A model generated the notes under the pieces. That model had not been told where the DNA came from, ran no database searches, and was given only the letters and a program-made list of their open reading frames with translations. From IMG/VR virus record IMGVR_UViG_3300033153_003115, positions 1 to 46,664 of that record: 46,664 nucleotides of DNA, one strand, 5' to 3'. Numbering within the stretch: the first letter of the stretch is position 1; every line of letters starts with the position of its first letter. Shown here piece by piece: positions 1-46,664 of the stretch. This stretch comes from a virus. The position numbers and the translations under genes were made by a program.

Positions 1-101
1 TGATTCTCAAACTTAACGTTTTCAGGAAGAGTTGTAAGGCTTTCGAGGTAAACAGAACCCTGATTCTCAAACTTAACGTTTTCAGGAAGAGTTGTAAGGC
101 T
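1..101. repeat. Terminal direct repeat, left copy (circular-contig overlap)
   Basis: Bases 1-101 are identical to 46564-46664. A perfect overlap of this size at both ends is what a de Bruijn assembler leaves on a circular or circularly permuted molecule. The open reading frame stays intact after merging. Because the overlap lies wholly inside a 60-bp tandem repeat, the join could also have hidden extra repeat copies. Confidence 0.85.
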
Positions 102-180
102 TCTGAGGTCAACATAACCCTGATTCTCAAACTTAACGTTTTCAGGAAGAGTTGTAAGGCTTCTGAGGTCAACATAACCC
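1..180. repeat. 60-bp in-frame tandem repeat
   Basis: Three direct 60-bp copies start at 1, 61 and 121. Copies 2 and 3 are identical; copy 1 differs from them at a few bases near its end (TTTCGAGGTAAACAG against TTCTGAGGTCAACAT). Each copy encodes one 20-residue repeat on the minus strand. The same unit continues at the other end of the window (46538-46664). Confidence 0.95.
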
Positions 181-269
181 TGATTATTTGTAATTACAAT
201 AAATCCGCTTTCAACTTTAAAATTAACACCATTGTTTTTTAATACTTTTTTAAATTTAGAATTTTCCAT
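1..269 (-). CDS. Leucine-rich-repeat-like protein, N-terminal part (continues across the contig join)
   Basis: The gene starts at an ATG at 269 behind a good ribosome site (AGGAGA). It runs off the left edge and resumes in frame at the right end of the window (46563 down to 46083 on the closed circle), giving 249 residues in all. Residues 1-30 are a unique head. Residues 31-90 are three 20-residue units of the form G-Y/S-V-D/Y-L-R/E-S-LTTLPENVKFENQ, and a fourth unit begins after the join. The spacing of L, L, V and F resembles leucine-rich repeat solenoids found in other phage proteins. The units are almost identical at DNA level, so they duplicated recently. The function is unknown; a binding or decoy role is only a guess. 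It sits in the leftward early operon behind the Rha-type regulator. Confidence 0.8.
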   Translation of the reverse strand, partial: MENSKFKKVLKNNGVNFKVESGFIVITNNQGYVDLRSLTTLPENVKFENQGYVDLRSLTTLPENVKFENQGSVYLESLTTLPENVKFEN

Positions 270-328
270 TTTACTATCTCCTATTTCTTGCATTTGTTTG
301 ATGGTGCTGTGGGTTGGTGGTTTTGCTC

Positions 329-613
329 TTACTCCTTGTATGTTGCTGAATATTTATCAAGCAAATACTCTTCATGGTAAGCTTTTTCCATAGCATCTTT
401 ATGCATTCCAGAGCGTGTTTTTAATTTATTTTTTTGCACTTGGAATGCCTCTTTCGCTGTGAATGATATATTTTTCTCATATATCCTTTCTGTTTCATAA
501 AAACCATTATACCCGGGCTTTCCGTTTAAAACTTTATCGACTACGTACATTTTTTTTGTTTTACGAGCTTCAGCGATAGTCATATGCTCTCTGTAATACC
601 TATATATTTTCAC
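329..613 (-). CDS. Small basic protein of unknown function
   Basis: A 94-residue, lysine- and tyrosine-rich soluble protein with no motif I recognise. The start is a GTG at 613, four bases after the stop of the upstream Rha-type gene, whose last codons (GGAGAG) provide the ribosome site. The two genes are therefore probably translationally coupled. It sits between the regulator and the repeat protein in the leftward early operon, so a regulatory or host-takeover role is possible but unsupported. Confidence 0.7.
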   Translation of the reverse strand: MKIYRYYREHMTIAEARKTKKMYVVDKVLNGKPGYNGFYETERIYEKNISFTAKEAFQVQKNKLKTRSGMHKDAMEKAYHEEYLLDKYSATYKE

Positions 614-614
614 T

Positions 615-1322
615 TTACTTCTCTCCTAATAGATTTGTAATAACTTCAGACTGACCATGCAATAAAGCAAATACCGCAACATTTTTCTTAACGTCTTGGT
701 AAATGTCTTTGTAAAATTTACCGGAGCTCATACCTTCAATGATACCTTTTTTAATTATTTGTTCAGCAGAGCTCACAGTCATTAACTGCTCTATTGTCAT
801 AACTTCACGGAGATTTTTATATCTACCGTTTATAATAAATAGCATTCCGTTAAGCATCTTGGTTAAATTACCATAATAACGGGAACTGTTTTGACTGCCT
901 TGCTTTTTTGCGTATTCTATAAAATCCTTGATAGTATCAGTTGCCTGAAATCTAACTTCCTTACCTGCGTCTCTGACTTGTAAATATTGCGGATCCGATT
1001 TGTGCTTTTCAAGTTCTCCGATTCTGTTTTTCATTCTTGAGAATTCAGCAACCATCCTCATTTTAAATTTCCGAACAAGTTTGTTGTTTCTCATGTAGGA
1101 TCCAAGCAAAAGAGTTTGTTCTTCATTTAAAAGCATTTCCGAAACTGGCCTTCCTTTTGTAATAACCTTACGGACTTTTAAAGTCCCGAACTCTTCGAAA
1201 TCCTCCTTATATTTATCAATTAATTTAGTAACCATTTTGTGTTCACGTTCGAAACCTTTTGCAATTAAAAAAGTTCCGGCTCTTGGCTTATCCTCAAAAT
1301 ACTGTACAATTTCTTTTTCCAT
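615..1322 (-). CDS. Rha-family phage regulatory protein
   Basis: 235 residues. Residues 1-95 match the Rha pattern: an N-terminal winged-helix-like region, then GRPVSEMLLNEEQTLLL and a conserved helix ending KFKMRMVAEFSRMK. Rha proteins were described from lambdoid phages and affect growth in IHF-deficient hosts. The C-terminal 135 residues look like an antirepressor-type DNA-binding domain, as in many Rha fusions. It is the first gene of the leftward operon, directly downstream of a sigma70-like promoter (1353-1381), as expected of an early regulator. Start ATG at 1322 with a GGAG ribosome site. Confidence 0.75.
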   Translation of the reverse strand: MEKEIVQYFEDKPRAGTFLIAKGFEREHKMVTKLIDKYKEDFEEFGTLKVRKVITKGRPVSEMLLNEEQTLLLGSYMRNNKLVRKFKMRMVAEFSRMKNRIGELEKHKSDPQYLQVRDAGKEVRFQATDTIKDFIEYAKKQGSQNSSRYYGNLTKMLNGMLFIINGRYKNLREVMTIEQLMTVSSAEQIIKKGIIEGMSSGKFYKDIYQDVKKNVAVFALLHGQSEVITNLLGEK

Positions 1323-1352
1323 AATATCTCCGTGTAATTTAGGTTTAATTGG

Positions 1353-1381
1353 ATCTTATCAGGGTAAATATTATATGTCAA
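1353..1381 (-). promoter_or_regulatory. Leftward sigma70-like promoter
   Basis: On the minus strand a perfect TTGACA (1376-1381) is followed after 17 bases by TAAGAT (1353-1358). It reads into the Rha-type gene 31 bases further on and lies back to back with the rightward promoter at 1414-1441. Confidence 0.7.
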
Positions 1382-1413
1382 TAACCTTTTTTGATAAAAA
1401 GTAAATAAAGTTG

Positions 1414-1441
1414 TTGACATTAAATTCCAGTCGTATATTAT
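1414..1441 (+). promoter_or_regulatory. Rightward sigma70-like promoter
   Basis: A perfect TTGACA (1414-1419) is followed after 16 bases by TATTAT (1436-1441). It faces the recombination operon. Transcription would start near 1448, leaving a leader of about 150 bases before the first large gene. The two divergent -35 boxes are only about 32 bases apart, so one regulator could control both. Confidence 0.75.
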
Positions 1442-1506
1442 TGAAACATCAACAAACTGAATCTAACTTTTGCTTATGCAATTTACGATAACCATTGGAG
1501 GCTAAA

Positions 1507-1521
1507 ATGTATTACCGTTAA
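1507..1521 (+). CDS. Possible four-codon leader ORF
   Basis: ATG-TAT-TAC-CGT-TAA lies behind a full GGAGG ribosome site (1497-1501) at ideal spacing. It overlaps a small ACCG/CGGT hairpin and precedes the larger hairpin at 1530-1557. A ribosome site this good on so short a frame suggests a leader peptide used in attenuation or translation control. This is inference only. Confidence 0.4.
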   Translation: MYYR

Positions 1522-1529
1522 AACCGGTC

Positions 1530-1567
1530 AACACTCTTAACAATAGTTGAGGGTGTTAGCAGTTTTT
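1530..1567 (+). terminator. Leader hairpin with T-run (possible attenuator)
   Basis: Bases 1530-1541 pair with 1546-1557 to make a 12-bp stem (two G-U pairs) with an AATA loop. A run of five T follows four bases later (1563-1567). It lies between the promoter and the first gene of the rightward operon, so full termination there would silence the operon. It is best read as an attenuator or antitermination target. The 11-base word GAATCTAACTT occurs on both sides, at 1459-1469 and 1576-1586. Confidence 0.5.
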
Positions 1568-1601
1568 AACAGCAAGAATCTAACTTAAATAGGGAGAGAG
1601 T

Positions 1602-2537
1602 ATGGACACTGAATTAGTAACCAAAGACCATTTTACAGACTTGAGAACACAGATTACACAGATTAAAAAAGATAACGAAAGTATTGTATTCGATTATGAA
1701 ACACAAGACAAAGAGGCTCGCTCTCACGTTGCCACACTTCGGAAATCGAAAACAGCAATTAATAACCTTCACAAAGAAAAGAAAGCTTACTTCCTTGCGG
1801 AAGGTCGAAAAATTGACGCTGGTAAAAATGAACTAATTGCAGACGTTGAGGAAATGATTGCAGTCCACGCGGAGCCATTGCAGGTTATTAAAGATAGAAA
1901 AGATGCAGAGGTTGAGCTTGAAAGAAAGAAGGTTGAAATGGAGCTTGATTGGGATGATGCTTTACAAATTGACGACCTCTTTAACCGTGAACGAGCTATG
2001 GCGATAAAAGAAGCTGAAATAGCGCAAATGGAAGCAGACCGGATCGCAAAAGAAAAGGCTGAACAGGATAAAAAAGATAAGATAGCTTATGAGGCTAAAG
2101 TTAAAAAGGAAGCTGACGAAAGAGCTGTACGGGATGCTGAAGAGGCACTATTATTTCACGAGGAAGAAAAAGAAAGGCTGATTGAAGAAGCAAAGCAGAA
2201 AGAAGCACAGGCAAAAATTGACGCTGAAAATGCTGAAAAGAAAAGACTTGCTGATATCCAGGTTGAAAAGGATCTGGCAGAACAGGAAAAGCAAGATTAC
2301 ATAGCACAGCAAAAACGCGATCACGAAGAAAGCGAAAGGCTATTAGCTGATAAACTTGCAAAAGAAAAAGTAACTGCGGATCGTAAGGCGGCTAATATGA
2401 ATCATAGGAAAGCAGTTAATAATAAGGTTTTGAAAAAGCTCATATCAATAGATGTTGCTATTACTGATAAAATTGGAAAGAAAATTATTGAGGATATTTT
2501 AAAGAATCCGGCTATTGAAATAACAATTAACTATTAA
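1602..2537 (+). CDS. Long coiled-coil protein of the recombination operon
   Basis: 311 residues, the first large gene of the rightward operon. Start ATG with ribosome site GGGAGAGAG. Residues 1-90 are a mixed helical head. Residues 95-265 are almost continuous charged helix rich in E, K, A and R (heptad-like, TolA-like in composition). Residues 270-311 form a small conserved-looking tail. Proteins of this look often precede Erf or RecT genes in phages and are commonly mislabelled TolA-like. It is likely a DNA-binding or scaffolding partner of the recombinase, but the precise function is unknown. Confidence 0.75.
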   Translation: MDTELVTKDHFTDLRTQITQIKKDNESIVFDYETQDKEARSHVATLRKSKTAINNLHKEKKAYFLAEGRKIDAGKNELIADVEEMIAVHAEPLQVIKDRKDAEVELERKKVEMELDWDDALQIDDLFNRERAMAIKEAEIAQMEADRIAKEKAEQDKKDKIAYEAKVKKEADERAVRDAEEALLFHEEEKERLIEEAKQKEAQAKIDAENAEKKRLADIQVEKDLAEQEKQDYIAQQKRDHEESERLLADKLAKEKVTADRKAANMNHRKAVNNKVLKKLISIDVAITDKIGKKIIEDILKNPAIEITINY

Positions 2538-2546
2538 GGTGATGCT

Positions 2547-2717
2547 ATGTGCGAAGAATGCGAAGATAGAGGATATATTGAAGGATCTTGCGGAGTTTGC
2601 AACGGATCAGGTGAGGGAATGTATGACGGTTCGACTTGTTGGTCTTGTAAAGGATCTGGAGTTGAAACTATAGAATGTAACTGTGAAGAGGAGATTGAAG
2701 AAGATGTCGAAAACTAA
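2547..2717 (+). CDS. Small DnaJ-type zinc-finger protein
   Basis: 56 residues with eight cysteines: CEEC, CGVCNGSG, CWSCKGSG and CNC. The CxxCxGxG units are those of the DnaJ central zinc-binding domain. The ATG at 2547 follows AAGGTGATGCT. The gene overlaps the Erf start by 14 bases. There is no J domain, so it is not a co-chaperone by itself; it more likely binds zinc for protein or nucleic-acid contact. Confidence 0.65.
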   Translation: MCEECEDRGYIEGSCGVCNGSGEGMYDGSTCWSCKGSGVETIECNCEEEIEEDVEN

Positions 2718-3432
2718 AAAAGAGGTTGCTGTAATTGATGTTCCGACGAATGAATTAATTGTTATGCCAAGCCAATATGACAAACTTATCGAAGTCGGAT
2801 TTGAAACCAACGCGGATCTTGAAAGAATGGAAAGGCTTTTTGCTTTAAAGGAAAAGCACGAGGCGAACGAAGCAAGGAAAGCGTTTCATCTTGCTATGGC
2901 TGAGTTTAAGAAAATACCTTTAGTTATCAAGAAGACCAAATATAATAAGCAATATAAATCTTGGTATTCAGGGCTTGACGACCTTGTTATTCCGGCTATC
3001 CCTGTAATGGGTAAAAACGGATTATCTCATAAATGGGATATTGACCAGACAAACGGTATAAGCGTGACGTGCTTCGCAACTCATGCGCTTGGTTTTTCTG
3101 ATTCTGTTTCAATGTCTGGCCCTCCTGATAAATCAGGTTCAAAAAACCCTCTTCAAGAAATAAAGTCCACTATAACATATTTAAAATCGGTAACGTTCGA
3201 ATCAGTTTTCGGGCTTGCCTCAACAGATGCGAATCTTAACGATGATGGTAACGCGTCAACAACTACTGAAACCATCACCGAAAAACAAGAAAACCAATTA
3301 GTTGATATGCTTTCAAACTTCGGGCAAACTATAGAGGCATACTGCAAGCTTTGTAACGTCTCAGAGCTTAAAGAAATACCTAAAACTGAATTTGAAAATT
3401 GCGTTGCTTATTTGACGCCACCAAAGGAATAA
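2704..3432 (+). CDS. erf: Erf-family single-strand annealing recombinase
   Basis: Erf proteins anneal complementary single strands, work with a 5'-3' exonuclease, and in P22 circularise the genome. The core is visible at about residues 47-170: FHLAMAEFKKIPLVIKKTK, then YSGLDDLVIPAIPVMGKNGL, then an SVTCFATH strand region and ATSITYLKS-like and SVFGL segments typical of the family. I chose the ATG at 2704 (242 residues), which follows GAGGAG at good spacing, over an in-frame GTG at 2683. The exonuclease gene follows after one base, so the two are co-translated as an exo/annealase pair. Confidence 0.85.
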   Translation: MSKTKKEVAVIDVPTNELIVMPSQYDKLIEVGFETNADLERMERLFALKEKHEANEARKAFHLAMAEFKKIPLVIKKTKYNKQYKSWYSGLDDLVIPAIPVMGKNGLSHKWDIDQTNGISVTCFATHALGFSDSVSMSGPPDKSGSKNPLQEIKSTITYLKSVTFESVFGLASTDANLNDDGNASTTTETITEKQENQLVDMLSNFGQTIEAYCKLCNVSELKEIPKTEFENCVAYLTPPKE

Positions 3433-3433
3433 T

Positions 3434-4036
3434 ATGATAATAGTTGATATAGACCAAAACTCAGAAGAGTGGGACAAAGAAAGATTAGGCGCTATTACTT
3501 CATCGTGCTTCGGACAAATAATAGATTCTAAAGGCAATAGATCAAAAAGCCGTCAAAAGTATATGGATAAATTAGCTGCCGAGTTGATAACGGGCGAACG
3601 TATGGAGTCCTATAAAAATAGCCATATGGACAAGGGCCACGAAAGAGAATCAGAAAACCGCGACCTCTACGCCTTTAGAAACAAAGTAACAGTTGAAACT
3701 ATCGGCTTTTGCTGGAAAGATGAAAAAAAGCTTTACGGGTCAAGCCCTGACGGTTTAGTCGATGAAGACGGTTTAGTTGAATGTAAAAACTCAAACGGAG
3801 CGCAACAAATAGAACGTATTAGGGATGGGTGGACCGCTTCTACACATCACAGGCAAGCACAGGGACAACTATTAGTAACAGGTCGCAAATGGTGTGACGT
3901 TGTTTCATACTGCCGTGGAATGAAAACAGTAACCGTAAGATTTGGAAGAGACGAAGAATTTTTAAGAAAACTTGAAGTTGAGCTAATACTTTTTCACAGA
4001 GACCTACACGAATTAGTTAAATCGATTCAGGCTTAA
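3434..4036 (+). CDS. YqaJ/lambda-type 5'-3' exonuclease
   Basis: A 200-residue PD-(D/E)XK nuclease that would resect double-strand ends to feed the Erf annealase. Visible motifs: the N-terminal QNSEEWDKERLGAITSS (substrate arginine and the G-x-I-T/S-S signature of YqaJ/lambda Exo), the acidic helix MDKGHERE (residues 66-72), and the active-site pair GSSPDG (D106) and VECK (E116, K118). The length is typical for the family. It lies directly after erf. Confidence 0.85.
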   Translation: MIIVDIDQNSEEWDKERLGAITSSCFGQIIDSKGNRSKSRQKYMDKLAAELITGERMESYKNSHMDKGHERESENRDLYAFRNKVTVETIGFCWKDEKKLYGSSPDGLVDEDGLVECKNSNGAQQIERIRDGWTASTHHRQAQGQLLVTGRKWCDVVSYCRGMKTVTVRFGRDEEFLRKLEVELILFHRDLHELVKSIQA

Positions 4037-4062
4037 ATTAAATGAAAGATTTGGAGGGAGTT

Positions 4063-4236
4063 ATGGAAAGATGGCCGAATTGTAATACAACTACTTGCGG
4101 GTGGAATATGGGAACGAATCGCAAAGGTTATGAATATCTTAATAATTCATGCTACCACAACTCTGATACTGTCCCTTTCCAGAGTTGCACAAAAAGAACT
4201 ATTGAAAAGCCAAGAGATAAAAAGGAGACCCCATGA
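4063..4236 (+). CDS. Small protein with scattered cysteines
   Basis: 57 residues from an ATG at 4063 preceded by a very strong GGAGGGAG site; an in-frame ATG at 4042 lacks one. Cysteines occur at intervals (CNTTTCGW, NSCYH, QSCTK), suggesting a small zinc-binding or disulfide fold. The C-terminus is basic and overlaps the next gene by four bases (ATGA). Function unknown. Confidence 0.6.
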   Translation: MERWPNCNTTTCGWNMGTNRKGYEYLNNSCYHNSDTVPFQSCTKRTIEKPRDKKETP

Positions 4237-4412
4237 AACCATGCGTATATCAACAAATCTCAAAACAAGAGCGCCAAAGCTCTGAAAAGTGGAACGCTTT
4301 AACCTGTAAAAAGTGCGGAATGCACATGACAGCGGTAAAGCGCCCGACCGGTATCAAGTTTGTATGTTCAGGTATTTATTGTTACCATTCTGTTTTTGAG
4401 GCTGATAAATGA
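4233..4412 (+). CDS. Small zinc-ribbon-like protein
   Basis: 59 residues, starting in an ATGA overlap with the previous gene behind AAGGAGA. It carries CKKCG (residues 25-29) and a second pair CSGIYC (45-50), the layout of a zinc ribbon. It overlaps the next gene by four bases, so three genes in a row are coupled. Function unknown. Confidence 0.65.
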   Translation: MKPCVYQQISKQERQSSEKWNALTCKKCGMHMTAVKRPTGIKFVCSGIYCYHSVFEADK

Positions 4413-4810
4413 AAAATCCATTACCAAAATTCAGGGGTGTTCCAAACAATGGCGTAATGTCCATAAACAACATCGGCCAGTTCACAAGATACCTTCACAC
4501 CTTAGAAGGGAAAGAATGTGAAATAGTCGTTAAGAAGTGGCGTAAGAAAAGAACGCTACCTCAGAACGCTTATTTTCATGGCGTAGTATGCCTGATTTTG
4601 GGTAATGAATGGGGTTACGATGTAGACGAAGCACACAGCGCCATATGCACCGAATTTTTAACGATTAGCACAAAGGGCAAGCCTGACTATGTGCGATCAA
4701 CAACAGACCTTAGTACAGAAGAATTTAATGATTTTCTTGAGGTTGTAAAAATGTGGGCTTCGAAAGAGTTTGGAGTTTACATACCGGATCCAGAGAAGGT
4801 CGATATTTAA
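4409..4810 (+). CDS. NinB-like recombination protein
   Basis: 133 residues. The pattern K-RTLPQNAYFHGVVCLI (residues 48-63), a short helix with GYDVDEAH, then STTDLSTEEFNDFLEVV and the ending EFGVYIPDP is that of the phage NinB/Orf-like family. In lambda the family member binds single-stranded DNA and SSB and can replace host RecFOR functions. Its place right after the Erf-exonuclease pair supports the call. I am sure of the family resemblance and less sure of the exact activity. Confidence 0.7.
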   Translation: MKNPLPKFRGVPNNGVMSINNIGQFTRYLHTLEGKECEIVVKKWRKKRTLPQNAYFHGVVCLILGNEWGYDVDEAHSAICTEFLTISTKGKPDYVRSTTDLSTEEFNDFLEVVKMWASKEFGVYIPDPEKVDI

Positions 4811-4842
4811 TTAAACAGCAACTTATAAACGGAGGGTGAAGG

Positions 4843-5007
4843 ATGAAGAAATACTTAATTTTAATAGCAATAGCGTTTTGCCTTTACGGAATCCCAAGAG
4901 AGTTATTATTTGGTGACGCTGAGCCTATGGCATACGGTTTGATGATTATGTTTGTGTGTGGCTCTGCTTATGGCAGTATCGCTACGGTTATTTTAAACAA
5001 AGACTAA
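4843..5007 (+). CDS. Small two-segment membrane protein
   Basis: 54 residues from an ATG behind GGAGGGTGAAGG. Hydrophobic segments at residues 4-15 and 31-50 flank a short polar loop with acidic residues. It may be an inner-membrane peptide; there is no motif to assign a job. The position in the early operon would suit a superinfection-exclusion or host-takeover peptide, but that is a guess. Confidence 0.55.
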   Translation: MKKYLILIAIAFCLYGIPRELLFGDAEPMAYGLMIMFVCGSAYGSIATVILNKD

Positions 5008-5042
5008 CCCCCCAACAATTACCGAATTAAGGAGTTTGAAGA

Positions 5043-5333
5043 ATGAAGACAATTATTATTAATACACCAGACGGTCAATATTCATTAGAGCTTAGAAAAG
5101 TAGCAGAACACCGGGCAAATTATTACCGGGGTAAAGAAAAATATTCCATGGAAGAGTGGCAAGCTGAAGTCGATTGGGTTATGTCTGATGACTTTGAGGG
5201 TATTGACTGGTTGCTAAACTCGAGTAATTATGAAGATTGGGAAGATGTAACGGTAAAGCTTAATGATGAAGTTAAAGTATTGGCTGATGACTTCTGGACT
5301 TCTTCAGGAGATTTCGAGATTGCACCATTTTAA
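5043..5333 (+). CDS. Acidic small phage protein
   Basis: 96 residues with a strong ribosome site (AAGGAG). The opening (MKTIIINTPDGQYSLEL), then a KVAEHRANYY helix and the acidic stretch SDDFEGIDWLLNSSNYEDW resemble a widespread family of small uncharacterised phage proteins. It is net acidic and rich in tryptophan. No catalytic motif is seen. Confidence 0.7.
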   Translation: MKTIIINTPDGQYSLELRKVAEHRANYYRGKEKYSMEEWQAEVDWVMSDDFEGIDWLLNSSNYEDWEDVTVKLNDEVKVLADDFWTSSGDFEIAPF

Positions 5334-5374
5334 GCGATTGACAAAAAGTCTATAATGTGCAACAGTAAATAACA

Positions 5375-5405
5375 AACCCGGTAACAGCGCAAACTGTCCC
5401 GGGTT
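5375..5405. other. Intergenic RNA hairpin
   Basis: AACCCGG (5375-5381) pairs with CCGGGTT (5399-5405), and inside it ACAG (5384-5387) pairs with CTGT (5394-5397) around a CGCAAA loop. No T-run follows, so it is not a simple terminator. It lies in the 5' leader of the next small gene and could regulate its translation or mRNA stability. Confidence 0.5.
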
Positions 5406-5436
5406 AATTCAACTATCTTGTTAAGGAAGAAAGCTG

Positions 5437-5692
5437 ATGACACAAAACTACCACATTGTAGTACTTCATGTCAAGCAAATTCCCCTTCAAGTTAAATCAA
5501 GTAAGATGAAAGTAAACGTTCTTGATTTTTAAAACGATACGTAAGCTAAAAAAAATTAAGATCACTGGTGGCGTCTTCGGCTCGGACGCAGTAATGATAA
5601 ACAGACAGTACAATTTGCACTTAAAAGCGACCACGGCATTTCGAAAGATAAAAGGTGGGGCAAGCGGGCGGCACTCGATAAAATGTTTCTGA
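5437..5692 (+). CDS. Two short frames possibly joined by a +1 frameshift
   Basis: The first frame (5437-5532, 31 codons) starts behind AAGGAAG. It ends GAT-TTT-TAA, inside T5A4. Shifting +1 at TTT-T opens a second frame to 5692, which would give an 84-residue basic protein (KLKKIKITGGVFGSDAV, then KIKGGASGRHSI). A UUU stalled at a stop with a fifth U is a plausible +1 slip site, similar in logic to prfB. Other readings are that only the first peptide is made, or that a base was lost in the homopolymer. I do not recognise the family. The rest of the gap (5693-5854) shows no gene. Confidence 0.35.
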
Positions 5693-5803
5693 TAAATCAC
5701 CAGTAGCCTTTTTCACTTTTCGTTAGTGTTTTTTGGTTTCGGTTTCCTTACACAGAGAGCTAAATAGGTTCTCGTTATAGGTGCAAGGGGTAGGGCCGTT
5801 CTG

Positions 5804-5833
5804 TTCACAAGGCAAGTAAAGATTAAATAATAT
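5804..5833 (+). promoter_or_regulatory. Weak sigma70-like promoter candidate
   Basis: TTCACA (5804-5809), an 18-base gap and TAATAT (5828-5833) lie just upstream of the DUF1382 gene. Both boxes match only partly, so this is a weak call. Confidence 0.25.
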
Positions 5834-5854
5834 AGCACAGTAAGGAGAAAGGTT

Positions 5855-6031
5855 ATGAAAAAAGAATCGCCAGTAAATCTAAGAAAGTCACTTATCATGG
5901 TTGAGAACTTTAAAAAACACGGAATAGGTTTTGTTCCGATACCGGTATTAAGTGAAGAGCATCGAATGGAGTTGGTTATCTTATGCGATCAGAAGCTTGA
6001 GGAAATGGCGATATTAGCCGAGCATAGTTAA
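5855..6031 (+). CDS. DUF1382 family protein
   Basis: 58 residues with a very strong site (AAGGAGAAAGG). The sequence pattern, basic start, SPVNLRKSLIMVENFKKHGI, then GFVPIPVLSEEHR and a short charged helix, matches the DUF1382 family of lambdoid phages, which sits in the red-recombination neighbourhood of lambda relatives. Its function is not established. The same neighbourhood here supports the assignment. Confidence 0.7.
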   Translation: MKKESPVNLRKSLIMVENFKKHGIGFVPIPVLSEEHRMELVILCDQKLEEMAILAEHS

Positions 6032-6060
6032 CCAACTTAGCAAATAGCAAGGAGGGTTTT

Positions 6061-6222
6061 ATGACTGCCAAAGAACTAATTGACCGATTACAGAAAATGA
6101 ACCCTGATAAAGTTGTTGTTATAACCGATGGTCAAGGTTGGTCTAATATCGAAAAGGTTGAACAGCATAAAATCACTATCGAGATAGCGAGGGAAGAGTT
6201 TCCTGTTTTCAGCGAAAATTAA
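6061..6222 (+). CDS. Small conserved-looking phage protein
   Basis: 53 residues behind AAGGAGGG. The plan TAKELIDRLQKMNPDKVVVI-TDGQGW resembles many small phage proteins that open with a helix ending in 'NPD' and a beta strand, followed by a G-W turn and a second strand (KITIEI). No function is known. It ends 25 bases before the HNH-like gene. Confidence 0.65.
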   Translation: MTAKELIDRLQKMNPDKVVVITDGQGWSNIEKVEQHKITIEIAREEFPVFSEN

Positions 6223-6247
6223 CAACTTAATTTAATTAGAGGATGAT

Positions 6248-6538
6248 ATGAGCGACAAACCAAAAACAGAGCGATCAAAAGATTATAGAAACTTTATCAG
6301 GTCTCAAATCTGCTTGATATGCGGAAACCCTGAAACAATACACCATCATGAATCTATTTCTGGCTCTGGAATGGGTATGAAATGCCCTGACACTGAAAGC
6401 GTCCCACTTTGTGTATTATGCCACCATGAGAGACACCACTACGGCAGAAAGTCATTTTACGAAGAGCATGAGATTGATTATATAGGAAAGGTTTTAAAAT
6501 ACCAACAACTTTACGAATCTCTTAACGGGCGAAGATGA
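6248..6538 (+). CDS. HNH-like / DUF968-type zinc nuclease candidate
   Basis: 96 residues. It contains ICLICGNPETIHHHE (residues 21-35) and VPLCVLCHHERHH (53-65), two CxxC-type pairs with clustered histidines, and FYEEHEID after them. This is the layout of the small phage HNH/DUF968 proteins found in the nin-like regions of lambdoid phages and related to Ref-type nucleases. It probably acts on recombination intermediates. The stop overlaps the next start. Confidence 0.7.
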   Translation: MSDKPKTERSKDYRNFIRSQICLICGNPETIHHHESISGSGMGMKCPDTESVPLCVLCHHERHHYGRKSFYEEHEIDYIGKVLKYQQLYESLNGRR

Positions 6539-6774
6539 TGACGCAACATATGCCATTAAATAAAAAGTACCAACTTGCAAATTACGTTCTTGAAGGTGAA
6601 TCTTTTTCTCAAGTAGCAAAACGTTTTGAAATATCAAAAGCAGGGGCGGCTAAAATCTTTAAAAAGATGAAATATAAAGTTTTCCCACTTTTATATGAGC
6701 GTGATAAATTAGGTATTGATATGGATTGTATCAAAAGTTTAAGAAAAGCATGGAGTAGAGTTAAGGGTTTTTAG
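6535..6774 (+). CDS. Small helix-turn-helix protein
   Basis: 79 residues, last gene of the rightward operon. Residues 8-45 (KKYQLANYVLEGESFSQVAK, then FEISKAGAAKIFKKM) fit a homeodomain-like helix-turn-helix in which the second helix begins at S-K-A-G-A-A. The start overlaps the HNH-like stop; ATG at 6535 or 6538 are both possible. It may control late gene expression, as last-of-operon DNA-binding proteins in lambdoid phages do, but this is inferred from position only. Confidence 0.6.
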   Translation: MMTQHMPLNKKYQLANYVLEGESFSQVAKRFEISKAGAAKIFKKMKYKVFPLLYERDKLGIDMDCIKSLRKAWSRVKGF

Positions 6775-6847
6775 TAGTTATGTCAATAAGTTAAGGTTGA
6801 TTTATTGATTTTTGAAAGTAGACGATTTTTAAACAAAGGAGGTATTT

Positions 6848-6883
6848 ATGCAGGGGATTAACAAAGCCCCTTACAAAAATTAA
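6848..6883 (+). CDS. Possible 11-residue peptide
   Basis: An ATG with a perfect AAGGAGG site six bases upstream opens an 11-codon frame. It overlaps an AGGGG/CCCCT mini-hairpin. It may be a remnant or a leader; nothing large follows on this strand. Confidence 0.25.
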   Translation: MQGINKAPYKN

Positions 6884-6902
6884 AATTAAAAAGTAGATTA
6901 TG

Positions 6903-6973
6903 CAATCCCCGGCTACACTCAAAATTTAATAGTTTTTAAAATTGGTATACAAAAATATAACGGCCGGGGATTG
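6903..6973. terminator. Inverted repeat between convergent operons
   Basis: CAATCCCCGGC (6903-6913) and GCCGGGGATTG (6963-6973) form a perfect 11-bp stem with a 49-base AT-rich loop, ending 9 bases short of the tailspike stop. It lies exactly where rightward early and leftward late transcription meet. T-rich stretches follow on both strands a few bases later, so a bidirectional terminator is likely. The long loop is unusual. Apart from the small ORF at 6848, the rest of 6775-6902 shows no gene. Confidence 0.5.
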
Positions 6974-6982
6974 TTTACGCTT

Positions 6983-9121
6983 TTAATTAAGGTCAACCCA
7001 TGTCGTTGTTCCAGTGTTAAGCCTTAATTTATTAGTCGTAGTGTTGTAATATAGACCACCCTCCCAATAATCACCGGATGAAAAGGTGGGGTCTGCCGCT
7101 GCTTTTGGTGGCATTATAACGGCTTGCTCTCTGTAGTTGTCTCCTAATCCAGCTTTTGTCACAAACCCAGCTTGAACCCAATCAGCTTCGAGGAAATTAG
7201 CCCCTGCAACTGGATCGTATAAAGAAGTTTCAACGCCTGTTAACGGGCTTATTGTTATTCTAATACAACCTTGCGTAACCACGTTTGCGGTAAAAGTTCC
7301 TGAACCCGTTGTATAACAGTTAATTAGAAAATATAGCGACCCATCTGCAAAATTACTTACACCCATTGTTCCGCTTGAATCTGCAACATCAGCGCCCAAC
7401 CATTGTAATATAGAATTTGTTTGCCCTATACCTGCTTGTCCTGTCCCGACTGATAGAAGTTGAGGAACTACGCTACCTATTGACGATAAAGGTGTGGGCG
7501 TTGTTGCGTTTGTGCCCCCCATTAAGATCTGAGCGTTATTCTCGGCATTGCCGATATTTATTAATGATCTTTGAGTTTCTACGCCTGACCCTGTAAAAGT
7601 AGCGCCTGCTCTGATAAATTGAATACCTGAGAATATTGGTGCGCCTCCTGAGCCTGAAATAATATCAATATTCCCATATACGTTGCAACTTGATACCGAT
7701 GTTCCTGGCACTCTAATCGCCATTGAGTTAGGCGTGTTTGTACCGTCCATTGTCCCTGAAAAATGTCTGACTGACTCAACCGTTCCTATCTGATAACCAG
7801 TACCACCGTTTAAAGTTGCTGATCTTTGATCATAAAATAAACCCTCTGTATCACTCCAAGCGCCATCAATTGAACAACCACCGGATAATTGGTAGATATC
7901 TGCATCAACTGGCTTTAAAGTATCAGCACCAGCCGAAACATATTTATTTAAGAATACATACCCGGCCTCAATAAAGACATTGGACCCGATTTGCGGGGAG
8001 TAGCCATCTGCTGCATATGTGGCAGATCCAAAACCGTTTTGTGAACTTTGAGAGTTGTTGAACATTAAAATAGAGTTGCCGGTGCCTGAGTGTATGCCTT
8101 GTTGATAATTAATCGTAAACTCTGAATTTTCAATAACCATGTTTGCATGATCGGTATTTTGATTTTCAGGACTACCTGAATAAAAACCAAACCTGGCATT
8201 AGATACAACACAATTTCTAATAGTTAGCATTCTCATTAATGACGATTCAACAACACTATCTAAATTGCCGATATAAAAACCAGCTAATGCGACATCCTCT
8301 GAAGTTGTATAACTGAATGTTGGCCTCCCAAGTATACCAATATTTTCGAATACGAGGTGGAAATTAGGGTTTGAAGGTGTTCCCGTACCGCCTTTTATCT
8401 GGATAACTGGGAGTTTTGCTGTAGAGTTCCACATTAAGGTATAGCCAGCACCCCCAGCACTTGAACGAATTGTTAAAGGAGCATCTGAATATATTTTACC
8501 CGAATGAGTACCGTCAACCACAAGAGTGCTTTCAGTCGCGTATGACTTACCAGCTTCAGGCATTGGCAAATATACAGCCTGTGCAGTCCTATTGCCTCCT
8601 GTTGCATCGTCACCTTTCAATAGATCAAAGCAAGCCTGGATAGCTTCATAATCATTTGTTGCGCCATCACCTTTAGCACCAGCCCACCTTACATTAACGG
8701 TGCTGTTATCCCATAGCCTTACCCATGCACCAGTTGCACCTGTTAAATCTACGTCAAGTGCAACATAAAAAATTGATTTTGTATCTGCAGCAACCTCTGT
8801 TGTTAAGTTGGACGGGTCCCACTGGAAACTCCAATATTGATTTTCGACTGAAGAATAATAACCCGTCACGTGGACAACTTGCCCGTCTTCAGGAGTGAAT
8901 GTTATTGCTCGTAAATCTGCTATACTGTCTACAGATTCAGCTTGTGTGAACTTTTCCTGAAACCACTCAGTCCATTTATAAACATTTCGCATCCAAGTGT
9001 TGAAAGTTCCGGAAGCTGGCTTGTTTTTTAATGGAAACCCGTCGCCTTCTTGCTCCGTCGTAATTCCCTCAACATTGGTTTCGTTCTCGTCCCATTTCGG
9101 AAGCTCTGTAGGTTCTGCCAT
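6983..9121 (-). CDS. Tailspike with pectate-lyase-type beta-helix
   Basis: 712 residues. Residues 1-60 (LPKWDENETNVEGI, then FNTWMRNVYKWTEWF) look like the virion-anchoring head common at the start of phage spikes. Residues 147-162 (AGAKGDGATNDYEAIQ) are the signature that opens the right-handed pectate-lyase-fold beta-helix, and about 160-600 is G/N/S-rich repetitive strand. The C-terminal piece (about 660-712) ends with GGLYYNTTTNKLRLNTG, a small cap seen on many tail proteins. It likely binds or cleaves host surface polysaccharide. No signal peptide. It is the last gene of the late operon; a 12-codon frame (9165-9127) supplies its AAGGAG site. Confidence 0.8.
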   Translation of the reverse strand: MAEPTELPKWDENETNVEGITTEQEGDGFPLKNKPASGTFNTWMRNVYKWTEWFQEKFTQAESVDSIADLRAITFTPEDGQVVHVTGYYSSVENQYWSFQWDPSNLTTEVAADTKSIFYVALDVDLTGATGAWVRLWDNSTVNVRWAGAKGDGATNDYEAIQACFDLLKGDDATGGNRTAQAVYLPMPEAGKSYATESTLVVDGTHSGKIYSDAPLTIRSSAGGAGYTLMWNSTAKLPVIQIKGGTGTPSNPNFHLVFENIGILGRPTFSYTTSEDVALAGFYIGNLDSVVESSLMRMLTIRNCVVSNARFGFYSGSPENQNTDHANMVIENSEFTINYQQGIHSGTGNSILMFNNSQSSQNGFGSATYAADGYSPQIGSNVFIEAGYVFLNKYVSAGADTLKPVDADIYQLSGGCSIDGAWSDTEGLFYDQRSATLNGGTGYQIGTVESVRHFSGTMDGTNTPNSMAIRVPGTSVSSCNVYGNIDIISGSGGAPIFSGIQFIRAGATFTGSGVETQRSLINIGNAENNAQILMGGTNATTPTPLSSIGSVVPQLLSVGTGQAGIGQTNSILQWLGADVADSSGTMGVSNFADGSLYFLINCYTTGSGTFTANVVTQGCIRITISPLTGVETSLYDPVAGANFLEADWVQAGFVTKAGLGDNYREQAVIMPPKAAADPTFSSGDYWEGGLYYNTTTNKLRLNTGTTTWVDLN

Positions 9122-9177
9122 AGTTACTCCTTTTCCTTCTTCAACTCTTTAATTATATCTAACATTTTAATAGTAGC

Positions 9178-10605
9178 CTATTTTAAAATTGCACTATTTA
9201 AATCAACACTACTCGCACTTATACCTGTCGCCGCTGTTGGTAATGTTACCGTAATACTATCTAAACCAGTTTCAACACTTGAATCTGTAGCGGTACATGT
9301 ATCTGTAACAGTTGGTAATACTCCTGAAACTGTAAAAGATTCTATTTGCTCATCCCACGTACCATCATCGGGTGTTACTGTGTACGCATTTGAAGAAACA
9401 ACACCTGTAATAGTACGCCCTGCTTCCGCTGTTGCTATGCCAGTATAAGTAGCGGGAGATGTTGATTCTTTGTCTGCTTCAAGCACTACTGCCGGATTTG
9501 TGCTTGCTTCACCTATTGTAATCTCAAAACCTGTTTCGTTAACAACACCATCAACATCAATAACGAAAACATAAGCCGTACCTGTCAAAGATCCTACGTT
9601 GCCTGTAACAGTAATAGAACTTGTACTCCATGCTGTAGGTGGCTGTATTTCTTTTATAGTGCATAAGGCATAATCAGCGTTATTCCCGATTTCAACTCTT
9701 GCCAAAGTATTATCGATGTAATAATCATCAAAAAAAACATGCTCGTTCCCATCTGACGTTCCGCCATATGTTTCTTCAAACCCTAAATACTTCCACCTTT
9801 TAAAATATGTTTCACCAGAATCTCTTGTTTGATACGCTGTGCGAGATAAGATAAGTTTACCGTCTATCCATATTTGTATTCGCCCGTCTGCTACTCCCGG
9901 CGTAGAATCGACATACTCCATTTGTACTTGATGCCATACCTGCCCTGCGAGATCAGTTTCAAACTCTCCCCACCCCATCTTGCCTGGGTCAACAAAGCCG
10001 GGATCTGGATGATCAAAGATTTCATCAACCCAATTTGTACCCGTTATAACAGGTTCCCAATCAATTGATGTTCCACCTGATATATCTTCAATCGCCGTAC
10101 TTACGTCATAACCTTCAAATGTGACCCTAATATTTTCCATGGGAACACCAGAAGTAGACCACAAGCGAAGGAACTTAGTATTGTTTGCTATATGTCCCGC
10201 AAAATCAGTTCCCGTAGGAAAATAAAACCAGTATTGTCCATACCATGCTTGACTATCCGCCCCACCCGTAAAGGCGGCATTGTTGTCAACAAGATCATCA
10301 GTAAAATTATAGTCTACTGCGTAAGTAGAATTTGAATTTCTTTGATTATTTGTTGTAATATCATCGGTTTGTAAATCATTTGTAGTTGACCATGTTCCAA
10401 CTGTAGCGGTAGTATCACAAACACCATCTTCAAGGTTATCCCATGCTACCGGGTTGGCGGTTGGTTTAGATGTAAAATCTGAAGCGCCTGAAGATATCGT
10501 AACCGATGCGCCGTGTGTTACGCTACTTACACTATTAATAGTGGGTGTTGCGAGTGTATTACAAGGTATTAAGCATAATAGTATTAAACATAATAGTTTT
10601 TTCAT
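9178..10605 (-). CDS. Exported ConA/lyase-fold protein with Ig-like tail
   Basis: 475 residues. Residues 1-20 are a textbook Sec signal (KK, a leucine/isoleucine/cysteine core, then NTLA before the mature start). Residues 45-310 form a concanavalin-A/polysaccharide-lyase-like beta-sandwich: YGQYWFYFPTG, then VWHQVQMEYVD, GRIQIWIDGKLI and VFFDDYYIDNTLARVEIG. The last 150 residues are two Ig-like or Big-type modules rich in T, V and S. A signal peptide is odd for a phage fibre. The start ATG overlaps the stop of the upstream gene (ATGA), so the signal is not a mis-called start. It may be a secreted or periplasm-directed glycan-binding or depolymerase protein. Confidence 0.65.
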   Translation of the reverse strand: MKKLLCLILLCLIPCNTLATPTINSVSSVTHGASVTISSGASDFTSKPTANPVAWDNLEDGVCDTTATVGTWSTTNDLQTDDITTNNQRNSNSTYAVDYNFTDDLVDNNAAFTGGADSQAWYGQYWFYFPTGTDFAGHIANNTKFLRLWSTSGVPMENIRVTFEGYDVSTAIEDISGGTSIDWEPVITGTNWVDEIFDHPDPGFVDPGKMGWGEFETDLAGQVWHQVQMEYVDSTPGVADGRIQIWIDGKLILSRTAYQTRDSGETYFKRWKYLGFEETYGGTSDGNEHVFFDDYYIDNTLARVEIGNNADYALCTIKEIQPPTAWSTSSITVTGNVGSLTGTAYVFVIDVDGVVNETGFEITIGEASTNPAVVLEADKESTSPATYTGIATAEAGRTITGVVSSNAYTVTPDDGTWDEQIESFTVSGVLPTVTDTCTATDSSVETGLDSITVTLPTAATGISASSVDLNSAILK

Positions 10606-13349
10606 ATTGCCTCAATTACCACGGAGATTATTGACTGATCTGCACCGGTGTTTGGTGTTACTGATTCTGTTACGCTATTTTCAAGAGATATATAATCTTC
10701 ATACCATCCCGCCATCCTACCCGATACTAAAGCCGTTCCCTCTATTTCTGTCATTGTACCATCTGCGGGGTCGGACAATAGAGCTATAGTGTCATCACTA
10801 CCGTACGCTATTAACAACATGGAATTTGCTGGTACGTCAACCGCCGTACTTGATATAGTCGTTGTTGGAGATTCTACAAATGTACTTGAAAAAACAGACG
10901 TTGAAAACGTACCCGAAGTTTTTGAGCACCTAAATACAAAGCCACCTTTATCACTTGATCCCGCTGACGAAAAAGCATAACTGCCGGATTCACTTGAAGC
11001 TATCTTTTTTAATACAGACATTCGAGAACTTGAAGAGGTTTGGGACGTAATCAAAGTAAAACCGTCAAGACCTGTTAACGGTTGGTCAGTATCATCGAAA
11101 ACAACCGCCCCTAAAAATTCCCCGTCTGATATGCCCGCAGGCGGAGCCAATGTTAATGTGGTGTTTCCCACAACCGCCGAAGACACTCCCGTAGATCCAT
11201 ATGTTACTGTTCCGCCACCACCGACCGATGGTGTATAACTCTGCCTAAATAGCATCATTAACATTGCGGGGTTTTCTTGTATTATCAACAGAGGTATACT
11301 ACCCGATTGTAGTACAGGTAAAGATAAAGCTGAATTATCTCTTGTTATTGAACCAGTAGGCGCTGTTGCGTCAAAACTCCCATACATATACCTTGCCTCA
11401 ACTACTGTACCTGTTGTATGCGTTAATTGTATTGTTGTCGCATTTAATACAGCACCGGATGCCGCAATCCAGTTGGGTGTAATAAGAGTCCCTATATTAA
11501 CATCGAAACCGTCACCACCAGTTATAGTATCGCCATAGTAAAGCCCCATATTAACATTTGTTAACAGGTTACTTACTCTACTGATTGTGTTAGCTGTCGG
11601 TGATTGATAGTCTGTGAAAATACCTTCCTGATACCCAGCCCATCTTGCAATTCTTAAACCTGCTTGAGTATAATTGGTTCCTGATATGTGTCCTGGTACT
11701 GATTCAGCAAAATCAATTACCGTACCAATTCCCTGAAACAACCCTTCGTTGAAATTTTCTGTTTTCCAATCACTTGTTTGTGTCCAATCAGCATCGGTAA
11801 CTGTAAAACCTGAGTTTGTCCACCTACCATGTAACATAACAAAAGAGGGGAGAACACCCGTTCCAGAATAGGTGATGTCTGTTCTGATTTGATCAGTCAT
11901 GAACGCGATTTCAGCAGCTTTGTAGCCTGTTATATCTCCGATACAATCGGTTTCATCTTGCCACCATATAAAACCGTTTAAGACACCACCAGAAGCTGCA
12001 GTAACCCACGCCAGAAAAGTATCGTAGTTGTCCGATGGATTTACCGCATTTGACCACCATAAAAATAATGGGCCTAAATCATTTTTCTCCATTAGAGCAG
12101 CACCGCCAACAGAGTAGTTCACAACTCCGGCAACACAACCTAAATCTGAAGATATCTGATTAAGCATATTAGTATCACCCAAACCAGTGACCGTAACCCA
12201 TGCTGTACCGTTAAACTTTCTTGTCTGATCAGACGGTGTGCCTGTGCCCTCTGTACCCATTCTAAACGGGTTAGATTGACCACCTTCCCCCATCAAATAC
12301 CCAACACCATAATTATTAGATGTTACGTCTATTATCGGAGGATCATTACTCTTACTTATCTCAAAATAATAATAAAAGCCTTTTGGTATACCTGATAAAG
12401 TTCCAGACCATACACCACCTGCTACTGATTGACCTGTTAGTGTATTAGAAAGATTACCATTTACGAGTACAGGTTGGTCATCAGATTTTCTTAATACACG
12501 TACTATTGGATTAGTTAAAGTACCTGCATATGTACCTGTTAATAATTGACTAAATTGACCATTTGAATCATAAGGATTTACTATACCATCAATAGCAGGT
12601 TCGTTAATTGTAATAGCGTTTGGTATTATACCTGTATAAATTTCTTCTACGTCATCTGTTGTTAATGCTCTATCCCAAAATGATACACGGTCAATAGGTC
12701 CAGTATGATAAAAAGGGAATGCTGTGAAACTGACACCTATATTTGTTTCCAAACCCGCCACTAAAGTAGTACCACCCAATGTAACATCAATTTCCAATAC
12801 ATTATCGAGCCATATTTTTAATGATGCACCATCTTTTACCCATGTTACATTGTAGTATACATCAGGAGATAGATTAGCCGCAATTTCTATTGTGTGTGTT
12901 TCTGTGCCGCCTTCTGTGGTATTAATTGTAAAATCTAAATTACCTGTGTTAAACCCACCAGCTAAAGCAAATTTATAAACTAAACCAGACGTAAATGGTA
13001 TTGTCCAAAATATATCGGTGTAAACAGTAGTATCATACATTATCCAACTCGTACCAGAAACATCGCCTGTAGTAATATTCTGTATAGCGGCGGCGTCAAC
13101 TGTCATGTATTGGTCAGTACCGTTGTAATCAACAGCACTATTGGCGTTTGAATCGTGGTCGACTGTGGAAGTTAACGGTGTTGTGCCTGCTATGGTGGCG
13201 TCGTAACCATTGGTAGAGCTATCCGCACGTCTTTCGTTGTCCGTTGTTCCTGATTGTCTCCAATCGGCTATTGCATCATCGTAAACTGCTGAATTTGAAG
13301 GTAGCGCAAAAAGTAAAACTAAAAGTATTGATAGAAATATTCTTTTCAT
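10602..13349 (-). CDS. Exported LamG plus SGNH (sialate O-acetylesterase-like) protein
   Basis: 915 residues. Residues 1-21 are a Sec signal ending SNSA. Residues 30-240 are a LamG/concanavalin-A-like lectin domain (WVKDGASLKIWLDN, then DRVSFWDRALTTDDVEEIY). Residues 245-350 look Ig-like. Residues 351-575 carry the SGNH/SASA esterase blocks: GEGGQSN with nucleophile S359, NYSVGGAAL, WWQDETD (462-468) and GHISGTNYTQAGLRIARW with candidate catalytic H554. About 690-915 is another beta-sandwich. It would remove acetyl groups from host surface glycans. The combination with an export signal is unusual for a tail protein. Confidence 0.7.
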   Translation of the reverse strand: MKRIFLSILLVLLFALPSNSAVYDDAIADWRQSGTTDNERRADSSTNGYDATIAGTTPLTSTVDHDSNANSAVDYNGTDQYMTVDAAAIQNITTGDVSGTSWIMYDTTVYTDIFWTIPFTSGLVYKFALAGGFNTGNLDFTINTTEGGTETHTIEIAANLSPDVYYNVTWVKDGASLKIWLDNVLEIDVTLGGTTLVAGLETNIGVSFTAFPFYHTGPIDRVSFWDRALTTDDVEEIYTGIIPNAITINEPAIDGIVNPYDSNGQFSQLLTGTYAGTLTNPIVRVLRKSDDQPVLVNGNLSNTLTGQSVAGGVWSGTLSGIPKGFYYYFEISKSNDPPIIDVTSNNYGVGYLMGEGGQSNPFRMGTEGTGTPSDQTRKFNGTAWVTVTGLGDTNMLNQISSDLGCVAGVVNYSVGGAALMEKNDLGPLFLWWSNAVNPSDNYDTFLAWVTAASGGVLNGFIWWQDETDCIGDITGYKAAEIAFMTDQIRTDITYSGTGVLPSFVMLHGRWTNSGFTVTDADWTQTSDWKTENFNEGLFQGIGTVIDFAESVPGHISGTNYTQAGLRIARWAGYQEGIFTDYQSPTANTISRVSNLLTNVNMGLYYGDTITGGDGFDVNIGTLITPNWIAASGAVLNATTIQLTHTTGTVVEARYMYGSFDATAPTGSITRDNSALSLPVLQSGSIPLLIIQENPAMLMMLFRQSYTPSVGGGGTVTYGSTGVSSAVVGNTTLTLAPPAGISDGEFLGAVVFDDTDQPLTGLDGFTLITSQTSSSSRMSVLKKIASSESGSYAFSSAGSSDKGGFVFRCSKTSGTFSTSVFSSTFVESPTTTISSTAVDVPANSMLLIAYGSDDTIALLSDPADGTMTEIEGTALVSGRMAGWYEDYISLENSVTESVTPNTGADQSIISVVIEAI

Positions 13350-13362
13350 AATTTAAAAACTC

Positions 13363-15816
13363 CTAATTGACATCAGCCTGCGCTACTACAGCATTAATAA
13401 TAGACGTACCACTAAAGGAAACGACAACAATATCTTTACCTGATGCGGTAAGGTCCACTGTTACACCGCCTATCGTGACTGTGTAATCTCCTGCTGTTTG
13501 CTCTGTCCATAAACCGATATACCTTCTATCCCCGGCGTTGGGTACATTGCTAAATGTAATAGTCACATTTTCATCTATAATCACATTGTGTTCTGATATA
13601 GATGCATCTATAACAAGTGTGCTGGTAATAACCGTGTCAGTGGTAAACGTTAAATCCGCTATTTCGTTTTCAGTTATATCACCGTCCTGCAACGTTGTAT
13701 TTTTTTCAAAAATTACTGTATCCGTTGACTCATCCACCCAAAAAGACAAAACAAAAGATCCCGCTTGTTGGATATAAAAAAGTAAATCAGAGTTTTCAGC
13801 GTCTTCAGCACCATCTATATATGGCCCTGTAATCCTACTCGTATATTTATCGGTTGCACCAGAACCCGGAGCATCTGAGTCCTGAAATGTTAAATTAGGA
13901 TCTGAGCCGGGAGCTAATGACAATCCATTTGAATCAATAGATGCCCCTGAATCTTCCACCTCTAATCCATCTGTCCCGGTGTATATTGGGATATTCCCGG
14001 CAACGGTTGGGGTTGTGCTTTTTACAATATTGTTTAAGTCGAAATCGCTATCGGTCATTGTTATCGTTCTTGTATTTCCGGTTGTTATTCCTGAAGCGTC
14101 AAAAGCTATTTGCCTTGTTACATCGGCGACATTCTGCACTCTAAATAAATTATCAGGAAATTCTACGCCACCAGAAGCTCCGCCACCACCCGCGGCAGTA
14201 GAAGGTATAAGGCCTCTCAAGTCTTCTGTTTCGATAACTGTTATTGTACCGGAATCTGCGGTTTGATATCTCATAGATAGCCTTGCTATTAAAAAACCTG
14301 TGCCCTTAAATTCACTTGGTATAGTATAGTTACTATGCTTGTTAAGGTCATCAACTACACCAATAGTTGTTGCGTAAAAACCGCCTGGTAAATTGATGAA
14401 TAACTGTGAATCGCCAGACGATTCAGAAACGCTACCCCAAATAATAAGTGAATAATAAGTATTGTTACTTCTTAATGTGGCCCCTGTTGAATCTTCATCG
14501 ATAGTGTTTAAATCAGTTATTCTATTATAAGCTGTTGTGTCGTCATTAACCACATATGTATGACTACCTGTTGCTGTATCAAAAGCAGGGTAGTTATGGT
14601 CATGCAATTGCAATACAGACGCAGAAGTTACCCCGATATCAACGTTGTCAATAGCTCCACCGTTAACGGTTATTGCTGGTGTTAACAAACCACCGCTGTT
14701 CCATGTCGCATGCTGGTGTCTAATCCAATGATTAACGTGTGCTAAGTGTCCCTGCTCGTCTGCACCCTCTAAGTGATCTGTCCAAGCATGCACTTTATAG
14801 GCCCCGTCTGTGTCAACCGATGGGGCACTCTGGACAAGTACGGTAGCCACAGGCACATGTTGAGCGCTTGGGAATCCTGCGGTACTCGCAGTTAAAACCA
14901 TTGTTGTTTCTGGAATAAAAACATAATTCATAGTAGGTGCTATATCTGACCCAACTGTCAAGCTTATTTCTGCGGCAGGAGTTGTGTCAATAATTTCAAA
15001 GCCACCATTGAAAAATAATGATAAATCGCCGCCGCCACTTTTCTCATAAGACAGAGTGACTGTATCTACGCCGTTGCTGGCTATAACTATGCTTGTGTCT
15101 TCCAGAACAGCGCCATTAAATATCTTAATAACACCGCTTGTATTTGTTCCTATACTTACAGCGACATCTATAGTTCCTGTAGTGGCGTTGATATTGCCCA
15201 TCGTCCCTACACCGATCATATAATTTGGCGATGTCGGGGGCGTTGTAATATAGTCTCCCGCTGAAGTTGCGGATAACCATAACTTAGCAACTGCGGTTTC
15301 TCCGAATGTGTTTTGGTTATTCAACAGTCCCCATCTTGTGATATATCCCCATGTTCCATCCTCTATTGTATGGGTAGCCCAGCCAATAGTTCCCAAGCAT
15401 TTAGCGGCATCATTAGCGATAGCAAGATCAACTGTTAACCCGCCTGTTGTTTCGCCTGATAGGTAGCATATTTTACCGTCTTGGATATCATCTCCGCTGT
15501 CATTATAAACACGAATCCAACCTTCTTGCCCCATTTGCTGAGACACATCAGGTTCATCGTTGTATGCCGTAAAAGCTTTTTTAACGCTGTCGTAATAAAA
15601 TAACCCTTCGGTGTGTGCTACGCCAGTCGTTGGAGTTAGTTTCACCGATACTGGATTGTATAACTCCGCTGTCATAGAATCCAAATCTATCCACGCATCG
15701 CCTTCTGTATATATTCCAGGGTTTGCGTTTTTTGCATCCTCAATATCGATACGAGCAGCTTGTGAAGTGTTAAAGCTAAGAGCTAATAGTAATATTACGG
15801 TCAATATCTTTTTCAT
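13363..15816 (-). CDS. Tail-type fibre protein carrying a Sec signal peptide
   Basis: 817 residues from an ATG at 15816 inside an ATGA overlap with the upstream gene, with AGGTGG as ribosome site; an in-frame GTG at 15828 is less likely. Residues 1-20 are a Sec signal (KK, leucine core, TSQA). The region that follows (GLFYYDSVKKAFTAYNDEPD, then GQEGWIRVYNDSG and GATHT-type turns) is typical of phage tail and baseplate-linked structural proteins. A G/T/S-rich long tail ends in repeated ITE/TFTTDTVI-like strands. A virion-type protein with an export signal is unexpected. Confidence 0.65.
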   Translation of the reverse strand: MKKILTVILLLALSFNTSQAARIDIEDAKNANPGIYTEGDAWIDLDSMTAELYNPVSVKLTPTTGVAHTEGLFYYDSVKKAFTAYNDEPDVSQQMGQEGWIRVYNDSGDDIQDGKICYLSGETTGGLTVDLAIANDAAKCLGTIGWATHTIEDGTWGYITRWGLLNNQNTFGETAVAKLWLSATSAGDYITTPPTSPNYMIGVGTMGNINATTGTIDVAVSIGTNTSGVIKIFNGAVLEDTSIVIASNGVDTVTLSYEKSGGGDLSLFFNGGFEIIDTTPAAEISLTVGSDIAPTMNYVFIPETTMVLTASTAGFPSAQHVPVATVLVQSAPSVDTDGAYKVHAWTDHLEGADEQGHLAHVNHWIRHQHATWNSGGLLTPAITVNGGAIDNVDIGVTSASVLQLHDHNYPAFDTATGSHTYVVNDDTTAYNRITDLNTIDEDSTGATLRSNNTYYSLIIWGSVSESSGDSQLFINLPGGFYATTIGVVDDLNKHSNYTIPSEFKGTGFLIARLSMRYQTADSGTITVIETEDLRGLIPSTAAGGGGASGGVEFPDNLFRVQNVADVTRQIAFDASGITTGNTRTITMTDSDFDLNNIVKSTTPTVAGNIPIYTGTDGLEVEDSGASIDSNGLSLAPGSDPNLTFQDSDAPGSGATDKYTSRITGPYIDGAEDAENSDLLFYIQQAGSFVLSFWVDESTDTVIFEKNTTLQDGDITENEIADLTFTTDTVITSTLVIDASISEHNVIIDENVTITFSNVPNAGDRRYIGLWTEQTAGDYTVTIGGVTVDLTASGKDIVVVSFSGTSIINAVVAQADVN

Positions 15817-16007
15817 ATTTTGTCCCACCTGCTGTCTAAAGTTTCATCCCACGCATCGTTAAGATTATCATTCCAAAAACTACCTTCCGGTAGCTCTCCA
15901 ATGATCTCTCCGAAAAAAAATCCTGTAAACGGAAAACCATCAAATAGTATTCCTGTAAACGGTATTCCTGTAAAAGCTCCCCCGGCTGCTCGCCTACGAC
16001 TTATCAT
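15813..16007 (-). CDS. Small protein with PFTG-type repeats
   Basis: 64 residues between two ATGA overlaps, so it is co-translated with both neighbours. Residues 10-33 repeat (I/F)-P-F-T-G (FTGIPFTGILFDGFPFTG) and the tail is tryptophan- and aspartate-rich (FWNDNLNDAWDETLDSRW). The repeats are hydrophobic but broken by G and P, so this is not a classic membrane helix. It may be a linker or adhesive peptide of the fibre. I do not know this family. Confidence 0.6.
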   Translation of the reverse strand: MISRRRAAGGAFTGIPFTGILFDGFPFTGFFFGEIIGELPEGSFWNDNLNDAWDETLDSRWDKI

Positions 16008-16351
16008 TCCGTTTCCCCTGCGTTAATAATTAATTCATATGTTCCGGCTGCTAATATAAAGGTAGCATCAGGGGTAATAGTTACTGAGTCAAATGAACCG
16101 TAAAAAGTAACGCTTTGCGAAACATTTTGAGTCGGTGTTATAGTTCCGTTTGAATCTGGTATTACAGGAACGGAGGAACCTATTCTGTTTGCTGTAATAG
16201 CTAAAGTTCCGGCTGTAGTGCCGGTAAATTCCATAGTTATTTCAACCTCTGTTAAATACTGCCCCCTGCGGTAATTGTCAAAATCGCCGGGAATGTTTAC
16301 CGTTTTTGCTGCGTTTAGCAATGCCTCTGTAAAAGTTACTATGTGTTTCAT
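16004..16351 (-). CDS. Small beta-rich structural protein
   Basis: 115 residues, threonine- and isoleucine-rich, with alternating strands (VEITMEFTGTTAGTLAI, then SVTFYGSFDSVTITPDATF). It looks like a single beta-sandwich or fibre-tip accessory. No signal peptide. Start ATG behind AAAGGAGC. It lies between the small exported protein and the PFTG-repeat protein. Function unknown. Confidence 0.65.
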   Translation of the reverse strand: MKHIVTFTEALLNAAKTVNIPGDFDNYRRGQYLTEVEITMEFTGTTAGTLAITANRIGSSVPVIPDSNGTITPTQNVSQSVTFYGSFDSVTITPDATFILAAGTYELIINAGETE

Positions 16352-16363
16352 AATTGCTCCTTT

Positions 16364-16756
16364 TTAAAAATATACAGTCTGTGCCAATCTATACTCTACA
16401 GATCCCCAACTTGAGTGACCTTTACTTATATTGCTGTCGGAAACACGACTCTCTATCCCGATCCATGTATCTTGCCATATTTTAGCATAATTATCGGGCA
16501 ACGCATAGGTTATTAACGCATGACCGGCAACGCATCCCCCAAAATATATATTAACATTATCTCTATGTGGCCTTGAGCCTAATATTTTGTTTTTCTCACC
16601 CCTCCAAGGTGTTTTAGCTATTACGAGCGTTTGTCTCCAATCGTTGTATATGGTCGCCAAAAAAACCAGTTCTCTTGCGGTTTTTTCTTGAGTCCACGCA
16701 GATTCGCCAGCTTTTGGAATTGCGATTAAAAATAGTATTAAAATAAAAACTTTCAT
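16364..16756 (-). CDS. Small exported protein with conserved NILG-type core
   Basis: 130 residues. Residues 1-19 are a Sec signal ending AGESA. The mature part (ARELVFLATIYNDWRQTLVI, then NKILGSRPHRDNVNIYFGG, then an alanine-rich helix and a final GSVEYRLAQTVYF strand) resembles a widespread small periplasmic family seen in phages and bacteria, with the plan 'D-W-x-Q-T ... NxILG-x-x-P'. Its role is not known. It is the first of four signal-peptide genes in this block. Confidence 0.65.
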   Translation of the reverse strand: MKVFILILFLIAIPKAGESAWTQEKTARELVFLATIYNDWRQTLVIAKTPWRGEKNKILGSRPHRDNVNIYFGGCVAGHALITYALPDNYAKIWQDTWIGIESRVSDSNISKGHSSWGSVEYRLAQTVYF

Positions 16757-16768
16757 ATTGCCTGCTTA

Positions 16769-18043
16769 TTAATCCAGCGGTAGAATAGCGTTAAATTTAT
16801 ATTCACCTATATTCATGCCTCCGTCTGATAAAGCTCTCAATGTTCCTCCGTCAGTTAAAACAAAACCCCACAAAGCATTGGCAGGAGAAGCCCCTACAGT
16901 CCCAGAGAAATATTGATCATAGTCAGGTTGTGTTATGCTCGTTCCTGAGAGTTGCCTCTCGTCCGTTCCCAGATAGTTTCCAGTTGTTGTGAATACGCCA
17001 CAGATATGAATAGATCTACCATCAGCCGCAACCCTATACCTCATTATGGGGACTCCCTGCACTACTCCAGATACCGGTGTTAATGTGACCCAATCGCCCC
17101 ACATACCATTTAGGGCATCAACTGCGGCAGCTACTAAACCTGCTGGGGTTACTGCTCTCTCTGCGTCTGTCCCGGCTACCGCCTCGGCTACAGTCGCAAG
17201 TTCGAGTATGCCGGTTCTTTCCTCTGTTGATGTCCGGCTATTTAATGATGCTGGTGTAATTACTTTCCCCGCTTCCGTTCCGGTAATTGTTTCAGCATTA
17301 CTCGCAAGGGCATATTTTTTTATTAAGGTTGGTGTGTCTGTTATTGTGCCGATAGACGTTGTAACACTTACAACCCATCCGTTATCCCAATCGCTCCAGG
17401 TATAAGAAAATTCACCGGCTAAAAAGTTAACGACGGCAATTTGTGGCATGTCCCATTCGCTATCCACAGCGCCGATATAAATAGCCGGGTATGTTCCATC
17501 ATGCCCGAATTGCACAGCGTAACTAATATTATTATTTGTTATTGCTGTTGTATTTTGCCATTCTTCTGCGGCGCTGTTTGCGTACCCGCCTAATGTCATA
17601 GTGAAGGTTTCACCGGTTGCGTCATCATATACCATGAGGTCGAACATTAATTTAGTATCGGGCCATTCTCCCATTGGTAACTGAATTTTAATATAACCGG
17701 TTTCTGTTGCCGACGATCTTAAAACGGCCCCGTCTGGTGAAGGGTTAACAGGGTATTCAGGGTTTGCACCACCACCGCCATCGTCGAAGCTTGGGTAATT
17801 CCTAATCTCTGCCCCGGCTGCATCCGTGATATAAAATCTTGTATCCCCGTCAATCCATATTGTGGCCTCTCCCCATGAGTCTAAGGCAATAGGGTTTTCG
17901 TGAGCAACGGTGTTGTCCTCGTCTTGATACGTTACTTTGTCGGTTGTTGTTCCAACGATGTAAGTATGGATCAACCCACCGGCCAAAGGTTTGCCATTTG
18001 CGTCGAATTGCTTGAACTGGCTATTTGTTATTAGTGTTGTCAT
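16769..18043 (-). CDS. Tail fibre/spike with P22-type anchoring head
   Basis: 424 residues. Residues 1-75 (QFKQFDANGKPLAGGLIHTY, then TTTDKVTYQDEDNTVAHENP, GEATIWIDGDTRFYI) are the conserved virion-binding head of podovirus spikes. The middle has fibre-like strands. Residues 240-320 contain the repeat plan TEAGKVITPASLNSRTS / TDAERAVTPAGLVAAA found in tail-fibre shafts. The C-terminus would be the receptor-binding tip. No signal peptide, unlike its downstream neighbours. The start overlaps the upstream stop by one base (TAATG). Confidence 0.75.
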   Translation of the reverse strand: MTTLITNSQFKQFDANGKPLAGGLIHTYIVGTTTDKVTYQDEDNTVAHENPIALDSWGEATIWIDGDTRFYITDAAGAEIRNYPSFDDGGGGANPEYPVNPSPDGAVLRSSATETGYIKIQLPMGEWPDTKLMFDLMVYDDATGETFTMTLGGYANSAAEEWQNTTAITNNNISYAVQFGHDGTYPAIYIGAVDSEWDMPQIAVVNFLAGEFSYTWSDWDNGWVVSVTTSIGTITDTPTLIKKYALASNAETITGTEAGKVITPASLNSRTSTEERTGILELATVAEAVAGTDAERAVTPAGLVAAAVDALNGMWGDWVTLTPVSGVVQGVPIMRYRVAADGRSIHICGVFTTTGNYLGTDERQLSGTSITQPDYDQYFSGTVGASPANALWGFVLTDGGTLRALSDGGMNIGEYKFNAILPLD

Positions 18044-20805
18044 TACTTCTCCTCGTCTGTAGCCAATGCCCTATCTATTATTTCCATTTTTGCCCTGTCC
18101 ATATAGTTTAGTAATTCTCTTTCTATTATTTTTACAGGCGGTTTCTTTCTGGATGCCTTTTCAATTATTTTAGCAAGATCAGGATCATATAAAAGCTTGG
18201 CTATAAAATCACTGGTTTCTTTTTCGTTGAGGTTTTTTAGTTTTCCAAGTCCTAACTTGCCAAGTTTTAATGTATAGCTTATTCCGGGGATATGAGCTAT
18301 TGAACCAATTACGCTTGCTATTGCGCTCATTTTCTCCGCCGTATCCGGTCCACCACCAACACCTTTTGCTGTTCTATTCATAATCAACAATGCTTTTCTT
18401 ACTGTCTGTAATGCTTTTATTTTGTCTGATTGACCTTTGTATAATACCGCCATTGCTGGCGCGTACTTTCTTAATGATTTATCAAGAGTTGCTTTGCTCA
18501 GTTGGTCTTTACCTTTTAACGTTTTGGCCGTTGTTTTAGCCTGCTCGTACATGAAATCCTTAAAGCCGTTTTCAAGTCCTTTTACAGCATCTTTATTTCC
18601 CTTGACTCGCTTTATGAGGTTCCGCATAATATCGCCGGTATTCTTTCCGCTGATACCTTCCCCACCTTCAAAAGCTCTCGCGACTGCATTTTGCGGGTCA
18701 GAGTTCAGCATTTTTGCTGCAATCGATTTACTAAAATCCGCCTCAGCTATTCGGGCCTGCTGTAATGATTTATGTGCTTTTTCTGCTGTTGTAAACTGGT
18801 CTTTAATTCCGTATCGTTCTAAAACCTTTTCATTTTTCTTTAACCAGTTATTAAGACCTGGAGCGTTCAATATTCCGTCATCACCGTATTTAACTTTATT
18901 AGCCATATCATCTGCGTAATGCCTTAACATGATATTACCGGCTTTTTCTGGACCGACTGCATTAATAAATTTATCGGCGCTTTCAACGTCCATCAGTTTC
19001 AACGGTCTTTTTTCTGCTGGTAATTTCTTTCCGCCTTGAAACTTTCCAGCCATTTCAAGTTCGTCCATTACGCCTGTCCTGAATCGGTCATGTATTTGGC
19101 TTTTGCTAAAATCTTTTGCGTTTTGATATGCAATAGCCGCGTTCTTTGCTGGTTCGGCTTCTGCAAGTTGGGTTTCAAGGGTTGCTTTTGTTTCCTTTAA
19201 GTGTGTGACGATAGCTTTTTCTTTAGCCTTTAACATCGGAGGATCGCCAAAATTAGTTTTATAACTTTTGACCATTCGGTTTTCCCATTGCTCAATCGGT
19301 TCTTGAACCTGTCTCATCATGCCGGGTATGTTTTCATCTTGTATTCGTTTTTCAATTGCTTTTATGTCTGGTTTTGCTACTGCTGTTTCTACACCCTCTT
19401 TTAGTAATTTAGCCTCTGTTTCTGCTAACTTTTTTTGCATCTGCTTAGGATGAACAACTTTACCTTTAATCGTTGCAAAGTCTCCCTTTTCCGCTGCTTC
19501 GCCTAATAGTCTGAAATCTTCGTTTATTGCTGTTTTGATTTGACCAAGCGCCCGTTTTGCTGTCTTATCTGCGTTAACGTCAAATATCACATCGTTCAGC
19601 TCTCTTTCAGCCGTTTGAAGCCCTTTTATTGTCTTTGGTCTTAGCTTATAGTTTTCATAGTGCTGTTTTACTATTTTTTGCGCTGTTGACGGTTCCGCAG
19701 CTAATTCCTTGAAAACTGTTTCTGTGTTTGCCGGAGCCATTTCGTAATTAGGTACTTTGTCCCAATATTCTTTTTCAAGTTTTTTTACAGGCTCCTGAAC
19801 TTCTTTTATGGTCTCGGTAATTTTCTTGCCTGTTACCTGTGGCGTTTCTGTCGGTATTGCCGCTTCGGTTGCCTTTGCTGTTCTTTCTGCTGTCTCTGCT
19901 CCGGCTCTTAACGTTGCCTTCTGAGTTGCCAATTCGCTGACAACATCGCCAATAGTTTGACCACCTTGGAATTTAGATGTTAGAAAGTTTTCGATAGCTT
20001 CCACGTTTTCGGCTTGCTGAACCTGGTCTAATTCTGCGGCTACACCTGATTTTGATTCTAAGCCTCTTTGAAGTTTAATTAGGCCGGGATCTCCGGTCTT
20101 CTGTCCGATGGTGGATTTAAAGCCCGGAACCTCATCACCCACACTTATTGATTCTGCAAGGTTTTTATCATATTGCGCCAAGTGCCCCCGGTTCTCTTGG
20201 ATTATCTCGGCTGCCCGTTTTGAAACTTGTTCTTCTGTCATTGCCGGTGTATTTTTTCTCACAAGATCCTTAACTTTATTGAATCCACCAGAAACGCCGC
20301 GACCTGCTAATGATAAAATTTTCATTGCTGCTGGTCCGCCAAACTCAAAAGTCAAACCTGTTTTAAAGTCTTGGAGCTGGTTTGTAATTTGTTTCATGGC
20401 TGGTCGTGTTTTTACTTCTGGCGGTAGAGTTACAGAGTCTTCTAAATAGTCCAATACGTTTTTAGCTGCTGTGTATCCTCCTGCTGCACCTGCCGCCGCT
20501 ACTACTGGTGCCAGTGGTCCTGCTGGTGCGCCTAAAGCCAAACCACCTGTCGCGCCCGCTACTGAAGACAAGCCTTCAATTGTTGGTCTCGCAAGATGTA
20601 TTCCTGATTTAACGCCTTCTTTTGTGACATCTCCAATTCTTTTAAATAAGGTTCCGGCACTGCCGAGCTGTGAAGGGTCTATTGGTTTTAATTCCTGCCC
20701 CGGTTCGTCAAGCGTAAACCCTTCAGGCAATTCAGCGCCGTATGTTTTCTGCTCTGGCTCGTCAAGTGCGAAGCCTTCTGGTAGTTCTGCGCCGTATTCA
20801 GCCAT
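18043..20805 (-). CDS. Large ejection protein (P22 gp16-like position)
   Basis: 920 residues. Residues 4-17 and 22-35 are two copies of YGAELPEGF(A/T)LDEP, a short motif also seen at the N-termini of other phage injected proteins. Residues 75-115 are a glycine/alanine-rich hydrophobic stretch that could enter a membrane. About 190-760 is helical and coiled-coil with K/E/A-rich segments. This is the architecture of internal proteins that are ejected with the DNA. It follows the gp7- and gp20-like genes as gp16 does in P22. No lytic transglycosylase motif is seen. Confidence 0.65.
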   Translation of the reverse strand: MAEYGAELPEGFALDEPEQKTYGAELPEGFTLDEPGQELKPIDPSQLGSAGTLFKRIGDVTKEGVKSGIHLARPTIEGLSSVAGATGGLALGAPAGPLAPVVAAAGAAGGYTAAKNVLDYLEDSVTLPPEVKTRPAMKQITNQLQDFKTGLTFEFGGPAAMKILSLAGRGVSGGFNKVKDLVRKNTPAMTEEQVSKRAAEIIQENRGHLAQYDKNLAESISVGDEVPGFKSTIGQKTGDPGLIKLQRGLESKSGVAAELDQVQQAENVEAIENFLTSKFQGGQTIGDVVSELATQKATLRAGAETAERTAKATEAAIPTETPQVTGKKITETIKEVQEPVKKLEKEYWDKVPNYEMAPANTETVFKELAAEPSTAQKIVKQHYENYKLRPKTIKGLQTAERELNDVIFDVNADKTAKRALGQIKTAINEDFRLLGEAAEKGDFATIKGKVVHPKQMQKKLAETEAKLLKEGVETAVAKPDIKAIEKRIQDENIPGMMRQVQEPIEQWENRMVKSYKTNFGDPPMLKAKEKAIVTHLKETKATLETQLAEAEPAKNAAIAYQNAKDFSKSQIHDRFRTGVMDELEMAGKFQGGKKLPAEKRPLKLMDVESADKFINAVGPEKAGNIMLRHYADDMANKVKYGDDGILNAPGLNNWLKKNEKVLERYGIKDQFTTAEKAHKSLQQARIAEADFSKSIAAKMLNSDPQNAVARAFEGGEGISGKNTGDIMRNLIKRVKGNKDAVKGLENGFKDFMYEQAKTTAKTLKGKDQLSKATLDKSLRKYAPAMAVLYKGQSDKIKALQTVRKALLIMNRTAKGVGGGPDTAEKMSAIASVIGSIAHIPGISYTLKLGKLGLGKLKNLNEKETSDFIAKLLYDPDLAKIIEKASRKKPPVKIIERELLNYMDRAKMEIIDRALATDEEK

Positions 20806-22004
20806 TATATATTATCCTTCCAAACTCCACCGGAAAAAATAAGCTTTCCACCGTTTGCGGTTTGGCCTTCTGTGTATTTTTGTTTTTCTTTTGGCTGCCC
20901 CTGATGCCCCTCGGTGTACTCATCCGGCAATTTAATTCCATACCCGTAATCTCTATTCATAAGTCTACCTGTTCTTGCCAAGCCTCTCATCTGCGTTCTA
21001 AACCATGCGTTGAAAACTCGCGGCGATGATTCTACCGGGAATGCCTCTTCCTCTATTTCAATAGCTTTGTCAGTTACGCCGTTCATTTTCATGGCGGATG
21101 TAATAATAAAAAGTGAATCTGCTCTTTGCGTCATATACTCAGCAAGTACCGGGTCATTTAATTGTCCCTTTTTCCATGCTTCAAACTTGCCTTTCAGCTT
21201 AATGTTTGAAAAATCAAGGTTATTTGCTGTCACCTTCATTTCCTGAAGCAATTCCATACCTGATTCTATATTTTGCGCTCTGGCTCTTGTTAACCTACCA
21301 CCAGCCGTTGCGCCTGTTCGCCTATTCTTAGTGGCTTCAAAATCCATTTTCCTAAGTTTATCAATAGTAAGTGGCTGCCCTAATTCTTCAGCTTTTTCCG
21401 CTGCCGCTTCGAATGCGTCTAACATTGGGCCAGTTATCCTACCACTTGGTAACCAACCATCAGCCATTAACTTTGCTATGTGTGGCCTTGCGCCTGCTCC
21501 TCCTTTCGGGATTGCTGGCTTTGCTAAACTCCAACCCTCTTCCGGTATAAATTCCTTACCTTTTTCAACCGGAACTCTTTTAGTAGCTCCGTCAGGTCCG
21601 TATATTGTCAGCTGCTCTGATGGCTTAGGCTTATCAAGCCCCATCTGACTTCTTAAATTGCCGATGTATTGTTTTTTCTCTTCTGTCGGCATTTGTTCAA
21701 ACTGTGATACCTCGTCAGCTTCGTGAGGATTCCGGCCTTTATACCAATTAACAGCCTTGCCTATATTTACTTCAAAATTAGGGTCGTCTGTTTTCATATT
21801 CCCAATAATTAACCCTAAGTCTTTTCTGGCCGCGTCTTGGCTTTTTTGGTCAACTGCTTGTTTTTTTAACCCCATGCTATAATCTTGGAGTGCGTTTGTC
21901 CTTTGCTGCTGTTTCTGCAATCTTTGCCTGTCGCCGTAATAGTTAGCGGCTTGGTTCATCTGGTTGCCGACTTGAAAGGCTTTGCTTAAGTCAAATTGAG
22001 TCAT
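20805..22004 (-). CDS. Ejection protein (P22 gp20-like position)
   Basis: 399 residues, glutamine-rich helical head (residues 10-65: QVGNQMNQAANYYGDRQRLQ and following), then mixed helices and a polar tail. No catalytic motif. Size, composition and place between the gp7-like and gp16-like genes fit a DNA-injection protein packaged in the head. It overlaps the next gene by one base. Confidence 0.6.
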   Translation of the reverse strand: MTQFDLSKAFQVGNQMNQAANYYGDRQRLQKQQQRTNALQDYSMGLKKQAVDQKSQDAARKDLGLIIGNMKTDDPNFEVNIGKAVNWYKGRNPHEADEVSQFEQMPTEEKKQYIGNLRSQMGLDKPKPSEQLTIYGPDGATKRVPVEKGKEFIPEEGWSLAKPAIPKGGAGARPHIAKLMADGWLPSGRITGPMLDAFEAAAEKAEELGQPLTIDKLRKMDFEATKNRRTGATAGGRLTRARAQNIESGMELLQEMKVTANNLDFSNIKLKGKFEAWKKGQLNDPVLAEYMTQRADSLFIITSAMKMNGVTDKAIEIEEEAFPVESSPRVFNAWFRTQMRGLARTGRLMNRDYGYGIKLPDEYTEGHQGQPKEKQKYTEGQTANGGKLIFSGGVWKDNI

Positions 22005-22007
22005 TTT

Positions 22008-22757
22008 TTAATCCTCCCACATTGACGTGTACGAGCCATCACCGGATGCTCTACCAGACCAATTATTGGGGAGGCTATATGTACCGCCACCACCAACGCC
22101 ACCACCGCCACCTTGCCCGCCAGCATATTGCATTCCACCCATTAATAAGCCTGTGACGTTTTGAAGTCCTTGGTTATAAGCGTCAGCCTTTCCTATTACA
22201 CCCTGTGCTTGCGCGTTCGCTCCAGACATTGCATAACTGCCCTGGTTTGCTGCGTTCTGTGCGCCCATTTGCCCCATTGTGTTTACTTGCTGTTGCCCCA
22301 TTCCAGCCATTGACATATAAGGGTTCATTGATTGGTAGTACTGGTTAAGATAATTGTCGTAATCTCTACCGGCTACGTTTTGAGAATAATCAAGCATTTC
22401 CCTTGATGTTGCTCCGGTGTTGTAATATCCTCCGGCCCTTGATTTTGCCTCGATACCTTTTAAGCCTTCATCTCTCATAAAATTAGCATAGTCGGACATT
22501 TCAAAGTCCTCCATGCTCGGCCTGTTACCCATCATTTCCTCAAGAGTACCAAGCGCCCGTTCTCCTGCTTCCATCCACGGTAATTGGTCTTCTCTCGTTT
22601 GCTCGAATTGCTTTTGTCCCAAATCCGCTGCATATCTTGTGCCTGCTGCTGAAATATCGGCTGCTTTTTCGGCTGCTTTCCCTGACTCATGAGCGCCGTA
22701 TATTGAAGCTGCTCCACCTACAAGCATACTCCCGCCTATTGCTAAAGCTGTTCCCAT
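22008..22757 (-). CDS. DNA transfer protein (P22 gp7-like)
   Basis: 249 residues. Residues 1-22 are a hydrophobic, glycine-rich head (ALAIGGSMLVGGAASIYGA), then a helix with QFEQTREDQLPWMEAGERAL, and the block NFMRDEGLKGIEAKSRAGGY followed by NTGATSREML. These are hallmarks of the gp7-type ejection proteins of podoviruses, which form part of the DNA conduit. The C-terminus is glycine-rich. It overlaps the upstream gene by 16 bases. Confidence 0.75.
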   Translation of the reverse strand: MGTALAIGGSMLVGGAASIYGAHESGKAAEKAADISAAGTRYAADLGQKQFEQTREDQLPWMEAGERALGTLEEMMGNRPSMEDFEMSDYANFMRDEGLKGIEAKSRAGGYYNTGATSREMLDYSQNVAGRDYDNYLNQYYQSMNPYMSMAGMGQQQVNTMGQMGAQNAANQGSYAMSGANAQAQGVIGKADAYNQGLQNVTGLLMGGMQYAGGQGGGGGVGGGGTYSLPNNWSGRASGDGSYTSMWED

Positions 22758-23212
22758 TCTGTTCTCCTCATTCCCAATAATATTTCATCATAGAGAATAT
22801 TGTTCTTTTGCACAGAGCTTTTCCTACGTCCTTCGTGTTTCATTCCCATTGATGTTGAAAAGTCTATGACGTTTTTATGAAGTTCTGATATTGAGCAAAT
22901 AAGCTTTTTACAATTTTCTATTTTAGTGAAAGCGTATTTTAATATCTCTGGTGTTATTTTTCTTATTTCTTCGCCACGACCAGCTTTTAAAACATGATAG
23001 TGGATCTCCCATGTTACGCCGTTTTTCGGTAAAAACAATATAACCGTGTTTTTATTGGGGCATAAAGCGTGTACGTTTTCGTTTTGCATTAAAACCTGAA
23101 CTGTAAAATCTTCTCTACGCGGCGATTGGTCGTCAGAAATAAGCGGATATATTGACGGGTCTGTCAAAATTTTGTCGATAAAAGGAATGTATTCTGCGCC
23201 GCACCTTATCAT
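22742..23212 (-). CDS. GNAT-fold protein of the virion module
   Basis: 156 residues. The strand-turn EIHYHVLKAGRGEEIRKI and the later SELHKNVIDFSTSMGMKHEGRRK match the acetyl-CoA-binding and C-terminal parts of GNAT acetyltransferases as they appear in phage head/tail modules. A similar small acetyltransferase-like gene occurs in P22-like phages between tail and ejection genes. The substrate is unknown; it may modify a virion protein. It starts in a four-base overlap with the previous gene. Confidence 0.65.
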   Translation of the reverse strand: MIRCGAEYIPFIDKILTDPSIYPLISDDQSPRREDFTVQVLMQNENVHALCPNKNTVILFLPKNGVTWEIHYHVLKAGRGEEIRKITPEILKYAFTKIENCKKLICSISELHKNVIDFSTSMGMKHEGRRKSSVQKNNILYDEILLGMRRTEWEQL

Positions 23213-23397
23213 TCTGCACCGTTAATGTATGTTATTTCTTCCGTTTCAACCGTAGGTGTAACCTGTATTACTACATCGATTGTATTCGTGTTGTTTATTG
23301 CATCAGTTAAAGTTTGTAACCAATCTCTCCACGGTCTTGTTAAAAAGCCACCTTTGTCGAGCACTGTTGATCTTATTGGAGGTTCTTCTATTCCCAT
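23209..23397 (-). CDS. Small virion-module protein
   Basis: 62 residues. The opening EEPPIRSTVLDKGGFLTRPW followed by a WLQTLTDAIN helix is a recurrent small phage protein type located next to tail genes. It overlaps both neighbours (10 and 4 bases). It may be a tail accessory; no tail-needle (gp26) length coiled coil is present. Confidence 0.6.
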   Translation of the reverse strand: MGIEEPPIRSTVLDKGGFLTRPWRDWLQTLTDAINNTNTIDVVIQVTPTVETEEITYINGAE

Positions 23398-24761
23398 GAT
23401 ACACCACCGAATAAATACGCTCTTTGCATTGATACAAAAAATTCATCTGTAATTCTTATTCTAAAAGCTCTATGTGTTGCTGAACCTAAAGAATAAAATT
23501 CAACCCTTTGCAGGAATTGCCCGACCTTACCCAATGACTCATGAATTACAGTACTCCATGTTTTCCCAAAATCATCAGAATAATCAAGCATAATCTGCGG
23601 ATCTCCAGTTATTTCTGTTGCTGTTTGTATCTCAAGCAACAACCTTTCGAAAAAGGTGGTTCGTGACTCTATGTGCGTGTATTGGGTGGTTCGCTCACGG
23701 TAGATCGGCAACGTGCCGTCTAACCTGCTGGATGGATCAATCTCGTAAATGATGCCGTTCTCTTTATCGCCTACTAAATTTTTACCACTGTAACGAATAA
23801 AACAATTTGACGTATGCCGGTTATTGTAACCGCCTGTACTCCACTTATACCATACTGTAGTGGAGGTGTCAAAACAATATGTTATGTTAGCGCCTGGAAA
23901 GGTTAAAACGTAAACAACGTGACCTTCGATACTATAAGTATACCCTATTGCTTCTTGCGGATCTATTAGGCTACTAATTTGGAAATCTATTGCAGGAGTA
24001 GACACTATTTGCGTTTGTCTTCCTGATAAAACACGTACCTGAAAATTATCATCTAAAAAATAAACAAGGTTGTTGACTTTTGTGGGTGAATATTTAGCAC
24101 CACATCCAGTTTCAATAAAACCACCGGCTCCAATTTTAAAAGGTAATACCGCGCTTCCAGTGGTATAATCTATCTCTATACTATTAGCACCGAAAATGAT
24201 CATGTCTTTGTGATCTGACAATAGACTCACAATAATATCCGGGTATCCTTCCGCTGATATACTTACCCACGATGATAAATCAGTTGATGCAAGGGCGCTC
24301 CCTGTTTCTGGAACTGATATTATAAACCAACCATCTTGATATGTCATGTTTGAAGCTGTTCTGACTAATGTTAGCGTAACACCTGATTGACTGTAAACAT
24401 TAGCGCCATCACAAACGGCCATTTTTGTTCCGTCGTTGAATATCTGACATTGGCCTGCGGAAGTATTAAGGGTTCCTTTTGCTGTTTTTATACCGCCTGC
24501 CCCCGATGGTCCAGTTATACTGTACAGAGTGTCACCTATTACAGCATGGAGAACACCAGCGAAAATATCAAACCCTCTCACCTCGTCGGATTCTTCAGAA
24601 TCAAACCACTGTGCCAATCCGTGAGTGCCCCGTAAATAAGCTTGAGCGTCTCCACCCTCTTTATCTACTTCAACATACATATTGATTAACTCTTGTATAT
24701 TGTTTCGGTCCCTACCTTCGTAAGCGCCACCAATTATATTAAACGGTAATTTAACCGACAT
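23388..24761 (-). CDS. Packaged-DNA stabilisation / tail hub protein (P22 gp10-like)
   Basis: 457 residues. The N-terminus (KLPFNIIGGAYEGRDRNN, then QELINMYVEVD and a G-T-HGLAQW turn) and the beta-propeller-like repeats after it fit the P22 gp10 family, which plugs the portal-gp4 channel and holds the tailspikes. It follows the gp4-like gene with an 11-base overlap, the same order as in P22. Confidence 0.8.
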   Translation of the reverse strand: MSVKLPFNIIGGAYEGRDRNNIQELINMYVEVDKEGGDAQAYLRGTHGLAQWFDSEESDEVRGFDIFAGVLHAVIGDTLYSITGPSGAGGIKTAKGTLNTSAGQCQIFNDGTKMAVCDGANVYSQSGVTLTLVRTASNMTYQDGWFIISVPETGSALASTDLSSWVSISAEGYPDIIVSLLSDHKDMIIFGANSIEIDYTTGSAVLPFKIGAGGFIETGCGAKYSPTKVNNLVYFLDDNFQVRVLSGRQTQIVSTPAIDFQISSLIDPQEAIGYTYSIEGHVVYVLTFPGANITYCFDTSTTVWYKWSTGGYNNRHTSNCFIRYSGKNLVGDKENGIIYEIDPSSRLDGTLPIYRERTTQYTHIESRTTFFERLLLEIQTATEITGDPQIMLDYSDDFGKTWSTVIHESLGKVGQFLQRVEFYSLGSATHRAFRIRITDEFFVSMQRAYLFGGVSWE

Positions 24762-25605
24762 GAAAGGTTACACTCCCTTTTGTAGCGTTCGAGTTAATTA
24801 CTTTTTCAAGCTTCGCTGTTGCCTGCATTTTAATTTTGTCAAGTTTTTCGCTCGGGGTTCCTACTTGTATACCAATTGCAACGGCCAAACTATATTTTAA
24901 AGCTGAGCGCCAAGACTTAGGGAAATTTATTGCATCGGTTATGTTGCTCGTTGTGACTTCTTCCCACCCCTCGTAAGATGTGAAAAATATCTGATGGCCT
25001 GCCACACCTGTTCGCCAAAGTTCTAAGGTTCCGATTGTTGTCCCTGGCGAATAGTGGAAAATTACCGGCGTTCCTTGAGTCTGTTTACTTGGTAAATCAA
25101 CAAAATCGTTTTCCATCTTTTCAGATAGTTGTATGTATGTTCCGTTGTCGTTTAGAGCTGTATAATCGTCTGTTGTTATTAATGCCGCTATGCCGTTATT
25201 TAAAACTCCATAGTCGTCAATTGCAATATCATCGTTGGAGTCTGTAAACTGGTAATAATCGCCCTCTGTCCCAACAACAAGAGCCAAAAAAGCTGCAATG
25301 GTTATCGTGCCTTTGTATGTGACTGCTCCGGCTATAATCTTTGATCTCATTTCAACTATTTCAAGCGGGTGATTAATATCAATATCTTGACCTGTGCCGA
25401 CTGTGTATGATGGTTTACCCGGGGTCACACAAAATTTATATTTAACCTCGTTCCATAATCCAATATCTTCACCTTCCCACTCTCCGAGCAAATCATTTAA
25501 TTCTGTTATTGCCGTGTTGAGTTTGTGGCCGCTTGGAACGTCATTTTCTGCTGACCTACCGCATAAAACTAAAGCGTCTTTTATTAATTTCTGCCAAGTG
25601 CTCAT
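24751..25605 (-). CDS. Tail accessory factor (P22 gp4-like)
   Basis: 284 residues. Residues 1-45 (LIKDALVLCGRSAENDVPSG followed by LNTAITELNDLLGEW) are the helical core of gp4-type connectors, which bind below the portal to close the head. A central insert of beta strands (residues 95-160) is longer than in P22 gp4. The C-terminus (WRSALKYSLAVAIGIQVGTP) is the usual last helix. Neighbours: gp10-like downstream and a zinc-ribbon protein upstream. Confidence 0.75.
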   Translation of the reverse strand: MSTWQKLIKDALVLCGRSAENDVPSGHKLNTAITELNDLLGEWEGEDIGLWNEVKYKFCVTPGKPSYTVGTGQDIDINHPLEIVEMRSKIIAGAVTYKGTITIAAFLALVVGTEGDYYQFTDSNDDIAIDDYGVLNNGIAALITTDDYTALNDNGTYIQLSEKMENDFVDLPSKQTQGTPVIFHYSPGTTIGTLELWRTGVAGHQIFFTSYEGWEEVTTSNITDAINFPKSWRSALKYSLAVAIGIQVGTPSEKLDKIKMQATAKLEKVINSNATKGSVTFHVG

Positions 25606-25607
25606 TT

Positions 25608-26390
25608 TTACTCCAATATATCAACTAAGGTTCCATCGTCAAAACCTGTAGAGTTAAAGTCTGTGTCATCGTCAAAAGCAAAGAAATCATATATTGTTGG
25701 TTGTGTGCTTAAATCTACTGTTACAGTTTTGGGTTTTTCGTTATCGACTTGTTGTGATGGCGTTAAGTATGTTTCTATTTCTTGAAATTCTTGTATGTAA
25801 ATACTATCAAACCACGTATCCGACGATCCGGCATCAAACGATATTACCGCCGTTTCTGCTGTTGCTACAAAATAAGCAAGATCAGATGACCATTGCTCAA
25901 GACTGAGTGTTTCAACGAAAAGCCCTGATTGAGTGCCATCGATTAAAATTTGTGGCGGAACTGAAGCCCACACACTCGCTTTTATTCTGTAAGTTGTGCC
26001 GATAGTTAAGCCTGAAACTGACACGTTTGCTGTTTGAGTATTTAATTTCTTAGAGAAGTACTCAGATTCAACGTGCATTTGTGATGTTGTGCCGGAAGAC
26101 CACAAGCCGTCATTGATAGGATCAATGAAAGGGTCAGGGAATAAATTAACGCCTGATTGCTCCGTTATGTTTGTGTTGCCATACGCTGGAGCCTCTTGTT
26201 CTGGTCTTGGATTTGGGACGCTGATTTTGTCTGGTGGAGGTGTTGGGTATGTCGGAGTTTTATCTAAACACTCGCGACATACCCTTAATCCGGTGTAACC
26301 CTCTATGCTTGTTTGGTAATTATAATATGTGTGACCGCATCTGTCACAATCTACTAAGTAAGCACCGTGGATATAACCTTCAAATTGCAT
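25608..26390 (-). CDS. Zinc-ribbon plus carbohydrate-binding-like virion protein
   Basis: 260 residues. Residues 11-41 hold CDRCGHTYYN and VCRECLDK, a four-cysteine zinc ribbon seen in small head-module proteins. A proline-rich linker leads to residues 80-200, a beta-sandwich with the plan of CBM-type domains (GLTIGTTYRIKASVWAS, then VISFDAGSSDTWFDSIYIQE). The C-terminus is acidic. It may be a minor capsid or head-decoration protein that displays a sugar-binding domain. Confidence 0.6.
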   Translation of the reverse strand: MQFEGYIHGAYLVDCDRCGHTYYNYQTSIEGYTGLRVCRECLDKTPTYPTPPPDKISVPNPRPEQEAPAYGNTNITEQSGVNLFPDPFIDPINDGLWSSGTTSQMHVESEYFSKKLNTQTANVSVSGLTIGTTYRIKASVWASVPPQILIDGTQSGLFVETLSLEQWSSDLAYFVATAETAVISFDAGSSDTWFDSIYIQEFQEIETYLTPSQQVDNEKPKTVTVDLSTQPTIYDFFAFDDDTDFNSTGFDDGTLVDILE

Positions 26391-26400
26391 TTAACACCTC

Positions 26401-26967
26401 TTACGTCAATATTGCATGTCCATAAGTAGTCAAGATGTACTGCCCTGCGGTGTAAGCCGCTGCCGTGTCTCCTGTTCCCGCTGTCAAGTAGTAATAGTGG
26501 TCTGCTGTTATCGCTGGAACAAGGTTTTGTATAGTTTGCCCAGCTACCAAATCACCGCTATTACTAATATATGTCGTACCTCCTGCGCCGTCAACTTCAA
26601 GAATTGCCGAAACATTAGAAACAACATTAACATCATTATCACCACCTACAGGCGTTTCTATACACGTAAACTCTGTTTTAAAAATCACGCCATTGTCAAC
26701 AAGAACATTCTGACCTATAAAAGCAATATCAGAAGACCCACCCGAAGCGCCGATAACATCATTTGCAGTCGCAACGCTTGCAAGGCCTGTTAAGTCTATC
26801 TTTAGAGATGTAATGATAATACCGTTCAACGTTTGCCTTGTTACTGAAGGCGCAACACCTGTCCCGGTTGCACCTTCAGCGACTTCTGCGGCAACGGTTA
26901 CTTGGTTAAGATCGCCGAAGAACCCATTCTCAGAATAAAGCGGGCCTGATACATGTGAAGCACTCAT
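26401..26967 (-). CDS. Putative head decoration or minor capsid protein
   Basis: 188 residues, almost all beta strand and rich in T, V, A and G, with no charged helices. It lies just downstream of the coat gene behind GGGAGGT, the usual place of decoration proteins. No motif gives a firmer call. Confidence 0.6.
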   Translation of the reverse strand: MSASHVSGPLYSENGFFGDLNQVTVAAEVAEGATGTGVAPSVTRQTLNGIIITSLKIDLTGLASVATANDVIGASGGSSDIAFIGQNVLVDNGVIFKTEFTCIETPVGGDNDVNVVSNVSAILEVDGAGGTTYISNSGDLVAGQTIQNLVPAITADHYYYLTAGTGDTAAAYTAGQYILTTYGHAILT

Positions 26968-26981
26968 AGTCTACCTCCCTA

Positions 26982-27887
26982 TCAAGCACCAGCGGAACCA
27001 AAAATTCCACGGGGGTCAGTGTTACCAGGAACATAACGCTCGGAACCTTTAGACTTGAAGTCTCCGGTTTCCCAATCGTTCATTCTTGAGAAAGTAGGCT
27101 TTTTAAGAGTGAATGACTGCATACCTTTTGGGCAGTCTGTCTTAATAAACCACTGTGTCGCACTTTCAACATAATGTGATATCATCGAGCTTGGTATAAC
27201 GCCTAATGCTTTAATAGCATTGATATCGTTGTCAGTTGTTCCAGGTCGTCCCTGACTGTCAAGGATTCTTGCAGTATTAAAACCGTTATCAGTCGACGTA
27301 ATCAGCTTTTGGGGTTTAATATTCAGCAATAAACCTCTGTCGTCTCGGAGCTTTGCAATATCAATACAAGCCTGTTCAACTGCTGATTCTGATAAGTTCG
27401 CAGGAGTAGCAAGTTCATTTGCGTATGTTCCACCGCCATAAATTTTGTGTACCAGAGAGCAAAGTTCGATACCATCAGCGACAGCGTAGGCAGAATTAAA
27501 AGCACGATCATAGATACGAGCATGAACAATCTCCTTGGTCTGCTTCATGCTTCTGATAAGGTGCTCTGTCTTATCGAGGCCGACTTCCATATACTTATTA
27601 TCATCAAAGGCCTCTTCTGTGATCCTGAATCCAAGCGCCCAAACGTCCGGCTGATATTCTGCCGTAAACGTGGTACTCATATCATCATAAGAGATCCCCT
27701 GCCCTTCTGCTTTTTTACGAGCATAGCCAAGACCTGAAAAACCAGTTTCACGAATATACGGACCTTCACCGGCTCTTTCTGTAAACATTTCGTAACATTC
27801 CGGCGTATAATCTGTATAAGCCGTACCATAGATACCTTCAAGCGTATTCCAAAGGAGTTCGCGTATATCATTACTTGTCATAGTCAT
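26982..27887 (-). CDS. Major capsid protein
   Basis: 301 residues. The long N-terminal helix region (ELLWNTLEGIYGTAY), the E-loop-like ETGFSGLGYARKKAEGQGIS and the central helix HLIRSMKQTKEIVHAR fit an HK97-fold coat, and PQKLITSTDNGFNTARILD is a typical P-domain strand region. It follows scaffold-like and decoration-like genes. Start ATG at 27887 (a second ATG is two codons later). Confidence 0.75.
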   Translation of the reverse strand: MTMTSNDIRELLWNTLEGIYGTAYTDYTPECYEMFTERAGEGPYIRETGFSGLGYARKKAEGQGISYDDMSTTFTAEYQPDVWALGFRITEEAFDDNKYMEVGLDKTEHLIRSMKQTKEIVHARIYDRAFNSAYAVADGIELCSLVHKIYGGGTYANELATPANLSESAVEQACIDIAKLRDDRGLLLNIKPQKLITSTDNGFNTARILDSQGRPGTTDNDINAIKALGVIPSSMISHYVESATQWFIKTDCPKGMQSFTLKKPTFSRMNDWETGDFKSKGSERYVPGNTDPRGIFGSAGA

Positions 27888-27899
27888 TGTAAAATCCCC

Positions 27900-28457
27900 C
27901 TATCGGAATGATGCCTCATTAATTTGAACTTCCCACACACAATTATCCCCAATGGCGTTACCAGGAATTTGCAATGGGCGTAGTAGTGTTACTTGACCAT
28001 CGGAAGTACTTGCACTTGAACTATCAATTTCCATGCCAGATCTTCCGGTTGTGGTATCCCCTGCCGCTACGATAAGATCAAACATCTTACCAACATCGTC
28101 AGCCGTTAATGCGCCGCCTACTGAATCTTCCTGGATTGCAAAAACTGCATCCTTGATACCAAGAACTACTGCAAACCCGTATCTATCTGTAGATGCAACA
28201 CGATATTTTTTATCGTTAGTGGCTGAGTCTTCAACGTCCATTCCAACAAGTACCGCTGCAATTTCGTTTGTAGCTGCTGCCTGTACCATTGCTGGCGTTC
28301 CTTCCGCGTCTCCGCCGTTTGTTTGGTCCAACTTGAGAGCATCGCCAATAAAAGCTGCTGTCCCATCTGCCGCATCAAAGAAAACCTTAGTCAATTTTGT
28401 GATACCGGACGATCCCTGCTGAAGGATTAAGCCCTGTTTAGCGTCGTTATTTGCCAT
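27900..28457 (-). CDS. Head decoration-like structural protein
   Basis: 185 residues. It starts with a short polar head and then KVFFDAADGTAAFIGDALKL, followed by AVLVGMDVED and alternating strands. This is the plan of a common phage head protein preceding the coat gene ('xFIGDAVKL'). It probably sits on or near the capsid. It lies directly upstream of the coat gene. Confidence 0.65.
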   Translation of the reverse strand: MANNDAKQGLILQQGSSGITKLTKVFFDAADGTAAFIGDALKLDQTNGGDAEGTPAMVQAAATNEIAAVLVGMDVEDSATNDKKYRVASTDRYGFAVVLGIKDAVFAIQEDSVGGALTADDVGKMFDLIVAAGDTTTGRSGMEIDSSSASTSDGQVTLLRPLQIPGNAIGDNCVWEVQINEASFR

Positions 28458-28469
28458 CTGTTATATTCC

Positions 28470-28889
28470 TTATGTAAAATTTTCATGTTCTTTTTTATTT
28501 TTAGCCTCCATTTCTTTGTCCATCGTTTGGAGGCGCTTCTCCTCTGCTGCTTTATCTGCCTTGTACCATTCTATCGGTTTTGACATTAAAACAGCAGTCT
28601 TACCACCACCAACGCTTAGTCTTACAACTGAACCGTCTTGTTTCGCCTTGTCTGCGTTATCATCGCCTACAATAACTTCAGGCATATTACGAACAAGGTC
28701 ATAATCAAGTGATTCATGGTATTCAACGTTGCCAGCATCTTCATTTACGATCATGTAAACAAATTTATCTCTATCGAGCATATCTTCAGGAACGATCAGA
28801 ACGTTTTTTCTGCCTGTTGTCAGGTTTTGGTCCATTCGTCGTCTCTGCCTGCTCACTGTTTTATATTTTTTCTCTCTTAGTTTCCCCAT
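28470..28889 (-). CDS. Head-module protein of unknown function
   Basis: 139 residues. A strongly basic N-terminus (REKKYKTVSRQRRR) is followed by strands and a charged coiled-coil C-terminus (ADKAAEEKRLQTMDKEMEAK). It lies between scaffold and decoration-like genes, and its AGGAGAG ribosome site is in the end of the scaffold gene. A scaffold-related or nucleic-acid-binding role is possible. Confidence 0.6.
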   Translation of the reverse strand: MGKLREKKYKTVSRQRRRMDQNLTTGRKNVLIVPEDMLDRDKFVYMIVNEDAGNVEYHESLDYDLVRNMPEVIVGDDNADKAKQDGSVVRLSVGGGKTAVLMSKPIEWYKADKAAEEKRLQTMDKEMEAKNKKEHENFT

Positions 28890-28891
28890 TA

Positions 28892-29671
28892 TTAAGCTCT
28901 CCTTTTTGTTGCTGCTGCTCTTGTATTTTTCACGCTTGCCAGTGTAACCTTTTCGTTGAAGTTGTTGCCCTGTAGCCGTTTCAATCTATCAACAAAACCT
29001 TTTTCGTCGGCTGTTAAATCTGACATTTTCAGCACTTTAGTTGATACGCTGTTTTTACCGTCTCCGCTCCCAACATCGCCCGCTGGTGCATCTTCTTTCG
29101 GTTTTAACCCGTATTTCTCGGGATATTCTTCTTTTAACAATTTGTCGATCTCTTTTAATTCAAACTCTGCGCCCCGACCTTCGCCGTGTTGCGCCACTAC
29201 TTTTATTTGCGCTATCTTAAAAGCTGCTATTGATTTTTTATCTGACTCTATCCATCTTTTGCCCTCACTCCATTTATTGAAATAAGCCTGATCATCACTT
29301 ATTTCTTCTTTCGGAGTCGTAACAACTTTTTTGTCAATCTCAGATATTTCCTTTCTAATCTTTTTAACTTCCCCAACATCTGATTCGTTGACTGCTGTGT
29401 CTAATTTATTTTCAAGATCTTGTTTTTGTTTCTCAAGGTCTGCTTTGTGTTGCTCTCTGTTTGTTTCGATTGTCGTGTTAAAAGTTTTCTGCATTCCATT
29501 AATAACACCGCTAAGATCTGTAACTTTGTTAAGAACGTCTTTGATCTTACCTGACTGATTCTTAATAATAGTTGAGCTATGCTTGATAAATTCAGCGGGG
29601 GTTTTCTTGCCATCGCCTTCAAAATCTTCTTTGTATCCCATTTCTTTTGCAAGTTCTAAAACTTCGCTCAT
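28892..29671 (-). CDS. Scaffolding protein
   Basis: 259 residues, strongly helical and charged. Residues 75-125 are coiled coil (DLEKQKQDLENKLDTAVNES), residues 130-190 are charged helix, and the C-terminus is basic (KNTRAAATKRRA) as in scaffold proteins that bind coat. Position between portal and coat genes supports the call. No protease domain is seen. Confidence 0.7.
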   Translation of the reverse strand: MSEVLELAKEMGYKEDFEGDGKKTPAEFIKHSSTIIKNQSGKIKDVLNKVTDLSGVINGMQKTFNTTIETNREQHKADLEKQKQDLENKLDTAVNESDVGEVKKIRKEISEIDKKVVTTPKEEISDDQAYFNKWSEGKRWIESDKKSIAAFKIAQIKVVAQHGEGRGAEFELKEIDKLLKEEYPEKYGLKPKEDAPAGDVGSGDGKNSVSTKVLKMSDLTADEKGFVDRLKRLQGNNFNEKVTLASVKNTRAAATKRRA

Positions 29672-29679
29672 AATTCCCC

Positions 29680-29991
29680 CTAAAAGGTTGCCTGTATGTC
29701 TTCCTCGTTCACTATTAAATAAAGCTTTTCATTGTCGTCTCTGTCGTAATAAGCTGAACCGGCTCCGCGATTAATTAGAACCATATCACCTACCTTACAC
29801 CAAGGGCCGACGCAATCATCTTTCTTGTAACAGTCAGGCCCAACCTGAAGAACTTTCCCGATAACTGTGTTTCTCTTTTCGGTGTCAACTGTTACCTCTG
29901 CCTTTACAAGATCGAGTGTATTTGATTGCCATTTTTCTTTGATCTCTTCTGGATCGACTAAAATTCTATACCCTGTTACGTTTGGTTTCAT
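29680..29991 (-). CDS. GroES-like co-chaperonin
   Basis: 103 residues. GYRILVDPEEIKEK at the N-terminus, a mobile-loop region, VIGKVLQVGPDC (residues 44-55), WCKVGDMVLINRG (64-76) and the final LYLIVNEEDIQA follow the GroES fold exactly. The usual mobile-loop tripeptide is not obvious. T4 and RB49 use their own GroES-type proteins to fold coat. Its place between portal-side and scaffold genes suggests the same job here. It starts in an ATGA overlap. Confidence 0.75.
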   Translation of the reverse strand: MKPNVTGYRILVDPEEIKEKWQSNTLDLVKAEVTVDTEKRNTVIGKVLQVGPDCYKKDDCVGPWCKVGDMVLINRGAGSAYYDRDDNEKLYLIVNEEDIQATF

Positions 29992-30218
29992 TCTTCAATA
30001 TCCTCCCCTAAGTCCATTTCTAAAACTGCTTCTAACCCCTCAATAAATCCCTTGCTGTGTAATACATGCCCTGCAATTTCTTCAAGGGTCATTGTTGCGC
30101 TCACTTCCTTAACTACTGCCTCGGATGCTTCTTTTTGTCCTCTTTTAATCTCACTGCTGATTGCCTGAAATATCTTGCTGCCCTTGAACGTTTCCCACTC
30201 TTGGTTGCTTATTTGCAT
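29988..30218 (-). CDS. Small head-module protein overlapping portal
   Basis: 76 residues, helical and acidic at the end. Its start lies 68 bases inside the 3' end of the portal gene, behind a strong GGAGG at good spacing, so the overlap is probably real. Function unknown; it is coupled to the GroES-like gene through ATGA. Confidence 0.6.
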   Translation of the reverse strand: MQISNQEWETFKGSKIFQAISSEIKRGQKEASEAVVKEVSATMTLEEIAGHVLHSKGFIEGLEAVLEMDLGEDIEE

Positions 30219-32178
30219 TTAACGCCTCCAATTCGCTGGTTAATGAATCTAACTGTGCTTTGTAGATATCAAGCTGTGTTCCCTCTTCTGCCGCTTCTGC
30301 CTTCGCTAAGTTTAGAATGGTTTCAGAAATTATTTTACGCTGATTTATTTTTTCTGTAACCATTTCAAACTCAAACCTTTGCCTATTTAACATATTTGCG
30401 TCACCTGTCATGGCTACTTTTGTTTGCTCTATTTTTAACTTTTCTTGCTCAAGTACTATCGCTGGGTTTGGTGGCTGTGGACCTTTTGGAAACAATTTTT
30501 CCATGTCTTCAATATCAAGGGCGCTTAAATATCTTCGGGTGATCTCTTCATCGTTCAACCCCTGGCCTTTTAACTGCATCAATGCGTTAGCCTTTGCAAT
30601 CTTCTGCATATTGGTCGCGTCGGAAGGGTCGGCAATCGGGATAATATCAACACTTGCCATTCTATAAGCCTCTGACATTTGCTCATCCATGCCCGGCAGT
30701 TTGTCTGCGTATATTCTGTTGAGTCTCTTTACCTTTTTAAATTCACCTTTCAAACTCCGGTAAATTCTCTTATAAATAGCAGTAAAAACCATTGTCCCTT
30801 GTTCAAGATATGCCATTACTGTCGTAGGTGATTCGTTCGCGCCTCGTTGCTGTCCTGTCATAATATCGGTAACAGATGAAAGCTCTTTACCTGCCTCCAT
30901 AACTACGCCCAACAATTGGAATAATACTGTAGACGGCCCCTTGCTCGGTATCGGCAGAATAGAATCTTTAAGAGAATTAACACCAGAATCAACCATGTTC
31001 CATGTGTTCGGCTGAAACTTAATAGCCTGCTGGCGCTTCTTTCCTAATTTAAGCTTTGAAGATATAAAGCCGGAATTGCTATTATCAATTGTTCCAGCAT
31101 CGATCATCTGGTTTAACAGAGTATCAACAACATCGTTTATCGGGCCGATTAAAGTATTAAAGCCCATGCCATAAATGCCACCATCAGGGGAAGGGAGAAA
31201 CCAATATCGTGTAAAATAATCAACTGCTTTGATTCTTATAATTTCATTCTTATCATTCAGCTCAATGCCGGACGTGTCGTATCTACTAATAATGCTTACA
31301 ACTTCGTTTGTCTCTTTTTCGATTGTAATTACATACGGCTCTTTGTATCCATCGTCATCTAAATCATACCAGCAATGTTGCTCAAGATAATCGTATGTGT
31401 CTTCAGCATCTTTTATCTCTGTATCTTTGTCGAATAGTTGAATGGTTTGCTTTGTCTTTCTCCACCGTCCACTCCTTTCAAAACCTAAGATATCGTTTGT
31501 CTCGTATGAAAGTAGGTGTGTTATTCTTGGAGCATCTTCAATGCTCACGGCGTCATATTTAACAACAACGCTTTTAGCTGTGCAGTATTCAGATATATTT
31601 TGCTTCTTAATTGAGCTGTAATATGTTTTTTTGAATACGCAACCGATATTAGGAAGTTGAGCAAGTGTTTTATCAAGCCCATCAACCCACCCAACCATTT
31701 CTTCAAGTAGTTGGTTTGACATATGCTGTGCTATTGCGTCAGCTACTTCCTGAACTTTCTTATCAGGATCAGGGCCAATGACTTTACCCTTTACGATGTC
31801 AGCGCCCTTAATTATTGCTCCGTATGATCTGGCGTGAAACTGTTGTGACGCTGAAGATATCATGGGGTATTTTACATTAGAGGCGTTATCAAAAGGAGTG
31901 TTTTTTGTTTCGGGCAGTTGCATTGCGCCGCGTATACCCTTTTCATATCTCTCTAACCATTCAGCCCGGTCTGCTTCGTCTTTAGAGTATCCGGTTTCAA
32001 CGTAATTACCAATCATTAAAAGCTCATCTTGAGTTAGATCAGCCCCACCATCTTTAGCAGCAATATTCTGCATTTTGTGATATTTAAAAAGCTTGTTGAT
32101 TTCTTTTGTTTCCGGCGTATTAGTATCCGGTTGTTGCGTTTCGGGTGTTGTCTGCATATCTGTCGTCGTAATCTCCAT
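30151..32178 (-). CDS. Portal protein
   Basis: 675 residues. The middle carries the portal hallmarks MGFNTLIGPINDVVDTLLNQ, then SVTDIMTGQQRGANESPTTV followed by AYLEQGTMVFTAIYKRIYRS. An acidic, glutamine-rich C-terminus (about 570-675) is coiled coil, as in the P22 portal barrel. Start ATG at 32178 behind GAGGAAG. It overlaps the 3' end of the large terminase gene by 59 bases. Confidence 0.8.
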   Translation of the reverse strand: MEITTTDMQTTPETQQPDTNTPETKEINKLFKYHKMQNIAAKDGGADLTQDELLMIGNYVETGYSKDEADRAEWLERYEKGIRGAMQLPETKNTPFDNASNVKYPMISSASQQFHARSYGAIIKGADIVKGKVIGPDPDKKVQEVADAIAQHMSNQLLEEMVGWVDGLDKTLAQLPNIGCVFKKTYYSSIKKQNISEYCTAKSVVVKYDAVSIEDAPRITHLLSYETNDILGFERSGRWRKTKQTIQLFDKDTEIKDAEDTYDYLEQHCWYDLDDDGYKEPYVITIEKETNEVVSIISRYDTSGIELNDKNEIIRIKAVDYFTRYWFLPSPDGGIYGMGFNTLIGPINDVVDTLLNQMIDAGTIDNSNSGFISSKLKLGKKRQQAIKFQPNTWNMVDSGVNSLKDSILPIPSKGPSTVLFQLLGVVMEAGKELSSVTDIMTGQQRGANESPTTVMAYLEQGTMVFTAIYKRIYRSLKGEFKKVKRLNRIYADKLPGMDEQMSEAYRMASVDIIPIADPSDATNMQKIAKANALMQLKGQGLNDEEITRRYLSALDIEDMEKLFPKGPQPPNPAIVLEQEKLKIEQTKVAMTGDANMLNRQRFEFEMVTEKINQRKIISETILNLAKAEAAEEGTQLDIYKAQLDSLTSELEALNANKQPRVGNVQGQQDISGNQQ

Positions 32179-33565
32179 ATGCTTCCTCGTATGGCATTGA
32201 TTGTGCTATATGTAAACCTGAATTTATCAAATATCTTAAACAGTCCATAAGGTGATCATCTATCTTAACTATCTTGCCGTTTTCATCACGCCTATATAGC
32301 CTGTATTCAGCAAAAAACTTTGTAAGAGACTTGAATACTTTTATCTGCCCCGTAGACAATTTGCCCCATACATCATAAAGCCCCGCTTCAACGGCATTGT
32401 TTGCCTTATCTAACTGTAAACCAAGATCAATATAATTGTCAAGCAAAACTTCACCGTCTTTCTGACCCCTTCCTCTTGCTGCCGGATCTATTACGCCTGG
32501 AATCCATTCACCACGACTATTGATACCTGCCGTGTGTATTACCGGCTCGGCTTGCCCTTTGGTGTATTCAGAATAAAGGTAAGCAATCCCGTTGTCTGGA
32601 TTTATAGCAGCCCATAGAGCTGCTGTACATTTCCACCCTACGTCCATTCCGTAAACTCTCGGCCAGTGAACAGGTATTTCAAAATCATCAACGGTTATAT
32701 CGGATTCCGGTACGGGATAAATTGCACCTGAGCCAAGCGCCGGGATTCCTTTTGACCTTGCGTCTCTTTGGTGAGGTGGAATCGATGCGAATAGTATTTC
32801 TTTCTGTCGTTCGGTTAGATGTGGTGCGTCGTCCCATGTTAGAGTGATTAAAGCTTTTGTATCTGGTGTATCGTCTGTTGTGCCTCCTGGCATGTAAGAT
32901 AAAACAACTTCAGATAGTCCGAACAGAGGTGTAAACGTTGCTATTATCTGACCGTCTGTGGTCATGGTTCTGAGTAGGCATTCAGTGTAAACCGGCATTG
33001 GTGGCTCTTCATCGAGCCAAATAACATGCTTTGCTGTGCCTTGAAATGATATTCTTCCTTTCGCGTATCCTTTGAATGATATTGTAGATGTTCCACCGGA
33101 AACATGCTTGACGTGGATTAATTCAATTGCATCAGGTATTCCCATCTTCCTTGGAGGTCTACCCACAATTAAATCACCGGGGATCATACCCGTTCCAATA
33201 TCCGTTATTGACCCAAGCAATTCAAGTTGTCCAATATCTCTAACTGTCTCTGCTGTATCACCGCAGGCCCAAATCGAACAAGCATGGTTAAATCTTTTAC
33301 CTTCCCACCAATCGGGGTAAATTCCTGTAGCGTGACATGTGACCTCGTAAGCACCAACAACAGTTTTTCCAACACGGTTCGCGGCGATTAGTCCACGCTC
33401 GTTCTTACCTTCGGAGCCTGTTTTGAAATACTCCATGTGCTTTGGGTATCTATATCTTGATAGCGGGCCTGTTTCTGGAAAGTATGTATAGAATTTTCGG
33501 CGTGACTGTCTTCGTTGTTTCTCTTCAAGCAGTTCTAAAAGCTTTTGTTTTTCTGCTATGCTCAA
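32120..33565 (-). CDS. Terminase large subunit (P22 gp2-like)
   Basis: 481 residues. The ATPase has Walker A AANRVGKT (61-68), Walker B IWLDEE (182-187) and a coupling motif at ATFTP. The nuclease has D308 in GMDVGW, D360 in VIDPAARG and DDHLMD (436-441). It packages DNA from a concatemer, probably by headful as in P22; this would also explain circular read mapping. It lies downstream of the small terminase. Confidence 0.9.
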   Translation of the reverse strand: MSIAEKQKLLELLEEKQRRQSRRKFYTYFPETGPLSRYRYPKHMEYFKTGSEGKNERGLIAANRVGKTVVGAYEVTCHATGIYPDWWEGKRFNHACSIWACGDTAETVRDIGQLELLGSITDIGTGMIPGDLIVGRPPRKMGIPDAIELIHVKHVSGGTSTISFKGYAKGRISFQGTAKHVIWLDEEPPMPVYTECLLRTMTTDGQIIATFTPLFGLSEVVLSYMPGGTTDDTPDTKALITLTWDDAPHLTERQKEILFASIPPHQRDARSKGIPALGSGAIYPVPESDITVDDFEIPVHWPRVYGMDVGWKCTAALWAAINPDNGIAYLYSEYTKGQAEPVIHTAGINSRGEWIPGVIDPAARGRGQKDGEVLLDNYIDLGLQLDKANNAVEAGLYDVWGKLSTGQIKVFKSLTKFFAEYRLYRRDENGKIVKIDDHLMDCLRYLINSGLHIAQSMPYEEAYGDYDDRYADNTRNATTGY

Positions 33566-33855
33566 ATAATACTATCTCCAAATCTCATTGCTAAGGCTTC
33601 ATCAATCATCTTTATATTATCTCTCCAATAATATGTTCCGACTTTTACATACTTAGGCGACATATAGCCGGTAAGTTTATGAATATCGCTCACGTAAACC
33701 CATTCTTCTCTTTTTAATTCAGCCTCTCTCACGTAGTATTCTGCTTGCTGATAACTACCGGCAATAATAAATATTTTATTACCTTTGGCTCTATTTAAGA
33801 TTACAGCATTAATTATATTTCTGTCTTCTTGCTCTCTCTCGTCTATTTCGCCCAT
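33562..33855 (-). CDS. Small protein between ParB-like and terminase genes
   Basis: 97 residues from the ATG at 33855, chosen because GGGAG lies at good spacing and it begins one base after the upstream stop. A longer in-frame start further upstream would overlap the ParB-like gene. It has mixed helices and strands (IFIIAGSYQQAEYYV), with no motif recognised. It overlaps the terminase start by four bases. Confidence 0.6.
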   Translation of the reverse strand: MGEIDEREQEDRNIINAVILNRAKGNKIFIIAGSYQQAEYYVREAELKREEWVYVSDIHKLTGYMSPKYVKVGTYYWRDNIKMIDEALAMRFGDSII

Positions 33856-33856
33856 A

Positions 33857-34219
33857 CTATTCTCCCGGCTTTTCAAAATCACGATACGGAGTTTCTTCAA
33901 ACCTTACAAACTTAATAGTCTCTTTACCGTCAAGCAATGCTTTCGCGATTCTGTGCCTACCGTCCATCACATAACCTTCATCGTCTAAAATGATCGGGTA
34001 GGACAAATCAGCGTTGTTTACTTTTCTCACGTGGTTTACAAAGCTTGCCATAGTGTTTGATGTTGGGCGAAGGTGGAGAGTATTTAGCGCAGTTATTGGC
34101 ATTTCTTGAACTGGTAAATCTTTAGCCTTTTCGAATAATCTTGAAACAAACCAACACTTTCGACCGTCTTCGAATGTCTGGTTTTCAATGCTGTACGTGT
34201 CTTTTATGTAAACTTTCAT
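33857..34219 (-). CDS. ParB/sulfiredoxin-fold protein
   Basis: 120 residues. The signature YPIILDDEGYVMDGRHRIAK (residues 74-93), with DGRHR, is that of ParB N-terminal/sulfiredoxin-like domains, which bind CTP or ATP and can act as nucleases or kinases. There is no helix-turn-helix, so it is not a partition ParB. Between the two terminase genes it may assist packaging or modify a protein; the role is unknown. Confidence 0.7.
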   Translation of the reverse strand: MKVYIKDTYSIENQTFEDGRKCWFVSRLFEKAKDLPVQEMPITALNTLHLRPTSNTMASFVNHVRKVNNADLSYPIILDDEGYVMDGRHRIAKALLDGKETIKFVRFEETPYRDFEKPGE

Positions 34220-34264
34220 AAACTCATACCCCCGTGTTTTTTGGTCTTTGGAACGTTGTTTACA

Positions 34265-34726
34265 CTATTTGCTATCCTTCAGCTTCTCAGTCAATTCAGC
34301 AATCTTGTTGTCCATTGCCTCTTCGGTCATGTCGGTTGTGGTTTGGTTAACGTCTGCATTGATATCGTGACGGTCAGCCCATTTAAACCGATTCTTCATG
34401 TTCATGTACCAAAGTGTAGCATTAAAGCTTGATTCTTTAAGGTTTACGCGCCCGTTGCGCTCCCACCAAATCTGACAAAACTCTCTACCTTTTTTTATGG
34501 TTTCAGAAAAGGCTATTTCCTCGTTAAGCCAACGTTCCCATAATTCATGGCACAAAGTTTCTCGGTCTTCAGTCTTTTTTATAATTAATCCACGCACTTC
34601 AACGTCGCTTGCTCCTTCAGAGTACAGTGAAATTATATCTTCTTCCCAATTGTCCCAAGGCTTGAATGGTTCTTTTGGTCTTCCGCCTTTGTCTTTTTCT
34701 TCTATGTCTTTCTTCTCTTCGCTCAT
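34265..34726 (-). CDS. Terminase small subunit
   Basis: 153 residues. N-terminal GGRPKEPFKPWDNWEEDII with a helix-turn-helix-like region (SLYSEGASDVEVRGLI), and the conserved NATLWYMNMKNRFKWADRHD near the end match DNA-recognition terminase subunits. It would bind the pac site. It starts in a four-base overlap with the membrane protein gene. Confidence 0.8.
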   Translation of the reverse strand: MSEEKKDIEEKDKGGRPKEPFKPWDNWEEDIISLYSEGASDVEVRGLIIKKTEDRETLCHELWERWLNEEIAFSETIKKGREFCQIWWERNGRVNLKESSFNATLWYMNMKNRFKWADRHDINADVNQTTTDMTEEAMDNKIAELTEKLKDSK

Positions 34727-35451
34727 AGCTCCAACCTCCTACAATCTCTAATTCCAAAAATCACGCTTTTGCCAACCAGCTTATCAATCTTGCCTTTACT
34801 GTAGTTTTTACAAGGCTTTATCCTACCTTTCTTTCTTACTATACTTTTAATATGCGCTTGAGAATATTCTATTTCAACGAATTTATTATCGACTACGCCT
34901 ATTGTGTTTTTGTGGTCGACCAAAAGCCTTGTTTCATAGAGTGGGTTTTTATGTGGTAAAAATAATATCTGCAACATTCCCCTGAAGGAATTGACCGGTA
35001 TTAAAACATTATAAGGCGTTTTATACTTGTGAAACTTATTTATTTCGATGAATGTTTTAATTATGCTTTTGTTCACTTCTGGTTTTATTAAATAAATTCT
35101 AACCAGCCACCATAAATATAGGCAGTAAAGAGAATACATGATAGTTGCAGAATTGCCGTTAACATAGATATTGTTGTATATTATGATAACAAAGGACCAG
35201 ACGCAAAACATAAATGCGAATGCTTTTACTTTGATTTTGTCGAAGCTTATTTGTTTATATGCAAATAACGACATACCGAATAATATAAACTCTCTGCACA
35301 TTGCCTGCTGAGTTAGATATAATTCACCTGGTGAGCTTGTAAGGGTGTCTACTGTATCGAGTATAGTCCCCGATAGGATGAGTATAAATATTAAAACATA
35401 CTCAAGTTGCTCTCTTCTTCCCGTTTTTTTTGGTTCGCTTAATACGTCCAA
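34723..35451 (-). CDS. Four-segment membrane protein with soluble C-terminal domain
   Basis: 242 residues from a TTG at 35451; no better start is in frame. Hydrophobic segments at about 18-37, 53-68, 77-97 and 103-122. The C-terminal 110 residues (PYNVLIPVNSFRGMLQILFL, then TRLLVDHKNTIGVV and finally VGKSVIFGIRDCRR) resemble a small phage domain, possibly papain/NlpC-like by its late cysteine, but the match is weak. Its place beside spanin-like and terminase genes suggests an envelope or lysis-timing role. Confidence 0.5.
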   Translation of the reverse strand: MDVLSEPKKTGRREQLEYVLIFILILSGTILDTVDTLTSSPGELYLTQQAMCREFILFGMSLFAYKQISFDKIKVKAFAFMFCVWSFVIIIYNNIYVNGNSATIMYSLYCLYLWWLVRIYLIKPEVNKSIIKTFIEINKFHKYKTPYNVLIPVNSFRGMLQILFLPHKNPLYETRLLVDHKNTIGVVDNKFVEIEYSQAHIKSIVRKKGRIKPCKNYSKGKIDKLVGKSVIFGIRDCRRLEL

Positions 35452-35515
35452 GTCCTGACCCCGCTGTATATGTTCGCTTTGGTGTTGCTTTCTTTTTTTT
35501 CTTATTTTTCTTCAT
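35402..35515 (-). CDS. Very basic 37-residue peptide
   Basis: ATG at 35515 gives a peptide of which about half is K or R (KKNKKKKKATPKRTYTAGSG). It overlaps the spanin-like gene by 14 bases and the membrane protein by 50 bases. Similar lysine-rich, GLGRI-type small frames occur in phage late modules. Coding is likely but the ribosome site is weak. Confidence 0.4.
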   Translation of the reverse strand: MKKNKKKKKATPKRTYTAGSGLGRIKRTKKNGKKRAT

Positions 35516-35864
35516 TTGTTGCACCGTGTTTGTTTTCAATAAAATTTGTATAGCCTGTTTTTATATCTTCGACTGTTTGTTGCATTTTAGTTGTACATAT
35601 TTCTATTTTCTGAACAGTTTTTAAGGCTTCTTTGCTGTCCTGCCTTGCTTCCTTTACGCCTTCTCTAAGTCCTGTTATATCGTCCCTTTGCCTGTTAAAT
35701 CTTCCCTCACAATGTTCTTGCTTAACCTTGAAGCTGATGTATGCTTTTATTACAAAATAAAGCATTCCAACAAGAGATGATAATATTCCAAACAATAAAA
35801 CAATTACAATAATAACTTCAGGATTAAATTTTGCGTATTCAGTCAGCTTCAGTATTGTACCCAT
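35502..35864 (-). CDS. Single-pass membrane protein with coiled coil (i-spanin candidate)
   Basis: 120 residues. Short N-terminus, one hydrophobic segment (about 18-44), then a long charged coiled coil (FNRQRDDITGLREGVKEARQ and following). This is the topology of an inner-membrane spanin. The neighbouring lipoprotein gene could be the outer partner, though it lacks the proline-rich stretch of Rz1. Confidence 0.45.
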   Translation of the reverse strand: MGTILKLTEYAKFNPEVIIVIVLLFGILSSLVGMLYFVIKAYISFKVKQEHCEGRFNRQRDDITGLREGVKEARQDSKEALKTVQKIEICTTKMQQTVEDIKTGYTNFIENKHGATNEEK

Positions 35865-35879
35865 TTTACAACTCGCTTA

Positions 35880-36068
35880 TTATTCATTATCTTCAGATAC
35901 AGTTATTTGAACGCCCCCAACCGGAATGGACCCCTCGACAATTAACCCGTCCTCAGTTACCGTTAATTCCGTTCCCGTTTTAGCGTCTGTTAACACAACT
36001 TTCTTACCTTTTAAAATACACCCTGTTAATGCGAAACACACACACAAAACAATAATAAATTTTTTCAT
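35880..36068 (-). CDS. Small outer-membrane-type lipoprotein (o-spanin candidate)
   Basis: 62 residues with a lipoprotein signal (KK, hydrophobic core, lipobox ALTGC at 13-17). The mature part is about 46 residues of short strands and is acidic at the end. The ribosome site is an unusual run of eight G. It is the first gene after the terminator at 36090-36116 and lies next to the i-spanin candidate. Confidence 0.6.
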   Translation of the reverse strand: MKKFIIVLCVCFALTGCILKGKKVVLTDAKTGTELTVTEDGLIVEGSIPVGGVQITVSEDNE

Positions 36069-36089
36069 AAGCCCCCCCCTTTTTAAATT

Positions 36090-36116
36090 AAAAAACCCTA
36101 ATCAACGATTAAGGTT
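36090..36116 (-). terminator. Strong intrinsic terminator after the holin-like gene
   Basis: On the minus strand AACCTTAATC pairs with GATTAGGGTT (10 bp, one G-T pair) around a GTT loop, and six T follow at once. The stem includes the stop codon of the gene at 36109. It separates early/lysis genes from the late genes below, so late transcription needs antitermination or a promoter I cannot see. Confidence 0.8.
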
Positions 36117-36330
36117 TCTTTGTTACTATTTCTGCTTTCTTTGTTCCGAACGAGCAATTGGCTATAACTTTTTGTACTTTTGCAAGCTTGCCATCTGGCA
36201 TTACTTTTGGGAAAAGTGCGTTTAGCAATGTGCATACTTTACCTATCGCTCCAAAAATTGCTGCAACAGCAACTAAAATACCGGCCCAATTTGATGATAG
36301 TAGCTCGTATATTTTCAGAAAATCGTCCAT
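36109..36330 (-). CDS. Holin-like small membrane protein
   Basis: 73 residues. One clear hydrophobic stretch (about 15-38: WAGILVAVAAIFGAIGKVCT) and a weaker second one, with a basic C-terminus. Size and place between the endolysin and the spanin candidates fit a holin or pinholin. The ribosome site is AGGGGG. The call rests mainly on context. Confidence 0.5.
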   Translation of the reverse strand: MDDFLKIYELLSSNWAGILVAVAAIFGAIGKVCTLLNALFPKVMPDGKLAKVQKVIANCSFGTKKAEIVTKKP

Positions 36331-36364
36331 AAATCCCCCTGATATAAATATATCTTACAATTTC

Positions 36365-36393
36365 ACAGTATTAAATTTAAGACACATAGTCAA
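36365..36393 (-). promoter_or_regulatory. Weak promoter candidate before the holin-like gene
   Basis: TTGACT (36388-36393), 17 bases, then TACTGT (36365-36370). The -35 is good and the -10 poor. Confidence 0.25.
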
Positions 36394-36516
36394 TTAAAAT
36401 CTCTTACTGTTCATTCCGGCTCTGGCTTTTCTATCTCGCTTGTATTCTCTGTACAATTTATACAACTCTAAAACAATAACCACTATCAACTCGACTATAA
36501 ATATAATCCTCTTCAC
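36394..36516 (-). CDS. Single-pass membrane peptide
   Basis: 40 residues if translation starts at a GTG in a GTGA overlap with the upstream stop; a longer ATG start at 36594 would overlap that gene by 82 bases. One hydrophobic helix (IIFIVELIVVIVLELYKLY) is followed by a very basic tail. It may be part of the lysis set. Confidence 0.5.
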   Translation of the reverse strand: MKRIIFIVELIVVIVLELYKLYREYKRDRKARAGMNSKRF

Positions 36517-36749
36517 CGATTCTTCTTTATGCTGTAAAATTTTCTTTCTAAAGCCTGTAGTTTTTTCTTTGCGTGATACACTCGTTCTTTGCATTTTTTT
36601 AGGTATCTGGAATACCTCAAGTTTATTTTATCTCCCTTGTACATTCCGTTATAAGATACAGCAACAAACATTTCAGGGGCGCTCAGTAAATGCTTAATGG
36701 TCTTTTCAAGCCTTTTACGGGCAATGTCTATGTCGTCTGTAAGTGTCAT
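36513..36749 (-). CDS. Small basic helical protein
   Basis: 78 residues, lysine- and arginine-rich, with a long C-terminal helix (YLKKCKERVYHAKKKLQALE). It overlaps the previous gene by four bases (ATGA). No motif; a nucleic-acid-binding role is possible. Confidence 0.55.
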   Translation of the reverse strand: MTLTDDIDIARKRLEKTIKHLLSAPEMFVAVSYNGMYKGDKINLRYSRYLKKCKERVYHAKKKLQALERKFYSIKKNR

Positions 36750-36904
36750 AGACCATCACCATATAAAAAATTAGGATATTCGGTCCTGATCCATTTAAAT
36801 CTTCGCAACCATCTTTTTGTTGATTTATCGATAATACAGGGTGATGTTATGAAAATGTTTTGTCTTAGCGGGCTTCGTTTTTCTTGCAGCTTTTCTAAAA
36901 ACAT
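36746..36904 (-). CDS. 52-residue basic protein
   Basis: ATG at 36904 behind AGGTGGA; it ends in an ATGA overlap with the next gene. It is rich in R and K (LEKLQEKRSPLRQNIFITSP, then KSTKRWLRRFKWIRTEY). The coupling and ribosome site argue that it is real. Function unknown. Confidence 0.5.
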   Translation of the reverse strand: MFLEKLQEKRSPLRQNIFITSPCIIDKSTKRWLRRFKWIRTEYPNFLYGDGL

Positions 36905-36972
36905 AATATCCACCTTTGAATTTAATGTTTTTGTTTACTGTACACTATTAATCAAGTAATTGCAATATAACG

Positions 36973-37320
36973 CTAAAACCTCGCTTTATTTTTCCGAACA
37001 TCGATATGCGTGAACGACTTATAATTCCCAAGCCCGTAATTATCCGGGTAAACAGCATCTAAATAATCATAGACTTTTTGAGCTTTTACCCCTTTCACAA
37101 CAATATCAGCCGCCTTGCTTTTTAAATGTTGGGATCTTGGAGAACCTCCTATCTTGTGATTCCAGTTAAAACATCTATTGCCTGAGTTTATTGTCACTGG
37201 TGCGTTAAAGTGAGACCTTACAAGGTTAAGCACTAATAATAGTTCGTAGTCAACGGTATCTTGTCCGCAATTGCACTTACAAGATAGCTCTTTACGTTTA
37301 AAAAAGTGTGATATGTTCAT
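36973..37320 (-). CDS. M15-family peptidase endolysin
   Basis: 115 residues, the size of the small M15_3 (D-Ala-D-Ala carboxypeptidase/VanY-like) phage lysins. SQHLKSKAADI carries zinc ligands H65 and D72, and THIDVR supplies H105. INSGNRCFNWN is the usual preceding strand. It cuts peptidoglycan cross-bridges for lysis. No signal peptide, so it needs the holin. Confidence 0.85.
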   Translation of the reverse strand: MNISHFFKRKELSCKCNCGQDTVDYELLLVLNLVRSHFNAPVTINSGNRCFNWNHKIGGSPRSQHLKSKAADIVVKGVKAQKVYDYLDAVYPDNYGLGNYKSFTHIDVRKNKARF

Positions 37321-37323
37321 ACA

Positions 37324-37638
37324 TCACTCCCGTTTCATATGTTTATACCCTGCGACCTTGCCAGCTTCAAACAATAATATATTTATCTGGTCTGCAATTT
37401 CTTCAAGATATGCGTTCGATGTTTCTGGATTTTTTACTTCATTCCACTCTATTCTTGATAGATTCTTTTCAACAGATTCATCTTTAAACATAATTCTCAA
37501 ATCAAAAAACGTCTCTGTCATAGGGTCAGGCTTACCAACATCACGCATTATTTTTGGCATGCAGTAAGTCCCGAAAACATATTCAGCCAGCGCCGTGAAT
37601 GTTATTGTCTTGTCGTAGCTCTTAATTTCTTCAGTCAA
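37324..37638 (-). CDS. Unknown acidic protein
   Basis: 104 residues, mixed helices, no motif. It lies directly upstream of the endolysin (three bases between them), so it is co-transcribed with lysis genes. Confidence 0.6.
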   Translation of the reverse strand: MTEEIKSYDKTITFTALAEYVFGTYCMPKIMRDVGKPDPMTETFFDLRIMFKDESVEKNLSRIEWNEVKNPETSNAYLEEIADQINILLFEAGKVAGYKHMKRE

Positions 37639-37666
37639 TTTTATTTTCCTTTTCCAAGATTAATAA

Positions 37667-37981
37667 TCACCCAACTTGGATTTTTGGCAACTCCCCAGTT
37701 TTTGAGAAAATAGAAAGCTGTTTAGCTAAAATTTCAGCCTGTTCTCTTGTTAAGTGCATCCTTGTGTTAAGCTCAACAACGGAAGGAATTAGTTCACTTG
37801 CATCAACCCAACCTTTACCACGCTCAAGCTTAACGGGGTCTGCAGAATCAAGCCCAAGCCATATGCAGTCCTCTGTAGCTATAGAGCTTTTCTGCAAACT
37901 GCAACTATGGCCGTTTCTATCCTTAAACTCATAAAACCTAAACCCTCTATGTGTTCTTTTCATATCGCCTAACATCCTCAC
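37667..37981 (-). CDS. Widespread phage protein of unknown function
   Basis: 104 residues. The plan FRFYEFKDRNGHSCSLQKSS-x-A-T-E then IWLGLDSADPVKLERGKGWV and a final NTRMHLTREQAEILAKQL is found in many phages next to lysis and replication genes. No function is established. Confidence 0.7.
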   Translation of the reverse strand: MRMLGDMKRTHRGFRFYEFKDRNGHSCSLQKSSIATEDCIWLGLDSADPVKLERGKGWVDASELIPSVVELNTRMHLTREQAEILAKQLSIFSKTGELPKIQVG

Positions 37982-38005
37982 ACTCCTTTTTTAAGTTCTA
38001 CCATT

Positions 38006-38212
38006 TTATAAATACCCCTTATATCCTAAATCGCCTTTCATTTGCGCGTCAAGTGTATGTAGCTGGTTATTGTTTATAACACCATCATTTTGAGCTTCGG
38101 TCAAATGACGGTCCGCGTATCTTAAAAATACAGATTTAAAAATCTTAATAACTATTTTATCAAAAACTTTCCTGTACATTTGGATATATTTCACTCTTAA
38201 TTTTATATTCAT
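38006..38212 (-). CDS. Small basic helical protein
   Basis: 68 residues. Basic first half, second half RYADRHLTEAQNDGVINNNQ-LHTLDAQ, a helix pattern found in other small phage proteins. Function unknown; an alternative start at the second methionine is possible. Confidence 0.5.
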   Translation of the reverse strand: MNIKLRVKYIQMYRKVFDKIVIKIFKSVFLRYADRHLTEAQNDGVINNNQLHTLDAQMKGDLGYKGYL

Positions 38213-38228
38213 GTTTTATTTTCCTTTT

Positions 38229-38759
38229 TTAAGTTCTGATTTCTTCTTCCTGTTGTCTCTTCTTTAAATATTCGCCAACACTAAGCGCGTCGAGGTACTT
38301 CTTTTGTATATCTCTTTTAACTTTTGTGTATAAGCATAATTCAGGGACCCATGTTTTCAAGAAAAGTTCTTCAGGGACTACTTTGTGAACATATATCCCT
38401 TTAAATTTAAACATCATTTTTCTTATAATCTGGAATTGCTTATTATCGCTGTGCTGCGAAAATCCACCCTTAACGTCAATGTAGTGGTGCGATTGTTCGA
38501 GGTTCTTATCGCAAAAAGGAGTAAACAGGTTCGATACTATTAAAAAATCCGGCGTGTAGTCTACAGAGGCAAAGCAATGTTTATTTTTACCGTTTACATG
38601 GTAATGTTGTTTGCCGATAAGCTCAATAGTGTCAATTCCTTTTTCTTGCTTACTGTAACTTGTTATTAATCCGGCTGAGTAAGCCTCATCCAACCAGTGT
38701 TTAAAATCAAGTTCACCTTGAGAATCGTATATAACGTTTTCGTATTCTACTTTTGGCAT
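38229..38759 (-). CDS. PD-(D/E)XK endonuclease (DUF1064-type)
   Basis: 176 residues. An early SQGELDFKHWLDEA (acidic helix), DYTPDFLIV (residues 67-75) and HYIDVKGG (91-98) give the E...D...DxK active site. DUF1064-type proteins occur in the place of Holliday-junction resolvases (RusA) in phages, near replication genes, as here. Junction cutting is therefore likely but unproven. The start overlaps the cysteine-rich gene by 13 bases. Confidence 0.7.
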   Translation of the reverse strand: MPKVEYENVIYDSQGELDFKHWLDEAYSAGLITSYSKQEKGIDTIELIGKQHYHVNGKNKHCFASVDYTPDFLIVSNLFTPFCDKNLEQSHHYIDVKGGFSQHSDNKQFQIIRKMMFKFKGIYVHKVVPEELFLKTWVPELCLYTKVKRDIQKKYLDALSVGEYLKKRQQEEEIRT

Positions 38760-38962
38760 TCTTTTAATACCTTTGCATTATAGCATTTATCACATATGAA
38801 AATAATCCCAAGTTCACTATTCTCATCTGTATAATTATTTACGCAATCCGCGCAACCTATTTTACCACAAGAAACACACGTAACGGGCTCACCTTGGCAA
38901 TTACCCCAATCGCAGCACTCATAACTCGATTCGCATGTTTCGCAATTTCCTGATTCACACAT
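38747..38962 (-). CDS. Cysteine-rich zinc-binding protein
   Basis: 71 residues with 13 cysteines, most in CxxC or CxxxxC pairs (CETC, CCDWGNC, CVSCGKIGCADC, CDKC). This suggests two or three zinc sites. Function unknown. It is the first of five small cysteine-containing genes in a row. Confidence 0.6.
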   Translation of the reverse strand: MCESGNCETCESSYECCDWGNCQGEPVTCVSCGKIGCADCVNNYTDENSELGIIFICDKCYNAKVLKECQK

Positions 38963-39003
38963 TGCCTTAATCCTTATTTGCTTGACCGTTGCTTGACTGA
39001 GAT

Positions 39004-39450
39004 TTAAAAAAAATACCCATTAGCCATATGCCTTTCAACTTCATGACTTCCACCGCTGCGGAGTGCCTGTTGACGTTTTAAATCACACTTTCTACATAGC
39101 GCGTGATTCTCAGGTGGTACAACATCTTTCTTGCACTGGTAGCAGATTTTAATAACTTTCTTCTCAACGTCCGGCAGAATCCCGTCCTCAAAATCCCTCA
39201 ACTCTCTATCAACACGCGAAGTAATACCCCACAATGATGCTACGGTATGCGGTTTTATAAACGGTTTCATCTCTTTCCGCAAACTTTCCGCTGTACGTGT
39301 TTGAAATTCAACATAGACATATTCAGCGTAAAATTCATATCCTTTCGATTTAGCAAATTCAACAAAAGCATCTTTATTTTTCTTGAGGCGTGAGTCAATT
39401 CTTTCACAGATCTTTTTTAGTTCGGCGTTTTTAATGTCTGATTCTTTCAT
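39004..39450 (-). CDS. Protein with C-terminal zinc finger
   Basis: 148 residues. The first 95 are helical and charged; residues 102-125 hold CYQCKKDV and HALCRKCDLKR, a zinc ribbon. It may be a nucleic-acid-binding accessory of replication. Overlaps the upstream stop by one base. Confidence 0.6.
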   Translation of the reverse strand: MKESDIKNAELKKICERIDSRLKKNKDAFVEFAKSKGYEFYAEYVYVEFQTRTAESLRKEMKPFIKPHTVASLWGITSRVDRELRDFEDGILPDVEKKVIKICYQCKKDVVPPENHALCRKCDLKRQQALRSGGSHEVERHMANGYFF

Positions 39451-39608
39451 TATTTACCTACCTTTAACGGGCATGTTTCTTTTTTGCATTCGTTTGCTAT
39501 ATTATTTTTAAGGCATATTTTCTCTTTATCTGATCTATGATATTTAAACCTACACTTTTCGCTGTTACTTAATTCTTCGATTAACCAGCCTTCTGTTATT
39601 TTACCCAT
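39450..39608 (-). CDS. 52-residue small cysteine protein
   Basis: ATG at 39608, overlapping the upstream gene by 13 bases; the GGAGGA site lies in its codons. Four cysteines late in the sequence (CRFKYHR, ICLKNN, ECKKETC). Function unknown. Confidence 0.5.
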   Translation of the reverse strand: MGKITEGWLIEELSNSEKCRFKYHRSDKEKICLKNNIANECKKETCPLKVGK

Positions 39609-39796
39609 ATTCTTATATCCTCCTCCAAATCCTTAATCCGCGTGGACTGTTTAATCACAGTTTCTTCAAGTATCGATATTATCGTCACTAAATAGCCTTT
39701 GCATGTGTGAGGGTCTGCTTGCCTACTGCAACCCGCTTTAGCTCTTTTATTACTGTATTCGCATGTCTTGCTATCGCATTTTATTTGATTAGTCAT
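39596..39796 (-). CDS. Small cysteine-containing helical protein
   Basis: 66 residues. Cysteines at the start (KCDSKTCEYSN, GCSRQADPHTC), then a coiled helix (ISILEETVIKQSTRIKDLEE). It could be a zinc-anchored dimer. Function unknown. Confidence 0.5.
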   Translation of the reverse strand: MTNQIKCDSKTCEYSNKRAKAGCSRQADPHTCKGYLVTIISILEETVIKQSTRIKDLEEDIRIWVK

Positions 39797-39819
39797 CTCA
39801 TATCCTTTGTTTCGTCCTG

Positions 39820-40014
39820 TTAATTAGAATTATTACGTTTTGCCAGAAATCTTAGCCTTGCAGCTTCAATAAAATCAGCACCGGTCAATTTTTCTTTAGG
39901 TTTTAAAGCTCTGTTCGTCCGGCATGCTTGGCAAATACACTTAGCATCGTTAAAACCTTCAACGTTTGTCCAGTTGTCGCATTTGGTGTTGTATTTTACT
40001 ATGTGTTTGTTCAT
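39820..40014 (-). CDS. Small zinc-site protein
   Basis: 64 residues with CDNW, then KCICQAC, and a basic helical tail (FIEAARLRFLAKRN). It overlaps the helicase-loader candidate by four bases, so it belongs to the replication operon. Function unknown. Confidence 0.55.
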   Translation of the reverse strand: MNKHIVKYNTKCDNWTNVEGFNDAKCICQACRTNRALKPKEKLTGADFIEAARLRFLAKRNNSN

Positions 40015-40505
40015 TTTATCACCTTAACCATATTTTCAAGCAAGCTTTTTACCTCTGGCGGTGCATTTAATAAATTGCCTGAAGTCGCTTTTTTATAAGA
40101 CTTATACATATCTTTAAAATCCTTGAGCAAAAACGGAATTTCTTTTTTGTTAACCTGTCCCATTTTGCCCCAACCGATTTTATTAATAACACCCTGAGTA
40201 ATTGGATCTTTAAATTTTTGCCGGGGATCGTATCGGTTGTACGCTTCCATAACGATACTTTTTTGAATGTCTGCTATTTCGTCTGGATCGCCTTCGATTG
40301 CTGTTATGAAATCAGCAGGTACGGGCATGGTTGTGTATTTTCTTGTTCTGACAATAATGTTTGATGCTTCTGTTACTTGCTCAATACTATACTGCTTTAA
40401 AGCGTTAAATCTCATATCTATCCCTATTTTCGATAGATTGTGCCCGTAAATATCGGCAAGACCATTCATTAATTCAAGAAATTTTATTTTGTCATTAAGA
40501 TTCAT
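40011..40505 (-). CDS. Probable helicase loader (G39P-like)
   Basis: 164 residues. The all-helical N-terminal half with MNGLADIYGHNLSKIGIDMR followed by LKQYSIEQVTEASNIIVRTR and PVPADF follows the plan of small phage helicase-loading proteins (G39P/lambda-P class). It sits right after a DUF4373 initiator, matching the initiator-loader gene pair. No ATPase motif, as expected of this class. Confidence 0.55.
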   Translation of the reverse strand: MNLNDKIKFLELMNGLADIYGHNLSKIGIDMRFNALKQYSIEQVTEASNIIVRTRKYTTMPVPADFITAIEGDPDEIADIQKSIVMEAYNRYDPRQKFKDPITQGVINKIGWGKMGQVNKKEIPFLLKDFKDMYKSYKKATSGNLLNAPPEVKSLLENMVKVIK

Positions 40506-41232
40506 TTAGCCACTCCTTTGATATTTCTATGTTTGATTGCAATCTTTGTTCTGCTGGATTAAATTTCATAGTGATTTCATCTTCCCAGCATTTACCATTA
40601 AGCCACGAATAAGGATTTTTCCTAAATTGCTTTTCGGGTGTTGACTGAACATATAAAGAAACTTTTTCAAAAACTAAGCTTTTTTCACTTTCTTTTAATA
40701 ACTTCCATTTTTTAAAGCATTTTTCTCTATCTTTCTTTTTTTCATACAATTCCCAGAAAGACTCAAACTCAATAACTATTTTACTTTCGTTTACTTCACT
40801 TTCCTTTGGTTTAGTTTCCTTTACTTGCATAGCTTGTGCATTGCTTTCGTTATGCTCCGGCAATGCTTGAGCATCCGTTTTTACTTTATCCCAACGTGCC
40901 CTTGCAGCTATTCGTGCATTTTCTGATCTTTCAAGATATGGCTGAAGATATAATTGTAATTTATAACTTGTGAAGTTTTTATCATTGTCTATTTGAAATA
41001 GTTGATAATTGCAAACAACAGTAGTTATTTTCTGCTCACTTGTGCCGAACTCGTCAGCCAGCAAATCAATATCTTCCAAAGGGTATTTAAATTCTTGCTG
41101 ATCCCTTAGGACTTCAAGGAGCATAAAATATATTCCATAGCCTTCAACACCTAATTCTTTTTGAACTCTTTTTAACTTCCGGTCATGCCTTGCATTGCAG
41201 AAGTGTGGGAAATAGTATGCGTCTTTTTTCAT
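40495..41232 (-). CDS. Replication initiation protein (DUF4373-type)
   Basis: 245 residues. Residues 1-95 are the Lin1244/DUF4373 winged-helix domain (YYFPHFCNARHDRKLKRVQK, then GVEGYGIYFMLLEVLR). Residues 100-150 are a polar linker with repeats (NESNAQAMQ, KETKPKESEVNESK), and residues 155-235 form a helical C-terminal domain (WELYEKKKDREKCFKKWKLL, then RKNPYSWLNG) that may contact the loader. The linker DNA is itself repetitive and may hold the origin, as in lambda O. Confidence 0.75.
   Translation of the reverse strand: MKKDAYYFPHFCNARHDRKLKRVQKELGVEGYGIYFMLLEVLRDQQEFKYPLEDIDLLADEFGTSEQKITTVVCNYQLFQIDNDKNFTSYKLQLYLQPYLERSENARIAARARWDKVKTDAQALPEHNESNAQAMQVKETKPKESEVNESKIVIEFESFWELYEKKKDREKCFKKWKLLKESEKSLVFEKVSLYVQSTPEKQFRKNPYSWLNGKCWEDEITMKFNPAEQRLQSNIEISKEWLNES
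40780..40876. other. Candidate replication origin inside the initiator gene
   Basis: The linker codons contain short direct repeats of the form (A/C)TTTC(G/C)TTT (about 40782-40823) and an inverted repeat GCATTGC/GCAATGC (40838-40844 and 40860-40866). Lambda-type phages place iterons in the same part of the initiator gene. The repeats are short, so this is tentative. Confidence 0.35.
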
Positions 41233-41531
41233 GGCTTATTCTCATTTAAAAGTAGGTAATCAATTAGATTGTCGACCATTTTAAAATCTTTTCTTGAAAG
41301 GGCATTTATTTTTTCGTTAAGGTTTCTCGTGCTAAGGTCTTTATCAAAAAAATAATCAGGATCAACACTTAGCATTTCTGATATAGCTATTAAGTGGTTC
41401 CCTTTTGGTACAGTCCCTTTTGCCCATAAAGACACGCACGCTCTTGTTAGATCAAGGTCTCTCGCTATCTTAGCCATACTAATATCATTTTCAACACATG
41501 AAATTTTAAACTTTTTACCGTTCCATTTCAT
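41229..41531 (-). CDS. Cro/CI-type helix-turn-helix regulator
   Basis: 100 residues. Helix-turn-helix at about 17-40 (ISMAKIARDLDLTRACVSLW), then a GNHLIAISEMLSVDPDYFF helix pair typical of XRE proteins. No peptidase domain, so it is Cro-like or a small repressor. It heads the replication genes and overlaps the initiator by four bases. It likely controls this operon or the mom cassette promoter next door. Confidence 0.75.
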   Translation of the reverse strand: MKWNGKKFKISCVENDISMAKIARDLDLTRACVSLWAKGTVPKGNHLIAISEMLSVDPDYFFDKDLSTRNLNEKINALSRKDFKMVDNLIDYLLLNENKP

Positions 41532-41605
41532 AATATACTCCTATTTGCTTTCTAAATGATTTCGTGGTAAGGTGAGGTATACAAACACTTCACTCTCCAC
41601 ATTTT

Positions 41606-41627
41606 AACCCCTTTTTACGAAGGGGTT
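41606..41627. other. Hairpin between regulator and helix-turn-helix gene
   Basis: AACCCCTT (41606-41613) and AAGGGGTT (41620-41627) form a perfect 8-bp stem with a six-base loop. The T-run is weak on both strands (TTTCCTATTTATT on plus), so it may act as a partial terminator or operator. Confidence 0.4.
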
Positions 41628-41633
41628 TCCTAT

Positions 41634-41822
41634 TTATTGATTCTCAGTAAAAAACCGATACATATAATTATCCGTCCAAGCTTTACCATTCAAGGTATAT
41701 TGCTTTTTTGAGTTCATATGATCTGCTATTTCTGAGAATGTGCCACCCTGATCTCTATACTTTTTAATTTCAGCCAAGAGTAGCGGTTTAATCTGCGATT
41801 TAAAAACTACTTTTTCTTTCAT
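41634..41822 (-). CDS. Small recombinase-type helix-turn-helix protein B
   Basis: 62 residues. Residues 15-58 (LLLAEIKKYRDQGGTFSEIA, then NSKKQYTLNGKAWTDNYMYR) follow the 'recombinase' DNA-binding domain of serine recombinases (G-x-T/S-x-x-E/x-I-A ... G-x-x-W). It has no catalytic domain. It is clearly related to the gene at 42625 on the other side of the mom-like gene. A strong promoter (41843-41871) reads into it. Confidence 0.65.
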   Translation of the reverse strand: MKEKVVFKSQIKPLLLAEIKKYRDQGGTFSEIADHMNSKKQYTLNGKAWTDNYMYRFFTENQ

Positions 41823-41842
41823 GGGTACCGCCTTTTTAATTA

Positions 41843-41871
41843 ATTATACTTTACTTTATACTTAATCTTAA
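41843..41871 (-). promoter_or_regulatory. Sigma70-like promoter inside the mom cassette edge
   Basis: TTAAGA (41866-41871), 17 bases and a perfect TATAAT (41843-41848) read leftward into the small helix-turn-helix gene and on to the Cro-like regulator and replication genes. Confidence 0.6.
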
Positions 41872-41884
41872 AACAAGTAAAACA

Positions 41885-41909
41885 TTAAATACTGTCTTAG
41901 CTTTTTATT
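41885..41909. repeat. 25-bp direct repeat, copy at 3' end of mom-like gene
   Basis: Identical, in the same orientation, to 42537-42561. This copy includes the last codons and stop of the mom-like gene. Confidence 0.9.
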
Positions 41910-42517
41910 ACTGGCTTGTATTTTAAATTTTTCAAGACCCCTTTTTTAAATTTTTTAGATCCTTGTATAAAAATATACCTGTGCTTTCGTGACCTTGGGT
42001 GTAAATAAAACCTATCCCCATATTTTTCACGCATAAGTTTTGCCCTATTTTTTTGGCCTCTAAACTCATCCGCTACTGTTTGCCCATGTAGATGTTCTGC
42101 CCCTTTTAATTTCCAATCGGTACGCTTAGCACTCAATCCTGTATAAATAAAATTTGCGGCTTTGTAGACTGTGCCCTCGTGCCCTTGGCTTGTATCAGCA
42201 AAGCTGACTATTATTTTATTAGCAGGTAATAATTTTAATGATTTGCTTATTAAAAATGAAGCTTCATTTTTTTTGTTATTTAACAAGCAAAGCCTGTTTA
42301 ATTCCAATATATTATTAATATATTCATCACCTGCAATTCCTCTTCTAAGTGGTGCGCTTGGAGGTGTACCGTATGTAATAACACCACACAATACATCATT
42401 TAAAAACAAACCATAAGCAAATGATATAGAGGGCCATCTTTTAGCATAATGTATATTCAAAATATAATTTTCGCATTCAATACGCTTTATTTTTTCAACT
42501 TTATAATTTTTTTTCAT
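41897..42517 (-). CDS. mom: Mom-like DNA modification protein
   Basis: 206 residues of the Mom family, GNAT-like enzymes that convert adenine to N6-carbamoylmethyl-adenine in phage Mu and protect DNA from restriction. Visible blocks: NIHYAKRWPSISFAYGLFL (residues 21-39), LCGVITYG, ILELNRLCLLNNKKNEASFL, SFADTSQGHEGTVYKAANFI (105-124), and the C-terminal HPRSRKHRYIFI. In Mu the gene is strictly regulated because it is toxic. Here it follows AGGTGA and is bracketed by 25-bp repeats. Confidence 0.8.
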   Translation of the reverse strand: MKKNYKVEKIKRIECENYILNIHYAKRWPSISFAYGLFLNDVLCGVITYGTPPSAPLRRGIAGDEYINNILELNRLCLLNNKKNEASFLISKSLKLLPANKIIVSFADTSQGHEGTVYKAANFIYTGLSAKRTDWKLKGAEHLHGQTVADEFRGQKNRAKLMREKYGDRFYLHPRSRKHRYIFIQGSKKFKKGVLKNLKYKPVIKS

Positions 42518-42536
42518 ATTATCACCTATTAATCTT

Positions 42537-42561
42537 TTAAATACTGTCTTAGCTTTTTATT
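42537..42561. repeat. 25-bp direct repeat, copy upstream of mom-like gene
   Basis: Same 25 bases as 41885-41909. It lies in the 107-base gap between the helix-turn-helix gene at 42625 and the mom-like start. Recombination between copies would remove the mom-like gene exactly. Confidence 0.9.
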
Positions 42562-42624
42562 TTTTGCGGGCTATTTGGGTTAAATTACTCCTCCAGTTTG
42601 CATTTAATTTTTCTTCGCCGGGGT

Positions 42625-42810
42625 TTATATACATAGTTGGTAAACTGAACCAAAATGCCATTTACCTTTCCCGGTTAAAGTTTCATAATTAAGATCGTTG
42701 AAAATTTCAGCTATTTCTCTATATGTTCCACCGTCGTTCCTGTGCTTTTTGACTTCTTCAATTACCGCTTTTTTATATTGGCTTCTGAATTTAAAATCTT
42801 TTCTATTCAT
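42625..42810 (-). CDS. Small recombinase-type helix-turn-helix protein A
   Basis: 61 residues. KKHRNDGGTYREIAEIFNDL followed by NYETLTGKGKWHFGSVYQL is the recombinase-type DNA-binding pattern, closely parallel to the gene at 41634. No catalytic part. Probably binds DNA near the cassette; it may regulate mom. Confidence 0.65.
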   Translation of the reverse strand: MNRKDFKFRSQYKKAVIEEVKKHRNDGGTYREIAEIFNDLNYETLTGKGKWHFGSVYQLCI

Positions 42811-42822
42811 TTTTAAAGATCC

Positions 42823-43164
42823 TTATTTGCTTAAAATTCTTGTGAATAAATCTAAATAATAAACAGGCTTGCCAAGGCTTTTACAATATTCTATTTCTTT
42901 TTTAACGCCTGTTGACTCCTCCCATCCTTCCATTTTTACAACTAAAACATAAGTAGCCCACCGGATAAACTCGAAATCAATTTTTTCCCAAAACTCAAAC
43001 CCACCCGGCAATCCCTCCTGAATTGCGATAGGGTGAGAATGTGAAATTGGAGAATAAACGATATTTCCGCATTTGTATTGCTCGGCTGCTACCTTATTAG
43101 CTATTCTGAAAGATGCTTCTTTGTCTACGCTGGAATATGGGATTGCGATGTAAATTTTAGACAT
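42823..43164 (-). CDS. DUF1937 protein (nucleoside deoxyribosyltransferase-like)
   Basis: 113 residues. IYIAIPYSS at the N-terminus, VYSPISHSHPIA (residues 36-47), FEFIRWATYVLVVKMEGWEE-STG (63-86) and KEIEYCKSLGKPVYYLD match DUF1937, in the superfamily of nucleoside 2-deoxyribosyltransferases. It may act on nucleotides or on modified bases. The neighbours (Mom-like and methyltransferase) suggest a DNA-modification link. It overlaps the helicase-methyltransferase by one base. Confidence 0.7.
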   Translation of the reverse strand: MSKIYIAIPYSSVDKEASFRIANKVAAEQYKCGNIVYSPISHSHPIAIQEGLPGGFEFWEKIDFEFIRWATYVLVVKMEGWEESTGVKKEIEYCKSLGKPVYYLDLFTRILSK

Positions 43165-45668
43165 TACGCAACATCTCCTTTAAGTTCTTCTTTTTCAAAA
43201 TCGAATAACGTAGGAACGTTTTTTTCACGTTCCATCGCTTCAAGATATCTTACTCCGTCTATAAAATATTCTGTGTTCAACTCACTTGCTCGGCCTTTTC
43301 TATCAAGTTTTAAAGCTCTTAAAGGTACGGTCATTAGACCACCGAAAGGATCATAGACAACATCACCCTTATTAGAGAATCTTTCTATTAACCGATCTGC
43401 TATTCCAATCTGCAGCGGGCAAATATGGTTATTTTGTTTCCTTTTTGTTTGTGCTCCGTTTAGAGTGTGCATTCTATTTATACCAGTCCAGACAAACGGG
43501 TCATTGCTTTCAGGCGATAGCATCATAAAAGTAGTTGGCAATCTCCCTTGAACGTCTAAATTTTCGCCAATCTGCAGATGTGTTTCATAATCATAGATAT
43601 TTTCAAGGCTATGTTTTTTGAAAGTATTCTGAATTGTTTTCATAGTGTACCCCTTTAAATCCGTGGAGTGAAGGAACCGATCTCCTGAAGACTTCCAAAA
43701 TGCGTGAGCGTCAATTTGCCACCTGGACCGTGTATATTCTTCCTTGCTCTTTTTTACTGGTTCATCTGCAAAACCCTTTGACCTGTCAGTTTGTGGTTTG
43801 TGAAAAAGTAAGATATATTCAGGTGATCCAACACCCATCTTCGAAGCATCTTTACACTGCTCGGTCCATCCAAGTCTATAAGTTTGATTATTTTCTCTTA
43901 CAACGTCTGTAACAACTGTAATCATACCGCAATAATCAAAGCCGTGTTTAATGGCGTGAAAAGTAGCTTCCATGTGAAAAGGTGAAACTGTTGGGATGCC
44001 AGCTCCGGTAACATTTCCAAATAAAATTCTATCTTTAACATGGCAAGCGTAAATTCTTCCAGGCTTTAAAGTCCTGTAAAGCTCTGGTGTTAAATAATCC
44101 ATCTGTTGCCAGAAGTGGTCGTTGTTGTCAGTATGCCCGAAATCGTTATAATTTGGTGAATACTCGTAATGATTTGAAAAAGGGATTGATGTTACAATCA
44201 AACCGATTGAATTATCTTCAATCAACTTTGCTTCTTCAACGCAATCATTATTTGCAACAATATAATCTTTACCTTTTTTCTCTATTCTTTCAACCCCGGT
44301 TGCACGTTTTAAAGCTGTGCTCATTTCTGTCATAGATAGACCATGTTTTTTAATTAGCTTTGCCATTTTATTAACCATAACAACGTGATTCTCCCATTTT
44401 TTAGTTAGCGTTTTAAGAACTTGCATTTCTTCTTCGATGTAAATTATGTGAATTTCGCATTGATGTTTCTGTAAAAATCTATGGATCCTGTGACAGCTTT
44501 GAATGAAATCGTTAAACTTAAACCCTATACCTAAAAATATAGCCTTGTGGCAGTGTCGCTGGAGATTGCAACCTGAACCTGATAAAACTGGTTTTGTTGC
44601 CAGGTATTTAAACCCGCCATCTGAAAAGTCAGCTATGTTTTTTTCTCTTATCTCTAGTTTTTGAGATCCATATATTTCTTTACATTCCGGCAATGCTTTT
44701 TTAATTGCTTTCCTTTCCGCTTCCTGATCGTGCCATAAAATGTAATGTGAGTCAGGATCATTATTTATAATATCCATCATAGCTGCAACTCTGACAGATA
44801 TTGAATCACGTTTTAAACTACTTGCTACTGTAAGTGAAATAGACGGATCCGGGAATAATAAACCCTGACCATATTTGTCATTCAAAAAACCTTCTCGGTC
44901 ACTCTTGATTTTATGATATATAACTTTAAGCTCAGGTAGTTCATACCCTTCATCTGAATATCCCAGGTCTGAAGGTTTTTGAAGGAATAAAGCCCAGGTT
45001 GATAACCATAGCCAAAATTCAGCTTCTTTATGAGGATGTAAAGTAAGATTATTTGCTTGTGTGGAATCTCTTTTAAAAAAACGTGTTAAGGCCTGTCCAG
45101 TGTCCGAAATTCCAAGAAATCCAGCGTAGTGAATTAGCTCTTTGTACTTATTTGGTGAAGGTGTCGCAGTCGCAACAAACTTATATTTAACCGACTCAAA
45201 CAACGTCAAAAAATTCTGGTACGTTTTTGAACCGTAAGACCTCAAGACAGATGCTTCGTCCAAAGAAACACCATTAAAAAGATTTACATCAAGCTTTCCA
45301 TCTCTAACACTTTCATAATTCGTAATATAAAGACCATCCCCGCCAACCTGATCTGTTTTATTTACAAAATTTATTTCTATATCAAGTTTTTTAGAGTCGT
45401 TAAAAAATTCACCTCTGACACCAAGCGGAGCAATTACCAACATTCTACCGCCTTTGTATTTTTTGATAATTCTTAATATTTCTAATTGGCAAAAAGTTTT
45501 TCCGAGTCCGAATGATGCAAAAATTGACCTACACCCACCGATAACACACCATTTAACAATGTCTTTTTGATGTGGTTTTAGCATTGGGTTTATTTCAGTT
45601 AGTTCAATTTCAAACCCTGATTGATTCCTAAATATTGTTTTTTCGTTAATAAACTCTGAATACTTCAC
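43164..45668 (-). CDS. SF2 helicase fused to DNA methyltransferase
   Basis: 834 residues. Helicase half: Walker A GLGKT (54-58), LDEAS (136-140), VATATP (165-170), then the second RecA fold with VLSGSG and QSCHRIHR (390-397). Methyltransferase half: TSIPFSN (493-499, motif IV) precedes DPFGG (773-777, motif I), the permuted order of beta-class N4/N6 methyltransferases, with HICPLQIGIADRLIERFS before motif I. It probably methylates phage DNA during replication or defends it from restriction. GTG start behind GGAGG. Confidence 0.8.
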   Translation of the reverse strand: MKYSEFINEKTIFRNQSGFEIELTEINPMLKPHQKDIVKWCVIGGCRSIFASFGLGKTFCQLEILRIIKKYKGGRMLVIAPLGVRGEFFNDSKKLDIEINFVNKTDQVGGDGLYITNYESVRDGKLDVNLFNGVSLDEASVLRSYGSKTYQNFLTLFESVKYKFVATATPSPNKYKELIHYAGFLGISDTGQALTRFFKRDSTQANNLTLHPHKEAEFWLWLSTWALFLQKPSDLGYSDEGYELPELKVIYHKIKSDREGFLNDKYGQGLLFPDPSISLTVASSLKRDSISVRVAAMMDIINNDPDSHYILWHDQEAERKAIKKALPECKEIYGSQKLEIREKNIADFSDGGFKYLATKPVLSGSGCNLQRHCHKAIFLGIGFKFNDFIQSCHRIHRFLQKHQCEIHIIYIEEEMQVLKTLTKKWENHVVMVNKMAKLIKKHGLSMTEMSTALKRATGVERIEKKGKDYIVANNDCVEEAKLIEDNSIGLIVTSIPFSNHYEYSPNYNDFGHTDNNDHFWQQMDYLTPELYRTLKPGRIYACHVKDRILFGNVTGAGIPTVSPFHMEATFHAIKHGFDYCGMITVVTDVVRENNQTYRLGWTEQCKDASKMGVGSPEYILLFHKPQTDRSKGFADEPVKKSKEEYTRSRWQIDAHAFWKSSGDRFLHSTDLKGYTMKTIQNTFKKHSLENIYDYETHLQIGENLDVQGRLPTTFMMLSPESNDPFVWTGINRMHTLNGAQTKRKQNNHICPLQIGIADRLIERFSNKGDVVYDPFGGLMTVPLRALKLDRKGRASELNTEYFIDGVRYLEAMEREKNVPTLFDFEKEELKGDVA

Positions 45669-45692
45669 TCTCCATCCTCCTCTAAAATTGCG

Positions 45693-45890
45693 TTATTTAT
45701 CTGTTAAATTCCGCTTAGTGTTTCGATTCTTTTGAGCAAGTTCAATACTCTCCATAAAATCACGCTTAATTTTATCAAGCTGTTTGATTTCAACTATGAC
45801 TTTTTCATGATTTTCTTTGATATGCTCGTTTGTGATGCAAGATAGAAAAACAATAAGACAGCCCAAAAATAATATTAGAAAAGTGTTCAA
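45693..45890 (-). CDS. Small lipoprotein or membrane-anchored protein
   Basis: 65 residues from a TTG at 45890, chosen for the GGAGG seven bases before it. Hydrophobic head with a possible lipobox (FLSC), then a charged coiled helix (VIVEIKQLDKIKRDFMESIE). The upstream gene ends two bases before the start. Function unknown. Confidence 0.5.
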   Translation of the reverse strand: MNTFLILFLGCLIVFLSCITNEHIKENHEKVIVEIKQLDKIKRDFMESIELAQKNRNTKRNLTDK

Positions 45891-45891
45891 C

Positions 45892-46071
45892 TTATAACCT
45901 CCGATATTTAGCGACAAAGTTAATTCCGGCTACGACTACAACCCAGGCGCAAACAATTGAAGCGTATTGCTTGTTCTGATAGCACCATATTGACGCTATT
46001 TCTCCGGCTATGAATATTATTAGACAGATTAGAGCTTTTGTTATTCCGGTGTATGTTATTTGTTCTGGCAT
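45892..46071 (-). CDS. Small two-segment membrane protein
   Basis: 59 residues from an ATG whose 20-base upstream box is identical to that of the repeat protein gene. Hydrophobic segments at about 10-29 and 38-54. Function unknown; it may form a pair with the following lipoprotein. Confidence 0.55.
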   Translation of the reverse strand: MPEQITYTGITKALICLIIFIAGEIASIWCYQNKQYASIVCAWVVVVAGINFVAKYRRL

Positions 46072-46082
46072 TTTACTATCTC

Positions 46083-46664
46083 CTATTTAAATATTTCCGA
46101 AAATTCTCTTGAGCCATACTCGCCTTTTATAATACCTAAAACTTTATCAAGTGGTAACTCTCGCTCGGTGATATTAAATCTGTCTTTAAATTCTTTAACA
46201 CCTAATCGACATGCACCAGTTATTAATCTGTAGTCATTCCCGGTTACAGTTCCACGGTTTAAAATTGTATTAATAAGGTCTTTTTTATCAAAATTTTCTG
46301 ATAAAATTTTAAATTCAACATCGTCTATGGCTTCAATTTCTGTTTCTCCGTGAGCAGAATAATTATCTTTCTCCGCTATATAACAACTTTTTAAATCTTC
46401 AATTTTACCACCACCAAAATATTTAGCGCTGTATATTTTCATTCCGTCTTTTTCTTTTTCAGAAAAAATAATCATTGTTGAATTATCAACTTCTAAAAAT
46501 AAAACATCGTTACCACGATACTTAAATGTTTTACCTGTAAGGCTTTCGAGGTAAACAGAACCCTGATTCTCAAACTTAACGTTTTCAGGAAGAGTTGTAA
46601 GGCTTTCGAGGTAAACAGAACCCTGATTCTCAAACTTAACGTTTTCAGGAAGAGTTGTAAGGCT
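46083..46664 (-). CDS. Leucine-rich-repeat-like protein, C-terminal part (starts at 269 across the join)
   Basis: This is the second part of the gene that starts at 269. Within the window it reads from the right edge: repeat units (46538-46664), then about 40 residues of strand and a final helical domain of about 90 residues with NRGTVTGNDYRLITGACRLG, a pattern I associate with the tails of other phage repeat proteins. It ends 11 bases before the next gene. An internal methionine at 46475 is not the true start. Confidence 0.8.
   Translation of the reverse strand, partial: SLTTLPENVKFENQGSVYLESLTTLPENVKFENQGSVYLESLTGKTFKYRGNDVLFLEVDNSTMIIFSEKEKDGMKIYSAKYFGGGKIEDLKSCYIAEKDNYSAHGETEIEAIDDVEFKILSENFDKKDLINTILNRGTVTGNDYRLITGACRLGVKEFKDRFNITERELPLDKVLGIIKGEYGSREFSEIFK
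46564..46664. repeat. Terminal direct repeat, right copy
   Basis: Identical to bases 1-101; see the left copy. It should be counted once, giving 46,563 bp. Confidence 0.85.

Follow-up and report, generated by a model that had tools for sequence, protein, structure and literature searches.

Sec signal peptides on tail-module proteins of a P22-like phage and of Acidobacteriota prophages suggest that virion parts may cross the membrane before assembly

Secretion signals on the tail proteins of a P22-like podophage and of its relatives suggest that parts of the virion cross the membrane before joining the particle. The textbook view holds that tailed-phage assembly is entirely cytoplasmic, and we know of no tailed phage that exports virion parts across a membrane before assembly. 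As read from sequence, the trait extends beyond one contig, being present in the P22-like phage analysed here, in prophages of soil Acidobacteria and in scattered other uncultured phages. Export of the signal-bearing tail proteins through Sec is very likely, while attachment to the virion as their main role is favoured but unproven, and we regard it as evenly balanced.

The window, that is the whole stretch of DNA analysed here, comprises 46,664 bases and is an IMG/VR virus record from a P22-like, short-tailed podophage, with late genes on the minus strand in P22-like order and the terminase upstream. A morphogenesis module was called P22-like when a portal, an Hc3/gp10-type head-closure protein and a gp7-type ejection protein lay within a single late block, and the window has a portal (phrog_1216, 1e-13), Hc3 and a gp7-like ejection protein (phrog_598, 6e-28) so arranged. 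Matches to Hc3 were found in 51 phage records, and the cultured relatives identified by this protein (Rhodoferax phage P26218, Vibrio phages and BA3) share just 23-34% identity with it, P26218 standing at 34%. Behind the ejection genes comes the tail block (6983-18043), in the order 16769, 16364, 16004, 15813, 13363, 10602, 9178, 6983, each gene being named here by its first coordinate. The large gene directly preceding it, 18043, has its best homologues in L019 (5e-34) and L017 (2e-29), two contigs which both carry signal-peptide tail anchors. The coordinates and reading frames of the initial annotation proved correct, and the features are as follows.

23388..24761, minus strand: P22 gp10-like head-closure protein (Hc3), marker of the P22-like module (phrog_578, 3e-79)
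18043..20805, minus strand: large gene directly preceding the tail block, probably an ejection protein
16769..18043, minus strand: tail fibre with P22-type N-terminal anchor (residues 9-118; phrog_972, phrog_26190), no signal peptide; the non-exported counterpart
16364..16756, minus strand: small protein of 130 aa, predicted to be exported, with a weaker signal
16697..16756, minus strand: probable signal peptide of 16364-16756, about residues 1-20
16004..16351, minus strand: small beta-rich protein of 115 aa, no signal peptide
15813..16007, minus strand: small gene, 64 aa, no signal peptide
13363..15816, minus strand: tail fibre of 817 aa, predicted to be exported, its signal grafted onto an ordinary fibre body
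15757..15816, minus strand: predicted signal peptide of 13363-15816, residues 1-20; start set by ATGA overlap
10602..13349, minus strand: protein of 915 aa, predicted to be exported, with signal, LamG/ConA lectin (76-234) and SGNH/SASA-like esterase (about 350-580)
13290..13349, minus strand: predicted signal peptide of 10602-13349, residues 1-20
9178..10605, minus strand: beta-rich protein of 475 aa, predicted to be exported, weakly ConA/polysaccharide-lyase-like, type I signal
10549..10605, minus strand: predicted signal peptide of 9178-10605, residues 1-19; start set by ATGA overlap
6983..9121, minus strand: tailspike/EPS depolymerase-like protein with a pectate-lyase fold (phrog_4250, 5.6e-7), no signal peptide

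Signal peptides were scored with our own three-region log-odds scorer rather than SignalP, with output in bits. Ten known E. coli precursors scored 13.6-24.4 bits, with OmpA and DsbA at about 24, and among 89 annotated E. coli K-12 coding sequences all those reaching at least 15 bits were exported proteins or lipoproteins. A type I Sec signal was taken to have a basic n-region, a hydrophobic h-region 7-16 residues long, small residues at positions -3 and -1 and no lipobox, and on our own scorer four window proteins have these features, three strongly and one more weakly. The signals of 9178 (24.1 bits, predicted cut MKKLLCLILLCLIPCNTLA/TP), 10602 (20.6 bits, MKRIFLSILLVLLFALPSNS/AV) and 13363 (22.7 bits, MKKILTVILLLALSFNTSQA/AR) match E. 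coli exported proteins in strength, lying in the OmpA/DsbA range. The fourth, on 16364, scored 11.2 bits with an ambiguous cut position (MKVFILILFLIAIPKAGESA/W), and so of the four clear signal peptides claimed originally three are strong and one is weaker than that word allows. The remaining listed genes of the window scored at most 6.4 bits at their annotated starts, and when any internal start was allowed a few others reached 9-13.5 bits through transmembrane stretches. Among 20,000 random N-termini of window composition 54 reached 11 bits, seven reached 15 and none reached 20, and none of 3,195 internal protein segments reached 20 bits. Since no random N-terminus attained 20 bits, chance is ruled out for the signals of 9178, 10602 and 13363; that the signal of 16364 arose by chance is unlikely. 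All four genes fall within one six-gene block (hypergeometric p about 5e-5). The gp7-like ejection proteins of the window and its relatives have a Gly/Ala-rich hydrophobic N-terminus with weak signal-peptide scores of 6-16 (6.4 for the window gene, 22008-22757), and those N-termini scoring 10-16 in some phages were left out of the tail-signal counts.

The starts of 9178 and 13363 are set by ATGA overlaps with the upstream gene, and that of 10602 has an AGGAG about 10 bases upstream, in line with what had been asserted for the whole set; 16364 has only a weak ribosome site. A dual start yielding a cytosolic form was looked for in the window's four proteins and in nine relatives; none has an internal start led by a ribosome site close to the cut, and thus no signal-free form is evident. 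No transmembrane segment was seen in the predicted mature parts of the four proteins, whose 19-residue hydropathy peaks at 1.3-1.7. Lipoprotein export was rejected, there being no lipobox in any of the four. Nor was a peptidoglycan hydrolase domain (lysozyme, amidase or peptidase) found in them, so they do not class as signal-peptide or SAR endolysins. A match of 13363 to phrog_5404, labelled 'endolysin' (E 0.0075), maps inside its tail-fibre domain.

The body of 13363 is, by homology, an ordinary tail fibre, in keeping with the typical tail protein reported earlier for the block: its homologues, Roseobacter phage CRP-6 (gp61 type, E 4e-16) and others, are annotated as tail fibres. The closest relative, L237:4848-7055 (48% identity over 493 aa), has no signal peptide and begins with an ordinary fibre start, MTIKQGKIEAGSITLNAKEVTDISTGAADNDKLATKGYVDDE, where the window protein has a signal instead. 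A second homologue, in L254 (31% identity over 610 aa), does have a signal (17.2 bits), and signals were present in 3 of 79 homologues of the 13363 domain. A signal-peptide tail fibre with a 13363-type domain was also seen at L246:3663-6044, and the Gln after its cut resembles exports of Bacteroidota or Acidobacteriota. The LamG lectin described in 10602 is solid (Laminin_G_3, E 1.1e-8). An SGNH/SASA esterase was defined by a Ser in GQS(N), a Glu/Asp block, a His block and a significant family match; the catalytic residues claimed for 10602 are in place as motifs (GQSN 357; WWQDETD, ETD 466; GH 553), but its Pfam SASA match is sub-threshold (E 0.0075). The ConA/lyase-like domain ascribed to 9178 likewise corresponds to Pfam PL14/Polysacc_lyase matches below the cut-off (E 0.025-0.03). 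No relatives of 9178 were found in the phage collection or the fetched loci, and it showed no homology to proteins of other signal-bearing contigs. A single homologue of 16364 was found, L102:6573-6944 (35% over 80 aa), which has a signal of 16.0 bits and lies beside another phage's tail fibre. Single-protein scans of IMG/VR with 13363, 10602 and 16364 gave no relatives, a PDB sequence search gave no match, and AlphaFold2 models built without an alignment were unusable (pLDDT 34 and 32, the latter for 10602). The P22-type anchor (phrog_26190 type) is absent from all four predicted exports; the anchor of 16769, which bears no signal, is homologous to exported anchors of L017, L019 and L158.

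We surveyed 80 Hc3 loci and about 80 anchor loci from IMG/VR, with greedy gene calling. Signals of at least 14 bits were located directly before a P22-type anchor in 4 of 133 viral anchors (L017, L019, L158 and L176); with the Acidobacteriota prophages described below, these provide the signal-fibre fusions in related phages that the initial annotation had proposed searching for. Signals were also found on a tail-collar fibre (L122:8677-11208; phrog_523, 2e-16; Pfam Collar), on a fibre that follows a short anchor gene (L154), on proteins combining an anchor with a K1-lyase C-terminal domain (L158 and L416), and on a SASA esterase directly behind an anchor fibre that is itself an ordinary tail fibre (L049:18327-19181). 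Whole tail modules with signals, of three genes each, occur in L422 and L423, and in L097 a run of five genes behind the ejection genes appears to be exported, the fifth lying below the 11-bit cut-off used for listing. The third of these (L097:10882-13026) has a signal frame which opens with ACG and not ATG; either the start is non-standard or the sequence contains an error. Three loci near the window by terminase (L318, L335 and L347) have signal-bearing genes of 15.0-21.1 bits, one of them an anchor. Six P22-like records scanned whole (L010 and L091-L095) had no tail-fibre signal, and the trait was absent from the isolate relatives sampled. In the cultured Rhodoferax phage P26218, gp24 (L010:15489-15998; 169 aa, signal 21.8) lies two genes after the anchor fibre. 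Signal genes were also noted among the head genes of several of these phages, between coat and Hc3 (L202:3735-4757, L208:3354-4094, L422:227-1435, L404:13613-14323 and L047:5495-7186), with no Pfam match for the three tested. Signal genes with PEP-CTERM ends in L033 were excluded from the counts as probable flanking host DNA.

Bacterial genomes were scanned with a broad anchor alignment, an alignment of signal-bearing anchors having given no matches. Of the 33 anchor loci, all five from Acidobacteriota had a signal before the anchor; the 27 other loci that could be read had none. Follow-up sweeps of Acidobacteriota, Terriglobales and Pseudomonadota brought the strong Acidobacteriota anchors (E <1e-20) with a signal to nine of nine, against about 1 of 36 elsewhere; a weaker Acidobacteriota anchor, L213, had none, and one of nine new Pseudomonadota anchors carried one (L220). 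The association of signal with Acidobacteriota (9/10 versus 1/37 elsewhere) gave a Fisher p of 7e-8, a value to be read with caution, because signal-bearing anchors led the alignments and near relatives are non-independent. The most distant Acidobacteriota anchor matches were mixed, with a signal in 3 of 6. In Acidicapsa dinghuensis the prophage encodes a terminase, a portal, Hc3 and a gp7-like protein. Signals stand on both of its tail proteins: L202:7920-10040 scores 23.5 bits, and 1506-4454 on the reverse complement of L427 scores 22 bits. In another prophage, G952, three signal-bearing tail genes accompany terminase, portal, scaffold, coat and Hc3 (1e-107), and in L423 the three signal-bearing tail genes are consecutive. 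No tail-fibre gene without a signal was identified in the A. dinghuensis, G952 and L423 prophages. At L182:7929-9659 (Acidobacteriales 59-55) a protein with signal and tail anchor sits by itself with host genes around it, and may be a domesticated exported fibre.

In 15 distinct signal-anchors of phages and prophages the predicted cut precedes the first position of the anchor model by 4-7 residues, and in 146 ordinary anchors the last upstream Met has its mode 7-9 residues from the anchor, a distance counted slightly differently. Because the cut position matches the usual Met position, the predicted mature protein is equivalent to an ordinary anchor. The anchor tree (84 columns, 184 rows) is poorly resolved; the best tree has nine changes, two of them forced by supported branches.

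The best reading, to which we give no more than an even weight, is that Sec-exported tail appendages join virions at lysis. The infected cell would export the tail-appendage proteins via Sec, with removal of the signal peptide, and the mature fibres would fold in the periplasm, probably as trimers. Once the holin opens the inner membrane, DNA-filled, fibre-less heads would meet the periplasmic fibres, which would bind the tail at lysis to finish assembly; any excess of fibres and esterases could act on envelope glycans and debris. P22 tailspikes are the last component to add, and can be added to heads in vitro, findings that reportedly go back to Israel in 1967 and Berget in 1980. The sequences hold predicted signals, their in-register fusion to virion-attachment domains in relatives, and recurrence in intact prophages; export followed by attachment at lysis would explain why the anchor is retained, why the signal is in register and why other fibres are lacking. 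More tentatively, and with a little under even confidence, we propose a second assembly route for tailed phages, in which Sec-secreted receptor-binding appendages mature in the periplasm and are mounted only at lysis, fixed in the P22-like phages of Acidobacteriota and acquired elsewhere. Against export followed by attachment, in the window the anchor fibre 16769 and the depolymerase 6983 (signal-peptide score -25) lack a signal and the four predicted exports lack an anchor, and the isolate relatives sampled do not show the trait; moreover, if the sole receptor-binding proteins are exported, every progeny head would need completion at or after lysis.

The strongest competitor, which we consider distinctly less probable though far from negligible, is that the proteins are non-virion effectors: soluble lectins, esterases and lyases, tail-fibre bodies redeployed as glycan binders, that leave the cell or are kept in the periplasm until lysis and strip or mask surface glycans, so that progeny are freed from debris, superinfection is blocked or the matrix is opened. 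It fits the window's four at least equally well, because the anchor fibre and depolymerase are not exported, and the LamG and SGNH-like make-up of 10602, the SASA esterase of L049, the lone signal-anchor gene of L182 and the precedent of bacterial WceF, an exported glycan enzyme of tailspike fold (PMC7949094), all suit it. It does not readily accommodate the 15 cases in which a signal is fused in register to a virion-attachment anchor, or complete prophages in which no non-exported fibre was identified. Two options had been offered at the outset, exported effectors that alter surface glycans (for superinfection exclusion, capsule removal or biofilm release) and structural proteins that take a new route to the virion: export is well supported, and the relatives favour the structural option, since their signals stand in register before a virion-attachment domain or on a tail-collar fibre and the complete Acidobacteriota prophages show no non-exported fibre. 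The window's four fit either, and virion incorporation is least certain for them because they have no anchor.

It is improbable that the hydrophobic N-terminus is instead an uncleaved signal-anchor or assembly tag that holds fibres at the inner membrane face or in the virion for entry. Some podophage virion proteins do have hydrophobic N-termini, as the window's gp7-like protein shows, and SAR endolysins retain an uncleaved signal (PMC6116005), but the type I c-regions with small-residue cleavage motifs, the predicted cut in register before the anchor and the mature window parts devoid of a further membrane segment speak against it. Neutral acquisition, with functionless signals gained by recombination, is very improbable indeed: the patchy distribution among viral anchors would suit it, but it is opposed by the failure of all 20,000 random N-termini to reach 20 bits, the clustering of signal genes in one block, their recurrence in every strong Acidobacteriota anchor and the at least two changes forced on the anchor tree.

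If receptor-binding proteins are exported first, completion of the virion would be tied to lysis, fibres could form disulphides or fold in other ways in the periplasm, and free fibres would be borne or shed by infected cells before lysis. The trait is readily testable in Acidicapsa dinghuensis, a cultured host not known to be pathogenic. Missing signal peptides have been taken as support for the phage origin of phage DGR targets (PMC6199706); a signal peptide on a tail gene should not count against phage origin.

No earlier description of Sec-exported tail fibres was found by searching the full texts of open PMC papers. The window resembles the P22 tail module in its gene neighbourhood (portal, Hc3/gp10, gp7-like protein, tail genes) and N-terminal fibre anchor, but the P22 gp9 tailspike is cytoplasmic and has no signal, whereas here a fibre body or anchor follows a Sec signal. 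A P22-like Vibrio phage, 1.211.A (MG592581), has in its tail block a protein with anchor and SGNH esterase, in that case without a signal peptide. Pantoea stewartii WceF is likewise an exported tailspike-like fold acting on exopolysaccharide, but it is encoded by a bacterium rather than a phage, carries a Tat signal and lacks a virion anchor (PMC7949094). Phages are known to send endolysins through Sec, and the signal-peptide and SAR endolysins (fOg44 Lys44, P1 Lyz and phage 21 R21) are thus late proteins of tailed phages that use host Sec (PMC6116005); those are lysis enzymes, whereas the proteins predicted to be exported here belong to the tail module, as fibres and glycan-active proteins.
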